From Halomicrobium zhouii (GTDB lineage Archaea; Halobacteriota; Halobacteria; Halobacteriales; Haloarculaceae), in contig NZ_FOZK01000001.1 in assembly GCF_900114435.1 (NCBI RefSeq), positions 310,001-374,000 on the forward strand: a stretch of DNA of 64,000 nt, given 5' to 3'. Shown here one piece after another: positions 1 through 64,000 of the stretch. The notes beneath the pieces are model-generated. The model had not been told where the DNA came from. It ran no database searches and worked only from the letters and a program-made list of their open reading frames with translations. A program made the translations under genes and the position numbers. Within the stretch, counting starts at the first letter, position 1, and each line of letters starts with the position of its first letter.

Positions 1-33
1 CGGACCGACGTCCTGGAGGTGCTCTCGGAATGA
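1..33 (+). CDS. 3' end of an upstream gene, probably the ABC exporter ATPase (partial)
   Basis: Only the last ten codons are visible (RTDVLEVLSE), ending in a TGA that overlaps the next gene's ATG by ATGA. The next gene is a MacB/FtsX-type permease, and such permeases usually follow their own ATP-binding subunit, so an ATPase is the natural guess. The tail itself carries no diagnostic motif. Identity is therefore inference from context only. Confidence 0.4.
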   Translation, partial: RTDVLEVLSE

Positions 34-1259
34 TCGGGTCGCGCTTCCGCGCCGTGCTGGGCATCGCCGCGGCGCAGTTGCGCCACGAACGCGGACGGAC
101 GCTACTGGCCATCGTCGCCGTGGCACTGGCTGTACTCGCCACCACCATCCTGGCCAGCGTGGGCTACGGCGTCGTCGAGACGGGCCAGGAGAAGTTCGAC
201 ACCTCCGGCCGGGATCTGTGGGTGACCGGCGGGCCGCTGAAGTTCTCGCCCGGGTCGGTCGGCGGCTTCGAGAACACGCTCGTCGACTCCCACAGCGTCG
301 CCGACGACATCGAGCAACGCGAGGAGATACAGACGGCGGTGCCGATGAGCTTTCAAACTGTGTACGCCAGCACGGACGGCGAGGAGTTCCAGACCGTCGT
401 CGGCGTCGGCGCGCCCGCCCGCGGCCCGTCGGTCAACGTCATCGAGGGTAGCGAGTTCTCGACGAAGGACACTCACTACGCCAACGGGACCTACGACGGG
501 CCGATGTCCCACGAAATCGTGATCGACGAGCGGACGGCCGACCAGCTCGGCGTCGAGGTGGGGGACAGCCTCTACGTCGGCGGGACGCTGAGCGCCGCCC
601 GGCAGAACGAGTTCGAGGTGGTCGGTATCTCCAACACCTTCTCCACGTTCGTCGGCTCCGCGACGGTGACGATGCACCTGAGCGAACTCCAGGAGGTGAC
701 GGGGACGACCGACTCCGACCGGGCGACGTTCGTCTCCATCGACGTCCACGACGACGCCGACGTCGAGCAGGTCGAACGGGAAATACAGGCCGAGTACCCC
801 TCCTACGACGTCCGGACCAACGAGGAGCAACTGGAGGCGACGCTCCGCGAGCAAGCAGTCCTCATCGCCAGCGGCATCTCGCTGGTCGCCTTCGCCGTCG
901 CCGCCGGCGTCGCGCTGACGACCAACCTCCAGTTCTCGCTGGTGTACCAGCGCCGCGACCGGCTGGCCGCCATCAAGGCCATCGGCTGGCGCACCCGCAC
1001 TCTCGTCGCCGTGACGACGGTGAAAGCCCTCGTCGTCGGGATCATGGGCGCCGGGCTGGGACTGGTCCTGACCTACCCGGGCGTCGCGGTGGTCAACGAG
1101 GTGGCCGCGGCCATCGCCGGGTTCGAGGGGCTCGTCCAGCTCTCCCCGGAGATTCTCGTCGGCGGGCTGGTACTCGGCGTCGTGATCAGCTTCCTGAGCG
1201 GCCTCGCGGCGAGCGCGCTGATCGCCAGGGTGTCGCCCCTGGAGTACATCTCGCGGTAG
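30..1259 (+). CDS. ABC transporter permease, MacB/FtsX (LolC/E-like) family
   Basis: 409 aa membrane protein. A first transmembrane helix lies at about residues 22-45, followed by a roughly 220-residue extracellular domain of the MacB periplasmic-core type (about 46-265), then three hydrophobic helices in the last 140 residues (about 278-300, 330-355, 378-400), as in FtsX-domain permeases. A conserved cytoplasmic stretch (YQRRDRLAAIKAIGW) sits between the second and third helices, where these permeases contact the ATPase. The ATG overlaps the stop of the upstream gene, so the pair is translationally coupled. The substrate cannot be read; such exporters handle lipoproteins, peptides or lipophilic compounds. 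It ends about 270 bases before the nitrate operon and is probably unrelated to it. Confidence 0.85.
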   Translation: MIGSRFRAVLGIAAAQLRHERGRTLLAIVAVALAVLATTILASVGYGVVETGQEKFDTSGRDLWVTGGPLKFSPGSVGGFENTLVDSHSVADDIEQREEIQTAVPMSFQTVYASTDGEEFQTVVGVGAPARGPSVNVIEGSEFSTKDTHYANGTYDGPMSHEIVIDERTADQLGVEVGDSLYVGGTLSAARQNEFEVVGISNTFSTFVGSATVTMHLSELQEVTGTTDSDRATFVSIDVHDDADVEQVEREIQAEYPSYDVRTNEEQLEATLREQAVLIASGISLVAFAVAAGVALTTNLQFSLVYQRRDRLAAIKAIGWRTRTLVAVTTVKALVVGIMGAGLGLVLTYPGVAVVNEVAAAIAGFEGLVQLSPEILVGGLVLGVVISFLSGLAASALIARVSPLEYISR

Positions 1260-1422
1260 CGGGCGGGAATCGCCCGGCCAGCCGGTGGAGTCGGACGGCG
1301 CTCTCCGTCCGTCAGCCCCGTCGCGGGGGACGGGCTGTGCCTTCTTCCCGCGTGGCCCCGTCTGTGCGCCGGTACGTACCATCTCCGTACCAGCTATCTG
1401 TGCCTTACCTGACTGAAAACTG

Positions 1423-1457
1423 ATTTTTTAGTACAACCGACACGTCGTCGAACGTGT
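1423..1457 (+). promoter_or_regulatory. Candidate promoter and operator of the nar operon
   Basis: The 271-base gap before narA holds a T-run resembling an archaeal TATA element (gattttttag, about 1423-1431). Directly after it is a perfect inverted repeat, ACACGT-6 nt-ACGTGT (1440-1457). A start site about 25 bases downstream of the TATA would fall inside or next to the palindrome, a position suited to a repressor or redox regulator. The half-site does not match the CGAAC-N4-GTTCG pattern I associate with haloarchaeal NarO, although one CGAAC overlaps the right arm. Confidence 0.45.
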
Positions 1458-1530
1458 GACTCGTTACCTATTCCACCACTGGTTGCGTCGAGACCGGCAC
1501 GGCAAATCACGGGCCGTCACGAGCGGATAG

Positions 1531-2109
1531 ATGCGGTGGCCGACTGCCGTCATCGCCGTCATCGTCCTCCTCGTCCTGGCGCCGATGTGGGTCATCGCCA
1601 TCCAGGGCGAGGGGGCCTCCGAGGAGGTCGAGATCGACCGCGGCGTCAGCGAGATCCAGCCACTCGACGGCTTCCTCGACACCCCGAACAAGCTCTCGCC
1701 CAGCCAGGTCGGGGTGATCGTCTGGGTGGCGCTGCTGGCCCTGGTCGGCGTCGTCTCCGCCGCACACCGGTTCATGAACGAGGCGGTGCGGCCGCCCGAC
1801 GACGCGGCCGTGGCCGCGGACGGCGGGAGCGCCTCGGCCGGCTGGCTCGACACCGACGACCGGTGGGTGGTCGAGTACTACGACGCCTCCGAACAGGCCG
1901 AGGGACTCCTCGCGATGGGCGGGCTGACGGTGCTGGCCATCGTCTTCGCGGCGCTGTTCACCGGCGAGTACTTCACCCTCGCGAGGACGCAGTACTTCGG
2001 CGTGTACGCCGCGGGCATGTTCTTCTCGCTGGCCGGGCTGACCATCGCCTACTACGCCTGGTTCGTGCCCCACGTCGAGGTCGTCGAAGAACGGGAGCAC
2101 GCGAGATGA
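1531..2109 (+). CDS. narA: NarA-like membrane protein, first gene of the nitrate reductase operon
   Basis: 192 aa with four hydrophobic helices (about residues 5-25, 57-80, 128-150, 158-180) joined by an acidic loop. No cofactor motif is visible. Its place immediately before Rieske and cytochrome b genes matches narA in the haloarchaeal narABCGHJ order, and the symbol rests on that synteny. It probably belongs to the membrane module that feeds electrons to the outward-facing reductase, but its biochemical role is not known to me. The stop overlaps the next ATG (ATGA), so it is coupled to narB. The start chosen is the ATG giving a clean N-terminal helix. Confidence 0.75.
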   Translation: MRWPTAVIAVIVLLVLAPMWVIAIQGEGASEEVEIDRGVSEIQPLDGFLDTPNKLSPSQVGVIVWVALLALVGVVSAAHRFMNEAVRPPDDAAVAADGGSASAGWLDTDDRWVVEYYDASEQAEGLLAMGGLTVLAIVFAALFTGEYFTLARTQYFGVYAAGMFFSLAGLTIAYYAWFVPHVEVVEEREHAR

Positions 2110-2885
2110 CCGACGACACCGACCACGACTCCGGGACTGACCACGACACCAGGACTGACCACGACACCAGGACTGACCACGACACCAGGACTGACCACGA
2201 CATCGAGACCGACGACCCGGCCACGGCCGGGGACGTCGAGTCGTTCGACTGTCCCTGTTCGTACCGGCACCTGACCGACGGCGGCGAGGACGTGAGTGGC
2301 CCCGAGACCCCGGCGCCCGAGCGGGAGGCCGACGGGTTCGAGTACGACCGTCGCGACGTCGCGAAGTTCCTCGCCACGGTGGGCGGGCTGACGGCCGTCG
2401 GCAGCCTCGCCGCCCCGCTCGCGGGCCTCACCCAGGTGTTCGAGCGGGAGTACACGGGCCCGATCTACACCGACGACGTGGCCCTGGTCGACGCCGAGGG
2501 AGAGCTGATCGAGGAGGGCAGGCTCAGCCCCGGCGAACTCATGACCGTGTTCCCGGAGACGAACCCGGGCATCGAGGACGCCCCGACGCTGCTCGTCCGG
2601 TTCGAGGAGGGCGAGTACACCGACGGGACGACCGCGGAGTTCGTCGTCAGCGGCTACGCGGCGTACTCGAAGGTGTGTACCCACGCGGGCTGTATGGTCG
2701 CGGACCGCCAGGACACCACGCTCGTCTGTCCCTGTCACGCCGGGAAGTTCGACCCGCTCTCCGGGGCGAGCGTGGTCGGTGGGCCGCCGCCGCGCCCACT
2801 CCCGCAACTCCCGCTCGCGCTCGCCGACGAGGGCCACCTGATCGCCACCGGTGACTTCCCCGAACCCATCGGGGTGGGGGAGTGA
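2106..2885 (+). CDS. narB: Rieske iron-sulfur protein of the nitrate reductase complex
   Basis: 259 aa. The C-terminal half is a Rieske domain: box 1 is C191-T-H193-A-G-C196 and box 2 is C208-P-C210-H211. By family rules C191, H193, C208 and H211 bind the 2Fe-2S cluster, and C196-C210 form the disulfide. A Tat-like segment ([14 protein letters not shown], about residues 79-92) precedes a hydrophobic anchor, so the domain should sit on the outer face. The first 35 residues are low-complexity TDHDTR-type repeats encoded by an 18-base tandem repeat, followed by an unexplained CPC motif near residue 45. The start is the ATG overlapping narA; the open frame runs further upstream but is only a shadow of narA. 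With narC it should pass electrons from quinol to NarGH. Confidence 0.9.
2118..2207 (+). repeat. 18-base in-frame tandem repeat in the narB N-terminus
   Basis: Three perfect copies of an 18-base unit (actgaccacgacaccagg) occupy 2136-2189, flanked by one diverged unit on each side. Each unit adds exactly six residues (TDHDTR), so copy-number change alters length without breaking the frame. Confidence 0.9.
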
Positions 2886-2887
2886 CG

Positions 2888-4357
2888 ATGGCGGACCGAC
2901 TCCGCCGCGCCTGGGCGTGGGTCGACTCGCGTCTCGACCTCTCGGCCGAGGCGGACTACCTCGGGAAGGCGTTCCCCGCCGAGGACTCGTTCCTGCTGGG
3001 CGAGGTGGCGCTGTTTTGCTTCCTCATGCTCGTGCTGACGGGGATGTTCCTCGGCTTCTTCTTCGAGCCCAGCACCTCCGACGTCGAGTACGACGGCAGC
3101 GTCGACGAGTACCAGGGCGAGGAGCTGCCGGAGGCGTTCGTCAGCGTGCTGAACATCACCTACGAGGTGCCCTACGGGATGTTCCTCCGGCGCCTCCACC
3201 ACTGGGCGGCCCACCTGTTCGTCGCATCGCTGTCGCTGCATATGCTGCGGGTGTTCTTCCACGGCGCGTACGCCAACCCCAGGGAGCCCAACTGGGTCGT
3301 CGGCGGCGGGCTGGCCATCTCGTCGATGTTCGCCGCCTACACGGGCTACGCGTTGCCCTACGACGAGTTCGCCAGCACCGCGACGGGCATCGGGTACAGC
3401 ATCGCCAAGTCCGTCCCAATCTTCGGCGACATCCTCTCACAGATCGTGTTCGGGGGCGAGTACCCCTCCAGCGCCACGCTCCCGCGATTCTACTTCATCC
3501 ACGTCTTCCTGTTACCGGTGGTCATCGCGGGGCTGATCGCCGTCCACATGGCGATCCTCGTCCGCCAGAAACACACCGAGGCGCCCCGGGAGGCGGACGT
3601 CACCGGCGGCCGGCTACCGGTCGACCGGGACGACGGAAGCGTCGTCGTCGGGCTCCCGGCGTTCCCGAACCAGGCCGCCATCAGCGCCGTCGTCTTCTTC
3701 CTCACCCTCGGCGTGCTGTCGCTGCTGGCGGGGTTCCTGCCGGTGCACAACGTCGCCGAGTACGGGCCCAACGACCCGGCGAGCACGCCGTCGCTCATCA
3801 TGCCCGACTGGTTCCTCATGTGGGTGTTCGGCTTCCTGAAGGTGATGCCGTCGTGGATGAGCTTCACCGTCCCGGGCACGGACATCCACGTCAGCACGGA
3901 GTTCCTGAGCGGGATGGTGCTGCCTGGCATCGTCTTCGCCCTGCTGTTCGCCTGGCCGTTTATCGACTCCTACGACGAGCAACGCCACTTCTCGATGGAC
4001 CCGCTCGCGCGCCCCTGGCAGACCGCCGTCGGCGTCACGGGCGTCGTGTTCGTCATGATCGCCTCCATCGCGGGGATGAACACCATCGCCGCCGACATCA
4101 CCGGGCTCTCGACGGGGGTCCTCAATCCACTCTTGCTGGGGGCGATGATCCTCGGCCCGCTCCTGGCAGGCGGCGTCACGTACGTCGTGCTCGACCGCTA
4201 CGACGCCGACGACCCGACCGACGGGGGCCGGCGACCGACGACGGCCGACGGCGGTGCCAGGGAGGCCGCCGGTCCCGCGGCGAACGCGACGGACGCCGCG
4301 GTCGACCCGCCCGACGACCCCGATGCGGGCCCACCGGACGGTGGTCGCGATGCGTGA
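2888..4357 (+). CDS. narC: Cytochrome b subunit of the nitrate reductase complex
   Basis: 489 aa from ATG 2888. A GTG at 2882 that overlaps narB's stop would add two residues and is an equal alternative. The N-terminal half has the four-helix cytochrome b/b6 pattern with paired histidines ([11 protein letters not shown]...[11 protein letters not shown] and later YFIHVF...VHMAILV) that would ligate two b hemes. The C-terminal half has a PDWFLMW segment resembling the PEWY-type loop of the quinol site, then further helices. The last 60 residues are a polar, acidic-rich tail. Next to a Rieske gene this indicates a bc1-like quinol-oxidising module replacing the NarI subunit of bacterial Nar. It overlaps the next small gene by eight bases. 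Confidence 0.9.
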
Positions 4358-4559
4358 GCGCGCCCTGATGTCGGTCCGGCCGCGGGCCTACCGCTGGCTG
4401 GACCGGTTGACCAAGCTCGGCGGCGTCGCGCTCGTCGCGGCGGGACTGGAGGCCGGCGGCGGGACCGCGACGGGGGCGGTGCTCGGCTGCTGCGGCGCGG
4501 CGCTCGCGGTGAGTACCGTCTTCCTGACGACCGACTCCAGCGAGGCTACCAATGAGTGA
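4350..4559 (+). CDS. Small membrane protein in the nar operon
   Basis: 69 aa, starting at the ATG inside the end of narC and stopping inside the start of narG (AATGAGTGA). A basic N-terminus ([13 protein letters not shown]) is followed by two close hydrophobic segments (about residues 24-38 and 41-58) with a CC pair, giving a hairpin-like membrane protein. I recognise no family. The overlaps on both sides make it very likely to be translated, and it may be a small structural subunit of the NarBC membrane module. A second in-frame ATG at 4368 is an alternative start. Confidence 0.65.
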
Positions 4560-7500
4560 GTACGACGAGACAGACGACGACCGGTACAGCGAGCCAGACC
4601 ACGCGGACGAGGACGCGGGCGCCTCGCCCGCGGACCACGAGCGACTCGGGCGACCGATCGACGGTGACCCCGCCGACGAGACGGCGGGCGACTCTCCCGG
4701 TGGGACCGATACCGGATCCGCCGGCGAGATCGATCGGCGCGCGTTCCTCCAGGGAATCGGCGCGGCCGCGGCGGTCGGGGTCAGCGGCGTCGGCCTCGGG
4801 CAGGAACTCGACGGGATCCGGGCCGTCGAGGGGACGAACTACCTCGGAAGCTACCCCTACCGCGACTGGGAGGACTTCTACCGCGAGCAGTGGGACTGGG
4901 ACTCCGTCGCCCGGAGCACCCACGGCGTCAACTGCACCGGGAGCTGTTCGTGGAACGTCTACGTCAAGAACGGCCAGGTGTGGCGCGAGGAACAGGCCGC
5001 CGATTACCCGCAGTTCGACGAGGACGTCCCTGACCCCAACCCCCGGGGCTGCCAGAAAGGGGCCTGCTACACGGACTACGTCAACGCCGACCACCGGGTG
5101 AAGTACCCGCTCCGTCGCACGGGCGAACGCGGCGAGGGCCAGTGGCAGCGGATCTCCTGGGACGAGGCGCTCACCGAAATCGCGGAGAAAGTGATCGAGG
5201 AGGTCCAGGCCGGCCGCTACGACGCCATCAGCGGGTTCACGCCCATCCCGGCGATGAGCCCGGTGTCCTTTGCCTCGGGAAGCAGGCTGATCCGGTTGCT
5301 CGGCGGCGTCAGCCACTCCTTCTACGACTGGTACTCCGACCTGCCGCCGGGCGAGCCCCTGACCTGGGGCGTCCAGACCGACAACGCCGAGTCGGCCGAC
5401 TGGTACAACGCCGACTACCTGATGGCCTGGGGGTCCAACGTCAACGTCACCCGCATCCCCGACGCGAAGTACTTCCTCGAGGCCGCCTACGAGGGGACCA
5501 AGCGCGTCGGGGTCTTCCCGGACTACTCCCAGACGGCCATCCACTGCGACGAGTGGCTCTCGCCCGAGCCCGGCTCGGACATCGCACTCGCGCTCGGGAT
5601 GGCCCGCACCATCGTCGACGAGGGCCTGTACGACCCGGCGCACCTCCGCGAGCAGACCGACATGCCGCTGCTCGTCCGGCAGGATACCGGGAAGTTCCTC
5701 CGGGCGAGCGAGGTGTCGGGCCTCGGTGGCGGCGCCGACGACCCCTCGAAGGTGTTCGTGATGGTCGACGGCAACGGGAACCTCCGGGAGGCGCCCGGGT
5801 CGCTGGGCAACCGCGCCGGCGAGTACGACCCCGACGCGAGCATCGAGACCGGGTTCCAGCCGCAACTGGCCGTCGACCGGAGCGTCGGCGGGACGTCGGT
5901 CCGGTCGGTGTGGAACCACTTGCTGGACGAACTCGGCCAGTACGGGCCCGACTTCGTCTACGAGGAGACCGGCGTCGGTCGCCAGACCTACCAGCGCATC
6001 GCCCGCGAGTTCGGCCAGGCCGAACGGGCCAAGATCATCCACGGCAAGGGCGTCAACGACTGGTACCACAACGACCTGGGCAACCGCGCCATCCAGTTAC
6101 TGTTGACGCTCACCGGCAACCTCGGCCGGCAGGGCACCGGCTTCGACCACTACGTCGGCCAGGAGAAGATCTGGACCTACGAGGGGTGGTCGGAGCTGTC
6201 CTTCCCGGTGGAGGGTCGGTCGGTCGCGACGGCGCTGTGGACCTACTACCACGCCGGCATCATGGGGAACGTCGACGACGACACCCGCCAGCGCATCCAG
6301 GAGGCCGTCGACCGCGACTGGATGCCGCTGTTCCCGGAGGAACGGCCGGACGGCTCCCGGCCCGACCCGTCGGTGATGTTCATCTGGCGCGGCAACTACT
6401 TCAACCAGTCCAAGGGCGGGGTCGCCGTCGAGGAACGGCTCTGGCCCAAGCTGGATCTTATCGTGGACGTCAACTTCCGGATGGACTCCTCGGCGCTGTA
6501 CTCGGACATCGTCCTGCCGGCCGCGAGCCACTACGAGAAGTACGACCTGAACATGACGGACATGCACAGCTACGTCCACCCGTTCACGCCGGCGATCGAA
6601 CCGCTGGCCGAGTCCAAGACCGACTGGCAGATCTTCCGGGAACTCGCCGCGAAGATCCAGGAACTCGCCAGCGAGCGCGACCTGAATCCCGTCGACGACC
6701 GGTCGTTCGACCGCCAGATCGACCTGACGACGGTCCACGACGACTACGTCCGCGACCAGCTGTCCGGCGAGGCCGGCGCCCTGACGGAGGACCGGGCCGC
6801 CTGCGAGTTCATCCTCGAACACTCGACGGAGACCAACCTCGGCGCCGCCCAGGACGCCCCCGACCCCGGCGAGGGCGGCGGTGGCGCTGGCGACGATGGC
6901 GGTGGTGCTAGCGACGGCGGCGGTGGCGGCGAGAGCCGTGGAAGCGAGACCGGCGCTAGCGACGGCGACGCCGACTCCCGCTACCGGCGCGGACAGCCCG
7001 GCCCGACCGGACAGATAACGATGGACGACATCGACGAGCAACCCCGGCGGTTCCAGGCCGCGGGCGACCACTGGACCTCGCCGCTGGAGGAGGGCGAGGC
7101 CTACACGCCCTGGAAGCGGTTCGTCCAGGACAAGGAGCCCTGGCCGACGTTCACCGGCCGCCAGCAGTACTACATCGACCACGACTGGTTCCTCGAGCTG
7201 GGCGAGGAACTCCCGACCCACAAGACGCCGCTGGACCTGCAGGACCCCGAGGAGTACCCGCTGCGGTACAACACGCCACACCCGCGCTGGTCCATCCACT
7301 CGACGTGGCGGGACAACGAGACGATGCTGCGACTCCAGCGGGGCGAACCGCTCGTCTACCTCCACCCCGACGACGCCGCGGAGCGGGGCATCGAGGACGG
7401 CGACGTGGTCCGACTCTACAACGACCACGACGAACTGGCGGTCCAGGTGAAGGTGTACCCGAGCAGCGAGCCCGGGACGGCGCGGATGTTCTTCGCCTGG

Positions 7501-7863
7501 GAGCGGTTCCAGTTCGAGAGCCGCGGCAACTTCAACACCCTCGTCGGCATGTACATGAAACCCACACAGCTCGTGCAGTACCCGGAGGACAGCGGCGAAC
7601 ACCTCTCCTTTCGCCCCAACTACTGGGGGCCCACCGGCGTCAACAGCGACGTCCGCGTCGAGGTGAAACTCGCCGAGTCGATGGACCGTAGCTGGCGCGG
7701 CCCCGGCGGCACCGACAACGTCAGCGGCGACACGGACGACGATATCGAGGGGGACGAGGGGCCGCTGGACGTCCGGACGGAGACCGAAACGGCCACCGAG
7801 AACGGGACGGCGACCGAGACGGACGGGGACGCCACCGTCACTGACGGAGGTGAGGGCCAGTGA
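4552..7863 (+). CDS. narG: Respiratory nitrate reductase catalytic subunit, Tat-exported
   Basis: 1103 aa molybdopterin oxidoreductase reducing nitrate to nitrite. A twin-arginine signal (RR at 62-63, then a hydrophobic stretch) follows an acidic leader of about 60 residues, so the enzyme is exported, as in archaeal outward-facing Nar. The N-terminal Fe-S region shows the H-x3-C-x3-C pattern ([10 protein letters not shown], from about residue 123) and a further Cys (RGCQKGAC). [10 protein letters not shown] carries D259, equivalent to the Asp that binds Mo in NarG. The C-terminal third contains the molybdopterin-dinucleotide-binding domain. Unusual features are a Gly/Asp/Ser-rich linker at about residues 770-818 and an acidic Thr/Glu-rich tail. 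It overlaps its neighbours at both ends, and a Shine-Dalgarno for narH lies inside its 3' end. Confidence 0.96.
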
Positions 7864-8966
7864 GCTCCGACTCCCAGGAGACCGAGACCGGCACGGAGTC
7901 GGGTGGTGGCGCGACGGTCCAGCTGGCCGACGGCGTCGAGCACCAGGTCGCGATGGTGATGGACCTCAACAAGTGCATCGGCTGCCAGACCTGCACGGTC
8001 GCGTGCAAGACCCTCTGGACGGAGGGTGGCGGCCGGGAGTACATGTACTGGAACAACGTCGAGACCAAGCCCGGACGGGGCTACCCCCGGGACTGGGAGG
8101 AGAAGGGCGGCGGCTTCGAGTCGGCCGAACAGGCCGACCAGGAGGACGTCCACGGCGAGCGCGAGGTGGGCGAACTCCCCTCGGCCGAGGACTGGGGTCG
8201 CCCGTGGGAGTTCAACCACCAGGAGATCATGTACGACGGCAGCGACGAGTCACTGCGGCCCCAGGGGCCCGAGCCCGAGTGGGGGCCCAACTGGGACGAG
8301 GACCAGGGCGCCGGCGAGTTCCCCAACTCCTACTACTTCTACCTCCCCCGGATCTGCAACCACTGCACCCATCCCTCCTGTGCCGAGGCCTGCCCCCGGA
8401 AGGCGCTGTACAAGCGCGAGGAGGACGGCATCGTCCTCGTCGACCAGGAACGGTGCCGGGGCTACCGCTACTGCGTCGAGGGGTGCCCCTACAACAAGGT
8501 CCACTTCAACGTCCTCAGCAAGAAATCGGAGAAGTGCATCTTCTGCTTCCCGCGCAAAGAGGGCCAGGGGCCCGACGACGAGGTTCGACCCCCCGCCTGC
8601 GCCACCGAGTGCCCGCCACAGCTCCGGCTGGTCGGGTTCCTCGACGACGAGGACGGCCCCATCTACAAGCTCGTCGAGGAGTGGGAGGTGGCCCTGCGGC
8701 TCCACCCCGAGTTCCACACCCAGCCGAACGTCTACTACATCCCGCCCTTCGCCCCGCCCCAGCACGACGACGAGGGCGAGACGGTCGACGTCGAGCGCAT
8801 CCCCCGGCCGTACCTGGAGGAGCTGTTCGGCGAGCAGGTCCACGAGGCCCTGGACACCATCGAGCGCGAGCGCGCCCGCGTCGAGCGCGGCGGCGAGAGC
8901 GAACTGATGGAGCTGCTCACCACGAAGGACATGGCCGAGCAGTACCGGCTGGAGGTGTTCGAATGA
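7860..8966 (+). CDS. narH: Respiratory nitrate reductase iron-sulfur subunit
   Basis: 368 aa, GTG start at 7860 overlapping narG's stop, preceded at the right distance by ggaggtga (7846-7853). It carries four ferredoxin-like cysteine groups: [11 protein letters not shown] (C39, C42, C45, C49), [26 protein letters not shown] and CIFCF...CATECP. In the third group Tyr replaces the second Cys, as the Trp in bacterial NarH does, which points to three 4Fe-4S clusters and one 3Fe-4S cluster. It relays electrons to NarG and has no signal of its own, so it probably leaves the cell with NarG by the Tat route. The stop codon lies in a 63-base tandem duplication. Confidence 0.95.
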
Positions 8967-9088
8967 GCGACCGCGGGGGAGCGAATTCGAGCTCGTCACG
9001 AGCGGAGCGAAGTGACGGCGTTCGAATGAGCGACCGCGGGGGAGCGAATTCGAGCTCGTCACGAGCGGAGCGAAGTGACGGCGTTCGA
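8957..9088 (+). repeat. 63-base tandem duplication spanning the narH stop codon
   Basis: Two identical copies (8957-9019 and 9020-9082) plus the first six bases of a third. Each copy begins with the last codons of narH and contains its TGA. The period is 21 codons, so a TGA recurs in the narH frame. A second frame begins at ATG 8963, which overlaps the narH stop as ATGA, and stays open for 81 codons to 9208, where its TGA overlaps the next gene's GTG. That product would contain two identical 21-residue blocks. The unit's inner part is rich in gagcggagcgaag-type sequence, common between haloarchaeal genes. Confidence 0.9.
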
Positions 9089-9204
9089 CTGATGCGAGCG
9101 ATAGCGAGCGAAGTCGAGCCCGGGAGTCGAGCGGCGCGAGTCTCCCGGTGTTTAATGGCTGACCGCTCCCGAACGCGCTGGCCGGCGACGGAGGTGACCG
9201 GGCC

Positions 9205-10050
9205 GTGACGGGCGACGACGGCCCGGTCAGCCGCACCGTGCTGTTCGCCCTGGCGCTCGTCGTGGTCGCCGCGATAGCGCCGACGTTCGGCACCGCCCGC
9301 CCGGCGAACGAGATTCCGGTCGAGGACGACCCGCCCGACGCCGCGTCGCTGTCGGCCCCGACCGCCAACGCGTGGGAGGAGGTCCCCGAGGTCGACGTCG
9401 CGATGGCGAGCGCGCCGAGCTCCGTCCCGAACGCCAACGACACGTCCGTCGACGAGGTGTCGGTCCGCGCCGCGCGCACGGACGGGTCGCTGATCGTCCG
9501 GCTCTCGTGGGACGACGCGACCGCCGACGCCGTCACGCCACAGGCCGAGAACCGGACGCCGGGGGTCAACACGTTCTGGGACGCCGCGGCGCTCCAGTTG
9601 CCCGCGGACACGAGCACCCACCCGGGCATCGCGATGGGGAGCGAGCGCTCGCAGGTGAACGTCTGGTACTGGTCGGCGCCGAACACGACCCAGGAACTGC
9701 AGGCCGCCGGCCCGGGGACGACGACGACCATCCCCGACACGGCGCTCGACACGAACGCGAGCTACGAGAACGGCACCTGGCACGTCGTGTTCGACCGCGA
9801 CCTGCGGGTCGACGACGCGGGGGCGAATCGCACGACGATCGAGGGCGAGCGCGACGTCGACGTGGCCATCGCGGTCTGGAACGGGTCGAACGCGGAGCGC
9901 TCGGGCCAGAAGGCCGTCAGCGAGTGGCAGTACTTCCCCTTCGGCCCGGGCGCGCAGGGCCCGCCCTACGAGACCATCCTCTGGGTGATCGCCGGTCTCG
10001 CCATCGCCACGGTCATCGTCGCGACGACGCTCGGGGTGCGCCGAACCTGA
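9205..10050 (+). CDS. Heme-binding gamma-like subunit of the nitrate reductase (ethylbenzene-dehydrogenase-gamma type)
   Basis: 281 aa, GTG start at 9205 supported by ggaggtga at 9190-9197. One hydrophobic N-terminal helix (about residues 10-28, signal or anchor) is followed by a beta-rich extracellular domain and a C-terminal helix with a basic end ([24 protein letters not shown]). The domain opens with [10 protein letters not shown] and has [17 protein letters not shown], resembling the heme-b gamma subunit family of ethylbenzene and DMSO dehydrogenases. It sits between narH and narJ, where haloarchaeal nar operons carry an extra open reading frame. It likely gives the NarGH dimer a heme and an anchor. 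The axial heme ligand cannot be assigned by eye. Confidence 0.75.
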
Positions 10051-10064
10051 CGGAGGACTCACCG

Positions 10065-10823
10065 ATGACAGCCAACACAGCCGACGACGCCGACCTGGCA
10101 CCGACCATCGACCGGGACGACCTGGACGTCGACAGCGGCGCCCGGGGGACGCTGTACGCCCTGCTCGCGCGGGCGTTCACCCACCCGGACGACGACCTGT
10201 ACGACGCGCTCGCGACCGGGGAGTTCGCCGACTCCGTCGCGTCGCTGCTCGACCGGACGACGCTGGACGTGGACGGGTTCGATCCGGACGAGAGCGACGC
10301 GGTCGACGATGACGACGCGGCCGACTCCGGCCCGGCCGCCCTCCGGACAGAGGACGACTACGATACCCTCTGTGCCCGGTACAACGACCTGTTCGTGGTG
10401 AGCTTCACCGAGGTCGAGGACCGGACCGACGGCACCGAGTCCTCGACGGCGCCGCCGGTCCCGCTGTACGAGTCCTCCTACCGCTCGGACGTCTCCTGGA
10501 CCGACGTCAACCTGGACCTGCTGCGCGCCTACGACTTCTACGGGCTGGAGGTCGACCAGTCGGTCCGGGACCACCACGACCACCTCCGGTACCAGCTGGA
10601 ATTCGCGGGCTACCTGGCCCGCCGTGCCGCGGTCGCCGACGACGGTGCCCCCGCGGCGCGGCTGGACCTGCTCGACAGGCACCTCCGGGTTATCACGGAG
10701 GGCATGGCCGACGCGATGGCCGACGAGCCGGAGATCGGCGCCTACGGGCCGCTCGTGAAACTGCTCGACGCCTTCACGGCCGCGGACCGGCGGGACCTGG
10801 CCGACCGCGTGGAGGGCGAGTGA
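10065..10823 (+). CDS. narJ: Nitrate reductase maturation chaperone (TorD/NarJ family)
   Basis: 252 aa soluble, strongly acidic, helical protein. The start is the ATG at 10065 behind a ggagg; the frame upstream is a shadow of the preceding gene. The core shows TorD/DmsD features: an N-terminal helix GTLYALLARAFTHPDDDLYDAL, then PVPLYESSYR and the D-F-Y-x-L-x-V segment (YDFYGLEVD) that resembles the family signature, followed by a helical C-terminus. By family role it binds apo-NarG and its twin-arginine leader until the Mo cofactor is inserted. It is cytoplasmic. An acidic insertion of about 25 residues (around residues 65-90) is unusual for bacterial members and typical of halophile acidification. 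Confidence 0.88.
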   Translation: MTANTADDADLAPTIDRDDLDVDSGARGTLYALLARAFTHPDDDLYDALATGEFADSVASLLDRTTLDVDGFDPDESDAVDDDDAADSGPAALRTEDDYDTLCARYNDLFVVSFTEVEDRTDGTESSTAPPVPLYESSYRSDVSWTDVNLDLLRAYDFYGLEVDQSVRDHHDHLRYQLEFAGYLARRAAVADDGAPAARLDLLDRHLRVITEGMADAMADEPEIGAYGPLVKLLDAFTAADRRDLADRVEGE

Positions 10824-10824
10824 G

Positions 10825-11709
10825 ATGGCGGGGAACGCCGAACGGGCCCGGGGCCACGCCCGCACGTCGCGAGAGGTCGCCGGCCGGAGCCGGAGTGAGG
10901 TACGGCAGGCCGCCGGCATCGTCGCTCTGCTCGGGGGCGCCTCGATAGCGCTGGTGCGCCTCGTTCGCAACGCCCCGATCGACGCCGCGGTGCTCGCGGG
11001 CCCGACGGCGTTCGAACTGGCGACCACTCTCGCGATCGTCGCGCCCGCACTCGCCGCCGTCGCGATGGGCGTCGCCGCCCCGACCGACCGGGAGTGGGTC
11101 GCGCTCGTCGTCGCGGGGACGTTCACCCTGCTGACGGCCGTCACGGGCGCGGTGTCGGTCCCCGCCGCGGGCGTCGTCCTCGCCGCAGGCGTCCTGGCGC
11201 TGGTTCCGTGGGCGGACCTGACTCCGGGGCCCACTATCGTCGCCGGTGGGTTCGTCGTCGCGCTCGCGCTCTCGCTCGGTGGGGGCATGGGCGTCCTCCA
11301 CGCGAGCGCGCGCACGTTCGGGACGGTCGTGACGCTGGGCGCCCTCGCCGCGACGCCGCTCGTCGTCCGGCCGTCTCTCGGGTCGCTGCTGGTCGGTGCC
11401 GCCGCAGCCCTCGGAGTCGTCGCCGTGACGCTGTCGGCGCCATTCGTCACGAGCGCGAGCGTCCTCGTCGTCGGCGCCGCCATCGACCCGCCACTCGTGC
11501 TCCTGGCTGCGGGCGTCGGCGGCGCCGTCGCGACCGTCGCCAGCGGCGTCTCGACCGGGCGGACGGCCGTCGCGGTCGGTGGTGCTCTCCTGCTCGCTGC
11601 GGGCGTCCCCGCGACCGTCCCGCGCGCGCTGGCCGTCGTGCTGGGCGCGAGCCTGGTGCTCGACGCGGTCGATTCACGGACTACCGGGGGTGACGCCGAT
11701 GCCATGTGA
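10825..11709 (+). CDS. Polytopic membrane protein, unknown function, in the nar operon
   Basis: 294 aa. After a polar N-terminus of about 30 residues the rest is almost entirely hydrophobic, with eight or nine membrane segments rich in Ala, Val, Leu and Gly and no charged motif within them. No transporter signature is evident, and it is not a typical NarK (no 12-helix MFS layout). It begins one base after narJ's stop and overlaps the next ATG by eleven bases, so it is an operon member. Possible roles are nitrate/nitrite passage or assembly, but nothing in the sequence proves either. Confidence 0.7.
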   Translation: MAGNAERARGHARTSREVAGRSRSEVRQAAGIVALLGGASIALVRLVRNAPIDAAVLAGPTAFELATTLAIVAPALAAVAMGVAAPTDREWVALVVAGTFTLLTAVTGAVSVPAAGVVLAAGVLALVPWADLTPGPTIVAGGFVVALALSLGGGMGVLHASARTFGTVVTLGALAATPLVVRPSLGSLLVGAAAALGVVAVTLSAPFVTSASVLVVGAAIDPPLVLLAAGVGGAVATVASGVSTGRTAVAVGGALLLAAGVPATVPRALAVVLGASLVLDAVDSRTTGGDADAM

Positions 11710-12553
11710 CGGCGGCGGCGACGGCCACGACCACGAGGACGGGCCGCCGGACCCGCAACTCGACCCCGAGAAGAGCCCGGGGTTCGGCGTCGACCCGGAC
11801 GGCCTCGCGGACATCGAGGTGAGCCGCCCGGGGGTCACCATCGGCGAGGCGACGCCGGAGGAGCTGATGGCCAGCGACACCGACCCGGTCGAGGACCACC
11901 CGCAGGCCGACCTCCTGGACCAGTTGCTCGACGGCGACCACGTCGAGCGCCGACGGGCGGCGCTCGCGCTTGGGGAGACCGAGACCCCGGGCGACCGCGT
12001 GGCCGAGACGCTGGCCGGCGTCGCTCAAACCGACGAGGACGAAGACGTCCGGCAGTTCGCCGTCGAGTCGCTGGGCAAGGTCGGCGGCGAGATCGCCGAG
12101 CGGGGCGCGCTGGCGGTCACCAGGGACGACGACCCTTGGGTCCGCGCCGAAGCGGTCGTGACGCTGGACCGCCTCGACCGCGCGGCCCACGCCGAGCGGA
12201 TGGTCGAGGCGCTCGACGACGACCACCACGCGGTCCGTCGGAACGCGCTGATATCGCTGTTCAAACACCGCGGCCAGGACGCCGAGGACGTCCTGACCGA
12301 CGCCGTCGAGGACCCCAGCGAGCGAGTCCGCGAGTGGGCGGCCCACATGCTCGCCGGGATCGACGGCGACGCCGCCCGCGAGACGCTCCGCCGCGTCGCG
12401 GTCGAGGACGACAGCGACGTCGTCCGGATCACCGCGGGCAACGCCCTCGACGAGGACCCGGCCCGCTTCCGGCGGTCGTTCCGCGGCGCCCTCTCCGAGG
12501 AGACGGCGTCGCTGCCGGGCGAGTCGCTCCTCAACCGAACCCCCGACCTCTGA
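11699..12553 (+). CDS. HEAT-repeat protein (PBS-lyase-like repeats) in the nar operon
   Basis: 284 aa. The start ATG lies within the end of the preceding membrane-protein gene. The N-terminus (MPCDGGGDGHDHEDG) has a single Cys and several His. From about residue 65 onward there are five or six HEAT-like helical repeats of about 31 residues with the pattern ALxxLxxxDxxVRxxAxxxLGxx (for example RRAALALGETETPGDRVAETL, WVRAEAVVTLDRL, HAVRRNALISLFK, RVREWAAHMLAG). Such repeats make protein-protein scaffolds; similar proteins serve bilin lyases, phycobilisomes and metal-enzyme assembly. Position suggests a maturation or docking factor for the reductase. It ends two bases before the Mrp gene. Confidence 0.8.
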   Translation: MPCDGGGDGHDHEDGPPDPQLDPEKSPGFGVDPDGLADIEVSRPGVTIGEATPEELMASDTDPVEDHPQADLLDQLLDGDHVERRRAALALGETETPGDRVAETLAGVAQTDEDEDVRQFAVESLGKVGGEIAERGALAVTRDDDPWVRAEAVVTLDRLDRAAHAERMVEALDDDHHAVRRNALISLFKHRGQDAEDVLTDAVEDPSERVREWAAHMLAGIDGDAARETLRRVAVEDDSDVVRITAGNALDEDPARFRRSFRGALSEETASLPGESLLNRTPDL

Positions 12554-12554
12554 G

Positions 12555-13808
12555 ATGTCAGTCCCAGACACACAGCTGTCCGAACAGGTCGAATCGGCGC
12601 TCCGCCGGGTCGAGGACCCGCGGATGGAGATGAATGTGTTCGAGGCCGGTCTCGTCGAGGCCATCGACGTGGACGACGGGGACGTCGTCGTCGAGGTGGC
12701 ACTGGAGGAGTTCGGCCCGGAGGCCGGCACCGGCGTCACCCGGGCCGTCCTGGCCGCCGTCTCGGACGTCGACGGCGTCGAGGGCGCCCACGTCGAGCCG
12801 GCGTCGACCCCCTCGCTGGACGACCCGGTCGGAATGGCCGAGGTGGACACCGTCGTCGCGGTGGCGAGCACGAAGGGCGGCGTCGGCAAGTCCACCGTCG
12901 CGACCCAGCTGGCCTGTGCGCTGGCCGGCGAGACGGACGCCGCGCTGTTCGACGCCGACGTGTACGGGCCGAACGTCCCGTCGCTGCTCGGCGTCGAGGG
13001 ACCGATCCGCGCCGACGCGGACGACCGCGCCGTCCCGGTCACCGCCGGGCCGCTGCAGGTGATGAGCGTCGGCCTCATGACCGAGGGCGAGGGGCCGCTG
13101 GCCTGGCGCGGTGCGATGGTCCACGACGCGCTGACGGAGCTGTTCGAGACGACTGCCTGGGACGACCCCGAGGTGCTGGTCGTCGACCTGCCCCCCGGCA
13201 CCGGCGACGTCGCGCTGACGACGCTCCAGGAGGTGCCCGTCGACGGCGTCGTCTTCGTCACGACGCCGTTCCACACGAGCGTCGAGGACACCCGCCGCAG
13301 TCTCTCACTCTTCGAGGAGAACGGCGTCCCGGTGCTGGGCGCCGTCGTGAACATGGACCACTTCGCCTGCGAGTGTGGCCGCGAACACGACCTGTTCCCG
13401 CGGGGCGACGTCGCCGAGGCCCTCGACGTGCCGATACTCGCCGAACTCCCCTTCTCCCACGACCTCCAGCGCCGGCCGACGCCCGGCGACGCCCCCGACG
13501 CGTTCGTCGACCTGGCCCGCGAGGTCCGCGAGGCCGTCGCCGAGTACGACCGCATCGACGTCCCGGACGACGCCGTCGACCTCCGGGGACAGCCGCCGGA
13601 ACGCCGGTTCGACCTGGTCCGCGAGGGTTTCGAGGAACGAGCGCCCGGTGAGCCCTTCGTCCTGGTGAGCGACAGGGACCCGGCGCCGGCGGGCGAGTTT
13701 CTCGTCGAACTCGTCGACGGAACGGGTGAGCCGGCCGACGTGTTCTCGGCCTTCGACGTCCAGCGCCACGGCGTCGACCAGTGGGTCCTCCGGGCCGTCC
13801 ACCAGTGA
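12555..13808 (+). CDS. Mrp/ApbC-type Fe-S carrier ATPase fused to a DUF2249 domain
   Basis: 417 aa with three domains. Residues about 5-90 are a MIP18/DUF59 domain. Residues about 95-335 are a deviant-Walker P-loop ATPase (STKGGVGKST at about 110) with DADVYGPNVPSLLG and LVVDLPPGTGD, followed by a CECG motif that in Mrp proteins helps bind a bridging Fe-S cluster. The last 80 residues (VDLRGQPPERRFDLV...VLVSDRDP) match the DUF2249 pattern found near nitrogen-oxide respiration genes. Mrp proteins carry Fe-S clusters to apo-enzymes; here the clients could be NarB, NarG and NarH. It is separated by one base from the HEAT gene and overlaps mobA by four bases. Confidence 0.88.
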   Translation: MSVPDTQLSEQVESALRRVEDPRMEMNVFEAGLVEAIDVDDGDVVVEVALEEFGPEAGTGVTRAVLAAVSDVDGVEGAHVEPASTPSLDDPVGMAEVDTVVAVASTKGGVGKSTVATQLACALAGETDAALFDADVYGPNVPSLLGVEGPIRADADDRAVPVTAGPLQVMSVGLMTEGEGPLAWRGAMVHDALTELFETTAWDDPEVLVVDLPPGTGDVALTTLQEVPVDGVVFVTTPFHTSVEDTRRSLSLFEENGVPVLGAVVNMDHFACECGREHDLFPRGDVAEALDVPILAELPFSHDLQRRPTPGDAPDAFVDLAREVREAVAEYDRIDVPDDAVDLRGQPPERRFDLVREGFEERAPGEPFVLVSDRDPAPAGEFLVELVDGTGEPADVFSAFDVQRHGVDQWVLRAVHQ

Positions 13809-14455
13809 CCGACCGCTCCCCGGCCGCCGGCGTCGTCCTCGCCGGCGGCTACTCGACGCGATTCGGCGAGCGGGACAAGGCGCTGGCTCCCGTCGACGGC
13901 ACGCCGATGCTCCGCCGGGTCGTCGACCGGGTCGGCCGGGTCACCGACGCCGTCGTCGTGAACTGCCGCGCCGGCCAGCGAGAGGAGTTCGCGACGGTGC
14001 TGGCCGACTGCGACGTCCCGGTCGCGTTCGCCGTCGACGCCGTCCCCGACGAGGGACCGCTCGTCGGCCTCGCCGGCGCCCTCGCCGTCCACGACGCACC
14101 CGAGACCGTCCTCGTCGCCTGCGACATGCCGTTCGTCGACCCGGCGTTCCTCTCCTTCCTCCGCGAGGAGCGCGCGGCCCGCGACGCCGACGCGGCCGTG
14201 CCCTCCCAGGGTGAGGATATCCAGCCGGCGCAGGCGGTTCTGGGGACTCGCCGTGCCCGTCGAGCAGTGCGAGCGGCGATCGCCGCTGGACAAACGAGCC
14301 TCCAGTCGCTCTACGACCGGCTCGAGACGGTCAGTATCGACGAGGAAGCGATCACGTCGCGCGGGTTCGAGCGGAGTCTCGTCGACGTGAACACGCGGGA
14401 CGTGCTGGCTGCTCGATGCCGTCGCCGAAAAACCCCGGGAAGAGACCGACGATAG
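13805..14455 (+). CDS. mobA: Molybdenum cofactor guanylyltransferase MobA
   Basis: 216 aa, GTG start overlapping the Mrp stop (GTGA). The N-terminus shows the nucleotide-binding signature VVLAGGYSTRFGERDKALAPVDG, and CDMPFVDP gives the Asp that binds Mg-GTP. It joins GMP to molybdopterin to make the guanine dinucleotide form used by NarG, so its place at the end of the operon is functionally coherent. The last 45 residues (IDEEAITSRGFERSLVDVNTRDVLAAR) match the usual MobA end with an N-T-x-D/E motif. The protein is cytosolic and of normal length. An in-frame codon upstream is not needed. Confidence 0.92.
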   Translation: MTDRSPAAGVVLAGGYSTRFGERDKALAPVDGTPMLRRVVDRVGRVTDAVVVNCRAGQREEFATVLADCDVPVAFAVDAVPDEGPLVGLAGALAVHDAPETVLVACDMPFVDPAFLSFLREERAARDADAAVPSQGEDIQPAQAVLGTRRARRAVRAAIAAGQTSLQSLYDRLETVSIDEEAITSRGFERSLVDVNTRDVLAARCRRRKTPGRDRR

Positions 14456-14907
14456 CAGTGTCAGAGGCTATGCGGGGACTCCCAGGGGGCCCATTGCCAG
14501 TTGTGCTGGCGTGTGACCCTGGAACGTCCGTGGTAAAGAACGCCGATGCCGAACTTCTGGGTCGGAAAACGGTCCCTGTGATCTCCCGTCGTCACCGTGG
14601 CTGGCCGGGCAAACAGTGTCGACCACGCGCTCACGAACACGTCGCGGTTGTGAGCGTCGAAAAGGCCCCGGTACGATGGCCTGTGGGGTGGATTGGGGGT
14701 GGGTGGCTATCGACGGCCGGGGCGTCCCATGCCAGTACTTGTGCGTGTACCAGCGTTTTACACTTGGTGTTGTAACAGATAACCCCTCCGAAAGAATTCC
14801 CGGCACGGGACCGGTGTGAGCCGACGCCAGGTCGACTTCAGCAAGTGCGAGACGGCCTGTTTCCAACAGAACCATGTGGGCGGTCCCCGACTGGTAATCC
14901 GATTTAG
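14456..14907. other. Intergenic region after the nar operon
   Basis: About 450 bases with no convincing gene. The small open frames on both strands lack codon bias and family features. GC content is lower than in the flanking genes. A T-rich stretch (gttttacac, about 14753-14761) could serve as a promoter for the hydrolase downstream, but the spacing is long. No stem-loop terminator was recognised. Confidence 0.5.
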
Positions 14908-15927
14908 ATGACGGGGGAGGTGTATCCGTCGGTTTCGTTGCACAACGTCGCGGAGACAGTGCCCGCCGAGTGGGACGCGGCCGGTGACAGGCTCTGTCGC
15001 GTCCCGGCCGACGTCGGCGCGGAACTGAACGAGATGGCCAGCGACCGAGTTCGCCACCCCACCGGGAGCGAGGTCCGGTTCGTCCCCACCGAGGAGGCGG
15101 CAGAGATCGAGGTCACCATCTCTGCGGTCGAGCCCACGCACGTCCGCGAGTTCTGGGGCGAGTTCCAGCCGTGGGAGCCGACCGAGATCGGCCCCGAACC
15201 GCAGACGCTCACGTTCACCGTCCCCGAGCGACTCCGGGAACTCCCCGCGAGCGACGGGACGGGCTGGTTCGACCCTCGCGTCTGCCGGATCCGCTTCGAT
15301 CGCCGGACGGCCGCGGCGATTCACGACGTCGCGGGCGCCTGTCGCCCGCCGACGGCCGACGAACTGCCCGCCCACCGGTACCTCGCCTACGGGACGTCGA
15401 TCACCGAGGGCGCCGCGGCGTCGGCGCCCCACACGGACTACGTCACCCACGTCGCCCGCGACTGTGGCTTCGACGCGCTGAACTTCGGGAGTTCCGGGTC
15501 CGCCTACTGCGAGGCGGCGATGGCCGAGTACATCGCCAGTCGCGGGGACTGGGACGTCGCGACGCTCGCGCTCTCGGTCAACATGGCCAACACCGGCGGC
15601 TTCGACCCCGCGGTGTTCCACGACCGCGCCGAGACGTTCGTGAACACCATCGCAGCGGCGCACCCGGAGAAGCCGATCGCCTGCGTGACGCTGTTCCCCT
15701 ACTTCGACGACCTCGTCGACTCGGGCGACGCCGACCACGCCGCGGCCTACCGCGAGTCGCTGCGCTCCATCGTCGCCGAGTCGCCCCACGACAACCTCTC
15801 CATCGTCGAGGGGCCCGAACTGATGGAGATATCCGGGCTGGCCGCTGACCTCCTCCACCCGGGCGACGCCGGGATGGAGGCCATCGGCCGTGGCCTGGCC
15901 CGCCACCTCGACGAACGAGTGGAGTGA
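14908..15927 (+). CDS. SGNH/GDSL-family hydrolase with N-terminal beta-sandwich domain
   Basis: 339 aa. The C-terminal two thirds is an SGNH esterase: block I GTSITEG supplies the nucleophile Ser (around residue 165), block III NFGSSGSAY carries the Asn region, and DLLHPGDAG holds the Asp-x-x-His pair. The N-terminal 125 residues look like the beta-sandwich seen before the catalytic part in some carbohydrate-active SGNH enzymes. No signal peptide is visible, so it is probably cytosolic. Likely activity is an ester hydrolase, possibly on acetylated sugars, but the substrate is not readable. It stands alone between gaps of about 450 and 300 bases. Confidence 0.8.
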   Translation: MTGEVYPSVSLHNVAETVPAEWDAAGDRLCRVPADVGAELNEMASDRVRHPTGSEVRFVPTEEAAEIEVTISAVEPTHVREFWGEFQPWEPTEIGPEPQTLTFTVPERLRELPASDGTGWFDPRVCRIRFDRRTAAAIHDVAGACRPPTADELPAHRYLAYGTSITEGAAASAPHTDYVTHVARDCGFDALNFGSSGSAYCEAAMAEYIASRGDWDVATLALSVNMANTGGFDPAVFHDRAETFVNTIAAAHPEKPIACVTLFPYFDDLVDSGDADHAAAYRESLRSIVAESPHDNLSIVEGPELMEISGLAADLLHPGDAGMEAIGRGLARHLDERVE

Positions 15928-16226
15928 GTTTCGCTGGACGCCGACCTGGCGCGGATCGAACGCGGTCGAACCGTCTCGCGTCGCCGGCGCGGGACGGCGA
16001 TCCCGCCGTCGTCGTCGGACGGTTCCGTGGCGGTTCCCCGTAGGTGGCCCCGACCGTGACCGGGCTCCCGGTCCCTCCACCGCCGGGGACTTCTGGTTGG
16101 CGATCCAACAGGATACTATGCCCGTGTCATCACTGGCGTCGACCGCCCCGACCAGTCCCGCGAGCGAGCGAGGAGTCACGACGACGCCTGACCGCCAGCG
16201 CGGCTCACACCGCCGGAGGTAGCCGC

Positions 16227-17240
16227 ATGGAGGCCACGTATCTCGTTCTCGGTGTGCTCGTCCTCACGGTCGTCACGGCGGATCTGCTGTGGACGACGCT
16301 GTGGGTGGAGGGCGGGGCCGGCCCGCTCACGACGCGACTGATGTCGTGGACCTGGAAGGCGATCCGGGCGGTTGCAGCCGACAGGCCGCGGGTACTCTCC
16401 CTCGCTGGGCCCCTCGTCCTCGTCGCCAGTCTCGCGACGTGGATCGCGCTCCTCTGGGCCGGCTGGACCGTTCTCTTCGCCGGCGGTGAGAACGCCCTCT
16501 TCGACACGCGCGACGCAGGGCCGATCTCCTGGGTCGAGCGGTTCTACTTCGTCGGCTACTCGGTGTTCACGATGGGCAACGGCGATTTCACGCCGCGGGA
16601 CGGGGTCTGGCAGGTCGTGACGGCCCTGACCACCGGGAGCGGAATGCTCTTTGTCACCCTGAGCGTCACCTACGTCCTCTCCGTCCTCGGCGCCGTCACC
16701 CAGAAGCGCGCGTTCGCGAGCGGTATCAGCGGTCTCGGTGACCGGAGTACCGATATCCTCGAGACGAGCTGGGACGGCGACGAGTTCCGGGGCCTGGGGG
16801 TCACGTTGAACGCGCTTTCCTCGGAGCTCGACACCCTCGTGTCGAACCACAAGGCGTACCCGGTTCTCCACTACTTCTACAGTCCACAGGCCAGCCGGGC
16901 ACCGGCCCGGAGCATCGCCGTCTTCGACGAGGCGCTCACGCTCCTCCGGTTCGGCGTCCCCGAACGGCACCGACGTGCTCCGCTGGCTCTCGCCGGGGCG
17001 AGATCGAGCGTGCAGAGCTACCTGGACACGCTCGACAGCGCCTTCGTCGAACCGGCGGACCAGGCCCCGCCCGACCCGGAGATCTCCGCCCTGCGCGACG
17101 CGGGCATCCCGACGGTCTCCGACCAGGAATTCAGGCGGTCGGTCGACGCGCTCGACGACCGTCGACGGATGCTGCTGGGGCTCGTCACGTCCGACGAACG
17201 GCAGTGGCCGGGTGGTGCGTCGGGGTCCTCCAGCGACTGA
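16227..17240 (+). CDS. Two-TM ion-channel-like protein with atypical filter
   Basis: 337 aa. The start is the ATG at 16227 behind ggaggt (16214-16219). Hydrophobic segments lie at about residues 3-25 and 58-85; a pore-like helix precedes T115-M-G-N-G-D120, and a further helix follows (about 128-155). This layout matches the two-TM potassium-channel fold (Ion_trans_2), but the filter reads TMGNGD where TVGYGD is usual. The C-terminal 180 residues are soluble and alpha-helical, without a recognisable RCK nucleotide-binding fold. Selectivity for potassium is therefore uncertain. It is followed by a CopB-type ATPase on the same strand but is probably transcribed separately. Confidence 0.75.
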   Translation: MEATYLVLGVLVLTVVTADLLWTTLWVEGGAGPLTTRLMSWTWKAIRAVAADRPRVLSLAGPLVLVASLATWIALLWAGWTVLFAGGENALFDTRDAGPISWVERFYFVGYSVFTMGNGDFTPRDGVWQVVTALTTGSGMLFVTLSVTYVLSVLGAVTQKRAFASGISGLGDRSTDILETSWDGDEFRGLGVTLNALSSELDTLVSNHKAYPVLHYFYSPQASRAPARSIAVFDEALTLLRFGVPERHRRAPLALAGARSSVQSYLDTLDSAFVEPADQAPPDPEISALRDAGIPTVSDQEFRRSVDALDDRRRMLLGLVTSDERQWPGGASGSSSD

Positions 17241-17369
17241 CGCTGCGGGCTTCCGCCTCGCGTCTCGGTGACGGTCCGCACCCGCGCCTCGGCTCTCAGT
17301 GGGGCCGGGGAGACCTCCTCGCCCATACATCCATCACTCTCGACACCGTACGGTCAGGCAAGAGACAGT

Positions 17370-19664
17370 ATGGACGACCGTTCTGCCGACGACGGAGACT
17401 CGCCACCGGACGACTCCCATCGGCACGACCCTGGCGAGACCGCCGACGGACGAGACGCCGAATCCAGGGTCGAACAGTCGATGCTCGAAGACGAGGCGGA
17501 CGCCGACGAGGCCGGGCGGGAAGTCCACGAGCGGTCAGCCCACGCGATGGGCCACGGCGGAGACGGCGACCACGCGGAGCACGACGGTCACGGTGAGCGC
17601 TACGGCGACCACGCGGACCACGACGGCCACGGCGATGGCCACGGCGGCATGCACGAGGGCCACGAACAGCTGTTCCGCCGGCGCTTCTTCGTCTCGACGC
17701 TGCTGTCCATCCCCGTCCTGTTGTACAGCGAGACCCTGCAGGCGTGGCTCGGCTTCTCCGTCCCGGCGTTCCCCGGCAGCGAGTGGATCAATCCGGTCTT
17801 CGCAGTGGTCGTCTTCGCGTACGGTGGCGTCCCGTTCCTCCGGATGGCGGCGCCCGAGCTGAAGGACCGGTCGCCGGGGATGATGACGCTCATCTCGATG
17901 GCCATCCTCGTCGCCTTCGCCTACAGCCTGGCGAGCGTGGTCTACCCGACCCAGTCGGCGTTCTTCTGGGAACTCGTGACGCTGATCGACATCATGTTGC
18001 TGGGCCACTGGATCGAGATGCGCTCGGTCCGCAGGGCCTCCAGCGCGCTCGACGAACTCGCGAAGCTGCTGCCCGACACCGCCGAGCGGATCACCGGGTC
18101 GGGCGAGACGGAGGAGGTGCCCGTGAGCGACCTCTCTGAAGGGGACCTGGTGCTCGTCCGCCCCGGCGCGAACGTGCCCGCAGACGGCGTCGTCGAGGAG
18201 GGCGACTCCGACGTGAACGAGGCGATGATCACCGGCGAGTCGAGGCCAGTCTCGAAGGAGCCAGGCGACGAGGTCATCGGGGGCACGACCAACGGCGACG
18301 GGAGCCTCCGGGTGCGGGTCGACGCGGTCGGCGACGACTCGACGCTCGCTGGCATCGTGCGCCTCGTCGAGGAGGCCCAGGGCAGCGAGTCCAAGACGCA
18401 GGTCCTGGCCGACCGGGCCGCGGGGTGGCTGTTCTACGTCGCGCTGGGGGCCGCGGCCGTCACCGCCGTCGGCTGGACCGTCGCGACGTCGTTCGACGCC
18501 GCCGTCGTCGAGCGCGTGGTCACCGTCCTCGTCATCGCCTGCCCGCACGCGCTGGGGCTGGCCATCCCGCTCGTCGTCGCCATCAACACCTCGCTGGCGG
18601 CCCGCAACGGGATGCTCGTCCGCGACCGGGCCGCCATGGAGCAGGCCCGCAACCTCGACACCGTCGTCTTCGACAAGACCGGGACGCTGACCGAGGGCGA
18701 ACACGGCGTCGTCGGGACGGCGACCGTCGACGGCGTCGACGAGGACGAGGCGTTCGCGCTGGCCGCCGCCGTCGAGGGCGACTCGGAGCACATGATCGCC
18801 CGCGCTATCCGCGAAGCTGCCGCCGAACGCGGGGTCGAAGTCCCGGACGCGAGCGACTTCGAGGCGATCAAGGGCCGGGGCGTCCGCGCCACTGTCCACG
18901 GTGACGAGCTCTTCGTTGGTGGCCCGAACCTGCTCGACCAGCTCGACAGCGACGTTCCCGACGAGTTGCAGAGGTTCGCCGACGAGGCCGGCGAGAACGC
19001 CCAGACCGTGGTGTATCTACTACGGGCGGGTGAGCCGATAGCGGCGTTCGCGATGGCCGACGTCGTCCGCGAGTCGAGTTTCCGGGTCGTCGACGCGCTC
19101 CACGATCTGGGCGTGGAGGTGGCGATGCTCACCGGCGACTCGCAGGACGTGGCCAGCGCGGTGGCCGACGAACTGGGGATCGACACGGTGTTCGCCGAGG
19201 TGCTCCCGGAGGACAAGGACGGCAAGATTCGGGAACTCCAGGACCAGGGCAAACTGGTGGCGATGGTCGGCGACGGGGTCAACGACGCGCCCGCGCTGGC
19301 CCGGGCCGACGTCGGGATCGCCATCGGGAGCGGCACCGACGTCGCCGTCCAGTCGGCCGACGTCGTCCTCGTCCAGAACGACCCGATGGACGTCGTCCGG
19401 CTGGTCAAGCTGAGCCGGGCCAGCTACCGGAAGATGCAGGAGAACATCGTCTGGGCTGCCGGGTACAACGTCTTCGCCATCCCGCTGGCCGCGGGCGTGC
19501 TGGCGCCCATCGGGATCCTGCTCTCGCCGGCCGTCGGCGCGCTGTTGATGTCGCTCTCGACGGTGATCGTCGCCGTCAACGCGCAGTTGCTCCGCCGGGT
19601 CGACCTCTCCGTCCCGGGTCTCCCCGGCGTGTCGCCGCGCACCGACGCCCGCCCGGGGGACTAG
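17370..19664 (+). CDS. CopB-type P1B copper/silver-transporting ATPase
   Basis: 764 aa heavy-metal P-type ATPase. The N-terminus lacks a CxxC HMA domain and instead has a His/Asp/Gly-rich metal-binding stretch (about residues 50-100, [12 protein letters not shown]). The intramembrane motif is C391-P-H393, typical of the P1B-3 CopB group. D435 in DKTGTLTEG is the phosphorylated Asp; TGES, TGDS and [10 protein letters not shown] are the other catalytic loops. Eight membrane helices are expected. It exports copper or silver from the cytosol. The start is the ATG at 17370; the frame upstream is open but without bias. The UspA gene follows on the same strand 82 bases later. Confidence 0.93.
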
Positions 19665-19745
19665 TCGCGGTTCGCTCGTGCTCGCCACGTCGCCACCCAC
19701 CGGCGGAGGCCTGCTTTCTTACCCCCGGAGAACGTTGAGTTCTCT

Positions 19746-20366
19746 ATGTACGAACGGATCCTCTTCCCGACCGACGGGAGCGCCGGCACGGCCCACGTCG
19801 CCCTGCAGGCGATCGACCTCGCCCAGCAGTACGGCGCCACGATACACGTCCTCCACGTCGTCGACGAGGACCTCCGCGGCCTCGTCGAGGGGCTCTCCGG
19901 CGAGGACGCACTCGAGACGGAGGGCAAGCGCGCCCTCGAACGCATCGAGCAGATGGCCGAGGCCCACGGCGTCGACGTGACCACGGCCATCGAAGAGGGA
20001 GACCCCGCCGAGTCTATCGTCGCGTACGCGGACGATATCGACGCCGACCTGATCGTCGCGGGGACCCACGGCCGGACCGGGATCAAACGACGCGTCATCG
20101 GCAGCGTCGCCGAGCGCATCGTCCGCAACGCGACCTGTCCCGTGATGACCGTCCGCCTCGGGGAGACGGACGTCACGGTCGACTCGAAAGAGGAGGCGCG
20201 GGAGCTCGCGGCCGCCGCGCTCGAACGGGACGGCCTCGACGCGACCGTCACCGGCGTCGAGCGTCAGGTCAGCGTCTGGGTCGTCGACGCCGAGAGCGAC
20301 GACTCGTCGTCCGTCGTCTACGTCGACCCGGTCACCCAGCGAACGAGCGTCATCGACCGGGACTAG
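19746..20366 (+). CDS. UspA universal stress protein with C-terminal extension
   Basis: 206 aa. Residues 1-140 are a UspA domain: MYERILFPTDGS at the start and the ATP-binding signature GTHGRTGIKRRVIGSVAERIV near the end. The last 60 residues (from about 145) form a small extra domain, DVTVDSKEEARELAAAALERDGLDATVTGV, of a kind found after UspA in some haloarchaea and not recognised further. It is presumably a nucleotide-binding cytosolic stress protein. It follows the copper ATPase by 82 bases and may share its transcript. Confidence 0.9.
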   Translation: MYERILFPTDGSAGTAHVALQAIDLAQQYGATIHVLHVVDEDLRGLVEGLSGEDALETEGKRALERIEQMAEAHGVDVTTAIEEGDPAESIVAYADDIDADLIVAGTHGRTGIKRRVIGSVAERIVRNATCPVMTVRLGETDVTVDSKEEARELAAAALERDGLDATVTGVERQVSVWVVDAESDDSSSVVYVDPVTQRTSVIDRD

Positions 20367-20490
20367 CGGACCGCCCGGACCCCTGCGCCTCGTTGCCCGC
20401 ATACGAACGGTTCTCCCGCACACGAACGGTTCTCGGCGCGTGAGATTGGGGGCGTCATTGATATCGCCCTGGTACGAACTTCCACACATT

Positions 20491-23313
20491 GTGACTGAAG
20501 TACCATTCGACGCGGTTCGCGAACTCGACGTCGACGGAACGACCTACCGGATGGCGGACCTCACGGTCCTCGAAGACGAGGGCCTGTGCGACCTCGACGA
20601 CCTGCCGGTGAGTATCCGGATCCTCCTGGAGTCCGTCCTCCGGAACGCCGACGGGGAGACGATCACCGAGGACGACGTCCGGAACGCGGCCGCCTGGGAG
20701 CCCGACGTCCCCGACACCGAACTCCCGTTCGGGCCGTCGCGGGTCGTCCTGCAGGACCTGACCGGCGTTCCGGCCGTCGTCGACCTGGCGGCGCTCCGGT
20801 CGGCCGTCGAGCGCGAGGGCCGGGACCCGACGCTCGTCGAACCGGAGGTCCCCTGCGACCTGGTTATCGACCACAGCGTCCAGGTCGACTACTTCGGCTC
20901 CGAGGACGCCTACGAGAAGAACGTCGACCTGGAGTACGAGCGCAACGCGGAGCGATACCGGGCGATCAAGTGGGCCCAGGGCGCCTTCGAGAACTTCAAC
21001 GTCGTCCCGCCGGGGACGGGCATCGTCCACCAGGTCAACCTCGAACACCTCGGGCGCGTCGTCCACGCCCGCGAGCGGGACGGCGAGCAGTGGCTCCTGC
21101 CCGACACGCTCGTCGGGACGGACAGCCACACCCCGATGATCGGCGGCATCGGCGTCGTCGGCTGGGGCGTCGGCGGCATCGAGGCGGAGGCGGCGATGCT
21201 CGGCCAGCCCATCACGATGAAGCTCCCGGAGGTCGTCGGCGTCCGACTCGAGGGAAAACTCCCCGAGGGCGCGACGGCGACCGACCTCGTGCTCCACATC
21301 ACCGAACAGCTCCGCGAGGTGGGCGTCGTCGACCGGTTCGTCGAGTTCTTCGGCCCCGGCGTCGGGAACCTCACCGTGCCCGACCGGGCGACGATCGCCA
21401 ACATGGCCCCCGAACAGGGCTCGACCATCAGCATGTTCCCGGTCGACGAGGAGACCCTGGCGTATCTCGAACTCACCGGCCGGGACCCCGACCACGTCGA
21501 CCTCGTTCGCGAGTATCTTGAGGCCCAGGGGCTGTTCGGAGAACAGGAACCCGAGTACACCGAGGTCGTCGAGTTCGACCTCTCGACCGTCGAACCCAGC
21601 CTCGCGGGACACAAGCGCCCGCAGGACCGCATCCCGATGGGCGACGTGAAAGAGAGCTTCCGCGGCCTGCTCCACGGACAGTTCGCGGACGACCTCGACG
21701 CCGTCGACGAGGACGCGCTCCAGCGCTGGCTCGGTGAGGGCGGCGCTGGCAGCGACGTGGCGTCCGACGGCGGTATCGAGAGCGACGGCGGCGTGACGGC
21801 CGACGCGACCGCCGACGAGGCCGTCGACGGCGGGGAACTGCCGCCGCTCACGAAGCGCGTCGAGGTCGACCTGGACGGTGAGACGGTCGAGATCGGCCAC
21901 GGTGACGTCCTCGTCAGCGCCATCACGAGCTGTACGAACACCTCGAACCCGTCGGTGATGATCGCGGCCGGACTGCTCGCCCGTAACGCCGTCGAGCGGG
22001 GCCTCACCGTCCCCGACTACGTGAAGACGAGCCTCGCACCGGGCAGCCGCGTCGTCACGCAGTACCTCGAAGAGTCGGAGTTGCTCCCGTATCTCGAAGA
22101 ACTGGGCTACGACGTCGTCGGGTACGGCTGTACGACCTGTATCGGCAACGCGGGTCCGCTCCCCGACGCCATCGAGGCGGCCATCGACGACCACGACCTC
22201 TGGACGACGAGCGTCCTCTCGGGGAACCGCAACTTCGAGGCGCGCATCCACCCGAAGATACGGGCGAACTACCTGGCGAGTCCGCCGCTGGTCGTCGCCT
22301 ACGGCCTCGCTGGCCGGATGGACGTCGACCTCGAACGCGAGCCGCTGGGGACCGACGCCGACGGCGAGCCAGTCTATCTCGACGACGTCTGGCCGGACGC
22401 CGCGGAGGTGCAGGCGGCCATCCACGACAGCGTCTCGCCGGCGATGTTCGCAGAGAAGTACGCCTCGGTGTTCGAGGGCGACGAGCGCTGGGCGGCCCTC
22501 GACGCGCCGACCGGCGACGTGTACGAGTGGGACGACGACTCGACGTACATCCGCGAGCCGCCGTTCTTCGAGGACTTCCCGCTGGAGAAACCCGGCGTCG
22601 CGGACGTCGCAGACGCCCGCTGTCTCCTGGCGCTGGGCGACACCGTGACGACGGACCACATCAGCCCCGCCGGGCCGTTCGGCCCGGACCTCCCCGCCGG
22701 CCAGTGGCTGCTCGACCACGGCGTCGAACCCCACGAGTTCAACACCTACGGCTCGCGCCGCGGCAACCACGAGGTCATGATGCGCGGCACGTTCGCCAAC
22801 GTCCGCATCGAGAACGAGATGCTCGACGGCGTCGAGGGCGGCGAGACGATCCACCACCCGACCGGCGAGCAGACCACGGTGTTCGAGGCGAGCCAGCGCT
22901 ATCGCGAGGACGGCACGCCGCTCGTGGTGCTTGCCGGCGCGGAGTTCGGGACCGGGTCCAGCCGCGACTGGGCGGCGAAGGGGACCGACCTGCTGGGCGT
23001 CCGCGCGACCATCGCCGAGAGCTACGAGCGCATCTACCGGGACAACCTCGTCGGCATGGGCGTCCTGCCGCTCAAGTTCCGGGACGGCGACTCGTGGGAG
23101 TCGCTCGGCCTCGACGGGTCCGAGGTGTTCGAGATCCACGGCCTCGACGACGGCCTGGACGTGATGGACGAGCTGACCGTCGTTGCCGAGCGGGACGACG
23201 GCTCGACCGTGGAGTTCCCGGTGACGGCGCAGGTCGGCACGCCGGCCGCCGTGAGCTACGTCGAACACGGTGGCATCCTCCACGCCGTCCTCAGACGGCT
23301 GCTCACCCAGTAA
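20491..23313 (+). CDS. acn: Aconitate hydratase (AcnA/IRP-like)
   Basis: 940 aa from GTG 20491, chosen because MTEVPFDAVRELDVDGTTYRMADL matches the usual N-terminus; the in-frame sequence upstream has no bias. It converts citrate to isocitrate in the citric-acid cycle. Fe-S ligands are C481 (SCTNTSNP) and C547, C550 (GCTTCIGN). The swivel domain carries FGTGSSRDWAAKG with the catalytic Ser and Arg. A low-complexity Gly/Asp/Ala insertion (about residues 425-450, for example GGIESDGGVTADATADE) separates two domains, with strong halophile character. Its last seven codons and stop are repeated directly downstream in an in-frame 33-base tandem duplication. Confidence 0.96.
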   Translation: MTEVPFDAVRELDVDGTTYRMADLTVLEDEGLCDLDDLPVSIRILLESVLRNADGETITEDDVRNAAAWEPDVPDTELPFGPSRVVLQDLTGVPAVVDLAALRSAVEREGRDPTLVEPEVPCDLVIDHSVQVDYFGSEDAYEKNVDLEYERNAERYRAIKWAQGAFENFNVVPPGTGIVHQVNLEHLGRVVHARERDGEQWLLPDTLVGTDSHTPMIGGIGVVGWGVGGIEAEAAMLGQPITMKLPEVVGVRLEGKLPEGATATDLVLHITEQLREVGVVDRFVEFFGPGVGNLTVPDRATIANMAPEQGSTISMFPVDEETLAYLELTGRDPDHVDLVREYLEAQGLFGEQEPEYTEVVEFDLSTVEPSLAGHKRPQDRIPMGDVKESFRGLLHGQFADDLDAVDEDALQRWLGEGGAGSDVASDGGIESDGGVTADATADEAVDGGELPPLTKRVEVDLDGETVEIGHGDVLVSAITSCTNTSNPSVMIAAGLLARNAVERGLTVPDYVKTSLAPGSRVVTQYLEESELLPYLEELGYDVVGYGCTTCIGNAGPLPDAIEAAIDDHDLWTTSVLSGNRNFEARIHPKIRANYLASPPLVVAYGLAGRMDVDLEREPLGTDADGEPVYLDDVWPDAAEVQAAIHDSVSPAMFAEKYASVFEGDERWAALDAPTGDVYEWDDDSTYIREPPFFEDFPLEKPGVADVADARCLLALGDTVTTDHISPAGPFGPDLPAGQWLLDHGVEPHEFNTYGSRRGNHEVMMRGTFANVRIENEMLDGVEGGETIHHPTGEQTTVFEASQRYREDGTPLVVLAGAEFGTGSSRDWAAKGTDLLGVRATIAESYERIYRDNLVGMGVLPLKFRDGDSWESLGLDGSEVFEIHGLDDGLDVMDELTVVAERDDGSTVEFPVTAQVGTPAAVSYVEHGGILHAVLRRLLTQ

Positions 23314-23356
23314 GACCGTCACGTCGGACGGCTGCTCACCCAGTGAGGCCGTCACG
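23294..23356 (+). repeat. 33-base-period duplication spanning the aconitase stop codon
   Basis: A 30-base block (23294-23323) recurs at 23327-23356 with two mismatches. Each copy contains the final CGG CTG CTC ACC CAG codons plus a stop: TAA in the first, TGA in the second. The period of 33 bases keeps the reading frame, so readthrough of TAA would add eleven codons, ending again in RLLTQ. Confidence 0.9.
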
Positions 23357-23562
23357 GTGGGCGGGAACCTGCCGGCCACGGCGAGTCGGAATCTGCCGAC
23401 GCGCCGTGGCCGGCCGCGATCTGGCGTCCTCTCCGTCACCGGCCCGTCGACGAGGGTACCGGAATCGCCACCAGGCGGCCGATAGCGAGCCTGGAGACCG
23501 GCTCCGAACCCGTCTTGGCGGTCATACTTAAGGGGCTCTATACTGTGGTCTTTGGCCACGCC

Positions 23563-24117
23563 ATGTCTTCACAGGAAGTCCGACTAGAGAGCACGGTGGC
23601 CGGGTTCACTGCGAGCGGCAGGTTACACACGCTGAGCGTCTGGTTCATCCTCGCGCTCAGGCTGATGATGGGAATCGCGTTCTTCCAGAGCGGGTTCAGC
23701 AAGGTGCTGTCCGGGGAGTTCAGCGCCGCCGGCTACCTCACCGGTGCCGTCCCGAACAGCGGCAGTCCGGCCGCCGACCTGTTCCTGGCGATGGGCCAGT
23801 CGGACGCGTTCGTCGCGTTCGTGAACGTCGCCGTCCCGTGGGGTGAGGTCCTCATCGGCCTCGGCCTCATCTTCGGCGCCCTGACGCGCCTGGCGGCGTT
23901 CTGGGGCGCGTTCATGATGCTCATGTTCTACCTGGGCAACTGGGACATCAGTCACGGCTACATCAACGGCGACTTCGCGTACATGCTCACGTTCCTCGCC
24001 GTCGCCGCCTTCGGCGCCGGCCGCATCCTGGGTCTGGACGCCTACATCGAGAACTACGACGTGGGCGGCGAGACGCTCGTCGAGCGCTATCCCTGGATGC
24101 GGTACATCCTGGGCTGA
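23563..24117 (+). CDS. DoxX-family membrane protein
   Basis: 184 aa from ATG 23563; a TATA-like acttaag at 23526-23532 sits at the right distance for a short leader. Four hydrophobic helices (about residues 20-45, 75-95, 100-125, 135-160) and the motifs GIAFFQSGFSKVL and PWGEVLIGLGLIFGALTRLAAFWG are those of DoxX/DoxD-like proteins. Relatives include the small subunit of thiosulfate:quinone oxidoreductase and redox-linked membrane proteins. A specific reaction cannot be assigned. It faces the next gene tail to tail. Confidence 0.88.
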   Translation: MSSQEVRLESTVAGFTASGRLHTLSVWFILALRLMMGIAFFQSGFSKVLSGEFSAAGYLTGAVPNSGSPAADLFLAMGQSDAFVAFVNVAVPWGEVLIGLGLIFGALTRLAAFWGAFMMLMFYLGNWDISHGYINGDFAYMLTFLAVAAFGAGRILGLDAYIENYDVGGETLVERYPWMRYILG

Positions 24118-24126
24118 ACAGGGCCG

Positions 24127-24987
24127 CTACTCTCCCGCCGTCTCCGAGGTCGGCCGCTCCCGACGTACCCGCTTTTCGCCGTCTATCGCGAGCAGGAATC
24201 GAGTCACCAGCACCAGGCTCAGGAGTGTCAGCGTCCCGAAGATGACGATCTGGGGGAGGGGAACTGGCTGGCCGTCCCGGATCACGAACCAGACCATCGC
24301 CAGCACGGCACCGCCGAGCGTGGCGACTTTCACCAGCAGCACTGCCGTGAAGGCGTATCCCCAGGGGTCGCGTCGCCAGAGCCGGTACGCCGAGAGCGCG
24401 AACGCGGGTACGACGACGCCCAGATCCAGTGAGTAGATGGCCGACGTCGGGAGGTCCGCCTCCGCAATACTCGGTGGCGTCGTCCCCGCGAGCGTCGCAG
24501 GGAGTATCTCGGCCAGCCAGAGGCCGCCGACGAGGACGACCAGCAGCAGCTGGAAGGCGACCGCTGGCCACACCGACCGCTCGCCGACGGCCCGTTTCAG
24601 CTGTCCGGCGTCGAGCCGGGCCATCCCGGCGACGAACGTGTAGAGCGTCAGCCACAGCAGCGCGACGTACGCCAGGTAGAGTTCGTTAAATGCGGTCATG
24701 AACGCGTACGAGGCGTACGTGTACAGCAGGTACCCAGTTATTCCGAGCCACGCGACGTACCCCCGGAGCGAGCCCCGGGTCGCGTAGAACAGCGCGACGG
24801 CGTATGCCGGGACGGCGACGGCCAGCGTCAGCAGGTCCTGGCCGTACACCTGCGGGAGGAGCACCGGCGCGTCGCGGTAGAAGCCCGGGACGAACAGGCC
24901 GACGGCCGCCGCGAGAGTCGTCAGGGCGAGTACCGCGACCGAGGCGGCGACGGACGAGCGCGGAACCGGCGCCTGACTGGCCGTCAT
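24127..24987 (-). CDS. Polytopic membrane protein, unknown function
   Basis: 286 aa with about seven hydrophobic helices and polar ends; the C-terminal tail is basic (DGEKRVRRERP). No transporter or enzyme motif was recognised. The start codon overlaps the stop of the upstream flavodoxin gene (ATGA), so the two are co-translated. That coupling suggests a redox- or heme-related membrane role, but this is inference. Its tail-to-tail partner is the DoxX gene nine bases away. Confidence 0.7.
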   Translation of the reverse strand: MTASQAPVPRSSVAASVAVLALTTLAAAVGLFVPGFYRDAPVLLPQVYGQDLLTLAVAVPAYAVALFYATRGSLRGYVAWLGITGYLLYTYASYAFMTAFNELYLAYVALLWLTLYTFVAGMARLDAGQLKRAVGERSVWPAVAFQLLLVVLVGGLWLAEILPATLAGTTPPSIAEADLPTSAIYSLDLGVVVPAFALSAYRLWRRDPWGYAFTAVLLVKVATLGGAVLAMVWFVIRDGQPVPLPQIVIFGTLTLLSLVLVTRFLLAIDGEKRVRRERPTSETAGE

Positions 24988-25577
24988 TCCGACTGCCCGT
25001 CCGCCCCGCTCGCGCCGCCGTCGGGGGCCGCGACGCCGAGGCGCCCCTCGACGAACGCGGCGACGTCGTTCGCGAAGTCGTCGACGGCCTGCCAGTCGGT
25101 GAACTCGACGTCCTCGCTGGTGTCGACGTCGGGCATCGACCGCTTCACGACCTGTCTGACCAGCAGGCGCTTGAGGAAGCCGAACTCCGAGAAGCGCAGG
25201 GCGCCGCCGAACTGGGCGATGCGGTCCGGATGCCAGCCGGTGTCCTCGAGGAACTCCTCGACGTAGCCGGCCGCCTGGGCCGCGCCCTCCTCGGTGGCCG
25301 ACGACATCGACACCTGGAAGAAGGCGGTCGGCCGTTCGGCGAGGGCCTCGCGGTTCGCCGTCACGAAGTCGACCACTTCGGACTGGTGTTTGCCGGCGTG
25401 GATGGACGACCCGACCAGCACCGCGTCGTAGTCGCCGACGTCGAGGTCTGTCGGCACTTCGTCGGCGTCGACCGCCGTCGCGTCGTGACCCCGCTCGCCG
25501 AGTGCGTCGACGATGCGGTCGGCTATCCTGGCCGTTTGGCCTTCACCGGTACCGTAGCAGACGAGGAACGAACTCAT
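24984..25577 (-). CDS. Flavodoxin-domain protein, HemG/protoporphyrinogen-oxidase-like
   Basis: 197 aa from ATG at 25577 (MSSFLVCYGTGEGQTARIADRIVDAL). The N-terminal T-G-E-G-Q-T-A loop binds the FMN phosphate as in flavodoxins and HemG. YDAVLVGSSIHAGKHQ and AFFQVSMSSA are typical of the HemG-like subgroup. The C-terminus is an acidic, Gly/Ala-rich tail. The protein is cytosolic and should carry electrons through FMN; heme biosynthesis is one possibility. It is the first gene of a two-gene unit with the membrane protein downstream. Confidence 0.85.
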   Translation of the reverse strand: MSSFLVCYGTGEGQTARIADRIVDALGERGHDATAVDADEVPTDLDVGDYDAVLVGSSIHAGKHQSEVVDFVTANREALAERPTAFFQVSMSSATEEGAAQAAGYVEEFLEDTGWHPDRIAQFGGALRFSEFGFLKRLLVRQVVKRSMPDVDTSEDVEFTDWQAVDDFANDVAAFVEGRLGVAAPDGGASGADGQSE

Positions 25578-25833
25578 AGTTCGAGGTTGGAGTGCGAACA
25601 CGATAAAGTGTTGTCAGGACGGGCGCGAGTGAACCGGTCCGCAACGAAGGTCGGGTCCTGCCAGGACGCTTCGTGCAGAACTCGCCGCCGCGGTGGTCTC
25701 ACTACGCGCTCGCTCGGACTACCGTCCTGATCGGTTGCTCCCCAGCCGGTTCCCGGATGACGTCACACGTACGCGAGTTAATATATTATCCCGCAACTAC
25801 ACGTCCGTTCCGCCTCTCTCTGTGGGTGGACTA

Positions 25834-25974
25834 ATGGCACGCTATCCGCGGCCCGCACGGAGTTCGGCCCTGAAGTGCATCGCCTGCAACGCGCCCGTCG
25901 TCAGGACGGTCGACGACGAGTTCACCTGCGTCGAGTGTGGCGAGAATCCGATCCGACACCGCGTGTCCGGCTAG
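25834..25974 (+). CDS. 46-residue zinc-ribbon protein (copy 1 of a local family)
   Basis: The ATG at 25834 follows an AT-rich promoter-like stretch (gttaatatatta, about 25778-25789). The protein has two CxxC knuckles, C15-x2-C18 and C32-x2-C35, in KCIACNAPVV and FTCVECGENP, and a basic N-terminus (MARYPRPARSS). It should fold as a single zinc ribbon. A close homologue is encoded at 38896-39036 and a broken third copy starts at 39390. Function is unknown; such micro-proteins in haloarchaea often affect regulation. Confidence 0.75.
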   Translation: MARYPRPARSSALKCIACNAPVVRTVDDEFTCVECGENPIRHRVSG

Positions 25975-26456
25975 GATCCGTTCTCTCGACGTGGGCGGGG
26001 GGCTTACCCACCTGGTAAGCCACGCCGAACGTCTCCGTTACCGCGTCTCCGTCGGGAGACGCGCTGTCGCCGCTGCGTCTCCCGATCGAAATGTAATCTG
26101 TAAAGTTATACACGTTAGTCGGCGTACAACCATTACACACTACACCCTCTGATTGAACGCCGGCGTCCCAAACCCGGCACCACCCACCTTCCCAACCCAC
26201 CACTGACGCCCGCCGTGGAGGCCGCTTCTCTCCCACGGCGCGTTTTCGCCCTCACACGACGTCGTGCGGATCTGTTCTGTCTCGTCGCCAGTGTCTTCTC
26301 GGTTGGTGTCACCGGCTATCGGTGACGGTCGGGACCGAGGTCGATCCCCGTCTGGCCCTTCGCGTCGCTCCTGTTGGCCGTCGACATCCGATATCCAAAG
26401 GACCTAGGCGCGCTTCCTTTGATACCCGGTAGCGTACGCCGTACCGAGGACGCCGT
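25975..26456. other. Intergenic region with two perfect hairpins
   Basis: About 480 bases without a gene. It holds two strong inverted repeats: GGCTTACC-5 nt-GGTAAGCC (26001-26021), 27 bases after the zinc-ribbon stop, and GCGTCTCC-4 nt-GGAGACGC (26043-26062). A pyrimidine-rich stretch follows and, further on, an AT-rich promoter-like segment (taaagttatac, about 26101-26111). The hairpins could form a 3' structure of the small mRNA or be protein-binding sites. Confidence 0.6.
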
Positions 26457-26804
26457 ATGGAAGGCACGGAGGTGTTTCGAGCGCTGGGAAGCGCGGATCG
26501 CCAGATCCTCCTGTACGAACTGGTGACCACGGACGGGCCCGTGAGCGAAGCGGCTCTGGCTCGCACCGTGGCCGCCCGGCGCCACCAGATCCCGCGCGAA
26601 GCGGTGCGTGAGCCGACGGTCCATCGCGCTCGCATCCGACTGGTCCACATCCACCTCCCGATGCTGGTCGACATGGACGTCGTCGTGTGGGACGGCGACG
26701 AAGTCGCGCTCACCGAGGACGCGTGTCGAGAGCGGTTGCTCGAGGCCGCGGACGTGATCGGCGCGTGGCCCCCGGACGACACGCTGGCGTTACCATTCGG
26801 CTGA
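26457..26804 (+). CDS. Small winged-helix regulator (haloarchaeal DUF7344-like)
   Basis: 115 aa. The N-terminal EVFRALGSADRQILLYELV resembles the first helix of ArsR-like winged helices (LSNxRRRxVLxxL). VSEAALARTVAARR follows as the second helix, and the stretch HRARIRLVHIHLPMLVDMDVVVWDGDEVALTE gives the recognition helix and wing with the haloarchaeal HxxLPxLxD motif. This pattern is common in haloarchaeal regulators of unknown targets. It is a monocistronic gene with no obvious operon partner. Confidence 0.75.
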   Translation: MEGTEVFRALGSADRQILLYELVTTDGPVSEAALARTVAARRHQIPREAVREPTVHRARIRLVHIHLPMLVDMDVVVWDGDEVALTEDACRERLLEAADVIGAWPPDDTLALPFG

Positions 26805-26857
26805 TGCCGGCCGTCGTCCCGGTGTGAACCTCCCGCTGGGGCAGTGCAGTCCGGTCT

Positions 26858-26925
26858 GGTCGACTGGTGCCACCTCGGCCGCGTCAGCAGCGGTCGACTG
26901 GTGCCATTTCGGCCGCGTCAGCAGA
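26858..26925 (+). repeat. 34-base tandem repeat, two copies
   Basis: A 34-base unit (beginning ggtcgactggtgcca) occurs at 26858-26891 and again at 26892-26925, differing at two or three positions in the middle. It lies in the 212-base gap between the regulator and the convergent acyltransferase gene and is not coding as far as I can see. Confidence 0.85.
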
Positions 26926-27016
26926 CCCAGTCCGTGGGTGAACACGCGACCGTCGCGTTCGGAGTGCCGGTGGCATCGCGATACTATCGAGCGCCGGTTT
27001 CGGCGCCGTTCACGGC

Positions 27017-27808
27017 TCACGTCTCGGGTTCCACGCCGATCCCGTGGGCCGCCTCGACGAGTTCCGTGAGCCGCTGGACGAACCGGGCTGCGGGCGCACC
27101 GTCGACGACGTCGTGGTCGACCGTCACCGTGAGGTCGAGATACTCCCGGGGTTCGATCTCGTCGTCGACGACGCCCGGCTTCCGGTCGATCCCACCGACC
27201 GTCAGCTGGAGCGTGTAGTTGGTCGGGCTGATCCCCCAGCCCCCGCCGGTGCCGAACATGCCGATGGCGGTCACGGCGACGGTGCCCGCGACCCGCTTCC
27301 AGTACCGGGGAAACAGCTGTGGGAGTCGCCAGAACTGCCGTCGAATCGGGCCGGGGAGCCGGAGGCCCAGCGAGGCGAGCCCGGTCTGGCGCCCCTTTCC
27401 CGGCTCCGTCTGGGCCGCCCGGATATCGTCGTGGATCGACCGGAGCGACCGCCGGTTCGCCGCTCTGACGACGTGCGGGACGCCGACGCGCTCGCCGCCG
27501 ATCTCCCGTTCGACGAGGACGTTCACGTCGACGTCGTCGAACCGGACGACGCGTCCCCGCCAGTCGCGGTAGACGTGCACCGCCGGATGGTCGTCGATGG
27601 CCCGGGCCAGACAGTACACGAGGAACCCGGTGAACGAGAGCCGTTCGCCCGTCTCCGCTTCCCGGTCGCGGATGCGCCGTCGTGCCTCGGTGACGTCGAG
27701 TTCGACGAGGCCGTGAACGACGCTGCGCCGGCCCGCGGCCCGCATGTAGTCTCTCGTCCCGCGCCGCTGGATGGAAGGGGGCTCCCCGCGGTCGCTGCCG
27801 TCGGTCAT
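27017..27808 (-). CDS. 2-oxoacid dehydrogenase E2-type acyltransferase domain protein without lipoyl domain
   Basis: 263 aa. The fold matches the catalytic domain of E2 acyltransferases: RRSVVHGLVELDVTEARR at the start, SFTGFLVYCLARAIDDHPAVHVYRD in the middle, and the active-site motif DHDVVDGAPAARF near the C-terminus with the catalytic His and Asp. There is no lipoyl or E1-binding domain, and the protein is shorter than a full E2. Proteins of this kind are encoded away from E1/E3 genes and may transfer acyl groups in other pathways. It is transcribed toward the tandem repeat at 26.9 kb. The cellular substrate is unknown. Confidence 0.85.
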   Translation of the reverse strand: MTDGSDRGEPPSIQRRGTRDYMRAAGRRSVVHGLVELDVTEARRRIRDREAETGERLSFTGFLVYCLARAIDDHPAVHVYRDWRGRVVRFDDVDVNVLVEREIGGERVGVPHVVRAANRRSLRSIHDDIRAAQTEPGKGRQTGLASLGLRLPGPIRRQFWRLPQLFPRYWKRVAGTVAVTAIGMFGTGGGWGISPTNYTLQLTVGGIDRKPGVVDDEIEPREYLDLTVTVDHDVVDGAPAARFVQRLTELVEAAHGIGVEPET

Positions 27809-27885
27809 GGTGTGTCTAGGTCGCCACGACGCATACCTCTTGATCCGTCCGCGGCTGCCCGGCCGTGCGGACGCGTATCGCTTCG

Positions 27886-28800
27886 TCAGTCGCTGCCGGT
27901 TGACGGGCCGTCCGGCTCGAGACCGACCACTTCCAGGCCAGGGGATTCGCGACTCGACAGCCGCCGGGCCCCGTAGGCGGCGACGATACCGAGTGCGAGG
28001 ACGACCATCGGGACTGCACCGGTCACCTCGGCGAGCAGGTTCAACGCCGGGTCCGGGACGCCACCGGGCGCCAGCGCCTCAAGGTCAGCGGGGTGGAAGA
28101 TACCCATCGCGTTGACGCCCGCGTGGAAGACGGCGACGGCGAGGACGCTGCCTCCCGTGCTGTTGTACATCCAGGTCCAGAGGATGGAGCCGGCCAGGAT
28201 CGAGACGATCCAGAGCAGTTGCTGGGAGAGCGGCCAGTTGCCGTGCGTCGTGGTCGCGTTGAGAAAGAGTGGCAGGTGCCAGCCGGCCCACGCGACGCCG
28301 ACGACGACGCTCGCGGCCAGGGCGCTGTACGTCTCCTGGAGCATCGGGAGCATGAACCCGCGCCAGCCGAGGTCCTCCTGCCCGCCGCCCCAGACGGTCC
28401 CCCAGGCCAGCGCGAACAGGTAGATGCCCGGGAACGGGAACGCGCCCAGGTCGACTGGACCGCCGAGCGCGACGAACAGCAGGCTCCCCGCGGCCAGGAT
28501 GACGAGCGGGAGGCCCAGCGCGAGCGCCCACCACTTCGCGCCGATGCGCCATTTGAAGAACTGGCCGACCCACTTCCGAAAGTCGCCGCCGCTGGCCCAG
28601 ATGACCACCGCGGCGCCGACCGGTGGCCCGAACCCACCGAAACCGATGAGGATCGACTGGGTCCACGACGCCTCCATGCCGCTGACCAGCAGCGCGCCCT
28701 GGATCACCCAGGTGAACGCGTAGGCGATGCCGACGAACGACGCGAGGCGATGGCGGTCGATCCACGCCCGGACGCCGGAGTCGCTGGAGGTGTCGGTCAT
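27886..28800 (-). CDS. CPBP-family intramembrane metalloprotease (CAAX protease-like)
   Basis: 304 aa from ATG at 28800 (MTDTSSDSGVRAWIDRHRLAS); an in-frame extension to 28914 has no bias. About eight hydrophobic helices. The three CPBP motifs are present: GGGQEDLGWRGFMLP (Glu and Arg, with Asp at the usual second-Glu position), AGWHLPLF (His) and FHAGVNAMG (His and Asn). In this family these residues form a zinc site in the membrane. Functions range from prenyl-protein processing to bacteriocin immunity; here the role is open. It stands alone. Confidence 0.88.
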   Translation of the reverse strand: MTDTSSDSGVRAWIDRHRLASFVGIAYAFTWVIQGALLVSGMEASWTQSILIGFGGFGPPVGAAVVIWASGGDFRKWVGQFFKWRIGAKWWALALGLPLVILAAGSLLFVALGGPVDLGAFPFPGIYLFALAWGTVWGGGQEDLGWRGFMLPMLQETYSALAASVVVGVAWAGWHLPLFLNATTTHGNWPLSQQLLWIVSILAGSILWTWMYNSTGGSVLAVAVFHAGVNAMGIFHPADLEALAPGGVPDPALNLLAEVTGAVPMVVLALGIVAAYGARRLSSRESPGLEVVGLEPDGPSTGSD

Positions 28801-28925
28801 CGGTCGTCGGTCAGGGACTGGTGTTTCGATGCGAGGGTTTCGACGTCTGGAGTTTGCATGCTCGGAATACGCCCAGATTCGTGAAATAGGTCCGTCCCCG
28901 TTCTCGTTCCTCACGGTAGCGTGGA

Positions 28926-28940
28926 CGAAAGGACTTTATA
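28926..28940 (+). promoter_or_regulatory. Promoter of the vapBC-like operon
   Basis: CGAAA (BRE, 28926-28930) followed by TTTATA (28935-28940) is a classic archaeal promoter, 35 bases before the antitoxin ATG, giving a leader of about ten bases. A near copy (cgaaaggactttgta, 34206-34220) precedes the regulator gene at 34251. Confidence 0.7.
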
Positions 28941-28974
28941 TGTCAGAACATTAGTGGGAATCAGGTGATTGAGG

Positions 28975-29244
28975 ATGGGAAAGACATCGTCGGGAGCGAA
29001 TCGCGGAGAGCAGCTTACTCTCACTGTAGACGATAGAGGGCGTGTAACCCTCCCGAAAGAAGTTCGTGAGCGGCTTGGAATAGAGTCGAACGACGAGATC
29101 CCGGCCACTCTCGTTGGATCCGTTCTGGAGGTCAACCCGAAGCCGAGCGCCAAACTGGAGACGGCGACCGCTGATCGGGACGACTGGGAGAACACGACGC
29201 CCACCGACGCGGGTGAGGCCCTCTTTGGACCGATGGATCGGTGA
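28975..29244 (+). CDS. AbrB/VapB-type antitoxin
   Basis: 89 aa. Residues about 12-50 are a SpoVT-AbrB swapped-hairpin domain (QLTLTVDDRGRVTLPKEVRERLGIESNDEI), followed by a polar acidic tail of about 35 residues that would wrap the toxin. The ATG at 28975 suits the promoter at 28926-28940; a TTG six bases earlier is a weaker alternative. It ends nine bases before the PIN-domain gene, forming a toxin-antitoxin pair in which this protein should bind its own promoter and neutralise the toxin. Base composition is a little lower in GC than the core genes. Confidence 0.85.
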   Translation: MGKTSSGANRGEQLTLTVDDRGRVTLPKEVRERLGIESNDEIPATLVGSVLEVNPKPSAKLETATADRDDWENTTPTDAGEALFGPMDR

Positions 29245-29253
29245 GGTATCGAG

Positions 29254-29733
29254 ATGGATTCGTCTCTTCCGGCAGAGGTGGCAATTCTCACCGACGTAAA
29301 CGTTCTCGCTATCGGACTGACCGACAATCATCCCGCGTACGACGACGTCTATCCGTGGATTCAGCAGGCCCTCGATGGTCCAAATACCCTGCTCGTATTC
29401 GATTACTACCCGTTCCGAGCGCAGTATATTATGACGAGCGATTTCGGAGTGGATGCAGTCGAGGCACGCAACGCGATTCAATCGCTCGTGCAGAGCCCTG
29501 CCCGGATTGTAAGTGCCACTGAGACAACGATCGCTGAAGCGTACGAAATCAGCGCGGAGAAAAATCACGACGTGTACGACTCGTTCGTCGTTGCACTCGC
29601 GCGGTCATATGACGCCGACTACCTGCTTACCACCGATGACGATTTCGACGAACTCTGTGACGGCGAGGAGGTCGAATATGCTAATCCGATACCGGGGGAG
29701 AAACGAGGGGCGCTAACATTCGCTGACGGATGA
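29254..29733 (+). CDS. VapC-like PIN-domain ribonuclease toxin
   Basis: 159 aa PIN-domain protein. Acidic active-site residues are visible: D14 in ILTDVNVLAIG, a Glu in ETTIAEAYEI, Asp in HDVYDSFVVALA, and Asp in LLTTDDDFDEL. These bind Mg2+ or Mn2+ for RNA cleavage. It is coupled to the AbrB antitoxin nine bases upstream. Length is slightly greater than usual VapC (130-140) because of a longer middle section. No degeneration is seen, so it is probably active. Confidence 0.88.
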   Translation: MDSSLPAEVAILTDVNVLAIGLTDNHPAYDDVYPWIQQALDGPNTLLVFDYYPFRAQYIMTSDFGVDAVEARNAIQSLVQSPARIVSATETTIAEAYEISAEKNHDVYDSFVVALARSYDADYLLTTDDDFDELCDGEEVEYANPIPGEKRGALTFADG

Positions 29734-29847
29734 ATCAGTTGCGTACGGCTGCCTGTTCGTCATTCGCGGTCCCACTATTGTTCGTCTTTCATGTGTGAAT
29801 GCGGAAACGACGTTGAATCCCACCGCGAAAACGACGGTTCGCTCAAA

Positions 29848-29945
29848 GGACTAGCCTGCTCGTCTCGTCTTCTTCGATCGCTTCTCAGGTTTCCTCGGCG
29901 TCGGCCAGCATCGCGTCGAGTCGGTCTCCCAGAAAGACGCGAGCG
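29848..29945 (-). pseudogene. Fragment of the gene family found at 35060-35368
   Basis: These 98 bases match 35065-35162 at about nine positions in ten, which is the 3' third of the small minus-strand gene at 35060. Here it would encode only the C-terminal 30 residues (RAFLGDRLDAMLADAEET-like), with no start and no intact frame. It lies between VapC and CheW, in a 335-base gap with nothing else visible. Confidence 0.8.
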
Positions 29946-30068
29946 CCGCTGTCTGTTCCTCGGAGCGACGGGACCGACAGTGTATTCGAACGACTGTGAA
30001 CACGACTCCCGGAGAACTGATCGATAGAGTGACCGATCCGTGAGCCACGGGTGGCCACTCGTTCCCTC

Positions 30069-30503
30069 TCAGAGGGAAATGCCGTTTGGATCGACCCAGA
30101 TCACGAACTCGTCGTCTCGATGGAGGATCCCACGGACGGCGTCGTTACTCCCCGCCAACGCGTCACCGACTTCGGTTTCGTCGATTTCGGCGACCTGGGT
30201 CACCTCGTTGACGATCCAGCCGACCGCACCGTCGTCGACTTCGGCCGGGTCGAAGACGAGAATCGATTCTGCGTCGCCCGTGTCCTCGATATCGAACACG
30301 ATCTTCGGGTCGATGATCGACGTCGTTCGGCCGCGCAGGTCCATCATCCCCTTGACGTGCGCCGAGGCGCCAGGGATGGGCGTGATATCCCTGACGTTTG
30401 CGACTTCGGTGACGTAGCGAACGTCGACACAGTACATCTGCCCGCCGAGCGTGAACTCGATCTTCTGCGTCTGTGAGTCCTGAGCGGTGGCCATCTCGGT
30501 CAC
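30069..30503 (-). CDS. cheW: CheW chemotaxis adaptor
   Basis: 144 aa CheW-fold protein. [21 protein letters not shown] and [28 protein letters not shown] contain the NLRG-type conserved block (here DLRG). It links chemoreceptors to CheA. GTG at 30503 overlaps the receptor's stop (GTGA) and suggests coupling; the ATG at 30494 is an equally good start three codons later. The receptor gene lies directly upstream. No cheA or other che gene is in the window, so it is an accessory adaptor pair. Confidence 0.9.
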
Positions 30504-31492
30504 TGCTCACTCGCTCCTGCCCGGAGCCGCCGTTCGACCTCCCGTAGTTCGTTGACCTTCGCCGATTGTTGCTCCGACGCGGCGGCAACCTGCTCGACTT
30601 CAGAGGCGATCTCGTCGGCGTTGTCGGCCGTCTCGTCGACGACGCTCGCGATCTGTTGCGTGCTCGCCGCCTGGTCGTCGGTGGCGTCGGCGACCTCGTC
30701 GATACCCTGTTTCACTTCCGAGACGGCGTCGTCGATGTCCCGGAGTTCCTGGACGGCACTCTCCACTTCGTCAGTCCCCGTGTCGATGCGATCGGTCGCT
30801 TCGTCCAGACTCGTCACCGTCTCCGCGGTCGTCGCCTTGATCCGATCGACCGTGTTCTCGATCTCCGTCGACCGCGCCTGTGAGTCCTCCGCGAGGCTCT
30901 TTACTTCGTCGGCGACGACGCTAAACCCTCTCCCGGCGTCGCCGGCCCGCGCTGCTTCGATGCTGGCGTTCAGCGCCAACATGTTGGTCTGGTCGGCGAT
31001 GGCGTTGATCACAGAGATGATGCCGTCGATCTCCTCGACGTGTTCCTGGAGGACCTGGAAGTCCTCACCGACTTCGGTGGCAGCCGTGTCGACGATCTCC
31101 ATCGCCTCGATGGCCTCGTCGGCGGACTCGCGCCCGCGACCGGCCCGCCGCTGGGCGGCTTCACTGGACGCGCGCACCTGCTCTGCCCCCGAAGCGATCT
31201 CTTCGACGGTCGCGCTCAAGTTCGACATCTCACTGGCGACTTCCGTGAGACTCGCTGCCTGGTCGCCAGACATGTCGCTGATTTCCTGGGCGGACACGGC
31301 GATGTCACCGGCCGCCTCGTTGATCTCTTCGATCGCGGTGGTCAGTTCCTCGGCTGCTTCGTCGCGATCGATCTTCTCGTCTGCCGATGGTTCGACAGGA
31401 CGGGACGCTGCATCGGCATCTCCACGTGATTCTAAGGACACTACACTCGATTCTCCAATATGGGACGAAAAAGATACCCTCCCGAGTATCAT
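30500..31492 (-). CDS. Soluble methyl-accepting chemotaxis transducer without a visible sensor domain
   Basis: 330 aa from ATG at 31492 ([16 protein letters not shown]). A TATA-like tttaac lies about 45 bases upstream on the minus strand, and the longer frame to 31645 has a biased, unlikely composition. The whole protein is a receptor coiled-coil hairpin. The tip ([32 protein letters not shown]-type, about residues 150-190) is canonical for CheA/CheW contact, and flanking Gln/Glu pairs would be methylation sites. There is no transmembrane segment, HAMP or PAS. Input must come from a partner or from the 45-residue N-terminus. It is the first gene of a two-gene unit with cheW. Confidence 0.88.
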
Positions 31493-32070
31493 CTGTGCGA
31501 AACTGACGGGTGAATGTACACGATCTGTGGTTAAACAGTGGGGTGCCGACCACTGCCGAAAAGGCGGACGACAGACTTCGCATCCTGCATGGTTTCCCGT
31601 CTGGATGCACTCCCAGCACGGAAACTCGTCGGGGAGGAGGGTCACTCGCAGTCGTCCTGTCGCGTATCAGCCTGCCGCGACCTGTCACGTTGCGGGCGCG
31701 TCCCAGGGTGGACGACCAGGAGATACTACTACAGAGGCCCGAGTTTCCGGTCGCAGAAGAGTACACTCCACACCTCAGAACACGTGAAACAGGGTCACGA
31801 CCGTCGAACGGAATTCACGGCCGTCGAACGGGGCACTAAGCGCAGCTAGTTACGCCATCTATTCTTCACGATCGGCAGTATAGCCCGGTAGAATAGTTCT
31901 CTCGACTGTCTCGGGCTGTGTGTGAGAGCCGGTACGCACCGTGGACAAGCACCAATGTCTGATACGATATCCCAGATACAGACGGTTGTACGCCTGATTT
32001 CGGGCCATTTGGAATTACTGCACGCCACTACTTTGGGGCAATTTCCACGCGCTGAGCGCCGCTTACTATA

Positions 32071-32100
32071 AATCGCAAGACGGAAATCGATTGTGAAGCA
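32071..32100 (+). repeat. Recurring 30-base motif, copy 1
   Basis: Diverged copy reading cgcaagacggaaatcgat then tgtgaagca. It shares the CGCCAGACGGAAACCGAT frame with the other copies and ends in TGTGAAG in place of TATGAA. Confidence 0.6.
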
Positions 32101-33119
32101 CACATCCGCCTCAGCGCTAGACCTGGTTATAGCGTCGGTGGCCCAGCGCTGGTCGTGAATTCCCGTCTCACCCCTTCTGAGGCCCGTTTCAGACCATTTG
32201 GGCCGTATAACTGGCACTGCCTCCATCGTTTCTGCCCGCTCACACACGACCAGCGTCCCCCGGTGAGAGGTCTCCTACCGGCCGAAAATACCGATCGTGA
32301 AAATGCGGGGAGACACCAAGAATCGGTTTACAGTGCTTGGAAGCGATGTCAGTTTCTCTCGGTGGCCGTGTGTCTGTAGAGTCGAAACAAGGGTGCGTGG
32401 GCGACTCCCTGTGCGATCCATATTACAGCCATCCCGTCGTCGCAACTGCACGTCGCAGTCGTGAACTCCGGACAAGGTGCCAGAATCCGAGGGGCAACTC
32501 AGGTCTCCTGCAGGACTGGCACGTCCTCAAGCTTCGGTTTCTCGCCATCCGCTTCCGGTTTATTTCTCGCGGTGAGCGCGTCTTCGTCTGCCGTCCCCGA
32601 GTCGACGCTGGCATCGGTGCGTCCTGATGATGTTCCTAGCCATGCGCATCTCTGTCACGTCAAAGCACTCCCGGCGACCGAACTGAGAAGGACTGGCACA
32701 AACGCAACCGAGTTCATAATATTTCTTAACTTTCACGTTTGCTCACGAGCATAGTCTGGATCACTGGCTCCTATCCAGATGAATCTCCTCGGTGGTCTTG
32801 CAGGAATCTGTACCGTTTCCGCGTCGGCAGCATCGCGTGTGGCACAGGCCGATTTTCCATTGTAGTTTCCAAAACCGTCCTCACGCCTGCAGTACTGTCG
32901 AACGGTTCTCTGTACCGGTCTGCAATCCTGGATACCAATTCATAATCGGCCTAAACGTCCGGGAGAGAGCCATCTACAGAATGCGTCCCCGAACTAGGAG
33001 CAGTAGCGAGGAGAAACAGGTGGACGTCAACACCTGCGAAACCAACGACCAGTGAGGAGGGCCAGAAATCGCTTCTGGGCGTCTTAACGTCACATTTAGC
33101 TGTGGAACTCGGAAACCGT

Positions 33120-33152
33120 AATCGCCAGACGGAAACCGTGTATGAAGATTTT
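33120..33152 (+). repeat. Recurring 30-base motif, copy 2
   Basis: Reads aatcgccagacggaaaccg followed by tgtatgaagatttt. The core GGAAACCG is exact, and TATGAAGAT replaces TTATGAAAAT. Confidence 0.8.
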
Positions 33153-33480
33153 GCTCCGATAATCGACGAATCGGTAGGATCACCGCGATCGAGGAGTAGT
33201 TCATTCGCTGATGTCTGCACCAAACGGTCCATCGCGAACAGCCGGTGGGAGCGTAAACTGACGACGAGAATGGTCGGAATTGGGAATGGCGATGTGACAG
33301 AACACGCCAGAGACGGATGGTGACGTGCGCTCGCATGTATTCTGCTTCGAGGTCTTTCGAGAGTGGAACGTCTATCCACCCGAGCAATTTCCATGAGTCA
33401 TCTGGTTCCATTTCCACCGGTGTCGTCACTCGCTGAGACGACGGACGATCGATCGCGAATCAGCCCGCTTGACGACCGAA

Positions 33481-33513
33481 AACCACCAGATGGAAACCGA
33501 TTATGAAAATCAC
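33481..33513 (+). repeat. Recurring 30-base motif, copy 3
   Basis: Reads aaccaccagatggaaaccg followed by attatgaaaatcac. Its central 19 bases, ccagatggaaaccgattat, are identical to the distant copy at 56301. Confidence 0.85.
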
Positions 33514-33791
33514 GCCAACCGGGCCGACCGGGAACTTTAGAGGCAACTTCTACATACTTTGGCGACTTCTGACGACCGATCGATTCACTCCCATCTGCGC
33601 CACTCTCCTTCATCGTTCGAAATACGAAATGTCCGATTTTCTACTCCTGAGTGTCTAATATTCCGGTTTTGCTTGATCCCACACCGGTCATTTGCTATCG
33701 AGCCAATCTTCGACGGACGTCTCGACGTCGTTCGGAGGGCACTGAATATCCTGGTCGGACCGGATCTGATCGGCTGCTTCGACGATCGCGT

Positions 33792-33826
33792 AATCACCAG
33801 ACGCGAACCGATTATGAAACTTTCAC
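33792..33826 (+). repeat. Recurring 30-base motif, copy 4
   Basis: Reads aatcaccagacgcgaaccg followed by attatgaaactttcac. CGATTATGAAA is exact; the second half of the purine box is GCGAACCG. Confidence 0.85.
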
Positions 33827-33970
33827 TACCTGCTTTCGGTCCCTCTCTTGCTCTGTCGAGATAGGACTCGCCCGTCTTCGCGTCGCTGCTTCGCTTCCTG
33901 GCCGTTTGTCCGCCTGATCCCGCTTGCTACGAATTGGTTCCTAGTTCTGTCGTGACGCGACAGGGAGTGA

Positions 33971-34003
33971 TCCCCCCGGACGTTTGACCCGATTATGAAC
34001 ATC
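33971..34003 (+). repeat. Recurring 30-base motif, copy 5 (weak)
   Basis: Reads ccggacgtttgacccgatt followed by atgaacatc. Only CCxGACG and CCCGATTATGAA match, so it may be a decayed copy. Confidence 0.55.
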
Positions 34004-34205
34004 GGATTACTGGCATAGATCGGTGAATACGACTGCTGGGACGAACTGCATCTCTTTCTCTAGTTTTGTCCGTCTGAAGTGGGACGGTGCCCACTCCAAA
34101 CGGATTCTTTGTGAGGGGTTTGTGGCCTCGAGTGTGCACTCTCCGAATATCCCTGGGACTGAGAGATAGCTCCGTCCTCTCTCAAGTTTCGTAGAGTCAG
34201 ATGAG

Positions 34206-34220
34206 CGAAAGGACTTTGTA
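34206..34220 (+). promoter_or_regulatory. Promoter of the AbiEi-like regulator gene
   Basis: BRE CGAAA and a TATA-like TTTGTA in the same arrangement as the vapBC promoter, about 31 bases before ATG 34251. The overlapping palindromic stretch gttatctctgtacagataac (34223-34242) between TATA and start could be an operator. Confidence 0.6.
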
Positions 34221-34250
34221 GTTTAGTTATCTCTGTACAGATAACGAGCG

Positions 34251-34931
34251 ATGATGGAGTACGTCGACGACACCGCAGCGAAGATCGTGTTAGCCGCGAG
34301 TGACGGCGACTCCATTCGTCGTATCGCCCAGAAGATCGACGGTACCTATTCGTGGGTCTATTCCTGGATCGAACGCCTGGAAGACGTCGGTATCGTCGAA
34401 CGCAACGACGGCGTGTTCGTGACGTCCCCCGACGTACGCGAGGGGTACGCCCAGCTCGTGGCGGCAATTAGTCGGCAGACTCCCCCGACCGTCGCGGAGG
34501 CGTACGTCGTACCGCACTTCGCACAGATGCCGTTCGCGTACACGAAAATCGACGCCGTCTACGTTTGGACACACGGCGGCTACCAGATCGCACGTGGTGA
34601 CGATGCCTATCCCGTATTCATCCGCGTTCGAGAGACTGATATCGAACGCTGGGAGTCGTTCTTCGACCGGTACGACGTTCCGACTACCGTCTCCGAACGC
34701 GACGATAGCGTCATCGACGACACGTCGGGCAGCATCTATTACAGTTTACAGCCGACGACCGAGTCTATCGACCAGGAATGGGTCGACGGCTCTCCGGCAA
34801 TTCCATTGTCTGAGACGATAGAGTACATGGAAGCGTATCGCTGGAATTTCGAACCGGCGTTACAGATGATCGCCGACGAGTACGACATCGACATCGACGT
34901 CGATCGGCCCGAATACGCTGGACCAGAGTGA
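34251..34931 (+). CDS. Winged-helix protein resembling AbiEi antitoxins; partner missing
   Basis: 226 aa. The N-terminal 65 residues are a winged helix (SIRRIAQKIDGTYSWVYSWIERLEDVGIVERNDGVFV). The remainder is a mixed alpha/beta domain with PFAYTKIDAVYVWTHGGYQIARG and PVFIRVRETDIERWESFFDRYDV, resembling the C-terminal half of type IV antitoxins (AbiEi). Two adjacent ATGs (34251, 34254) could start it. A perfect inverted repeat GTTATCT-6 nt-AGATAAC lies just upstream, suggesting self-regulation. The nucleotidyltransferase toxin expected downstream is absent; only a possible 18-codon tail remains (34938-34994). Assignment to AbiEi is tentative; it may simply be a DNA-binding regulator. Confidence 0.6.
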   Translation: MMEYVDDTAAKIVLAASDGDSIRRIAQKIDGTYSWVYSWIERLEDVGIVERNDGVFVTSPDVREGYAQLVAAISRQTPPTVAEAYVVPHFAQMPFAYTKIDAVYVWTHGGYQIARGDDAYPVFIRVRETDIERWESFFDRYDVPTTVSERDDSVIDDTSGSIYYSLQPTTESIDQEWVDGSPAIPLSETIEYMEAYRWNFEPALQMIADEYDIDIDVDRPEYAGPE

Positions 34932-34937
34932 CAATTC

Positions 34938-34994
34938 CCAGCGGGTGACATCGAGCGCGTGCGAACGTTTCTCCGAAAACAGCGAGCACAGCTC
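34938..34994 (+). pseudogene. Possible C-terminal remnant of a nucleotidyltransferase partner
   Basis: An open stretch reading GDIERVRTFLRKQRAQLD ends in TGA at 34992-34994, without a start. It looks like the helical tail of a longer protein and lies where an AbiEii-type partner would end. The identification is weak. Confidence 0.3.
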
Positions 34995-35059
34995 GACTGA
35001 GGTGATACCGATCTGATCCAGACGACTCCCGGTGGGCTCGACCGGCTGGTCGTACTCGA

Positions 35060-35368
35060 CTACTGGACTAAATCGCTCGTCTCGTCTTCTTCGATCGCCT
35101 CTCGGGTTTCCTCGGCGTCGGCCAGCATCGCGTCGAGTCGGTCTCCCAGAAAGGCGCGAGCGACGTCCTCGTCGATTTCAGCCCGCTGGTACTGTGTGAA
35201 CACGGCTGCTTTCTCTTCGCCAGTCGTCACCTCGCGGAGAATCCTCGTGACGCCCCGGCGTCCGAGTTCGTCCCTGTCGACACCCCGATATTCGTCGAGG
35301 ACGTCGACGGCGTCGCTCACCGCCTGCCCCTGGAATCGGAACGTATCGGACCCGGAATTCTCTCCCAT
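35060..35368 (-). CDS. Small acidic protein of unknown function
   Basis: 102 aa helical, acidic protein: DTFRFQGQAVSDAVDVLDEY at the N-terminus and RAFLGDRLDAMLADAEETREAIEEDE at the C-terminus. No known domain was recognised. The charged helical form and a truncated relative at 29848-29945 next to a vapBC pair make an antitoxin-like role possible, but this is inference. The start is the ATG at 35368. The truncated ATPase gene lies directly upstream on the same strand, 39 bases away. Confidence 0.6.
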   Translation of the reverse strand: MGENSGSDTFRFQGQAVSDAVDVLDEYRGVDRDELGRRGVTRILREVTTGEEKAAVFTQYQRAEIDEDVARAFLGDRLDAMLADAEETREAIEEDETSDLVQ

Positions 35369-35407
35369 AGTTCCTGAGATGGGGCACTTCGGTGAATCTC
35401 ATGTTCT

Positions 35408-35635
35408 CTATTCTCGCTGGAGACGTGCGATGTCGGGATAGGTATCTTGCACGTCAGCGACGAAGGCATCGAGTTGACTCTTCGCAGTCGTCTCTGTCGC
35501 CTGGTGGTACACCGCGCCATCCCGTCCACGAATCGATTCTGCAATCAATCTGGTTTTCCCAATTCGACGACGGCCCCATACGACGGCGAGTTCTGCTTCA
35601 TCACTCGCGTATAACCAGCGATAACGTAGCCTCAA
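35408..35635 (-). pseudogene. Internal fragment of an archaeal ATPase (PF01637-like) gene
   Basis: 75 codons read LYASDEAELAVVWGRRRIGKT and continue to YPDIARLQRE before a TAG. GRRRIGKT is the Walker A loop of the archaeal ATPase family, as in the ATPase at 57839 (GRRRVGKT). Full members are about 450-480 residues; both the N-terminal start region and everything after residue 75 are missing here. Its 5' side abuts the 15-base minisatellite. Confidence 0.8.
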
Positions 35636-35675
35636 CTATTGTAGTCTCAACTATTGTAGTCTCAACTATTGTGTT
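35631..35675 (+). repeat. 15-base minisatellite, three copies
   Basis: ctcaactattgtagt occurs at 35631-35645 and 35646-35660, then with two changes at 35661-35675. It directly abuts the 5' end of the ATPase fragment. Confidence 0.9.
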
Positions 35676-35790
35676 CTGAGCACTGGGCCTAGTTCCAGCT
35701 ATAGATCGTGATGGAGAGTACGAGAAGACAGGCTACGACATCACCAGGGCGGCTGTGTTTCGGGGCGGAGACAGCCGCAATAGCGGGGTG

Positions 35791-35898
35791 TTGAAAGCCC
35801 TCACCCGCTCGCGGCCGCTGAGCGACATATCCTCGCTCGCGCTCGGATAGGGGCCGCTCAGCGACACGCGACCGGATTCGCCCTTTCAGTCCACCAGG
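35791..35898 (+). repeat. Dispersed GC-rich element, copy 1
   Basis: Bounded by ttgaaagccctc (35791-35802) and ccctttcagtccaccagg (35881-35898), the same end sequences as the copies at 38183 and 62537. The interior holds two similar ggccgct-agcgac blocks around an AT-containing centre. No gene uses it; the open frame through it is low complexity. The rest of the gap up to 36032 has only a promoter-like tttatgtaa at 36014-36022. Confidence 0.7.
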
Positions 35899-36032
35899 CA
35901 TATTGTCGGTGTCAACTGTTTCAGCAACTGGATTCCAGACGGGCTGCAGGGGCGAGAGCTTTCACTCGTCTCTCCCGAACCGACCCGTCGCTGACGCCCG
36001 CCACCCATACGAATTTATGTAAATGCGTGTGA

Positions 36033-38048
36033 ATGACGGGTGTGACACCTCCCCGCCGCGCTTCGGACGATTGCCCTCCCGATTCGACACCCGGAACCTG
36101 CACCCGTCGGTCGATGCTCGGCGGGCTCGCGGCCACCAGCCTCGCCACGGCCGCACCTGCCAGTGGTGCCCTCGCCGGGCAGTCCCAGCAGCAGGGGGGA
36201 TCCGGCCAGCAGGGCCAGGCCGCCGACGGCCCGCTCGCCGACCCCGACGCCTTCGAGGCGTTCCTCGACGGCGTCATGGGCGCGCACCTGGACGCTCACG
36301 ACATCGCGGGGGCGACCGTCTCCGTCGTCGACGGCCCGGAGTCGTTCGCCAAGGGGTACGGGTATAGCGACGTCGAGGCCCGTGAGTCCGTCGACGCCGA
36401 CGAGACGATGTTCCGGATCGGCTCCGTCTCGAAGCTGTTCGCCTGGACGGCCGTGATGCAGGGAATCGAGCGGGGCGACCTCGCCCTCGACGTCGACGTG
36501 AACGAGTACCTCGAGGACGTCGAGGTTCCCGACGCGTACGACGACCCGATCACGCTCGACCACCTGGCGACGCACACGCCCGGCTTCGAAGAGCGCGCTC
36601 GCGGGACGTTCGTCCCCGACGCAGAGTCGCTGGAACCCCTTCCGGCTGTCCTGAGTGAAGAGCGACCGGCCAGGGTGCGCCCACCGGGCGAACTCGCCGC
36701 GTACTCGAACTACGGCGCGGCGCTCGCGGGGCACATCGCCGCTCGTGCTGGCGGGCAGTCCTTCGACGACTACGTCGATTCGTCGATCTTCGAACCCCTC
36801 GGGATGGACCGGAGCACGTTCGCCCAGCCGGTCCCCGACGACCACCCGGACACCCTTTCGAAGGGGTACAGGCCCGCGGGCAACACGTTCGAGGCGGGCG
36901 AGTTCGAGTACGTCGGCATTCCTCCGGCCGGGTCGATGAGCGCGACGGCGACCGATATGGTGTCGTTCATGCGCGCGCAACTGGGCGGTGGCGCGACGGA
37001 CGCAGGTCGTATCCTCTCGGCCGAATCGACGGCGGCGATGCACGAACGCCGGTTCACGCACCACGACCGGTTGAACGGGATGTGCTTCGGGTTCTACGAG
37101 CAGTCTCGTAATGGAGTCAGGGTCATCGCTCACGGCGGCGACACGGACCTGTTCCACAGTCTCCTCTTTTTGATCCCCGAGGAAGAGGTGGGCCTGTTCG
37201 TCTCGTACAACAGCCCCGGGGGCGTCCCGGCACGGGAGGAACTCGTCGACGCGTTCTTCGAGCAGTACTACCCGACCGACGAGGAGGCGCCCCAGAACGA
37301 CGGGGACGCGCCGACTCGTGCGTCGGAGTTGACGCGGACGTATCGAGCGACCCGGATGCCGTATACGACCTCGGAGAAGTTCGCCGGCGCGACCGGGACC
37401 ATGTCCGTCTCCGTCGACGACCAGGGCCGACTCGTCACCTCGCCCCTGGGCGGCGAGACCCAGCGCTGGGTCCAGGCCGAGCCGCTGTACTTCGAGGAGG
37501 CCGGCGGCGAGGACGCGCTCGCTTTTCTGGAGGACGACGGCGAGATAACGCATCTGGCCTTCGGCAACCTTCCACCCCTGGCCTTCGAACGCATCGGCGT
37601 CCACGAGCAGACGACCGTTCACCTGTTGGTGTTGGGGGCGTCTCTGTTGGTGTTCCTCTCTGCACTGTTCGGGTGGCCCGCTGCTGCAGGCTGGCGACGG
37701 TATCGTGGGGTTGGTGGGTCTGGTGCTGGGTCGCTGGCTCGCTACGGGCGCTGGGTCGCTGGCGTCGCTGCCGCGGCGTTCGTGGGGTTCTGGGTGGTCT
37801 TCGGCGGGTTCGTGGTGACTGATCCGACGGGATTGCTCTTCGGCGATCCATTGGCGTTCCAGCTGTTGCTGTTGTTGCCGCTCCTTGGAGCGATAGCGAC
37901 CATTGGGACTGTCGGGTTGGCTGTGGTCGCCTGGCGCGATGGCTACTGGGGTCGCTGGAGTCGCCTCCACTACTCGCTGGTGGCGCTCGCGGCTGTTGGA
38001 ATGACGCTGGTGCTGGGGTACTGGAATTTGCTCTGGTACGAGATGTGA
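36033..38048 (+). CDS. Tat-exported serine hydrolase (beta-lactamase/PBP family) with C-terminal membrane anchor
   Basis: 671 aa. A twin-arginine-type leader (TCTRRSMLGGLAATSLATAAP, RR at about 25-26) is followed by a class-C-like serine hydrolase domain: S131-V-S-K134, Y224-S-N226 and H367-G-G. The C-terminal 150 residues contain four hydrophobic helices (from about residue 530), so the enzyme is held on the outer face. Archaeal relatives act as D-aminopeptidases or esterases, since there is no peptidoglycan substrate. A TATA-like tttatgtaa (36014-36022) predicts a start near 36042, where an in-frame GTG lies, so a leaderless start at GTG 36042 is a real alternative to ATG 36033. Confidence 0.88.
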   Translation: MTGVTPPRRASDDCPPDSTPGTCTRRSMLGGLAATSLATAAPASGALAGQSQQQGGSGQQGQAADGPLADPDAFEAFLDGVMGAHLDAHDIAGATVSVVDGPESFAKGYGYSDVEARESVDADETMFRIGSVSKLFAWTAVMQGIERGDLALDVDVNEYLEDVEVPDAYDDPITLDHLATHTPGFEERARGTFVPDAESLEPLPAVLSEERPARVRPPGELAAYSNYGAALAGHIAARAGGQSFDDYVDSSIFEPLGMDRSTFAQPVPDDHPDTLSKGYRPAGNTFEAGEFEYVGIPPAGSMSATATDMVSFMRAQLGGGATDAGRILSAESTAAMHERRFTHHDRLNGMCFGFYEQSRNGVRVIAHGGDTDLFHSLLFLIPEEEVGLFVSYNSPGGVPAREELVDAFFEQYYPTDEEAPQNDGDAPTRASELTRTYRATRMPYTTSEKFAGATGTMSVSVDDQGRLVTSPLGGETQRWVQAEPLYFEEAGGEDALAFLEDDGEITHLAFGNLPPLAFERIGVHEQTTVHLLVLGASLLVFLSALFGWPAAAGWRRYRGVGGSGAGSLARYGRWVAGVAAAAFVGFWVVFGGFVVTDPTGLLFGDPLAFQLLLLLPLLGAIATIGTVGLAVVAWRDGYWGRWSRLHYSLVALAAVGMTLVLGYWNLLWYEM

Positions 38049-38895
38049 GGTACGGTCTCGGTGACTGAAGGGGGCTTATTGGGATTCTTTCGCGGGGTGG
38101 TGGGCGAATCGCCTGCTCAGTATCTCTCAGGACTGGCTGGGTGGCTATGGTGAGTTGTTGAAGCGAACGACGGCAACAACCAGAAAGCCCTCGGTGGGCT
38201 CCAGTCCCGCGGCCCCGCTGCGCGCCGTAGGTGCTTGCGGGACCGGGGTTCCCGGAGCCTGCCTCGCCCTTTCAGTCCACCGGAAGACTCACTCCGTTCG
38301 TCTTCCGAGCCCTGCTTCGCTTCGCTCAGCAGGACCTCAGGCCCGCACAGCACCGTGGCCCTGCCCTCCCCTCCCCCTTCCACGCGAGCGAAGCGAGTGT
38401 GGGCTCGAAAGACGAGGTGTGCCGAGTCTTTCGGTGGGTCGCGCGATCAAACGCGCTCTCACGGCTGGCGCCGTGAGAGCAAACGTGGTCGCTTCGCGAC
38501 CGCTCCCGGCCGTGCGGATGCGGAATGAATCCCGATTCGGCGCGGATGCACCGAATTCGGTGATGTTTGATGTCCTGAGGAGCGAACTAGAACTCGTCAG
38601 AGCGAAGATCTGCCGATGATATCAATTACGAGGACGTGGTGGAGCCCGCGCGAGCAACACAGTCGAAAATGAGGCTGATGCGAATGGGTGTATCGAGTAA
38701 ATGTCGACGTATGGTGTCCGTAACAGTACCGGTGAGGGCGCGGACGACTCGGTTACGCTGAACTGAATACCTTTACACGGGGTCCGACTGGCAAAATCTA
38801 CCCTTTCGAGATCACTTTCTCCAATCTCCAACACAGGGAAATTCCTGGCAATCCAATAACTATTTGGGAATGCCAGTCGTTGGAACGACTCAGCA
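38049..38895. other. Intergenic region with repeat element, no gene
   Basis: About 850 bases. The first third is the GC-rich element at 38183 and its extension to about 38500, which is full of gcttcgcttcgctcag-like and gagcgaagcgag-like runs. The rest is AT-richer. A minus-strand frame at 38622-38951 lacks bias and covers the promoter of the small zinc-ribbon gene, so I do not call it. A TATA-like aactattt lies at about 38856-38863. Confidence 0.6.
38183..38283 (+). repeat. Dispersed GC-rich element, copy 2
   Basis: Starts with gaaagccctcgg (38183-38194) and ends with cgccctttcagtccaccgg (38265-38283). The interior ccgcggccccgctgcgcgcc and gaccggggttcccgg can form strong stems. It continues into a further 200 bases of related GC-rich sequence. 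Confidence 0.75.
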
Positions 38896-39036
38896 ATGGG
38901 AAGGTATCCGCGGGTGGTAAGGGGATCTGCCTTGAAGTGCATCTCGTGCAATGCACCCGTCGTCGAGACGGTAGACGACGAGTTCGCATGCGTGGAATGC
39001 GGGAGAAGTCCGATACAACACCGAACTGATGGGTAA
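38896..39036 (+). CDS. 46-residue zinc-ribbon protein (copy 2 of the local family)
   Basis: It starts MGRYPRVVRGSALKCISCNA and ends SPIQHRTDG. Same length as the protein at 25834 and identical at about 31 of 46 positions, with all four cysteines (C15, C18, C32, C35) conserved. Substitutions are conservative, which argues for selection at protein level. It sits at the edge of the glycan island in AT-richer surroundings, with a possible TATA about 35 bases upstream. Confidence 0.75.
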   Translation: MGRYPRVVRGSALKCISCNAPVVETVDDEFACVECGRSPIQHRTDG

Positions 39037-39389
39037 AAGACGGACGCAGGGCTACTAGCACGGCCTGTTCGCTACTGAGCGTCTTTTGTGCCTTTGTTTG
39101 TTTTCAGCCCAAAGTTCTCCAAGGCCCGAGCCAACTATAAACGGTCGTGCTTCATCCGAGACCGGTTCACCTTCAATCCCGCCTCTACAATTTCCCTAGT
39201 AGGTCACTTACAGGGTTGTTAATTTCGAGGGCGTATATAATTCGATATGTTAATCGAATCCTCATACTTTTAACTTAATTACTCATTAAATTCTCCCCGT
39301 CCTCTTGCCATTGGGTTTGTTTAATTCCAGCCCAAACAATAATATCCACTAACTATATACCGGTGGCATCTGTCACTGTCATTGAAGGA

Positions 39390-39449
39390 ATGGCAAGGTA
39401 CCCATGGGTTGCACTCAATAGGTCTATGATGCACATAGACACGGTGTAG
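39390..39449 (+). pseudogene. Broken third copy of the zinc-ribbon gene
   Basis: ATG GCA AGG TAC CCA at 39390 gives MARYPWVALNRSMMHIDTV and then TAG. The first five residues match the family start, but the cysteine region is missing. It looks like a 5' fragment of the 46-residue gene left by deletion. The remaining gap from 39037 to 39579 is AT-rich with no other gene seen. Confidence 0.5.
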
Positions 39450-39579
39450 CGGTAATCTGACCGCTGGCGGCGTGTCCGATCATCTGGAGTGTGGTGGCTC
39501 CACGATTGGAAGGCATCGTCGCCTCAACAGCGGTCTGGGCCGTAACGAGGACGCAACGCTGGGTGGTGCCAGGTGGACT

Positions 39580-40893
39580 ATGTCCGAAGGAATTCACGAG
39601 AGCGGCCGACAGACAGATGTCGCGGCGCCGGAATCGACGAATGCCGTCGGTTTCGTCGCGTCCGAAGGGAATAGTGAGGCGCTCGCACGGGCAATATTGC
39701 GTGCGAAAGATCAGGGCTACGAGGTATTCGTAACCAACGACGGCGAGTCCCATGGTGAGGCGCTCCGTTTTGCGGAAACTCTCGGGGCGACCGTTGTTGA
39801 GTTACACGCTGACGAGCCTGACGATAACGCTCTTCGTCAGCGTCTCGCTATTGCAGCCGAGAAGCAAGGACACTCGACGCTTTTCGTCAATCTCGACGTT
39901 TCGGAGCGAATTAATTATGGGCGGAGTGAGAAATTGCTCGAACAGGACGACTTCTGCGTTGACGCTGCCACGCACGAACCGTCCAAAGCCGATTCGCTGC
40001 TTGACAATGTCCTCGTTGCGATTCCCGCCTACAACGAATCCGTTGCGATTGGCAGCGTTATTCACAAGACTCAGCGTTACGTATCGGAGGTTCTAGTAGT
40101 CGACGACGGTAGTGACGACCAAACCGCGGATATCGCGAGGCGGGCAGGCGCTACTGTCATTGAACACGAAGAAAACCGGGGTAAGGGCACTGCCGTCCGG
40201 ACGGTGTTAGACTACGCGACAGAGGGCGACTGGAAGGCCGTGGTCTTACTGGATGGCGACGGACAACACTACCCCGAGGACATTCCGGAGGTCGTCGAGC
40301 CGGTTCTCGATGGCGATGCCGACTTGGTGATCGGAAGCCGGTACGTTGAGACGGCCAGTGACGACGAAACACCGGCCTATCGACGACTCGGTCAGCGCGT
40401 TCTCGATGTCTTGACGATCGGATCTGGCGGTGCGACCGTTTCGGATTCCCAGAGCGGATTTCGAGCGTTATCTGCAAATGCTGCCACTGAGCTCGACATC
40501 CGGACCGACGGAATGGGCGTGGAGAGTGAGATGCTCGGAGACGCGACGAAGCACGAACTCACTGTAGTGGAAGTTCCAATAGACGTTCGCTACGAGGAAG
40601 TCGACGGTCAGACACATAATCCACTTCGCCACGGTGTTTCAGTAGCTGTATTCGTGCTCCAGATGATCCGGGACAGGAACCCGCTGCTGTTCTTCGGCGT
40701 CCCCGCGGTCGTCCTCCTCGTTTCCGGTGCAGGGTTGATGTCCTACAGTGCCTACCTGTACCAGACATACGGGGCCTTTCATCAGTGGCGTTTTCTCATT
40801 AGCGGATTTGTGTTATTACTCGGTACACTGAGCTTGTTTTGCGGACTCGTACTTAGCCAGGTACGGAACATGGTTCTACGTATCGATCCATGA
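39580..40893 (+). CDS. GT2 glycosyltransferase (dolichyl-phosphate-sugar/AglJ-like) with N-terminal extra domain
   Basis: 437 aa from ATG 39580, with aggtgg just upstream; the in-frame sequence back to 39472 is not protein-like. Residues about 145-355 are a GT2 catalytic domain: LVAIPAYNESVAIGSVI, VVDDGSDDQT, LLDGDGQHYPED (metal-binding DxD) and SDSQSGFRAL. Two C-terminal helices (about 370-395, 405-430) anchor it in the membrane. The first 135 residues form a separate alpha/beta domain (GFVASEGNSEALARAILRA...YEVFVTNDG) of unknown role. It probably charges a lipid carrier with the first sugar of the glycan built by the following genes. Confidence 0.88.
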   Translation: MSEGIHESGRQTDVAAPESTNAVGFVASEGNSEALARAILRAKDQGYEVFVTNDGESHGEALRFAETLGATVVELHADEPDDNALRQRLAIAAEKQGHSTLFVNLDVSERINYGRSEKLLEQDDFCVDAATHEPSKADSLLDNVLVAIPAYNESVAIGSVIHKTQRYVSEVLVVDDGSDDQTADIARRAGATVIEHEENRGKGTAVRTVLDYATEGDWKAVVLLDGDGQHYPEDIPEVVEPVLDGDADLVIGSRYVETASDDETPAYRRLGQRVLDVLTIGSGGATVSDSQSGFRALSANAATELDIRTDGMGVESEMLGDATKHELTVVEVPIDVRYEEVDGQTHNPLRHGVSVAVFVLQMIRDRNPLLFFGVPAVVLLVSGAGLMSYSAYLYQTYGAFHQWRFLISGFVLLLGTLSLFCGLVLSQVRNMVLRIDP

Positions 40894-41079
40894 TGCGTCC
40901 GTTGGATATCGGAAATCGTGACATCCACTTTCTCGCTCAAGAGCTTGTGTTGTGTCCGCTAGGGGCACTTGGATGGGAATGGATCGAAACTAACCTGGGA
41001 CAGAAAAAAATATCATTTGACACCTCGGCCACTTTGATGTTCATCTCTCATCCACTCCCTACACAACCAATCGTTAACG

Positions 41080-42096
41080 ATGACTAAGGAAATAAAACAG
41101 CTAGTTCAGAGTATCGGCTATCCGAGGAATGGCTCTTTCGAACACCGGGCGCCGACCGAATCGAAGGACGTCCTACAAGCTGCAGAGCAAAACAAGGTAG
41201 CGAGCCTCTATCTCCGGTCGTTGCACGATCAAGGGGCGCTTGACAAACTAACTGGAGAGTTCGAGAAAAAGCAGCAGTACCAGTCCGATTTTCAACGGAC
41301 CAGTCGGCGGATCAGTCAGATGCTCTCCACCGGAGAGGAGTTCGCACTCGTCAAGTCGATCCATCCGTTCCCGGCGGATGCCAGTGACGTCGACGTTGTC
41401 CTGTTCGACGACCCTGACCTCCACTCCCTCGGGCCGCATCTCGAAGAACAGGGGTATCACGTACTTGGTATCGCCCCCTCGGCGATGACCATTCGAGACG
41501 AAACGACCGGCCAACTTGTCGACCTACAGACCTTCTTCGGCCTCCACAAGGTCGTCTACTACGACATGAAGCATATGCGGGACAACGTCGTCAACCGAAA
41601 GGTAGACGGGGACGTATTGTCGGTCCCGGCGAGACCGTACGATCTCTCCCTTATCGTCAACCACTCGGTGACTGAACTCATGTTCCTCTTGAAGGAGTAC
41701 TACGCGACCGTATTCATGCTTGAGACGTCTGACGAGAGCGACGTGCTTGAGTTCGTTGAGGACGTCCGGTTCAACGATTCGGTCGCAGGCTGTCAGGCCT
41801 TCTTGGCCATCGTCGACTGGATCAACTCCGAGTTCTTCTCCATTGAACCGAAACACATGGACCTGCTCAGAGACGAGATCGGCATCTCGTCACACGAGCG
41901 CGAATACGCCGGCACGCCTCTGGACTTTCCCCACCGCTACTCGAGGCTCTCACTGACTCGCTTCACCGTCGAGAAGTTCAAACAACCTGCATTCAGGGGC
42001 AGTTTCGTCGAAGAACTCCCGTCCTTCGTTCACCCCAGCACCGCAGCGTACATCCTTCGGAAAGTGTACGGAAGAAGTTCGAGGGAGACCTACTGA
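41080..42096 (+). CDS. Nucleotidyltransferase-fold protein in the glycan island
   Basis: 338 aa soluble protein. EFALVKSIHPFPADASDVDVVLFDDPDLHSL has the G/S...DxD arrangement of minimal nucleotidyltransferases, with two Asp in DVDVV as likely metal ligands, followed by a helical region. The overall length fits the uncharacterised nucleotidyltransferase group seen in surface-polysaccharide clusters. The reaction is unknown; transfer of a nucleotide or phosphate to a sugar or lipid is possible. Its stop overlaps the next ATG (TGATG). The 186-base gap before it holds an AT-rich promoter-like stretch (aaaaaaatatca, about 41004-41015) and no gene. Confidence 0.6.
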   Translation: MTKEIKQLVQSIGYPRNGSFEHRAPTESKDVLQAAEQNKVASLYLRSLHDQGALDKLTGEFEKKQQYQSDFQRTSRRISQMLSTGEEFALVKSIHPFPADASDVDVVLFDDPDLHSLGPHLEEQGYHVLGIAPSAMTIRDETTGQLVDLQTFFGLHKVVYYDMKHMRDNVVNRKVDGDVLSVPARPYDLSLIVNHSVTELMFLLKEYYATVFMLETSDESDVLEFVEDVRFNDSVAGCQAFLAIVDWINSEFFSIEPKHMDLLRDEIGISSHEREYAGTPLDFPHRYSRLSLTRFTVEKFKQPAFRGSFVEELPSFVHPSTAAYILRKVYGRSSRETY

Positions 42097-43283
42097 TGGC
42101 CCGGATCCTATTCCTCTGCTCTAGGCCACCGTATCCGCCCGTCGACGGGGCACGCGTTCGGATGTACAACCTGGCGACGCTCCTTGCAGAGGATCACGAC
42201 GTGGATGTCGTCGCTATCTCGAAAGGAGGGGAGTCAGAGCGGCCCGACAACGAATTCAAACGATACAAGGTTTTTACCGAGCATTGGTCGCGGTTCTATG
42301 CACGGGGCATCCGTTCGCTGCTCTCGTCCGATCCGCTTCAGTGTGGAGCGTACTTCTCGACCGACATGAAGCGGTGGGTGGACCGCCACGTCGACGAATA
42401 CGACCTCGTCTACTGCACCCACCTCGCCACTGCAAAGTACGCGACAGACACTGACCAGAAGAAGGTCATCGACTTCGTCGACGCCGTCTCGAAGAACTTC
42501 GAGGAGTTCGTCGACGACTCTTCATATCCCTGGCGGCTAATCTACCGGATAGAGTCTCGCCGCGTCGGACGGTACGAACAGACCGTCTCCTCTCTCTTCG
42601 ATGCCTGCTTCATCACGACGAAGACCGACAGGAGTGCCAGTCAGGCGGAGGACGTCACTGTCATCCCCAACGGGGTTTCACAGGACCTCCTCGATCGGAA
42701 TCGCCACCACCCCGACGAAAACATGATCGCCTTTCTGGGTGACCTGAGCTACCTCCCGAATGCATCCGCAGTCGAGTGGTTCGTCGAGAAGGTAATCCCA
42801 ATACTCGATTCATTTGAGGTCGACTTCTCTTTCCAGATCGTCGGGAAGTCACCGCCACAAAAAATCAGAAAGCTGGGTGAACGCCCTGAGATCGAAGTGA
42901 CGGGCTTCGTCGACGACCCGTACGATTATGTGCAGCAAAGTGCGGTCTCCGTCGTGCCGGTCCAGATCGGCGGCGGTATACAGAACAAAGTTCTCGAAAG
43001 TATGGCTCTGGGAACCCCTGTCGTCACCACGACATTTGGGGCGACCGGTATCGATGCCCGGGATGAGGAACACTTCCTAGTCAGGGACTCGCCCGAGGAG
43101 TTCGCGAACGGCGTTTGTACGCTGTTCGAGGAACCGGAGTTCGCCCGTGAACTGTCCGCCCGAAGTCACGACCTCATCCAGCGAAAGTATACTTGGGAAA
43201 GCATTGGTGAGAAACTCGACAGACAAATAACGGACGTACTCAATCGGGATTGTGAGGAGAGACCGCCCGAAGTGGGAATATGA
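42096..43283 (+). CDS. GT4 glycosyltransferase, TIGR03087-like sugar transferase
   Basis: 395 aa GT-B enzyme. The N-terminus MARILFLCSRPPYPPVDGARVRMYNLATLL and FLGDLSYLPNASAVEWFVEKVIPIL, VVPVQIGGGIQNKVLESMALGTPVVTT resemble the sugar transferases linked to PEP-CTERM/EpsH systems. In GGGIQNKVLESMA the Lys and Glu take the place of the GT4 E-x7-E region. The second half has the Rossmann fold that binds the nucleotide sugar. It is overlapped at its start by the nucleotidyltransferase gene and at its end by the kinase gene, so the three are one unit. Donor and acceptor are unknown. Confidence 0.88.
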   Translation: MARILFLCSRPPYPPVDGARVRMYNLATLLAEDHDVDVVAISKGGESERPDNEFKRYKVFTEHWSRFYARGIRSLLSSDPLQCGAYFSTDMKRWVDRHVDEYDLVYCTHLATAKYATDTDQKKVIDFVDAVSKNFEEFVDDSSYPWRLIYRIESRRVGRYEQTVSSLFDACFITTKTDRSASQAEDVTVIPNGVSQDLLDRNRHHPDENMIAFLGDLSYLPNASAVEWFVEKVIPILDSFEVDFSFQIVGKSPPQKIRKLGERPEIEVTGFVDDPYDYVQQSAVSVVPVQIGGGIQNKVLESMALGTPVVTTTFGATGIDARDEEHFLVRDSPEEFANGVCTLFEEPEFARELSARSHDLIQRKYTWESIGEKLDRQITDVLNRDCEERPPEVGI

Positions 43284-43954
43284 TATCGAGCAATTTCCGG
43301 TCGATCTGTATCATCGGTGCGGACGGAGCGGGGAAGACTACCGTCGGTAACGAGATTGTAGACCAGGTACAGTACTCCGACCGCTCGTATAGATACTGGT
43401 GGTGTGGTTGGCGCGAGTTCCGAAGTTTCCCGTTTCGCGCGGCACGAAAAATCGCGCATCTAACGGGCATCATCGGCGATGATCGGGACCGAGATGCGTC
43501 TAGCACGAACCGTTCGGCGGCGGACCCGTCTCTCTTCACGAAGGTCCTCGGCCTCTTTTACTTCTCGTTCGTCGCCGTCGATCACGTGCTATCAACCGTT
43601 CCCCGGGCTGTAAAATTCGCCCTCGACGACACACCGGTCATTTACGACCGGTACTATTTCGGGATGCTCGTCGGTTTCTGCGCGTACTACTCCTATTCTA
43701 AGCGCGTCGTCGATCTCCTGATGTCCTTTGCAGCCCTCTACCCGTCTCCCGACGTCGTCATCTATCTCGACGTTCCCCCGGAGACGGCATACGAGCGGAA
43801 AGCCGACGTCCCGTCGCCGGAGTACATTGTGAAGCGACGTCAGACGTACCTGCATGTGGTTGACGAACAGATCACGGCGACCGTTGATGCGGGTAACTCC
43901 CAGGAGCAAGTCGTCGCGGACGTCTTGGAAATACTGGAGGAAGACGATGCCTAG
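43280..43954 (+). CDS. Thymidylate-kinase-like P-loop kinase in the glycan island
   Basis: 224 aa. Walker A is GADGAGKTT near the N-terminus. VIYDRYYFGMLVG gives the DRY motif of dTMP kinases, and LDVPPETAYERKADVPSPEYIVKRRQTY corresponds to the LID and nucleotide-contact region. Compared with true Tmk there is a longer, hydrophobic middle segment (about residues 85-130). Its position between two glycosyltransferases, overlapping both, suggests a phosphorylation step in glycan or lipid-carrier metabolism, not DNA precursor synthesis. It overlaps the next gene by eight bases. Confidence 0.8.
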   Translation: MISSNFRSICIIGADGAGKTTVGNEIVDQVQYSDRSYRYWWCGWREFRSFPFRAARKIAHLTGIIGDDRDRDASSTNRSAADPSLFTKVLGLFYFSFVAVDHVLSTVPRAVKFALDDTPVIYDRYYFGMLVGFCAYYSYSKRVVDLLMSFAALYPSPDVVIYLDVPPETAYERKADVPSPEYIVKRRQTYLHVVDEQITATVDAGNSQEQVVADVLEILEEDDA

Positions 43955-45071
43955 GATTGGTATCGCTGGCGATGCCCTTTCGGGGAACACGTCCGGCGTT
44001 GGCAACTATCTGCTGGAACTGCTCCGTCACGGTGCCTTCGACGGTTACTCTGCTACGCTCTACACCAAGGAGCGTCACCAGCAGATTGCCCACATGGACG
44101 GCATAGACGTCAAACCCGTCGACCCGCACAGCGTCTTCAACGCCGTCCCCGACCCGATTTCCCACGTATGGTGGGAGAACGTCGCGGCCGGACGAGCGGC
44201 CGTCTCTGACGATGTTGACCTCTACTTCGGTTCCAACTATCTCGTTCCGTTAACCTTCCGGGAGAAGTCGGTGATAGTCGTCCACGACCTCATCCACGAA
44301 ATGTGTCCGGAGTACCTCCCGAGATCATACGTTTATTACATGAAGGCGCTTTTACCTCGGTCTATCGCGCGAGCCGACAGGGTGATCACGGTGTCCGAGA
44401 GTACCAAGACGGATCTGGTCGACATATACGATGTGGAGAGCGACGCCGTCTCCGTCGCATACGGGTCTGCGAGCGACCGATTCAGTATCGACAACATCGC
44501 TGACACAGAAGGAGCGATTGTTCGCGAAAAATACGGTATCGATGGGAATTTTATCCTCTACGTGGGGAACCTCGAACCGAGAAAGAACGTCCACACGGTG
44601 ATCGACGCACTCGAGCGATTGTCCCCGGAGCAGCGTCCGGAACTCGCAATCGCCGGTCAGAAGTTCCAGGGCTATCCAGAACTCTCGCGGTCTTACGAGA
44701 TGTCGTCGTGTCAGGATGACATTACGTTCTTGGGCTACGTCGACGATGAGGACCTCCCGTCGCTGTACGCGTCTGCGAGGGCCTTCGTTTTCCCATCCTT
44801 CTATGAGGGGTTCGGGCTCCCGTTGCTGGAGGCGATGAAAGCGGGGACTCCCGTCGTGACGTCGGACCGCTCTTCGTTGCCCGAAGTTGTAGGAGATACG
44901 GGGAAGATTGTCGAACCTACCTCGACAGAGGAACTGGCCATAGCTATCCGAGACCTTCTCTCGAAACCGTCAAACGCTACTCTAGCACGTCAGGCCACGG
45001 ATCGAGCGGCGAAATTCTCGTGGGACGATGCGGCAGCGACAGTCAGTCGCACTGTCGACGAGGTAATTTGA
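43947..45071 (+). CDS. GT4 glycosyltransferase
   Basis: 374 aa from ATG 43947, within the end of the kinase gene. The N-terminal domain has GNTSGVGNYLLELL and VHDLIHEMCPEYLPRSYVYYMKALLPRSIARADRVITVSESTK. The C-terminal domain has LYVGNLEPRKNVHTVIDALERL and PSFYEGFGLPLLEAMKAGTPVVTSDRSSLPEV, whose E-x7-E motif (EGFGLPLLE) binds the nucleotide sugar. This is a mannosyltransferase-like GT4 architecture. It lies in the tight gene run from 41080 to 46089. Confidence 0.92.
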   Translation: MPRIGIAGDALSGNTSGVGNYLLELLRHGAFDGYSATLYTKERHQQIAHMDGIDVKPVDPHSVFNAVPDPISHVWWENVAAGRAAVSDDVDLYFGSNYLVPLTFREKSVIVVHDLIHEMCPEYLPRSYVYYMKALLPRSIARADRVITVSESTKTDLVDIYDVESDAVSVAYGSASDRFSIDNIADTEGAIVREKYGIDGNFILYVGNLEPRKNVHTVIDALERLSPEQRPELAIAGQKFQGYPELSRSYEMSSCQDDITFLGYVDDEDLPSLYASARAFVFPSFYEGFGLPLLEAMKAGTPVVTSDRSSLPEVVGDTGKIVEPTSTEELAIAIRDLLSKPSNATLARQATDRAAKFSWDDAAATVSRTVDEVI

Positions 45072-45075
45072 TACG

Positions 45076-46089
45076 ATGACATCCAGAATCTGCTTGGTTG
45101 GCGAATTCGAAAAGGATCCCGACGAAGCGATGCGAAAAACTGCACAGGAGTACGTGGCGCAACTTCAGTCGGAGTTCGACGTACTCCCGATCAATGCATC
45201 GGAGTGCTTCCGCCCGAGCAACGTCCGATCGATCGTCGCTTTTGACCCGGATGCAATCCACTTCATTCCCGGCCCGTCGATCTACAGCTTCGCGTATACG
45301 AAGTTCGTCGGTTCACTCACGGACGCGACCGTGATCCACTCGGCCCCGCATCACGGCTTCCACGACCTTGACGGCGACATCTACTACCAGAGTTCGCACC
45401 GCCTCAGGAAACTCATTCCCGCGCTTCAGCCCGACAAACTGCTCGTTCAATCACCGGAGTCGAAGCAGTTTTTCGAGAAACACGGCGTGGACTGTGAGTA
45501 CCTGTTCTCCGGTGTCTCACTCGACACGCACAAGCCCGTCTCTACCGACAGAAAGACCGAACTCCAGGAGAAATACAATCTTCCTGTCGACGAGCATCTG
45601 ACTCTCCACGTTGGTTCACTCAAAGAGTGGCGTAACATCCCTGTTCTCCCAGACGTAATCGACGAGTCGACTCAGTTAGTCGTCGTGGGGAGCACTGCGA
45701 CTCAGGAAGAAAAGGCGGTCCAGCGCCAATTAGAAGCGGCAGGGGCAATTGTGATCCACGAGTATATAGAGAACATCGAGGAAATCTATTCCGCCGCTGA
45801 TCTGTACGTGTTCCCAACGCAGGAGCAAGTCGCGTGCTGTGACGTTCCGTTGACTGTGCTCGAAGCTATGGCGACAAATCTTCCCGTTCTCACTACCACG
45901 TTCGGCGGCCTCCCGGTGATGTTCGACGAAGGTGACGGGCTGTTCTTCGGTGACGACCCCGATCAGTTATCGACGAAGTTCGACGAGGCCAGGCGGGTTG
46001 AGGAACCGAACACAAGGGAGATGGTCGATCCGTACTCTTGGTCGCAGGCCGGGGAAGCGCTTGCTACCGTTTACAGCCGGTTGTCCTGA
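45076..46089 (+). CDS. GT4 glycosyltransferase
   Basis: 337 aa, starting four bases after the previous stop. GT-B fold with LHVGSLKEWRNIPVLPDVI in the donor domain and QVACCDVPLTVLEAMATNLPVLTTTFGGLPVMF as the GT4 motif region, with the Glu of VLEAMA conserved. The N-terminal half has HSAPHHGFHDLDGDIYYQSS. The Cys-Cys pair (ACCD) where EGFG normally stands is unusual. It is the last gene of the uninterrupted glycosyltransferase run; an 87-base gap with its own promoter follows. Confidence 0.85.
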   Translation: MTSRICLVGEFEKDPDEAMRKTAQEYVAQLQSEFDVLPINASECFRPSNVRSIVAFDPDAIHFIPGPSIYSFAYTKFVGSLTDATVIHSAPHHGFHDLDGDIYYQSSHRLRKLIPALQPDKLLVQSPESKQFFEKHGVDCEYLFSGVSLDTHKPVSTDRKTELQEKYNLPVDEHLTLHVGSLKEWRNIPVLPDVIDESTQLVVVGSTATQEEKAVQRQLEAAGAIVIHEYIENIEEIYSAADLYVFPTQEQVACCDVPLTVLEAMATNLPVLTTTFGGLPVMFDEGDGLFFGDDPDQLSTKFDEARRVEEPNTREMVDPYSWSQAGEALATVYSRLS

Positions 46090-46176
46090 GATGTTTGGGT
46101 ATCCGGTAATGATATCGCAGCCAACTGGTGTCTAAGAATCGACAATTTAAATAACAACTGACTTGATCCTAAAAAT

Positions 46177-47697
46177 ATGAACGGGCGAACAATTGTGATC
46201 GGTCTCGACGGTCTCAGTGAGATGTTGATCGGCCTTGAGGAGACCTCGACGCTTAGTAATCTGTTTGACGAATCGGGTGGAACCCTCTTGAGCACGCTTC
46301 CACCCACTACTGGCCCCGCATGGTCCAGTTTCCAGACAGGGAAGAATCCCGAACGTCACGGTATCTCCTCGCTCATTAACATCTACGAGGCGGAGAACTC
46401 GTACAAGATGCGCGAGTTCTCCGGCGCCGATTTGGCGAGCGAGGCTATCTACGAGTCGTTCGACCACGAAGACGACGACTGTTTCGTGATGAATCTGCCG
46501 TACACCTATCCGCCGCGGATCGACGGTGACGTCGTCACCAGCTGGCTCACGAATAGCGACGACCTCGTCGATTTCATCCATCCATCCGATCTGCGTGATC
46601 GATATCCGAACCTCAACTCGTACTCGCCCCATCCGGACGGCAACTCCGACCTCGCGTTTCTTAAATCACTCCTGTCCATCGAACGCGACCGAATCGAGAT
46701 AACGAAGCAGGTCATAGAGGACGGGGACCACGAATTCGTCTTCACGCTATTCTCGGGCACCGACACGATGCAACATCGCGTCTATTCCGACTTGGCAGGT
46801 CGCGCCTCTACGTCAGAGGCTGACGTCGCCCGTAAGATTCTTCGAGAGATCGACGACTTTATCTCGTGGCTCGTAGATGCGAAGGCCGAAACCGACAATC
46901 TCGTACTGATGTCTGACCACGGGTTCAGGCAGTTCGACGGCTATTTCTCGCTCAACGGCTGGCTCCATGAGAACGGTTATCTCTCGTTTTCGAAGGACGG
47001 CGTTCAGTTCCAAAACTCAAACGACGATGCAACGACTACCTTCGACATCGGTCCGCTGTACGATTTTGTTCGCCGAAATGAAGTATTGATGAACTCACTG
47101 ATGCCGATCTATCGGTTCTTCTCGGACCACAATGTTGAGTTTACCTCCGAGAAAGGGATCGACATGTCAGATACTGAGGCTTATTGCAGACACGATCAGG
47201 AGCAATCGATCTACATCAATCACACGGGTGAGCGATACGAGTCACTTAAAGCACAGTTGATCGATGAACTGAGCGACATCCCAGGGATCAGGCCAGTAGA
47301 TGTGACTTCTGAATATGGGTCGTCTGAAAACATGGGCGACATCGTGGTTCTGGGCGATCGGTATCAGGTGATCAGAGGGGACCGAAACGATCCGATCAGC
47401 GACCGTCCCATCCCCTACCACCATCGTAATGGCGTCGTGATGCTCTTGGGGCCGTCTTTCGAGTCGACGCCCGACGTGATGAACATCGAAGACCTCTACC
47501 CGACACTTCTCCATTTGAACGGGTACGCTGTTCCGGATGACTTGGACGGCCGCGTTATCGAAGAGCATCTCACCACCGAGAGCAACATTGAGTTCCGTGA
47601 TCCACTCTCTTCCGGCGTGGAGAACACTGAATCCGGTGCGGCCGACTCCGACTCGGAAGCCGTTCAGAACCGACTTGAGGATCTCGGCTATCTATGA
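46177..47697 (+). CDS. Alkaline-phosphatase-superfamily phosphodiesterase
   Basis: 506 aa. VIGLDGLSEML opens with the metal-binding Asp; LPPTTGPAWSSFQTGKNPERHGI carries the nucleophilic Thr; LMSDHGFRQFDG supplies the later Asp-His metal ligands. This is the type I phosphodiesterase / nucleotide pyrophosphatase layout. A TATA-like atttaaataa (46145-46154) about 25-30 bases before ATG 46177 suggests a leaderless transcript. It ends in the RLEDLGYL-type tail common to haloarchaeal members. In a glycan cluster it might hydrolyse or transfer phosphodiester-linked groups. There is no signal peptide. Confidence 0.85.
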   Translation: MNGRTIVIGLDGLSEMLIGLEETSTLSNLFDESGGTLLSTLPPTTGPAWSSFQTGKNPERHGISSLINIYEAENSYKMREFSGADLASEAIYESFDHEDDDCFVMNLPYTYPPRIDGDVVTSWLTNSDDLVDFIHPSDLRDRYPNLNSYSPHPDGNSDLAFLKSLLSIERDRIEITKQVIEDGDHEFVFTLFSGTDTMQHRVYSDLAGRASTSEADVARKILREIDDFISWLVDAKAETDNLVLMSDHGFRQFDGYFSLNGWLHENGYLSFSKDGVQFQNSNDDATTTFDIGPLYDFVRRNEVLMNSLMPIYRFFSDHNVEFTSEKGIDMSDTEAYCRHDQEQSIYINHTGERYESLKAQLIDELSDIPGIRPVDVTSEYGSSENMGDIVVLGDRYQVIRGDRNDPISDRPIPYHHRNGVVMLLGPSFESTPDVMNIEDLYPTLLHLNGYAVPDDLDGRVIEEHLTTESNIEFRDPLSSGVENTESGAADSDSEAVQNRLEDLGYL

Positions 47698-48042
47698 CTC
47701 CTGTCTATGGCTTGATAGACTGCTACGTGCCGCTGGGACTCTGGCCCCCATCTTCGAACGCACGTTTGATCACTGAAAACATACCCCCGTGGCAGTCGTT
47801 CTCTCCGAAAGCGTTCGCCGCCGCAAGTGTCGGCCAATCGCCTTCCGTACCGAACCGCCGAACTGTTTTGACAGGGTCTGACTGTGCTTCTTTCACCGAA
47901 TGAATGCTGGATTGACTCGGGATGGAGGTCTGTTCGAAACTCGGAGTGACGGAGAGAGAAACTTTACAAAATACCCGAGAGGAATTACCCGCAGGCACGG
48001 TTGGTCCCTCTCTCGTACTGGACGTCATTCCAGCCACCAGCA

Positions 48043-49467
48043 ATGAACATCGCCAGATCGTCGATCGGTATCTTCGCTGCCAAGGCTTCCATCTCTCTTG
48101 CCGTCCTCTCTAGTACACTCTACGCCGCCCAGACCCTCGGCGCGGCACCGCTCGGAGTGTACTTTCTGTTTCACTCTACGGCAGTGCTCCTATCGACGTC
48201 TACTGATATGGGCATCGTCATGGCCACGAAGAAACGAATCAGCGAGGGTAGCGACCGCGCTAAGTTTTTCACGGCTTCGTTGCTCGTCCGGTCTCTCATA
48301 TTGGTCTTCGTCGCCCTCGCCATTACGCTGTTGAGCGATTACATCAACGAGTACGTCGGGATTGAATCGAGCGCGCTCTTTCTCGTCGGCGTCCTCTTCC
48401 TGTCCGTGCTCAAGATGAGCGTCAAATCGGGCCTTGACGGGGAGATGAAAGTCGTCCGGTCGGCGTTCGTCGGGGCGATACAGGAGTTCGGAAAGTTCGC
48501 GTTCTGGATCGTCGCCATTCAGCAGGGCCTCGGCGAGTTCGGTCTGATAGCTGGTTTAGGGTTTGGTTACGTCATCGCCATCGTCTATGGATTCTTGATG
48601 ATGGACATCGGGCTTGCCGTGCCGAGCTGGGAACAGATCGAGAGTCTTTACGCGTTTTCAAAATTCAGCTGGCTTACATCAATCGCCAACAAGATGTGGA
48701 ACTGGGTGGACGTCCTCGTGCTCGGCCTTTTCGTTGCCTCGAACTTCATCGCTATCTACGAAGTCAGTTGGAAGATAACCGGCGTGTTCTACTTCGCGTC
48801 GGTTGCGCTCTCGGAGGCCATATTCCCCAAAGTCAGCAACTTACATTATCAAGGTAAACACGACGAATCGAGACAGCTCATCAATAGGGCAGTCACGTAC
48901 TCCGGCGTCCTGGTCATCCCGGGCATCGTCGGGTCTATCTTCTTGGGAGAGCACGTACTCGCGGTATACGGTGAGGAGTTCTCCGCAGGGTACGAGATTA
49001 TGGCAATTCTCATGGTCGGCCGTATTTTCCACTGCTACTACTCGGTGCTCGCGTTCACGCTCAACGCAGTCGACAGGCCGGACCTGGCGTTCCGGATCAA
49101 CGCCGTGTTTCTCGTAACGAACGTCATCGGCAACTTCGGCCTCGTCATGGTGATGGGATGGACCGGAGCAGCGATAGCGACCGCCGGTTCAATGCTCGTT
49201 TCGCTCGGCCTGGCGTCCACGTACATCAAACAGATCGTCAACGTCGGGATCGATTACCAGGCTATCAGCAAGCAGATCGTCTCTGCGACGTCCATGGGCC
49301 TCGGACTGCTCTTGTTCCAGCGACTTTATTCGATTGACTCGCTTCCGTTCCTCGCGGTGGCCGTGGCCGCCGGCGGTGCCATCTACTTCCTCTCGCTGTC
49401 TTTGTTACACCGCGATGCGGTTGTGGCATTCGTCGAACGGTACCAGCCTATCCGCCGAAACACCTGA
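48043..49467 (+). CDS. Wzx-type polysaccharide flippase (AglR-like)
   Basis: 474 aa from ATG 48043 (MNIARSSIGIFAAKASISLAVL). Twelve to fourteen hydrophobic segments with the MATE/MVF-superfamily look of O-antigen flippases; charged residues are few and lie in loops. It should move a lipid-linked glycan across the membrane. A promoter-like aaactttacaaaat (about 47961-47974) lies about 70 bases upstream. The 345-base gap before it has only non-biased frames. No polymerase-like Wzy is evident, although the AT-rich membrane protein at 52237 could be one. Confidence 0.9.
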   Translation: MNIARSSIGIFAAKASISLAVLSSTLYAAQTLGAAPLGVYFLFHSTAVLLSTSTDMGIVMATKKRISEGSDRAKFFTASLLVRSLILVFVALAITLLSDYINEYVGIESSALFLVGVLFLSVLKMSVKSGLDGEMKVVRSAFVGAIQEFGKFAFWIVAIQQGLGEFGLIAGLGFGYVIAIVYGFLMMDIGLAVPSWEQIESLYAFSKFSWLTSIANKMWNWVDVLVLGLFVASNFIAIYEVSWKITGVFYFASVALSEAIFPKVSNLHYQGKHDESRQLINRAVTYSGVLVIPGIVGSIFLGEHVLAVYGEEFSAGYEIMAILMVGRIFHCYYSVLAFTLNAVDRPDLAFRINAVFLVTNVIGNFGLVMVMGWTGAAIATAGSMLVSLGLASTYIKQIVNVGIDYQAISKQIVSATSMGLGLLLFQRLYSIDSLPFLAVAVAAGGAIYFLSLSLLHRDAVVAFVERYQPIRRNT

Positions 49468-49830
49468 GTGAACGGCGGTAATCCAGAGATCGTCAACTTA
49501 TCCCCGCTGCTATCTGCAGCAAGTAGGTATCGTGTCGAAACCGACGCTCGCTGCGACCAATATCGCGGGAGCTGTCGCTGAGGGCGGAAGTGGGTCCAGG
49601 CCGAAAGTTACGGTTTCTTCTCGGTGGCACGAACTCCGTGGGCCGTGATAGCCTTGGTCTTCCAAGAACCTCTCATAAGATACCGATAATGAGGGCAGAA
49701 AATCATTACCGGAATTCAGCCACTAATGCGATAAAGGAACGGAATTATCCCCCCTTCACTCGCTTACTAGAATCAATTATGATATTGGATGGCGTTAGTT
49801 ATGCACCAGGACTCCAATCGATACTCATCT
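49468..49830. other. Intergenic region
   Basis: About 360 bases. No gene. It includes an imperfect symmetrical stretch around 49675-49707 (ataagataccgataatgag) and a TATA-like attatgata at 49776-49784, which would promote the DUF457 gene. Confidence 0.5.
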
Positions 49831-50415
49831 ATGATGCCATGGGGTCACTTTGCCGTCGCGTTTCTCCCGTTTCTCACCTACAGACTTCTGCGACAGCAGC
49901 GACTACCGAGTCGCAGGGTGACGGTGTTTCTCTTCGTCGCAACCCAGCTCCCTGACCTCATCGACAAACCGCTCGCATGGGGACTTCATGTCCTTCCCTC
50001 GGGCCGGTCGTTCGCCCACTCGCTACTGTTCGCGGTTCCGCTTGTTATTGCAGTCACAATATTTCTCACACGTGGCGACCGGGCGACGCTTGGTGCGCTC
50101 TTCACTTTTGGGTATCTGTCGCATGTGTTCGCTGACATCTACGACCTGCTCCTCACCGTCCCGCCCGATCAGTGGCAGACGACCTACGTCGCGAGTTTGT
50201 ATTGGCCTCTCGTTGCTATCCCCGCTCCGGAGCCGATGCCGTTCGTCTACTATTTCACGCGCATCTCGCCGACTCGGTACGCACAGGGCAGTCTCGGCCT
50301 TGCGTTATTCGCCGCGTTCTTCTTCTACCCGGAGCTCGCGGCGGCGGTCGGAAGACGCCAGTCTCCCGTGAAACTTCCGACCGACGAAGAGCCCACAGCA
50401 GCGAACGAACGCTAG
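49831..50415 (+). CDS. DUF457-family membrane protein (YdjM-like, putative metal-dependent hydrolase)
   Basis: 194 aa from ATG 49831; in-frame ATGs at 49801 and 49789 are upstream alternatives, but MMPWGHFAVAFLPF is the usual family start and fits the TATA at 49776. Motifs WGHFAVAFLP, ATQLPDLIDKP (Pro-Asp-Asp type), SFAHSLLF and YLSHVFADIYD carry the His/Asp residues conserved in the family. Four or five hydrophobic helices. Members are inner-membrane proteins whose reaction is not established. The C-terminus is polar. Confidence 0.8.
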   Translation: MMPWGHFAVAFLPFLTYRLLRQQRLPSRRVTVFLFVATQLPDLIDKPLAWGLHVLPSGRSFAHSLLFAVPLVIAVTIFLTRGDRATLGALFTFGYLSHVFADIYDLLLTVPPDQWQTTYVASLYWPLVAIPAPEPMPFVYYFTRISPTRYAQGSLGLALFAAFFFYPELAAAVGRRQSPVKLPTDEEPTAANER

Positions 50416-50510
50416 TTCGGGCGACACATTGTTTTCTCCCGTGAGTTCGCCGGTGGCGGGAGCGAGAGTGATCGCAGGGCCGAATACGTTGACCGAGGCG
50501 CGAGGCGTGT

Positions 50511-51659
50511 TTACTGGATGTAGCCCAGGTCCTTCAATCGGTCCCGGGAGGTGTCTGATAGGGCGCTCTCTTCGGCCTCGCGGGTCTGAATTGTCTTCCT
50601 GATGTCGTCGATTTCGTTCTCAGCCGCGGACGGTGAGATTGGCGGATCCCCGAATGTGTGTGAGGTATTTATATAAGTTTTAAGCAGGGACATCGGGTCT
50701 GACCACAATGCGGGTTTTTCTGCGCTTCGCGTCATCATATAGATTGCCAGTAACAGTCGCTCAGTTCGTCGGTTCGTTTGTCGACTGTATCCGGCGTTCT
50801 CCCACCAGATACTGTCTGCGGTATAGAACGTCATACCGTTCCGGGTTGATCGAGCAAAATTATAGCCCCACTCTCGACTCCGCTCGTCTGTGAACAGATC
50901 CGCACCGGCGGTCTGAAAGTCGTCAGTGAATCGCCGTGCAATCGTCTCTACGACGTCCACATGCTCGATGATCCCATTCGATTCCACCGCAGTCTCAACG
51001 TCGTCCGTTCCTCCGGGAGTCATCATCACTGTAGGGACGTACACAAGTTCGGGGCAGGCAGGAAATGTGTGAACGACGTCACCGTACTCCCCGAGGAGTT
51101 CACCGTGGTCGCTGGTGAAGACGAACATCGTGTCATCCTCATCGAGCGTGTCCTTGATCTGCTCCACTCGACTTTGAAACTTGGCAAACGAACGCTCGGC
51201 CGCCGCACGGTAATCACGCTGTAGTTTCTCGTAATCGCCGCCGATTCCGTCGAAGTATTCCGCTACGGAGTCGTACCCGTTAAAGGGGACGTGAGGCGTC
51301 ATATCCCGTTCCATGTAGAAAAACGGCGTCTCCAGTTCGTCGAGATTGGTCTTTCCCTCTACGGACACGGCATCGTATATCGGATCTGCAGCCGAACCAC
51401 TCTTCTGGAAGAAACCGGTCGAGACATCCTCCAAGTCGAAGAACGTCTTCACACCGTCCGGGAACTGCTTCGCCCAGCCGGTCACGCCGTGTTGCTGCGG
51501 ATACAAACCGGTCGCCAATGTCGCGAACGATGGGGGCGAGTAGAGGGACTGCGCTACCGTTTTGAACACTACGCCATCCGACCCTGCAGCTTCAGGGAGA
51601 GCGTCCCACCGAAGGCTGTCGGCGACGAAAATATACACGTTATTTATTTCTTCCATCAT
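50511..51659 (-). CDS. Sulfatase-fold enzyme lacking the formylglycine signature
   Basis: 382 aa alkaline-phosphatase-superfamily protein. NVYIFVADSLRWDAL gives the first Asp; FVFTSDHGELLGEYG is the sulfatase-type DHGE block; TPHVPF and HTFPACPELVYVPTVM also fit. At the active site the expected C/S-x-P-x-R reads S-P-P-S-F, so the Arg needed for formylglycine formation is gone. The enzyme is therefore more likely a Ser-based phosphatase or phosphotransferase than a sulfatase. The C-terminus RLKDLGYIQ resembles the tail of the 46177 enzyme. There is no signal peptide. It is convergent with the DUF457 gene. Confidence 0.8.
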   Translation of the reverse strand: MMEEINNVYIFVADSLRWDALPEAAGSDGVVFKTVAQSLYSPPSFATLATGLYPQQHGVTGWAKQFPDGVKTFFDLEDVSTGFFQKSGSAADPIYDAVSVEGKTNLDELETPFFYMERDMTPHVPFNGYDSVAEYFDGIGGDYEKLQRDYRAAAERSFAKFQSRVEQIKDTLDEDDTMFVFTSDHGELLGEYGDVVHTFPACPELVYVPTVMMTPGGTDDVETAVESNGIIEHVDVVETIARRFTDDFQTAGADLFTDERSREWGYNFARSTRNGMTFYTADSIWWENAGYSRQTNRRTERLLLAIYMMTRSAEKPALWSDPMSLLKTYINTSHTFGDPPISPSAAENEIDDIRKTIQTREAEESALSDTSRDRLKDLGYIQ

Positions 51660-52236
51660 GAATGATCTCTAGGTAACGAATTAGTGACCGTATATCCTTG
51701 TCTGTCAACCCAAGTGACCTGTCTGACAAAGTACTTGTCGTACCTACTATGGAAAAAGGTTGCCTTGCACCCCGAACTATCCGGAAAGGAGAGGTATTTA
51801 AAGCCCGGATTACCTCTTTAACGATACCTTAGGCAAAGCGAGTCACTGGGTATGGCGCTCACTGGGGCACTTTCGGCGTTCTTACTAGTGTCCACCCTGA
51901 ATACTTAGTTGGCACGACACGTCTTCATCTCGTAAGTCTTTGCGTTGTTGTTGAAATTCTATTACTCGCAGTTTGTATGACAGGGGTGAAACCACCTTAT
52001 CAGCGTGTGGTTCCACTATCTACGACACCTGGTTTTGCCTCACTCGGTTGTTTGTCGTTACCCCCCTCCCCGAATCAAGCCAATGTGACAGAATTGTTGA
52101 TTTTGATCTGCCGGGCCACGGTGAACTAACCCAGAGAGTACAACTCAAGGGCTGAGTCACTAAATTACTCATCTAACTCTTCACCAAATATCTTGTCACT
52201 TTTCGCGAAGCAAAATAACAATCATATACGCATTCC
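51660..52236. other. AT-rich intergenic region
   Basis: About 580 bases with no gene. It holds a strong promoter-like box (ggtatttaaagccc, 51791-51804) on the plus strand with no convincing reading frame behind it, and an atata box at about 51690-51694 suited to the minus-strand sulfatase-fold gene. Composition drops sharply from here to about 54.7 kb. Confidence 0.5.
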
Positions 52237-53829
52237 TCATTTACTGGTTTGATTCTCTTCAATCCTATAATAATCAGACATGCCGTCTGAATATACTTTC
52301 TGTAGTTCCGTGTTTGCTTGGATTTCAGCGTGGTGGGTATTGAGCGGTTCGTACTGGATATTGAGATGTTCTCCCTGCACCACTACTTCTTTACTGCGCA
52401 TATCGGCGACCATGTAGTCTGCAGATCCTGATACGGACTTATTATCACCAACAAGTGCTGCGTAGTGGTCTGCGTTGATTGATACGGACTGAAAATTTTC
52501 CGGTGAAGCGATGTAGTTGAAATAATAGAATAGGTGACTACTCGACATCACAGAAATATCCTGATATGGGTCGTGCTGCGCATACACTGAGAACCAGCGG
52601 ACGCCTGGCTCAATTAGTGAGTAACGTCTGTAGTAGATATCAAATTGACCGAGCCGAAGTATGACAGATACGGCAGAAAGCACTATCAAGAAGACCAGGA
52701 AGCCCACAAATACCTTCTTTCGTTTTGTAATTTGATCAAGTGCGAGAAGACCCAATATCGGGCCTAAGAAGATGAGCGGTTGGGTGCTCAGGCTAAACAC
52801 GATCCCGTAGACCAATGCGTGGAAAAAGAGGGTGCTCACGAGGCCGACATAGACGTAAGTGGGAAGTTCAATGCTGGGTTTTGATGCCCTGATCCCCGCG
52901 ATAATCCGCTTTATCACGAATGGTGCAGAAAGAAGAATAACACCAGCAATGAGGACGTTGATCGCTAACCTTACTCGGCTGTAGATCGGGCTCCCTGCAG
53001 CGACTTGGTACTTTGAAACCGCTGAAGTCTCGCCAACAATCATAGACATAATCTGCACGATGAATATCTGGACTGGGTTCGAATGAGTTTCCTGCTCAAC
53101 CATCGCAAATAAAGAGGGAAGGAATGTGTCGTAGATAATTCGCGTAGAGCCGATATAAGCACTCATCATTATTACAAAACCAAGTGCAAGGTATTCGGTC
53201 CAGGGTTGGCCGTCGAGATATCCGATAATTAGTACTGTACCGGCAAACAATATCAGCCAAGCTTCAGGAGTATAATGCAACCAAGGGAGCGCAGCCACCA
53301 TGATACCGAAGAGGTAGAGATAACGGTTGTCTATACGATTCTGAGAGGACGCCAATCCACTAATGAGAATTACCAAACACAGGAGGTAGAGCGGTCGTGC
53401 CCATGCATACGCGAACACGCTGTGCCACGCGGTTTCGGTGATGTGAGTTAAAATATAGAACGTGCATGCTAATGCGACCAGTTTTGTCCCGAACAGAGAA
53501 CGTGTAACAGCATAATAAATGAACGGGCCAATAAGGATGCCAATGGGTAAAACGACTACAAGCTCGGGCGATACGCCGAGAATTAACCGAAAGATAGAGA
53601 GGATGACTATATAGCCAGGGTTATTCCCGTCACCAGAAAGGTGGCCTGTCTCCATGATGTGGTCTGAATAAACTAAGGTACTCCAGATAAACTCGCTAAT
53701 CACTTCGTTTTGCGCTAAAAAGGCTCCAATCGCGGTTGAGATGAATGTTAGGACACATAAAATTTTGAGGGCCGTTGCGCGCCTCATCTCCTCACCGGCC
53801 AGAATTCGGATATCTAAATCTCTAACCAT
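52237..53829 (-). CDS. Polytopic membrane protein, possible polymerase or glycosyltransferase, strongly AT-rich
   Basis: 530 aa from ATG at 53829 (MVRDLDIRIL). About eleven or twelve hydrophobic helices end near residue 390, followed by a soluble tail of about 140 residues (YYRRYSLIEPGVRWFSVYAQHDPYQDIS and onward). This shape, with a loop after the first helices (VYSDHIMETGHLSGDGNNPGY), recalls GT-C membrane glycosyltransferases; the D-H in the first loop could be catalytic, but the family is not certain. The stop of the upstream small membrane gene lies two bases away. Base composition and codon use differ strongly from the core genes, which points to recent transfer. Confidence 0.7.
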   Translation of the reverse strand: MVRDLDIRILAGEEMRRATALKILCVLTFISTAIGAFLAQNEVISEFIWSTLVYSDHIMETGHLSGDGNNPGYIVILSIFRLILGVSPELVVVLPIGILIGPFIYYAVTRSLFGTKLVALACTFYILTHITETAWHSVFAYAWARPLYLLCLVILISGLASSQNRIDNRYLYLFGIMVAALPWLHYTPEAWLILFAGTVLIIGYLDGQPWTEYLALGFVIMMSAYIGSTRIIYDTFLPSLFAMVEQETHSNPVQIFIVQIMSMIVGETSAVSKYQVAAGSPIYSRVRLAINVLIAGVILLSAPFVIKRIIAGIRASKPSIELPTYVYVGLVSTLFFHALVYGIVFSLSTQPLIFLGPILGLLALDQITKRKKVFVGFLVFLIVLSAVSVILRLGQFDIYYRRYSLIEPGVRWFSVYAQHDPYQDISVMSSSHLFYYFNYIASPENFQSVSINADHYAALVGDNKSVSGSADYMVADMRSKEVVVQGEHLNIQYEPLNTHHAEIQANTELQKVYSDGMSDYYRIEENQTSK

Positions 53830-53830
53830 A

Positions 53831-54172
53831 TTATAAGAATAATTCAACGCGTGTTTTGAGAATAATTCCCATAGCGATGCCTGCAATACCCGTTGAAAGT
53901 CCAATGATGTATTTGAGACGGGTCCTCCTCTTACTCACAAAGCTCCCATAATGAGAATAACTTACCAAGAGAAAAATAAAGTACGATATTATAGTGTAAC
54001 GGGGCATTGTGAATTGATTAAAGACTACGAGCAAGAGGAGACAGGCCAGCATACTACAAATGGTCTGTAGGATAAACACCTCGCTGTGAGGAGCCATAAT
54101 TAGTGTAATCTCTACTGAAACTATAAATATACCGTTATACCACGCTTCTGCCCTTCCGGCAGGTAGTGCCAT
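53831..54172 (-). CDS. Small membrane protein paired with the AT-rich polytopic protein
   Basis: 113 aa with three hydrophobic helices: about residues 34-52, 58-75 and 88-105. A basic loop (SKRRTRLKY) lies between the last two. MAPHSEVFILQ (ATG at 54097) is an alternative, shorter start. It ends one base before the next gene's ATG, so the two are expressed together. No family was recognised. It shares the same low GC content. Confidence 0.6.
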   Translation of the reverse strand: MALPAGRAEAWYNGIFIVSVEITLIMAPHSEVFILQTICSMLACLLLLVVFNQFTMPRYTIISYFIFLLVSYSHYGSFVSKRRTRLKYIIGLSTGIAGIAMGIILKTRVELFL

Positions 54173-54935
54173 TCAATTAGATGTCTGGCGTAGTGTGTCC
54201 CCTGGCCTCTAATATATCTCGCAGTCGCAGATGCATTTGAAATCCAATGAACCCATCTCCGTGACAGGGGGTTTGTCACCTCTCTGTTTTGTCTTATCTT
54301 GAGGTTCTGGACGTGACGCTGATTAGAGTTGACCACCTAGACTGTGATCTGTGTCCCAAATAGTCCGCCTTGTAGGTTCCGAGGTGGAGGTTGTGATTCA
54401 TCGACGAGTTGCGCACGGATCCAATTGATTAGCGTTGATAATTAACAAATAGCGGTCCCTTCTCTTCACCTTTTTATTTTGCCCTGTTTGGGCACACGTC
54501 AACCGGCCTTGAGGCCGATTTTTGATTGAGTCGATAAACAGTACTCGGCTACGAGACACCGATCATTCGCAGACAATACTGCCAAGTAATTGGTTCTTCT
54601 GACGGCAACTTAGTAAACAATTCACAGAAAACGATTCCGTTCACCACTGACCTAATCAAGCGATCCTACAGAGCAAATCTATTCGTCGTTAACTTGGAAT
54701 TGACGATGGGGCCCAGATCTGCTGTCACGGATTCATCGGTAAATCGGCGCTTCCAGTATTCGAGAGTTCGTCTTAGACCCCAGCTGGCACCCAGATTTAC
54801 GTTCCCGCGTCCGAGACCGCGGACTCAAGCGACTGCCAGCGTGGGTTGGGATACTTCCCCAGATTCTGAAATATCACCGTGTCCGCAATATTCGCAGTTT
54901 ACATCCCGTGGTCCGGATTATTCGTCGGCGAATTC
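54173..54935. other. AT-rich intergenic region with two adjacent hairpins
   Basis: About 760 bases without a gene. At 54481-54517 two short perfect hairpins stand side by side: GCCC-5 nt-GGGC and CGGCC-ttga-GGCCG, the second followed by a T-rich run (atttttga). This looks like an intrinsic terminator or the end of a small RNA transcribed on the plus strand. It is preceded by cctttttatttt. Confidence 0.5.
54481..54524 (+). terminator. Tandem hairpins with T-run
   Basis: GCCC-tgttt-GGGC at 54481-54493 and CGGCC-ttga-GGCCG at 54504-54517, followed by attttt. The plus-strand transcript it would end is unknown; no plus-strand gene lies nearby. Confidence 0.45.
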
Positions 54936-55540
54936 CTAGAGAAGATCGCCCGCCGCTTCTTCGAAATCGTCCGGTGTGTACGTCGTCGGAGAGGACTCGC
55001 CGTCCCCGAGATCGAGGATCGAATAGAGTGCGTCGACGAGATCGTAGGTAGTCCCAGGGGAGAGGTCCGTGAGGCTCGCGATCTGGCGAACCGTCACGTC
55101 ACCCTCACTGTGGGCCTTCACGAGATCGTGTGCGAGTGCGAATGTGACGATACCATTGTCGACGAGAACCCGTTCGAGGGCTGCGTAGTCGTTCTTGTGT
55201 GCGATCACTTCGACGAGTTCGGGAGTGATCGACACTTCCGTCTCGTGGACCGTTAGCCTCAGTTCGAACTCCTGGGTGGTGTACGCGGCGTCCCGGTATC
55301 GGTGTCGACCTCGCTGATCAGGCCGGCCTGCTCCAGTTTGTGCAGGTAGTCGTACACCGTCTTTTTCGAAACGGTCGCTGTCTCGACGAGTTCGGGACTT
55401 GTCGTTGCTCCCGCTCGTCTGATCGACGTATAGAGGGCGGCGAGAGATGGGTTCTCGAGCAACTCTGTGAACGTCGGGACGCCGGTGATCGGCCCCGGTG
55501 GGTTACCCGCGTTTCGCACGTGTTCCGTGTCGTAGCTCAT
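54936..55540 (-). pseudogene. Frameshifted winged-helix regulator (haloarchaeal DUF7437-like)
   Basis: Two minus-strand frames form one gene. The first (55540 to 55259) gives MSYDTEHVRNAGNPPGPITG through a winged helix (TTSPELVETATVSKKTVYDYLHKLEQAGLISEV), then TGTPRTPPRSSN and a stop. In the neighbouring frame the same bases read AAYTTQEFELRLTVHETEV and join the second part SITPELVEVIAHKNDY, which continues to 54936. One missing base in a GGG run near 55285-55290 explains it. The joined protein of about 200 aa would have two helix-turn-helix-like domains. Sequencing error cannot be excluded. The second part has an internal ATG (55235) and might still be made. Confidence 0.8.
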
Positions 55541-56762
55541 GCTGTATAGAGTTACGAAACTGGAAATTCAAAGTGTCTACTTCGGTGATGAGCTGCCGTA
55601 GAACTCATGCAACGAATGACTGGATAGCCCGGTCCTTTATCTCTCATTTTGCTTAAGAGGACACTGTCCGACATCACGAAACGAGGAATAACTATCAGCA
55701 TCGGCTCGGTGCCCGACGCGGAGACGACTATCTTCCGCTCTGAGGCGGCAGACGCGGTGCTCCGAACTAGAGCCCATCTTCCGAACCTTCTTCCAGACTG
55801 CCAGCGGCGCCGAGCGCCCATCTCGTTTGTTTTACGTCGCTCGGCGAGACGAATTCCGTCTCACGTCCGCAAGGAACGTCCTTATCACTGCCAACAACGA
55901 ACTAGATGGCTAACTGCCGGGGAGAGCAAATCGTGGACGAAAGAGTGCGATTGCAGGCGACGAGACGTCGGTTCTGCAATCAGGAGGTGGAAATCTTGGA
56001 CTCGTTCCACCCCTCGAAATCACTGTTTAGAACTTCTCTGAAACAGGGTTTGTCGAATTCACCCCCTCCATTACCAGTCCTGCCTGGGAATTCGGGGTAG
56101 TCGACCGGATTCCCGGCCGTCGTCGGCCCATGTGGACCTTCTCCATTACCTAGTACTGCACGAAATCGACAGCCTCGACCGGCTCTCGACAATGGTTTGT
56201 TCATTCGGCATAACACGGAGATTCGACCCCTCGAATCGCGGTGTAGCCCCCTATTCCGGGGCCACATTTGCCGCGAAAACGCCGCCTCGCGCGGTCCCGA
56301 AACCGCCAGATGGAAACCGATTATGACGATTTCATCACCGTATCTCTGTCGCCGGCCGTTCGCTCCTTCGTTCTCGGATTGCCTCTCTCACCCCCGCTCA
56401 TCGGCGATACGGCCATCGCTCGACTGCCCGCTGTGGACTCTGCCGTCTGACTAGTTCTGATCTCCCTGCCATGCTCTGTCCTCTTCCCGGACTATGCAAC
56501 CGGTTTTGCATGCTCGATAACTAGCTGAGCACGGCCAAAGCGGTCTCTCATCGTCGCTCTGTCCCCAAGACCAGGTTTGTCGTCGCACCTGCCGAGAAAT
56601 CTGACCGGGGCCGGTCGAGCGGAGACGAACAGCAAACGGCGAGTCAGGCGTCGGGCCAGGGCCGTTCACGGGCCGTCACTCCCTCTAAGAAATCGACGAC
56701 GGATTCCTACCGAGCAGGCCGTGGGATTCGACCGTTGTCCGCTAGTTTCTCGTTGCCAGCCG
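55541..56762. other. Gene-poor region
   Basis: About 1.2 kb without a convincing gene on either strand. It contains the distant copy of the 30-base motif (56301-56336). Several short open frames are Arg- and Ser-rich without bias. Sequence near 56050-56130 is CT-rich and shows the partial palindrome ggaattc/gaattc, with no larger structure seen. Confidence 0.5.
56301..56336 (+). repeat. Recurring 30-base motif, distant copy 6
   Basis: Reads aaccgccagatggaaaccg followed by attatgacgatttcatc. The central 19 bases, ccagatggaaaccgattat, equal those of copy 3 at 33487-33505, some 22.8 kb away. A pyrimidine-rich stretch follows, as after copy 4. Confidence 0.85.
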
Positions 56763-56966
56763 CTATTCAGATCTGCTTCCGCCAACCGATACACCACACC
56801 GCAACTCGGCGCCACACTCGAAGTGGACTGGTTCCCCACGCCAGTCGCTTCGCTTGCCGTCCTCGATCGGTCGTTGACACGCCGTACAGATCACCTGTGG
56901 GTGGTCCGTTTCGGACCCGTTTCGAACTGTTCCCCGAGCCCCGCCGAGTTTGTTGTGTGAAGACAT
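56763..56966 (-). CDS. Possible 67-residue zinc-binding protein
   Basis: 67 codons from ATG at 56966. The middle reads VICTACQRPIEDGKRSDWRGEPVHFECGAEL, in which C-x2-C and H-x2-C form a plausible zinc site of LIM-like type. Outside it the sequence is polar and Gly-rich. The regular metal-site spacing is the only argument for a gene; codon bias is modest and no clear promoter lies at the right distance. It may be a decayed gene. Confidence 0.4.
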   Translation of the reverse strand: MSSHNKLGGARGTVRNGSETDHPQVICTACQRPIEDGKRSDWRGEPVHFECGAELRCGVSVGGSRSE

Positions 56967-57234
56967 CGGTGAGTTCCCTGAGCGCCCGCACCCAGATACT
57001 GGAACTCACGTATCTAGGGCCTTCAATATGTCGGTGGTTTCGGCCGCCAAGTCACCGACATTTCTCACTACCTACTGTCGACGACACACCTCACTCACGA
57101 CTGTCTATCCAGTCGTCCAGTCTCGACCGCATCCGGCCGCCGTCTCGCTGACGGACCGGAAGACTGTGTCGCGAACCACGGACGCCAACCCATGCGTGGC
57201 CACACCGACAGCGACTACTCCACCCTATCCACCC

Positions 57235-57360
57235 TCAAACCGTCTCTTCGAACCCGCAGTCCGGACACGACATCGTCATCGGGGCGTTCGTCCCTCCGGG
57301 AGACGCCTTGACGTGATTCAGTAGTGTCCCACACTCCGGGCAGGTACTTGGAACCGACAT
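57235..57360 (-). CDS. 41-residue zinc-finger protein
   Basis: ATG at 57360, TGA at 57235-57237. The start MSVPSTCPECGTLLNHV and the end MTMSCPDCGFEETV give C7-x2-C10 and C32-x2-C35, a clean zinc ribbon with C-P-x-C-G knuckles. A TATA-like element (taataaa on the plus strand, 57388-57394) lies about 30 bases upstream, suited to a leaderless or nearly leaderless transcript. Such tiny single-ribbon proteins are common and mostly uncharacterised in haloarchaea. Confidence 0.7.
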   Translation of the reverse strand: MSVPSTCPECGTLLNHVKASPGGTNAPMTMSCPDCGFEETV

Positions 57361-57838
57361 CCTCGTCACCGAGTTTCAGTCAATCAGTAATAAATCCACG
57401 GCTCTTGAGATTTAACAAAGTAGCAGGATCCTTCGACAAATGAAACAAATTGCAATCCACTGTCAGTACTGGGCGGGGGCAGCCGATATCTCGACTTCTT
57501 GGGGGCGACTAACGCTTCTCCATTCCCGATCCGAGTTCATCTTGGGGGAGCACACACCGCTTCTCTACGCCGGGACTCACGTTTTCTAGTTCCCCCACAG
57601 GGCCGGGAGCGGCCGCGAACCGACCGCAGTTGCTTTGACGGCTTTTCGACAGAGGGAATTTCACCACGCGATCAGGGGCAGGGCAAAGTCTGTGGTCCCC
57701 TGAAGGGCATTCGTCGTGTGGGGAGTCGTGATAGCAACGCCGAAACGCACGCGGAGGACGTTGCTTTCTTCATCTCACTTTCTTCGACGAACCACCGCAA
57801 CCATCAAGGTCATTCCTGGAATAATGATTATCGAGATA
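57361..57838. other. Intergenic region before the split ATPase
   Basis: About 480 bases. After the zinc-finger promoter nothing coding is seen. The stretch aaggtcattcctggaataat just upstream of 57839 is AT-rich and could hold the ATPase promoter. Confidence 0.4.
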
Positions 57839-58372
57839 ATGACTTTCCACGACAGGGTCGCGGAACTCGACGCCCTCGAGGCGGCCGTCGAATCGCCTGG
57901 GCACGCATTCTACGTCGTGTACGGCCGTCGTCGCGTCGGGAAGACGGCCTTGCTCAAGGAGTTCTGCAGCGACCGACCACACATATACTTCCTCGCAGCA
58001 CAGGAGGCCGAGCCCCGACAGCGCGAGAAGTTCGTCGAGCAGGTCGCGACCTGCTTCGACGACCGCGTTCCGCGCATCGACGGGTGGGACGACGCGTTCG
58101 AGTACCTCGGTGAGAAACTCGCCGACGAACCGGTGGTCGTCGTCATCGACGAGTTCCCCTATCTGGTCGACGAGAACGACTCGCTGCCCTCGTACGTCCA
58201 GTCGTTCGTCGACGAACAGCTCCAGCACACCGACTCCATGCTCGTCCTGTGCGGGTCGAGCGTGAGTACGATGGAGTCCGCGGTCCTCGGGCACGAAAGC
58301 CCGCTCTACGGTCGGCGAACGGGGCAGATCGACCTGCAGCCCTTCTCGTTCCGTCAGGCGCGGACGATCATA
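57839..58372 (+). pseudogene. Archaeal ATPase, 5' part, split by a TnpB element
   Basis: The 178 codons read MTFHDRVAELDALEAAVESP, then Walker A GRRRVGKTALL (about residues 28-38), a long helical section, Walker B VVVVIDEFPYLV (about 98-109), and LVLCGSSVSTMES, ending at FSFRQARTII. This is the P-loop domain of the PF01637 archaeal ATPase family. The frame then runs a few codons into the element and stops (QVAVRKPTA). The 3' part resumes at 59778 after the insertion. The ATG at 57824 is an alternative start five codons earlier. Confidence 0.88.
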
Positions 58373-58510
58373 CAAGTCGCAGTGCGGAAACCCACGGCTT
58401 GAGCCGTGGGAGGAAGCGCGTCTACACTAGATACAATCCACGGGCAATGCCAAGACCAACTCCCCGACACGGCCTTGATTTTAAATATTAACACGGAACC
58501 AATCTGGCCT

Positions 58511-59764
58511 GTGACGGTCGTCCGGAACATCCAGGTCAAGCTCGACGTGCCAGCGGACGCGCATAGCAGTCTCGATGCCACGTTCGAGCAATTCCGCCAC
58601 GCAGCACAGTACGTGGTGGACTACGGCTGGGCCGGCGACCCCACCGAGATCGTCACCAATCAAAACGACCTTAACGCGGCTACCTACGACGAGGTACGTA
58701 CGCAGACTGCTCTCCACTCGAATCACGTCCAATCGGCGCGACGGCTCGCCACCGACGCCCTCGACAACTACCAAAGTCGGATTTTCGACGGTGGCGCAGC
58801 GAGTAAACCGACGTTCCGTGGCACGGCCGTCGTGTACGGCTCTCGTACGATCACGTACAACGACGACCACTGCACTCTCGCCACTGTCGACGGGCGGATT
58901 CGTGCCAACTACGTCACTCCAGACGACCCTGACAGCACGCCATTCGAGGACTACTGGGACAGAAACGAGTGGGAACGCAAGGAAGCTACACTGCACAAGC
59001 GTGACGGCGCATACTATCTCCACGTAGCCGTTGCAAAAGAGCCTGACACCGACCCATCGACAGTCGAGAACGGAGCGGTTCTTGGCGTTGATCTTAACGT
59101 GGATGGTTCCCTCGCCGTCACCAGCACAGGCCGGTTCCTCGGCAACGCAGACTTCCTCAACCACAAACGAGACGAGTACGAACGACGACGAAGCAGCCTC
59201 CAGCAGACAGGCACTCGGTCAGCTCATCTCACGATTCTGCGTAGTGGGAGTAGATTTGCCCACTGGAGTGAAGACTATCTGCACCGTGTATCGAAAGTCA
59301 TCGTGCACGAAGCCCGCCGACACGACTGCGCTGCCATCGCGTTCGAAGACCTGGAGAACATCCGCGACCGCATCTCGAACGCGTCGAAGTTCCAGCAATG
59401 GGCGTTCCGCATGATTCAAGAGTTCACTGAGTACAAGGCCGAAGAACACGGCGTTCTCGTTGAGACCGTGGATCCAGCGTACACGAGTCAGCGGTGCAGT
59501 CACTCCGCGTGCGGGTTCATAGATCGAGGCAATCGTGATGGCGACGAGTTCGAGTGTCTTCACTGTGGAAAGCAACTCCACGCCGATTACAATGCCGCCC
59601 GAAACATCGGATGGCGACTTGTCCAGCACTGGCTCACGTCTGGTGCTGGACGGGCCAACTGTCAGGTGGCCCTGAAGTCAGGGATGCTGAACGCGAACGG
59701 TGAGTTTACACCTGCCATGAGCAATGGCCAGAGCGGGAGTCCACTGACAAGCCCACCCCTGTAG
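58511..59764 (+). CDS. tnpB: TnpB RNA-guided nuclease
   Basis: 417 aa from GTG 58511 (MTVVRNIQVKLDVPADAH); the longer frame from 58406 lies in the element's left end. RuvC-like catalytic residues appear intact: D194 (VLGVDLNVDG), E279 (IAFEDLENI) and D359 (HADYNAARN). A zinc finger, CSHSACGFIDRGN...FECLHCGKQL, lies just before the last Asp. By family knowledge TnpB uses an omega RNA from the right end and cuts DNA next to a TAM. The length is normal and no break is visible. It is not required for host functions. Confidence 0.93.
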   Translation: MTVVRNIQVKLDVPADAHSSLDATFEQFRHAAQYVVDYGWAGDPTEIVTNQNDLNAATYDEVRTQTALHSNHVQSARRLATDALDNYQSRIFDGGAASKPTFRGTAVVYGSRTITYNDDHCTLATVDGRIRANYVTPDDPDSTPFEDYWDRNEWERKEATLHKRDGAYYLHVAVAKEPDTDPSTVENGAVLGVDLNVDGSLAVTSTGRFLGNADFLNHKRDEYERRRSSLQQTGTRSAHLTILRSGSRFAHWSEDYLHRVSKVIVHEARRHDCAAIAFEDLENIRDRISNASKFQQWAFRMIQEFTEYKAEEHGVLVETVDPAYTSQRCSHSACGFIDRGNRDGDEFECLHCGKQLHADYNAARNIGWRLVQHWLTSGAGRANCQVALKSGMLNANGEFTPAMSNGQSGSPLTSPPL

Positions 59765-59777
59765 GGGTGGGTTCCTG
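59640..59777 (+). ncRNA. Probable omega RNA (guide scaffold) at the right end of the TnpB element
   Basis: By analogy with characterised TnpB elements the omega RNA overlaps the 3' end of tnpB and finishes at the right-end boundary, with the guide taken from the adjoining host DNA. Here the terminal stem (59753-59772) would lie directly before a guide that begins about 59778. The exact 5' end cannot be read. Confidence 0.45.
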
Positions 59778-60641
59778 ACCACGTACGACGTCGTCGACGC
59801 GGTGCGGTCGTACGCCGTCACCGGGGGGACGCCGATGTACCTCTCGCTGTTCGACTACACCGAGTCGCTGGCCGAGAACGTTCGGTCACAGGTGCTCTCA
59901 CCGACGGCCGTCCTCTACGACGAACCCGAATTCCTGCTGCGGACCGAGTTACAGAGCCCGTCCCGGTACATGAGTATCCTCGAGGCGATCGCGACCGGGC
60001 ACACGACGCCGAACGAGATTTCCGGTGCGACGGGGGTCGACCAGGGGCCGCTCTCGAAGTACCTCCAGACGCTCCGCCGATTGCGACTCGTCGACCGGGA
60101 GGTCCCGGTCACGGCCTCGGCGAAACAGTCGAAACGCTCGCTGTACCGGGTCGCCGACGAGTTCCTCCGCTTCTGGTTCCGCTACGTCGAGCCGAATCGT
60201 TCGGGTATCGAAGAGGCGCCCGACGTCGTGTTCGACGGGACGATCGAGCCCGATCTCCCGAATCACGTCGCGACGACGTTCGAAGACGTCTGTACCGAGG
60301 CGGTCTGGGCGGGGATTCGAAGTGGTGAGTTCGACCCTTACTCCGAGGTCGGCCGGTGGTGGTACGGCGGAGACGAGGTCGACGTCGTCGCGCTTGCCCC
60401 GAACGACGACCGGATCCTGCTTGCCGAGTGTAAGTGGACTGCCGACCCGGTCGGCCACGGACTGGTCGACGACCTGCGAGCGAAGGCGGACAGCGTCCGA
60501 TGGGGGCCGGACGACCGGACAGAACGCTTCGCGCTCTTCTCGAAGAGCGGCTTCGTCGACGGGCTCGAAGCCGACCTCGAGGACGAGTGGTCGCTGTACG
60601 ATATGGACGACCTCGACGAAATTCTCACACCCGAGGAGTGA
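59778..60641 (+). pseudogene. Archaeal ATPase, 3' part, after the TnpB element
   Basis: In frame with the 5' part once the element is removed. It contains TTYDVVDAVRSYAVTGGTPMYLSLFDYTESL, a winged-helix segment (HTTPNEISGATGVDQGPLSKYLQTLRRLRLV), and a DUF234-type nuclease-like end with VGRWWYGGDEVDVVAL and ILLAECKWTAD (a D-x-D/E-x-K pattern), then GFVDGLEADLEDEWSLYDMDDLDEIL. The complete protein would be about 466 aa. An internal start at ATG 59832 could still give a product, but the ATPase half would be lost. Confidence 0.88.
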
Positions 60642-60864
60642 GCTCCCTGGAGGACTGAATGGGCGAGATGCAAGGGAAGATGGAGTTCGCTGCTGAGTCA
60701 TATCATCTCTTGCAATAGCTGGCCTGGATGAGAAAGAGCGACGGAATATCACTTATTCGTTGCATACGAATTTTTAAATGCAAACAAGGGGCTGGTAAAG
60801 GGGCACAGCTTGCATTCACTCCCGCCAAATTCATGTGGCTTGCCGAGAGAAGGTAATTGCGTAC

Positions 60865-62046
60865 ATGAGCGCAGAGGAAATAGAAGACATGGCACCGGGC
60901 GAGCTAATCTCGTACGGCAGAGAGTCGTACTACAGGCCAGACCCGCTGCCACCCTCGCGCGACCTCGCGTTAGATACGGACTTCTACGATCTACTCACTG
61001 ACGCCACGTTCTGGCTCGGGAAGCTCAGCGGCGTGAGTCTGGAACTCGACTTCCCACCCGTCCTCTATACGTCGCTCCTCCGGAAGGAGGCGATGGAGTC
61101 GGCCGAGATCGAAGGTGCAGATATCGACTATAACGCGCTCTATAGCCTCGAAACGCGCAGGTTCGACGAACGGTCCGACGGAGCTGTCACCGGAGCTGCA
61201 ACGAGTGAAGCGGAGACCAAGGACACGCAGGAGGTCCTCAACTACGAGCAGGCTATCAAAGACGGTATCGACGCGCTCGACAGTGGCGACGAGATCGCTG
61301 TCGCGCTGCTCCACGACCTCCACGAGACGCTCCTCACGGACGTCCCCGACGACCGCGTTGATACCGACACGATCGGCGCTTACAAGGCGAAACCGAACCA
61401 CATCGGGGACTTCTTGCCACCGGTGCCGGGCGAAATCGACGGGCTAATGGACGCACTGGTGACGTATTACCGGGCAGGCGGGAGCTACCATCCGCTCGTC
61501 GACATAGCGTTGTTCCACTACCAGTTCGAAACGATCCACCCGTACGGTGACGGGAACGGACGCCTCGGTCGCCTCCTGATCACGCTTCAGCTGTACGACA
61601 ACGGCCTCCTCCAACGGCCGAACCTCTACCTGAGCGAGTACTTCAACCGGAACAAGGCGACGTACGTTGACCGAATGGAAGCAGTTCGCACCCACGGTGA
61701 CTGGGAAGAATGGCTGTCGTTTTTCGTGCGAGGTGTCGCTCGCCAGGCCGAGGAGTCCGTCGACCGCACACTTGCACTGGATGCACTCCGGCGCCGCTAC
61801 GAGAACGAGTACGGTGGCGTCGAGTATGCCAAGAACCGTTTGGCGTGTCACCTCTTCGAACGCCCCTACGTGACGACCGAGTCGGTCGCGAACACGCTCG
61901 ATATCGAGCGGTCGACGGCGTACCGTGCGATCGACGAGTTAGAGGACGAAGGGGTCTTGACGGAAGTCACGGGAAAACAGCGCAACAAGGAGTATCGGGC
62001 AAAGGAGATCTTCGAGATCCTCGAGCGGCCGCCGCAGACGTACTGA
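60865..62046 (+). CDS. Fic-domain protein with C-terminal winged helix
   Basis: 393 aa from ATG 60865; a GTG at 60835 is an alternative. The Fic active loop is H225-P-Y-G-D-G-N-G-R-L-G-R, complete for AMP transfer. An inhibitory motif S79-A-E-I-E83-G84 lies ahead in the N-terminal part, so it belongs to the class whose inhibitory helix is within the same protein. The last 70 residues form a winged helix (VTTESVANTLDIERSTAYRAIDELEDEGVLTEV), perhaps for self-regulation. It should AMPylate target proteins. A TATA-like ttttttaaa at about 60770-60777 precedes it. No separate antitoxin gene is next to it. Confidence 0.92.
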   Translation: MSAEEIEDMAPGELISYGRESYYRPDPLPPSRDLALDTDFYDLLTDATFWLGKLSGVSLELDFPPVLYTSLLRKEAMESAEIEGADIDYNALYSLETRRFDERSDGAVTGAATSEAETKDTQEVLNYEQAIKDGIDALDSGDEIAVALLHDLHETLLTDVPDDRVDTDTIGAYKAKPNHIGDFLPPVPGEIDGLMDALVTYYRAGGSYHPLVDIALFHYQFETIHPYGDGNGRLGRLLITLQLYDNGLLQRPNLYLSEYFNRNKATYVDRMEAVRTHGDWEEWLSFFVRGVARQAEESVDRTLALDALRRRYENEYGGVEYAKNRLACHLFERPYVTTESVANTLDIERSTAYRAIDELEDEGVLTEVTGKQRNKEYRAKEIFEILERPPQTY

Positions 62047-62072
62047 ACTGCCGCTTCTTCTCGATTCCGTCG

Positions 62073-62368
62073 TCACTCGTGACCATCCGTGTCCTCGTTC
62101 AGACGTTCTCGAATCTCATCGCTACTGTAGGTTCGCCCTTCACCGGTCGCTAGCTGGTGTTCGCTGGTGGCGATGTCTTTCCAACCCTTGCGTGAGAACG
62201 AGGGGTGCTTGACAGCGTCGTGGAGCGCCCATCGGATGAACTCGCTTCGGGACGGGAAGTCTTCGCACGCCAGGTCGCATCGAGGTCGTCGAGGAACGCC
62301 TGCGGGATCTCCAGTGGGACCGTGGTCATTGTGGGGTCGTCGTTGGACCCTGAGTCACCATCGGTCAT
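62073..62368 (-). pseudogene. Frameshifted ribbon-helix-helix (CopG/ParD-like) gene
   Basis: The first frame reads MTTVPLEIPQAFLDDLDATWRA (ATG at 62329; an upstream ATG at 62368 adds 13 residues). The correct continuation lies in the next frame: EDFPSRSEFIRWALHDAV, then SFSRKGWKDIATSEHQLATGEGR to RERLNEDTDGHE and a stop at 62073. One missing base near 62260-62268 splits it. The protein would be an RHH antitoxin-like regulator of about 85 aa. No toxin gene lies next to it. Confidence 0.8.
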
Positions 62369-62453
62369 ACGCCTGTATTCCCTCTATAATCCTATATTCG
62401 TTGTCGATGTGTCGGGAGATACCTGCTGTGGCGTGTGCTCGTGGATGGCGTAG

Positions 62454-62523
62454 TTCGTCGACGGACTCGAAGCCAACTGGTCGCTATTCGATTTGGACGA
62501 TTCCGACACAATTCCCATCCTGG
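62454..62523 (+). pseudogene. C-terminal remnant of an archaeal ATPase/DUF234 gene
   Basis: The open stretch FVDGLEANWSLFDLDDSDTI follows a stop codon and aligns with FVDGLEADLEDEWSLYDMDD from the ATPase at 59778, with five residues missing. It is followed directly by the GC-rich element. The alignment is short, so the assignment is moderate. Confidence 0.6.
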
Positions 62524-62536
62524 ACAACAGGCCCTC

Positions 62537-62708
62537 TGGAGGACGAAAAGGGCGAGGGGCGGCTGGCGGCGTAGCCGCCAGCTCATGCGACGGTCGGCGG
62601 AGCCGACCGTCCGCTCCGGGAACCCGGGCGCCGCTAGCACCGAAGCGAAGGCAGTGAGCGAGGCGCGCAGCAAGCCCCGGACCGGAGCGCGGCGAGGGCT
62701 TTCCTCTC
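62537..62708 (-). repeat. Dispersed GC-rich element, copy 3 (inverted, larger)
   Basis: Begins ggaggacgaaaagggcgagg and ends cgagggctttcc, the reverse complements of the ends seen at 35791 and 38183. The interior contains clear hairpins: ctggcggcgtagccgccag (62572-62582 region) and cggtcggcggagccgaccg (62590-62609 region), then a ggaacccgggcgcc block like the one in copy 2. Confidence 0.75.
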
Positions 62709-62841
62709 TTTGGAGTAACGGTATCGCTGCTGTAGCAATCACTCTCACTCACACAGCAATCCCTCTCAAGAGAAGCCCGCAACCCACAAAGAATACCGCC
62801 GAAAGGGAGACGAACTCCCTCGCAACTAACCTTCTGGTCGA

Positions 62842-64000
62842 TTACAATCGGCGCACGAGCAAGCCGACACCGACCAGTGCGGCGACGAGTACGCTCAGCA
62901 CGCCGAATCCGGGCCCGCTGGCACCGGTGGCCGAGTCGTCGCCGTCGGGCTCCTGGGCGCCGCCGGCGTCGTCGCTCTCCGTCCCGGTGTCGCCCTGGTT
63001 GTTGTCGCCGGTTTCGTCCGACTCGTTCGAGTCGTCGTCGTCCGATTCGTCAGCGTCCGATTCGTCAGCGTCCGACTCGTCAGATTCCTCGCTCTCAGCC
63101 TCCTCGTCGACCACGGTGAGTGCGACCGTCTCGCCGTCGACCGAGAGGTTGTACGCACCTGCCGTCGCGAACGACGTCGTGAGGGTGACGTTGCGCGTCT
63201 CGCCAGCGTCGACGTCGACCGTCGCGTTCTCGGTGGTCACGTTCTCGTCTGGACCGGTGGCCGAGAGGGACACCGTGTGGGTGCCGTCGGCGTCGCCGTC
63301 GTTCGCGAGCGTGACGTTGACCGACACGTTCTCGCCGACGTCGACCTCGTCTGCGCTGACGTTCACCGACGTGATGGAGATGTCGGGCTCGTCGTCGTCG
63401 GTGTCGTGGTCGTTGCTGAGCGGCGTCGAGTTCGAATCGTCGTCCGAGTCGTCGTTGTCGTCCGAGTCGTCTTTGTCGTCAGACTTGTCGTTCGAGTTGT
63501 CGTCCTTGTCGTCCTTGTCGTCCGAGTGGTCGTCGGAATCCTTCGACTCGTCACCGTCCGTCGAATCGTCAGAATCCTTCGAGTCGTCACCGGAGTCGGC
63601 TGCGACGACCTGGATGGTGCGAGTGAGTTTCTGCTCGTTGCCGGCCTCGTCCCGGAGCAGGACGGAGACGGTGTGTTCGCCGGTCGAGTCGAACGAGAGC
63701 GTCATCGTCTCGCCGTCGGGACCGGGTTCACCGTCGGCGTACCAGCAGACGTGGGCGACGCCGCTGTGGTCCGAGACGTTGGTCGCTTTCACGGTGAACT
63801 CCTCACCGACCGTCACCTCGTCGGGAACCTGCAGGTCGGCGGTCGGCGGTTCGCCGTCGGTGACCGTGAGGACGGTACTCGCGGTGTCGGTGTTCCCGTC
63901 GGCGTCCACCACCGTCACGGAGACGTCGAACTCACCGGGGTACGTTGCCCACTTGTCGTACGTCGCCGACTCGGTCGTCTCGTCGATCTCACCGTCGCCG
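62842..64000 (-). CDS. Secreted PKD/CARDB-type protein with PGF-CTERM anchor (partial)
   Basis: The frame is open at the window edge, so at least 386 residues are present and the N-terminus lies beyond 64000. In order: part of a PKD-like domain (ESATYDKWATYPGEFDVSVTVVDADGNTDTASTVLTV), a second Ig-like domain (PPTADLQVPDEVTVGEEFTVKATNVSDHSGVAHVCWY), a low-complexity Asp/Ser/Lys linker of about 60 residues, a CARDB-like domain (ISITSVNVSADEVDVGENVSVNVTLANDGDADG), an acidic linker, and the tail GPGFGVLSVLVAALVGVGLLVRRL. That tail is a PGF-CTERM signal, which archaeosortase A replaces with a lipid anchor. The Asn-x-Thr/Ser sites suggest N-glycosylation. Confidence 0.88.
   Translation of the reverse strand, partial: GDGEIDETTESATYDKWATYPGEFDVSVTVVDADGNTDTASTVLTVTDGEPPTADLQVPDEVTVGEEFTVKATNVSDHSGVAHVCWYADGEPGPDGETMTLSFDSTGEHTVSVLLRDEAGNEQKLTRTIQVVAADSGDDSKDSDDSTDGDESKDSDDHSDDKDDKDDNSNDKSDDKDDSDDNDDSDDDSNSTPLSNDHDTDDDEPDISITSVNVSADEVDVGENVSVNVTLANDGDADGTHTVSLSATGPDENVTTENATVDVDAGETRNVTLTTSFATAGAYNLSVDGETVALTVVDEEAESEESDESDADESDADESDDDDSNESDETGDNNQGDTGTESDDAGGAQEPDGDDSATGASGPGFGVLSVLVAALVGVGLLVRRL

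Follow-up and report, generated by a model that had tools for sequence, protein, structure and literature searches.

A haloarchaeal glycan-assembly island with an embedded pair of a divergent nucleotidyltransferase and a thymidylate-kinase-fold kinase

Positions 39580-54172 of the window (the whole 64,000-nucleotide stretch of Halomicrobium zhouii DNA analysed here) are supported as an accessory glycan-assembly island in a high-GC halobacterial genome (4.25 Mb, 6 contigs). A nucleotidyltransferase (NTase) and a kinase of the thymidylate-kinase (TMK) fold are embedded in the island, and the association of two such enzymes recurs in the glycan clusters of other genomes. The pair may form a module that makes a phosphodiester-linked substituent of the glycan, which we hold with slightly less than even confidence. 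The region contained the following features:

39580-40893, plus strand: GT2 glycosyltransferase (PF00535, 1.4e-27) with C-terminal membrane segments and an additional N-terminal domain
41080-42096, plus strand: nucleotidyltransferase of the NTP_transf_5 (PF14907) superfamily, by profile comparison and alignment
42096-43283, plus strand: GT4 glycosyltransferase, nearest model TIGR03087 (XrtA/PEP-CTERM systems)
43280-43954, plus strand: TMK-like P-loop kinase of the thymidylate-kinase fold (PF02223, 6.8e-12)
about 43944-45071, plus strand: GT4 glycosyltransferase, ATG at 43944, 11-base overlap with the kinase
45076-46089, plus strand: GT4 glycosyltransferase, counterpart in the G256 cluster (31% identity, 5e-52)
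46177-47697, plus strand: alkaline-phosphatase (AP)-superfamily enzyme, phosphodiesterase/nucleotide-pyrophosphatase-like (PF01663)
about 48046-49467, plus strand: MurJ/Wzx-type flippase (MurJ, 3.3e-7)
49789-50415, plus strand: YdjM-like membrane protein (PF04307)
50511-51659, minus strand: AP-superfamily protein of the sulfatase fold, lacking CxPxR in its sequence
52237-53904, minus strand: large membrane protein without a family assignment, GC 0.44-0.46
53831-54172, minus strand: short membrane ORF of no family, overlapping 52237-53904 in a different frame

All genes named in an earlier note on this DNA were found in place by family matches and open reading frames. The genes from the GT2 to the flippase lay on one strand in the order GT2, NTase, GT4, kinase, GT4, GT4, AP-superfamily enzyme, and flippase. 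From the NTase through the last GT4 they were spaced by -1, -4, -11, and +4 bases, which makes the NTase, GT4, kinase, GT4, and GT4 one tight five-gene operon; the AP-superfamily enzyme started 87 bases after the last GT4, and the flippase 348 bases after that enzyme. The NTase and kinase had been described as lying in overlapping frames: they do not overlap each other, and each overlaps the intervening GT4, by 1 and 4 bases. The island genes are real rather than chance reading frames, since the NTase has a full-length, 34-35% identical homologue in another genus. The GT2 was akin to AglJ (TIGR04182, 170 bits, missing the cut-off of 325) and to PpgS, and the first GT4 scored 267 bits against TIGR03087, under the cut-off of 317. 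No oligosaccharyltransferase was found in the island; TIGR04154 matched only at C3:185378 and C1:762126, both outside it. The designation as a glycan island was borne out, and the NTase-kinase pair is a recurrent unit of surface-glycan clusters.

The genes further to the right were assigned less firmly. The YdjM-like protein is probably just adjacent to the pathway genes and no component of the pathway, and the opposite-strand genes at 50511-54172 may or may not belong to the island. It is uncertain whether the sulfatase-fold protein belongs to the pathway; as the earlier note had it, the formylglycine Arg is missing, with SPPSF at the position of the C/S-x-P-x-R motif of sulfatases. The AT-rich membrane pair was likewise seen (52237-53904 and 53831-54172, GC 0.44-0.46). 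By eye only, the larger protein resembles a GT-C-type enzyme, and the short ORF is possibly its frame-shifted N-terminus, that is, one GT-C-type gene with a frameshift.

GC content was 0.44-0.57 across 39580-54172 vs about 0.69 in the first 28 kb of the window. The drop started at approximately 29 kb (from about 0.69 to 0.44-0.65), with the exception of the region at 36033-38048; the beta-lactamase-family membrane protein encoded there had a normal high GC amid the low-GC stretch, which suggests that the stretch is a mosaic. A PIN-domain gene (29254-29733) and CheW-like/MCP genes (30069-31645, minus strand) lay at its left border. To the right of the island genes, an archaeal ATPase gene (57716-60641; ATPase_2 part 57716-58402, DUF234 part 59802-60641) appeared to be split by a TnpB-type IS605 gene (58406-59764), and a SoFic-like Fic protein adenylyltransferase was encoded at 60835-62046 (PADLOC SoFic, 1.8e-96).

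The window NTase alone had no convincing match in Pfam or NCBIfam. Across 392 genomes of the order a single close relative was found, in G256 (35% identity, 1.3e-60), and that homologue scored just under the 31.2-bit cut-off of PF14907 (29.2 bits, 8.7e-7). A profile of the two was compared with canonical haloarchaeal PF14907 proteins (hhalign probability 97.5, E 5e-12); judged by these profiles, the window NTase is a divergent NTP_transf_5 (PF14907) member at the superfamily level. K92, D103, D105, and D148 were invariant with four aligned relatives, and the DxD metal-binding pair and the neighbouring Lys were retained; the Lys and Asp residues that catalysis should require are kept in the alignment. 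The gene was missing from all six other genomes of the genus searched and is therefore accessory. A genome scan using the window NTase returned zero further relatives, and plasmids likewise yielded none. Single-sequence AlphaFold models, made without an alignment, were uninformative (mean pLDDT 34.8 and 41.8).

The kinase carried the motifs GADGAGKTT and DRYY. Against the thymidylate kinase model TIGR00041 it scored 57.0 bits and did not reach the curated cut-off of 83.25. It lacked the REP and AYQ motifs, which were found in each of the ten housekeeping haloarchaeal Tmk compared, the host's own (C1:1071592) among them. In the tree, the ten Tmk formed a separate clade (support 100/100) and the cluster-borne kinases fell outside; the exact position of the window kinase was unsure because of long branches. 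It is probably a TMK-fold kinase other than dTMP kinase. Most kinase matches in the family were left out as relatives, being housekeeping-Tmk-like (those checked were Tmk).

A search for the gene pair in other archaea, as suggested earlier, found NTase and kinase together in four other haloarchaeal genomes (G256, G001, G046, and G224) and fused in three more. G256 was found via the NTase, G001 and G046 via the kinase, and G224 and the three fusions (G157, G019, and G166) via PF14907. The kinase of G256 was located about 2 kb from the NTase, together with the same GT4 and a flippase. G001 and G046 had NTase, kinase, and flippase in a row, with NTase and kinase directly overlapping; having been retrieved through the kinase, these two loci give independent evidence for the NTase only. 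Their flippases were 34-35% identical to that of the window. The two genes also overlapped in G224, and in G157, G019, and G166 they formed one protein of ~500 aa. By our own estimate, which assumes about two such kinases in 3-5 Mb and a distance within a few kb, the probability of such a kinase neighbour by chance is well below 1% per genome. None of 30 canonical haloarchaeal PF14907 loci had a TMK-like kinase within 1.5 kb, so the pairing is no rule for the whole family. Of 315 genomes sampled from the phylum, one had the fused protein (threshold 1e-5), which makes the fused form sporadic in archaea.

A different kinase type was seen in the G075 and G162 clusters, which have AglB-like genes: NTP_transf_5 stood beside an HprK-like kinase, whose resemblance to HPr kinase was by motif only (Pfam and PDB gave no match). 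Tandem NTP_transf_5 genes with HprK-like kinases were observed at L076 9731-14948 and L075 8616-10927, in haloarchaeal clusters with AglB-like genes.

In bacteria, a fused NTase-kinase annotated as 'hypothetical protein' was found in an exopolysaccharide cluster of a Chelatococcus plasmid; it adjoined a tyrosine-kinase gene, with a flippase gene nearby. A public-genome scan (one genome per species) returned 111 relatives, and 80 loci were kept (L103-L182). They spanned Chloroflexota, Pseudomonadota, Planctomycetota, Bacteroidota, Bacillota, Cyanobacteria, Nitrospirota, Acidobacteria, and others. In 76 of the 80 loci the neighbourhood included GT4, GT2, or flippase genes, vs 0 of 20 control regions, a rough control, as these were arbitrary haloarchaeal regions and the cases were mostly bacterial. 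Pfam analysis of two fused loci placed an O-antigen ligase, a sugar transferase, an acyltransferase, and several GT4 around the fused gene. In an alignment of 62 single-ORF fusions, the NTase Lys/Asp, the P-loop, DR, and an Arg hardly varied, which suggests that both halves are active. A second kinase-like gene with a P-loop, of AAA_33 type and usually adjoining the fused gene, was counted in ~69 of the 80 loci and in 50 of 53 long loci, a few matches being the fused gene itself; the bacterial module may thus have three activities. No second P-loop kinase was found in the window, unlike in most bacterial fused loci.

The window kinase aligned with the C-terminal half of the fused family (hhalign probability 98.9, E 3.6e-17), as other TMK-fold kinases probably would equally. 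The window NTase and the NTase half of the fused proteins each relate to PF14907 but were not significantly aligned with each other (hhalign probability 1.8); split and fused proteins may therefore represent two distinct pairings. The kinases of split pairs also did not group with the fused kinases in the tree, on long branches. The NTase-kinase module has a wide distribution in bacteria and a sporadic one in haloarchaea. The kinase-NTase link is strong and is the part of the island that deserves attention.

The phosphodiesterase-like and sulfatase-like genes contribute little to the argument for a phosphoglycan. AP-superfamily enzymes (PF01663, sulfatase fold) do not in themselves imply cleavage in the glycan, and the phosphodiester cleavage read from them earlier was not upheld. 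Related haloarchaeal clusters commonly had such genes (by reading, the G256 region has four and G075 two), and the PF01663 enzyme of the window had two related proteins in the G075 cluster. None of the 80 fused-gene loci had a PF01663-like gene of the G075 type, which places AP-superfamily genes outside the shared module.

In the proposed pathway, the GT2 and the three GT4 would probably assemble a polyprenyl-linked (dolichyl-linked) oligosaccharide on the cytoplasmic side of the membrane, and the flippase would turn the carrier-linked oligosaccharide outward, as judged from their families. The TMK-fold kinase would probably transfer phosphate from ATP to a hydroxyl, either on the nascent glycan or on its carrier-linked sugar. 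The NTP_transf_5 enzyme would then act on this phosphate and add a nucleotidyl group or, as reported for PsmN, a hexose, and the product would be a glycan with a phosphodiester-linked substituent. We infer acceptor, donor, step order, and product, and the kinase was placed first by analogy with pseudomycoidin, in which PsmK phosphorylates the C-terminal serine and PsmN is needed for 1-2 hexoses on that phosphate (PMC9266682). According to the review, PsmN perhaps acts only indirectly (PMC9266682). Ruminal lasso-peptide clusters often carry an HPr kinase together with an 'uncharacterized nucleotidyltransferase' (PMC7533575). By analogy with this lasso-peptide pair, the nearest precedent from experiment, a phosphate-containing glycan is plausible and the likeliest outcome; the phosphoglycan of the earlier note stands to that extent, and the pair could instead make an activated precursor. 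The claim of an undescribed pathway was narrowed: the cluster is of a known glycan kind and carries an undescribed module. We also tentatively suggest that kinase and NTP_transf_5 enzyme constitute a module shared by archaea and bacteria, fused or split and frequently accompanied in bacteria by another P-loop kinase, which attaches sugars or nucleotides through phosphodiester bonds to lipid-linked surface glycans, and that the window holds its split haloarchaeal form.

The main rival, which we consider rather unlikely, is that the pair synthesises an activated precursor: a small molecule (a sugar, alditol, or similar) would be phosphorylated and joined to a nucleotide, as by the bifunctional kinase/nucleotidyltransferases HldE and FKP, and transferred by a GT4. 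Kinase and NTase in one protein are a typical layout for precursor synthesis, the second P-loop kinase-like gene of the long bacterial loci fits a multi-step small-molecule route, and the island had no recognisable nucleotide-sugar enzyme. HldE and FKP, however, have other nucleotidyltransferase folds, and NTP_transf_5-type enzymes generally modify groups on larger acceptors. Moreover, the one studied system, PsmK/PsmN, works on a phosphopeptide (PMC9266682). The sequences are compatible with both glycan phosphorylation and precursor synthesis.

It is improbable that the kinase recycles nucleoside monophosphates freed by the glycosyltransferases or the NTase, the module having only a supporting role: its TMK fold is that of nucleoside monophosphate kinases, but the loss of REP and AYQ speaks against this role, and the NTase fusion and the link to glycan clusters would be left unexplained. 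A regulatory pair, phosphorylating and nucleotidylating a protein that controls glycan synthesis, would resemble bacterial capsule tyrosine kinases, and kinases of that role are often found in glycan clusters, for example beside the Chelatococcus fused gene. As Chelatococcus holds both proteins, their roles probably differ, and PADLOC yielded only weak, partial kinase matches for the pair; we regard regulation as improbable too. A role in anti-phage defence was dropped, having no real PADLOC support. Supply of PAPS-like sulfation donors, analogous to ATP sulfurylase and APS kinase, was rejected as highly improbable: known haloarchaeal N-glycans are sulfated (PMC11980604, PMC4022621) and one Chloroflexota locus has two sulfotransferases near the fused gene, but sulfotransferases are rare near the module, being detected in just 9 of the 80 fused-gene loci and neither in the window nor in the related haloarchaeal clusters.

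Exopolysaccharide and glycan clusters of many phyla thus regularly include a protein that is annotated as 'hypothetical' or 'dTMP kinase'. Should the module produce groups linked by phosphodiesters, something would be missing from the chemistry of many predicted surface polymers, and phosphate could accompany the known sulfate in haloarchaeal glycans. The fused bacterial form offers an easy route to testing the chemistry in culturable strains.

Among known systems, housekeeping Tmk shares the fold, P-loop, and DRY motif with the window kinase and differs in REP/AYQ and in clade. The haloarchaeal Agl N-glycosylation pathways (Haloferax volcanii and Halobacterium salinarum) resemble the island in having GT2/GT4 enzymes, a flippase, and presumably a dolichol carrier; unlike them, the island is without AglB, which sits on contig 3. 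The Agl-pathway glycans described so far carry sulfate (PMC11980604, PMC4022621), and no kinase/NTase pair was found in the described haloarchaeal Agl pathways. No description of the NTase-kinase module was found in open-licence papers. Among the XrtA/PEP-CTERM-type exopolysaccharide clusters of Proteobacteria, one has a fused NTase-kinase beside glycosyltransferase, O-antigen ligase, flippase, and export genes, and the GT4 at 42096 is nearest to the TIGR03087 model of those systems; unlike in those clusters, exosortase, ligase, and export genes were not recognised in the window. PsmK/PsmN differ from the window pair in their peptide substrate and gene neighbourhood, and PsmN is likened to the NTase by description rather than by sequence. 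PsmK is an HprK-like kinase and not of the TMK fold. The likeness lies in a kinase followed by an annotated nucleotidyltransferase, and there a hexose ends up on the phosphate.
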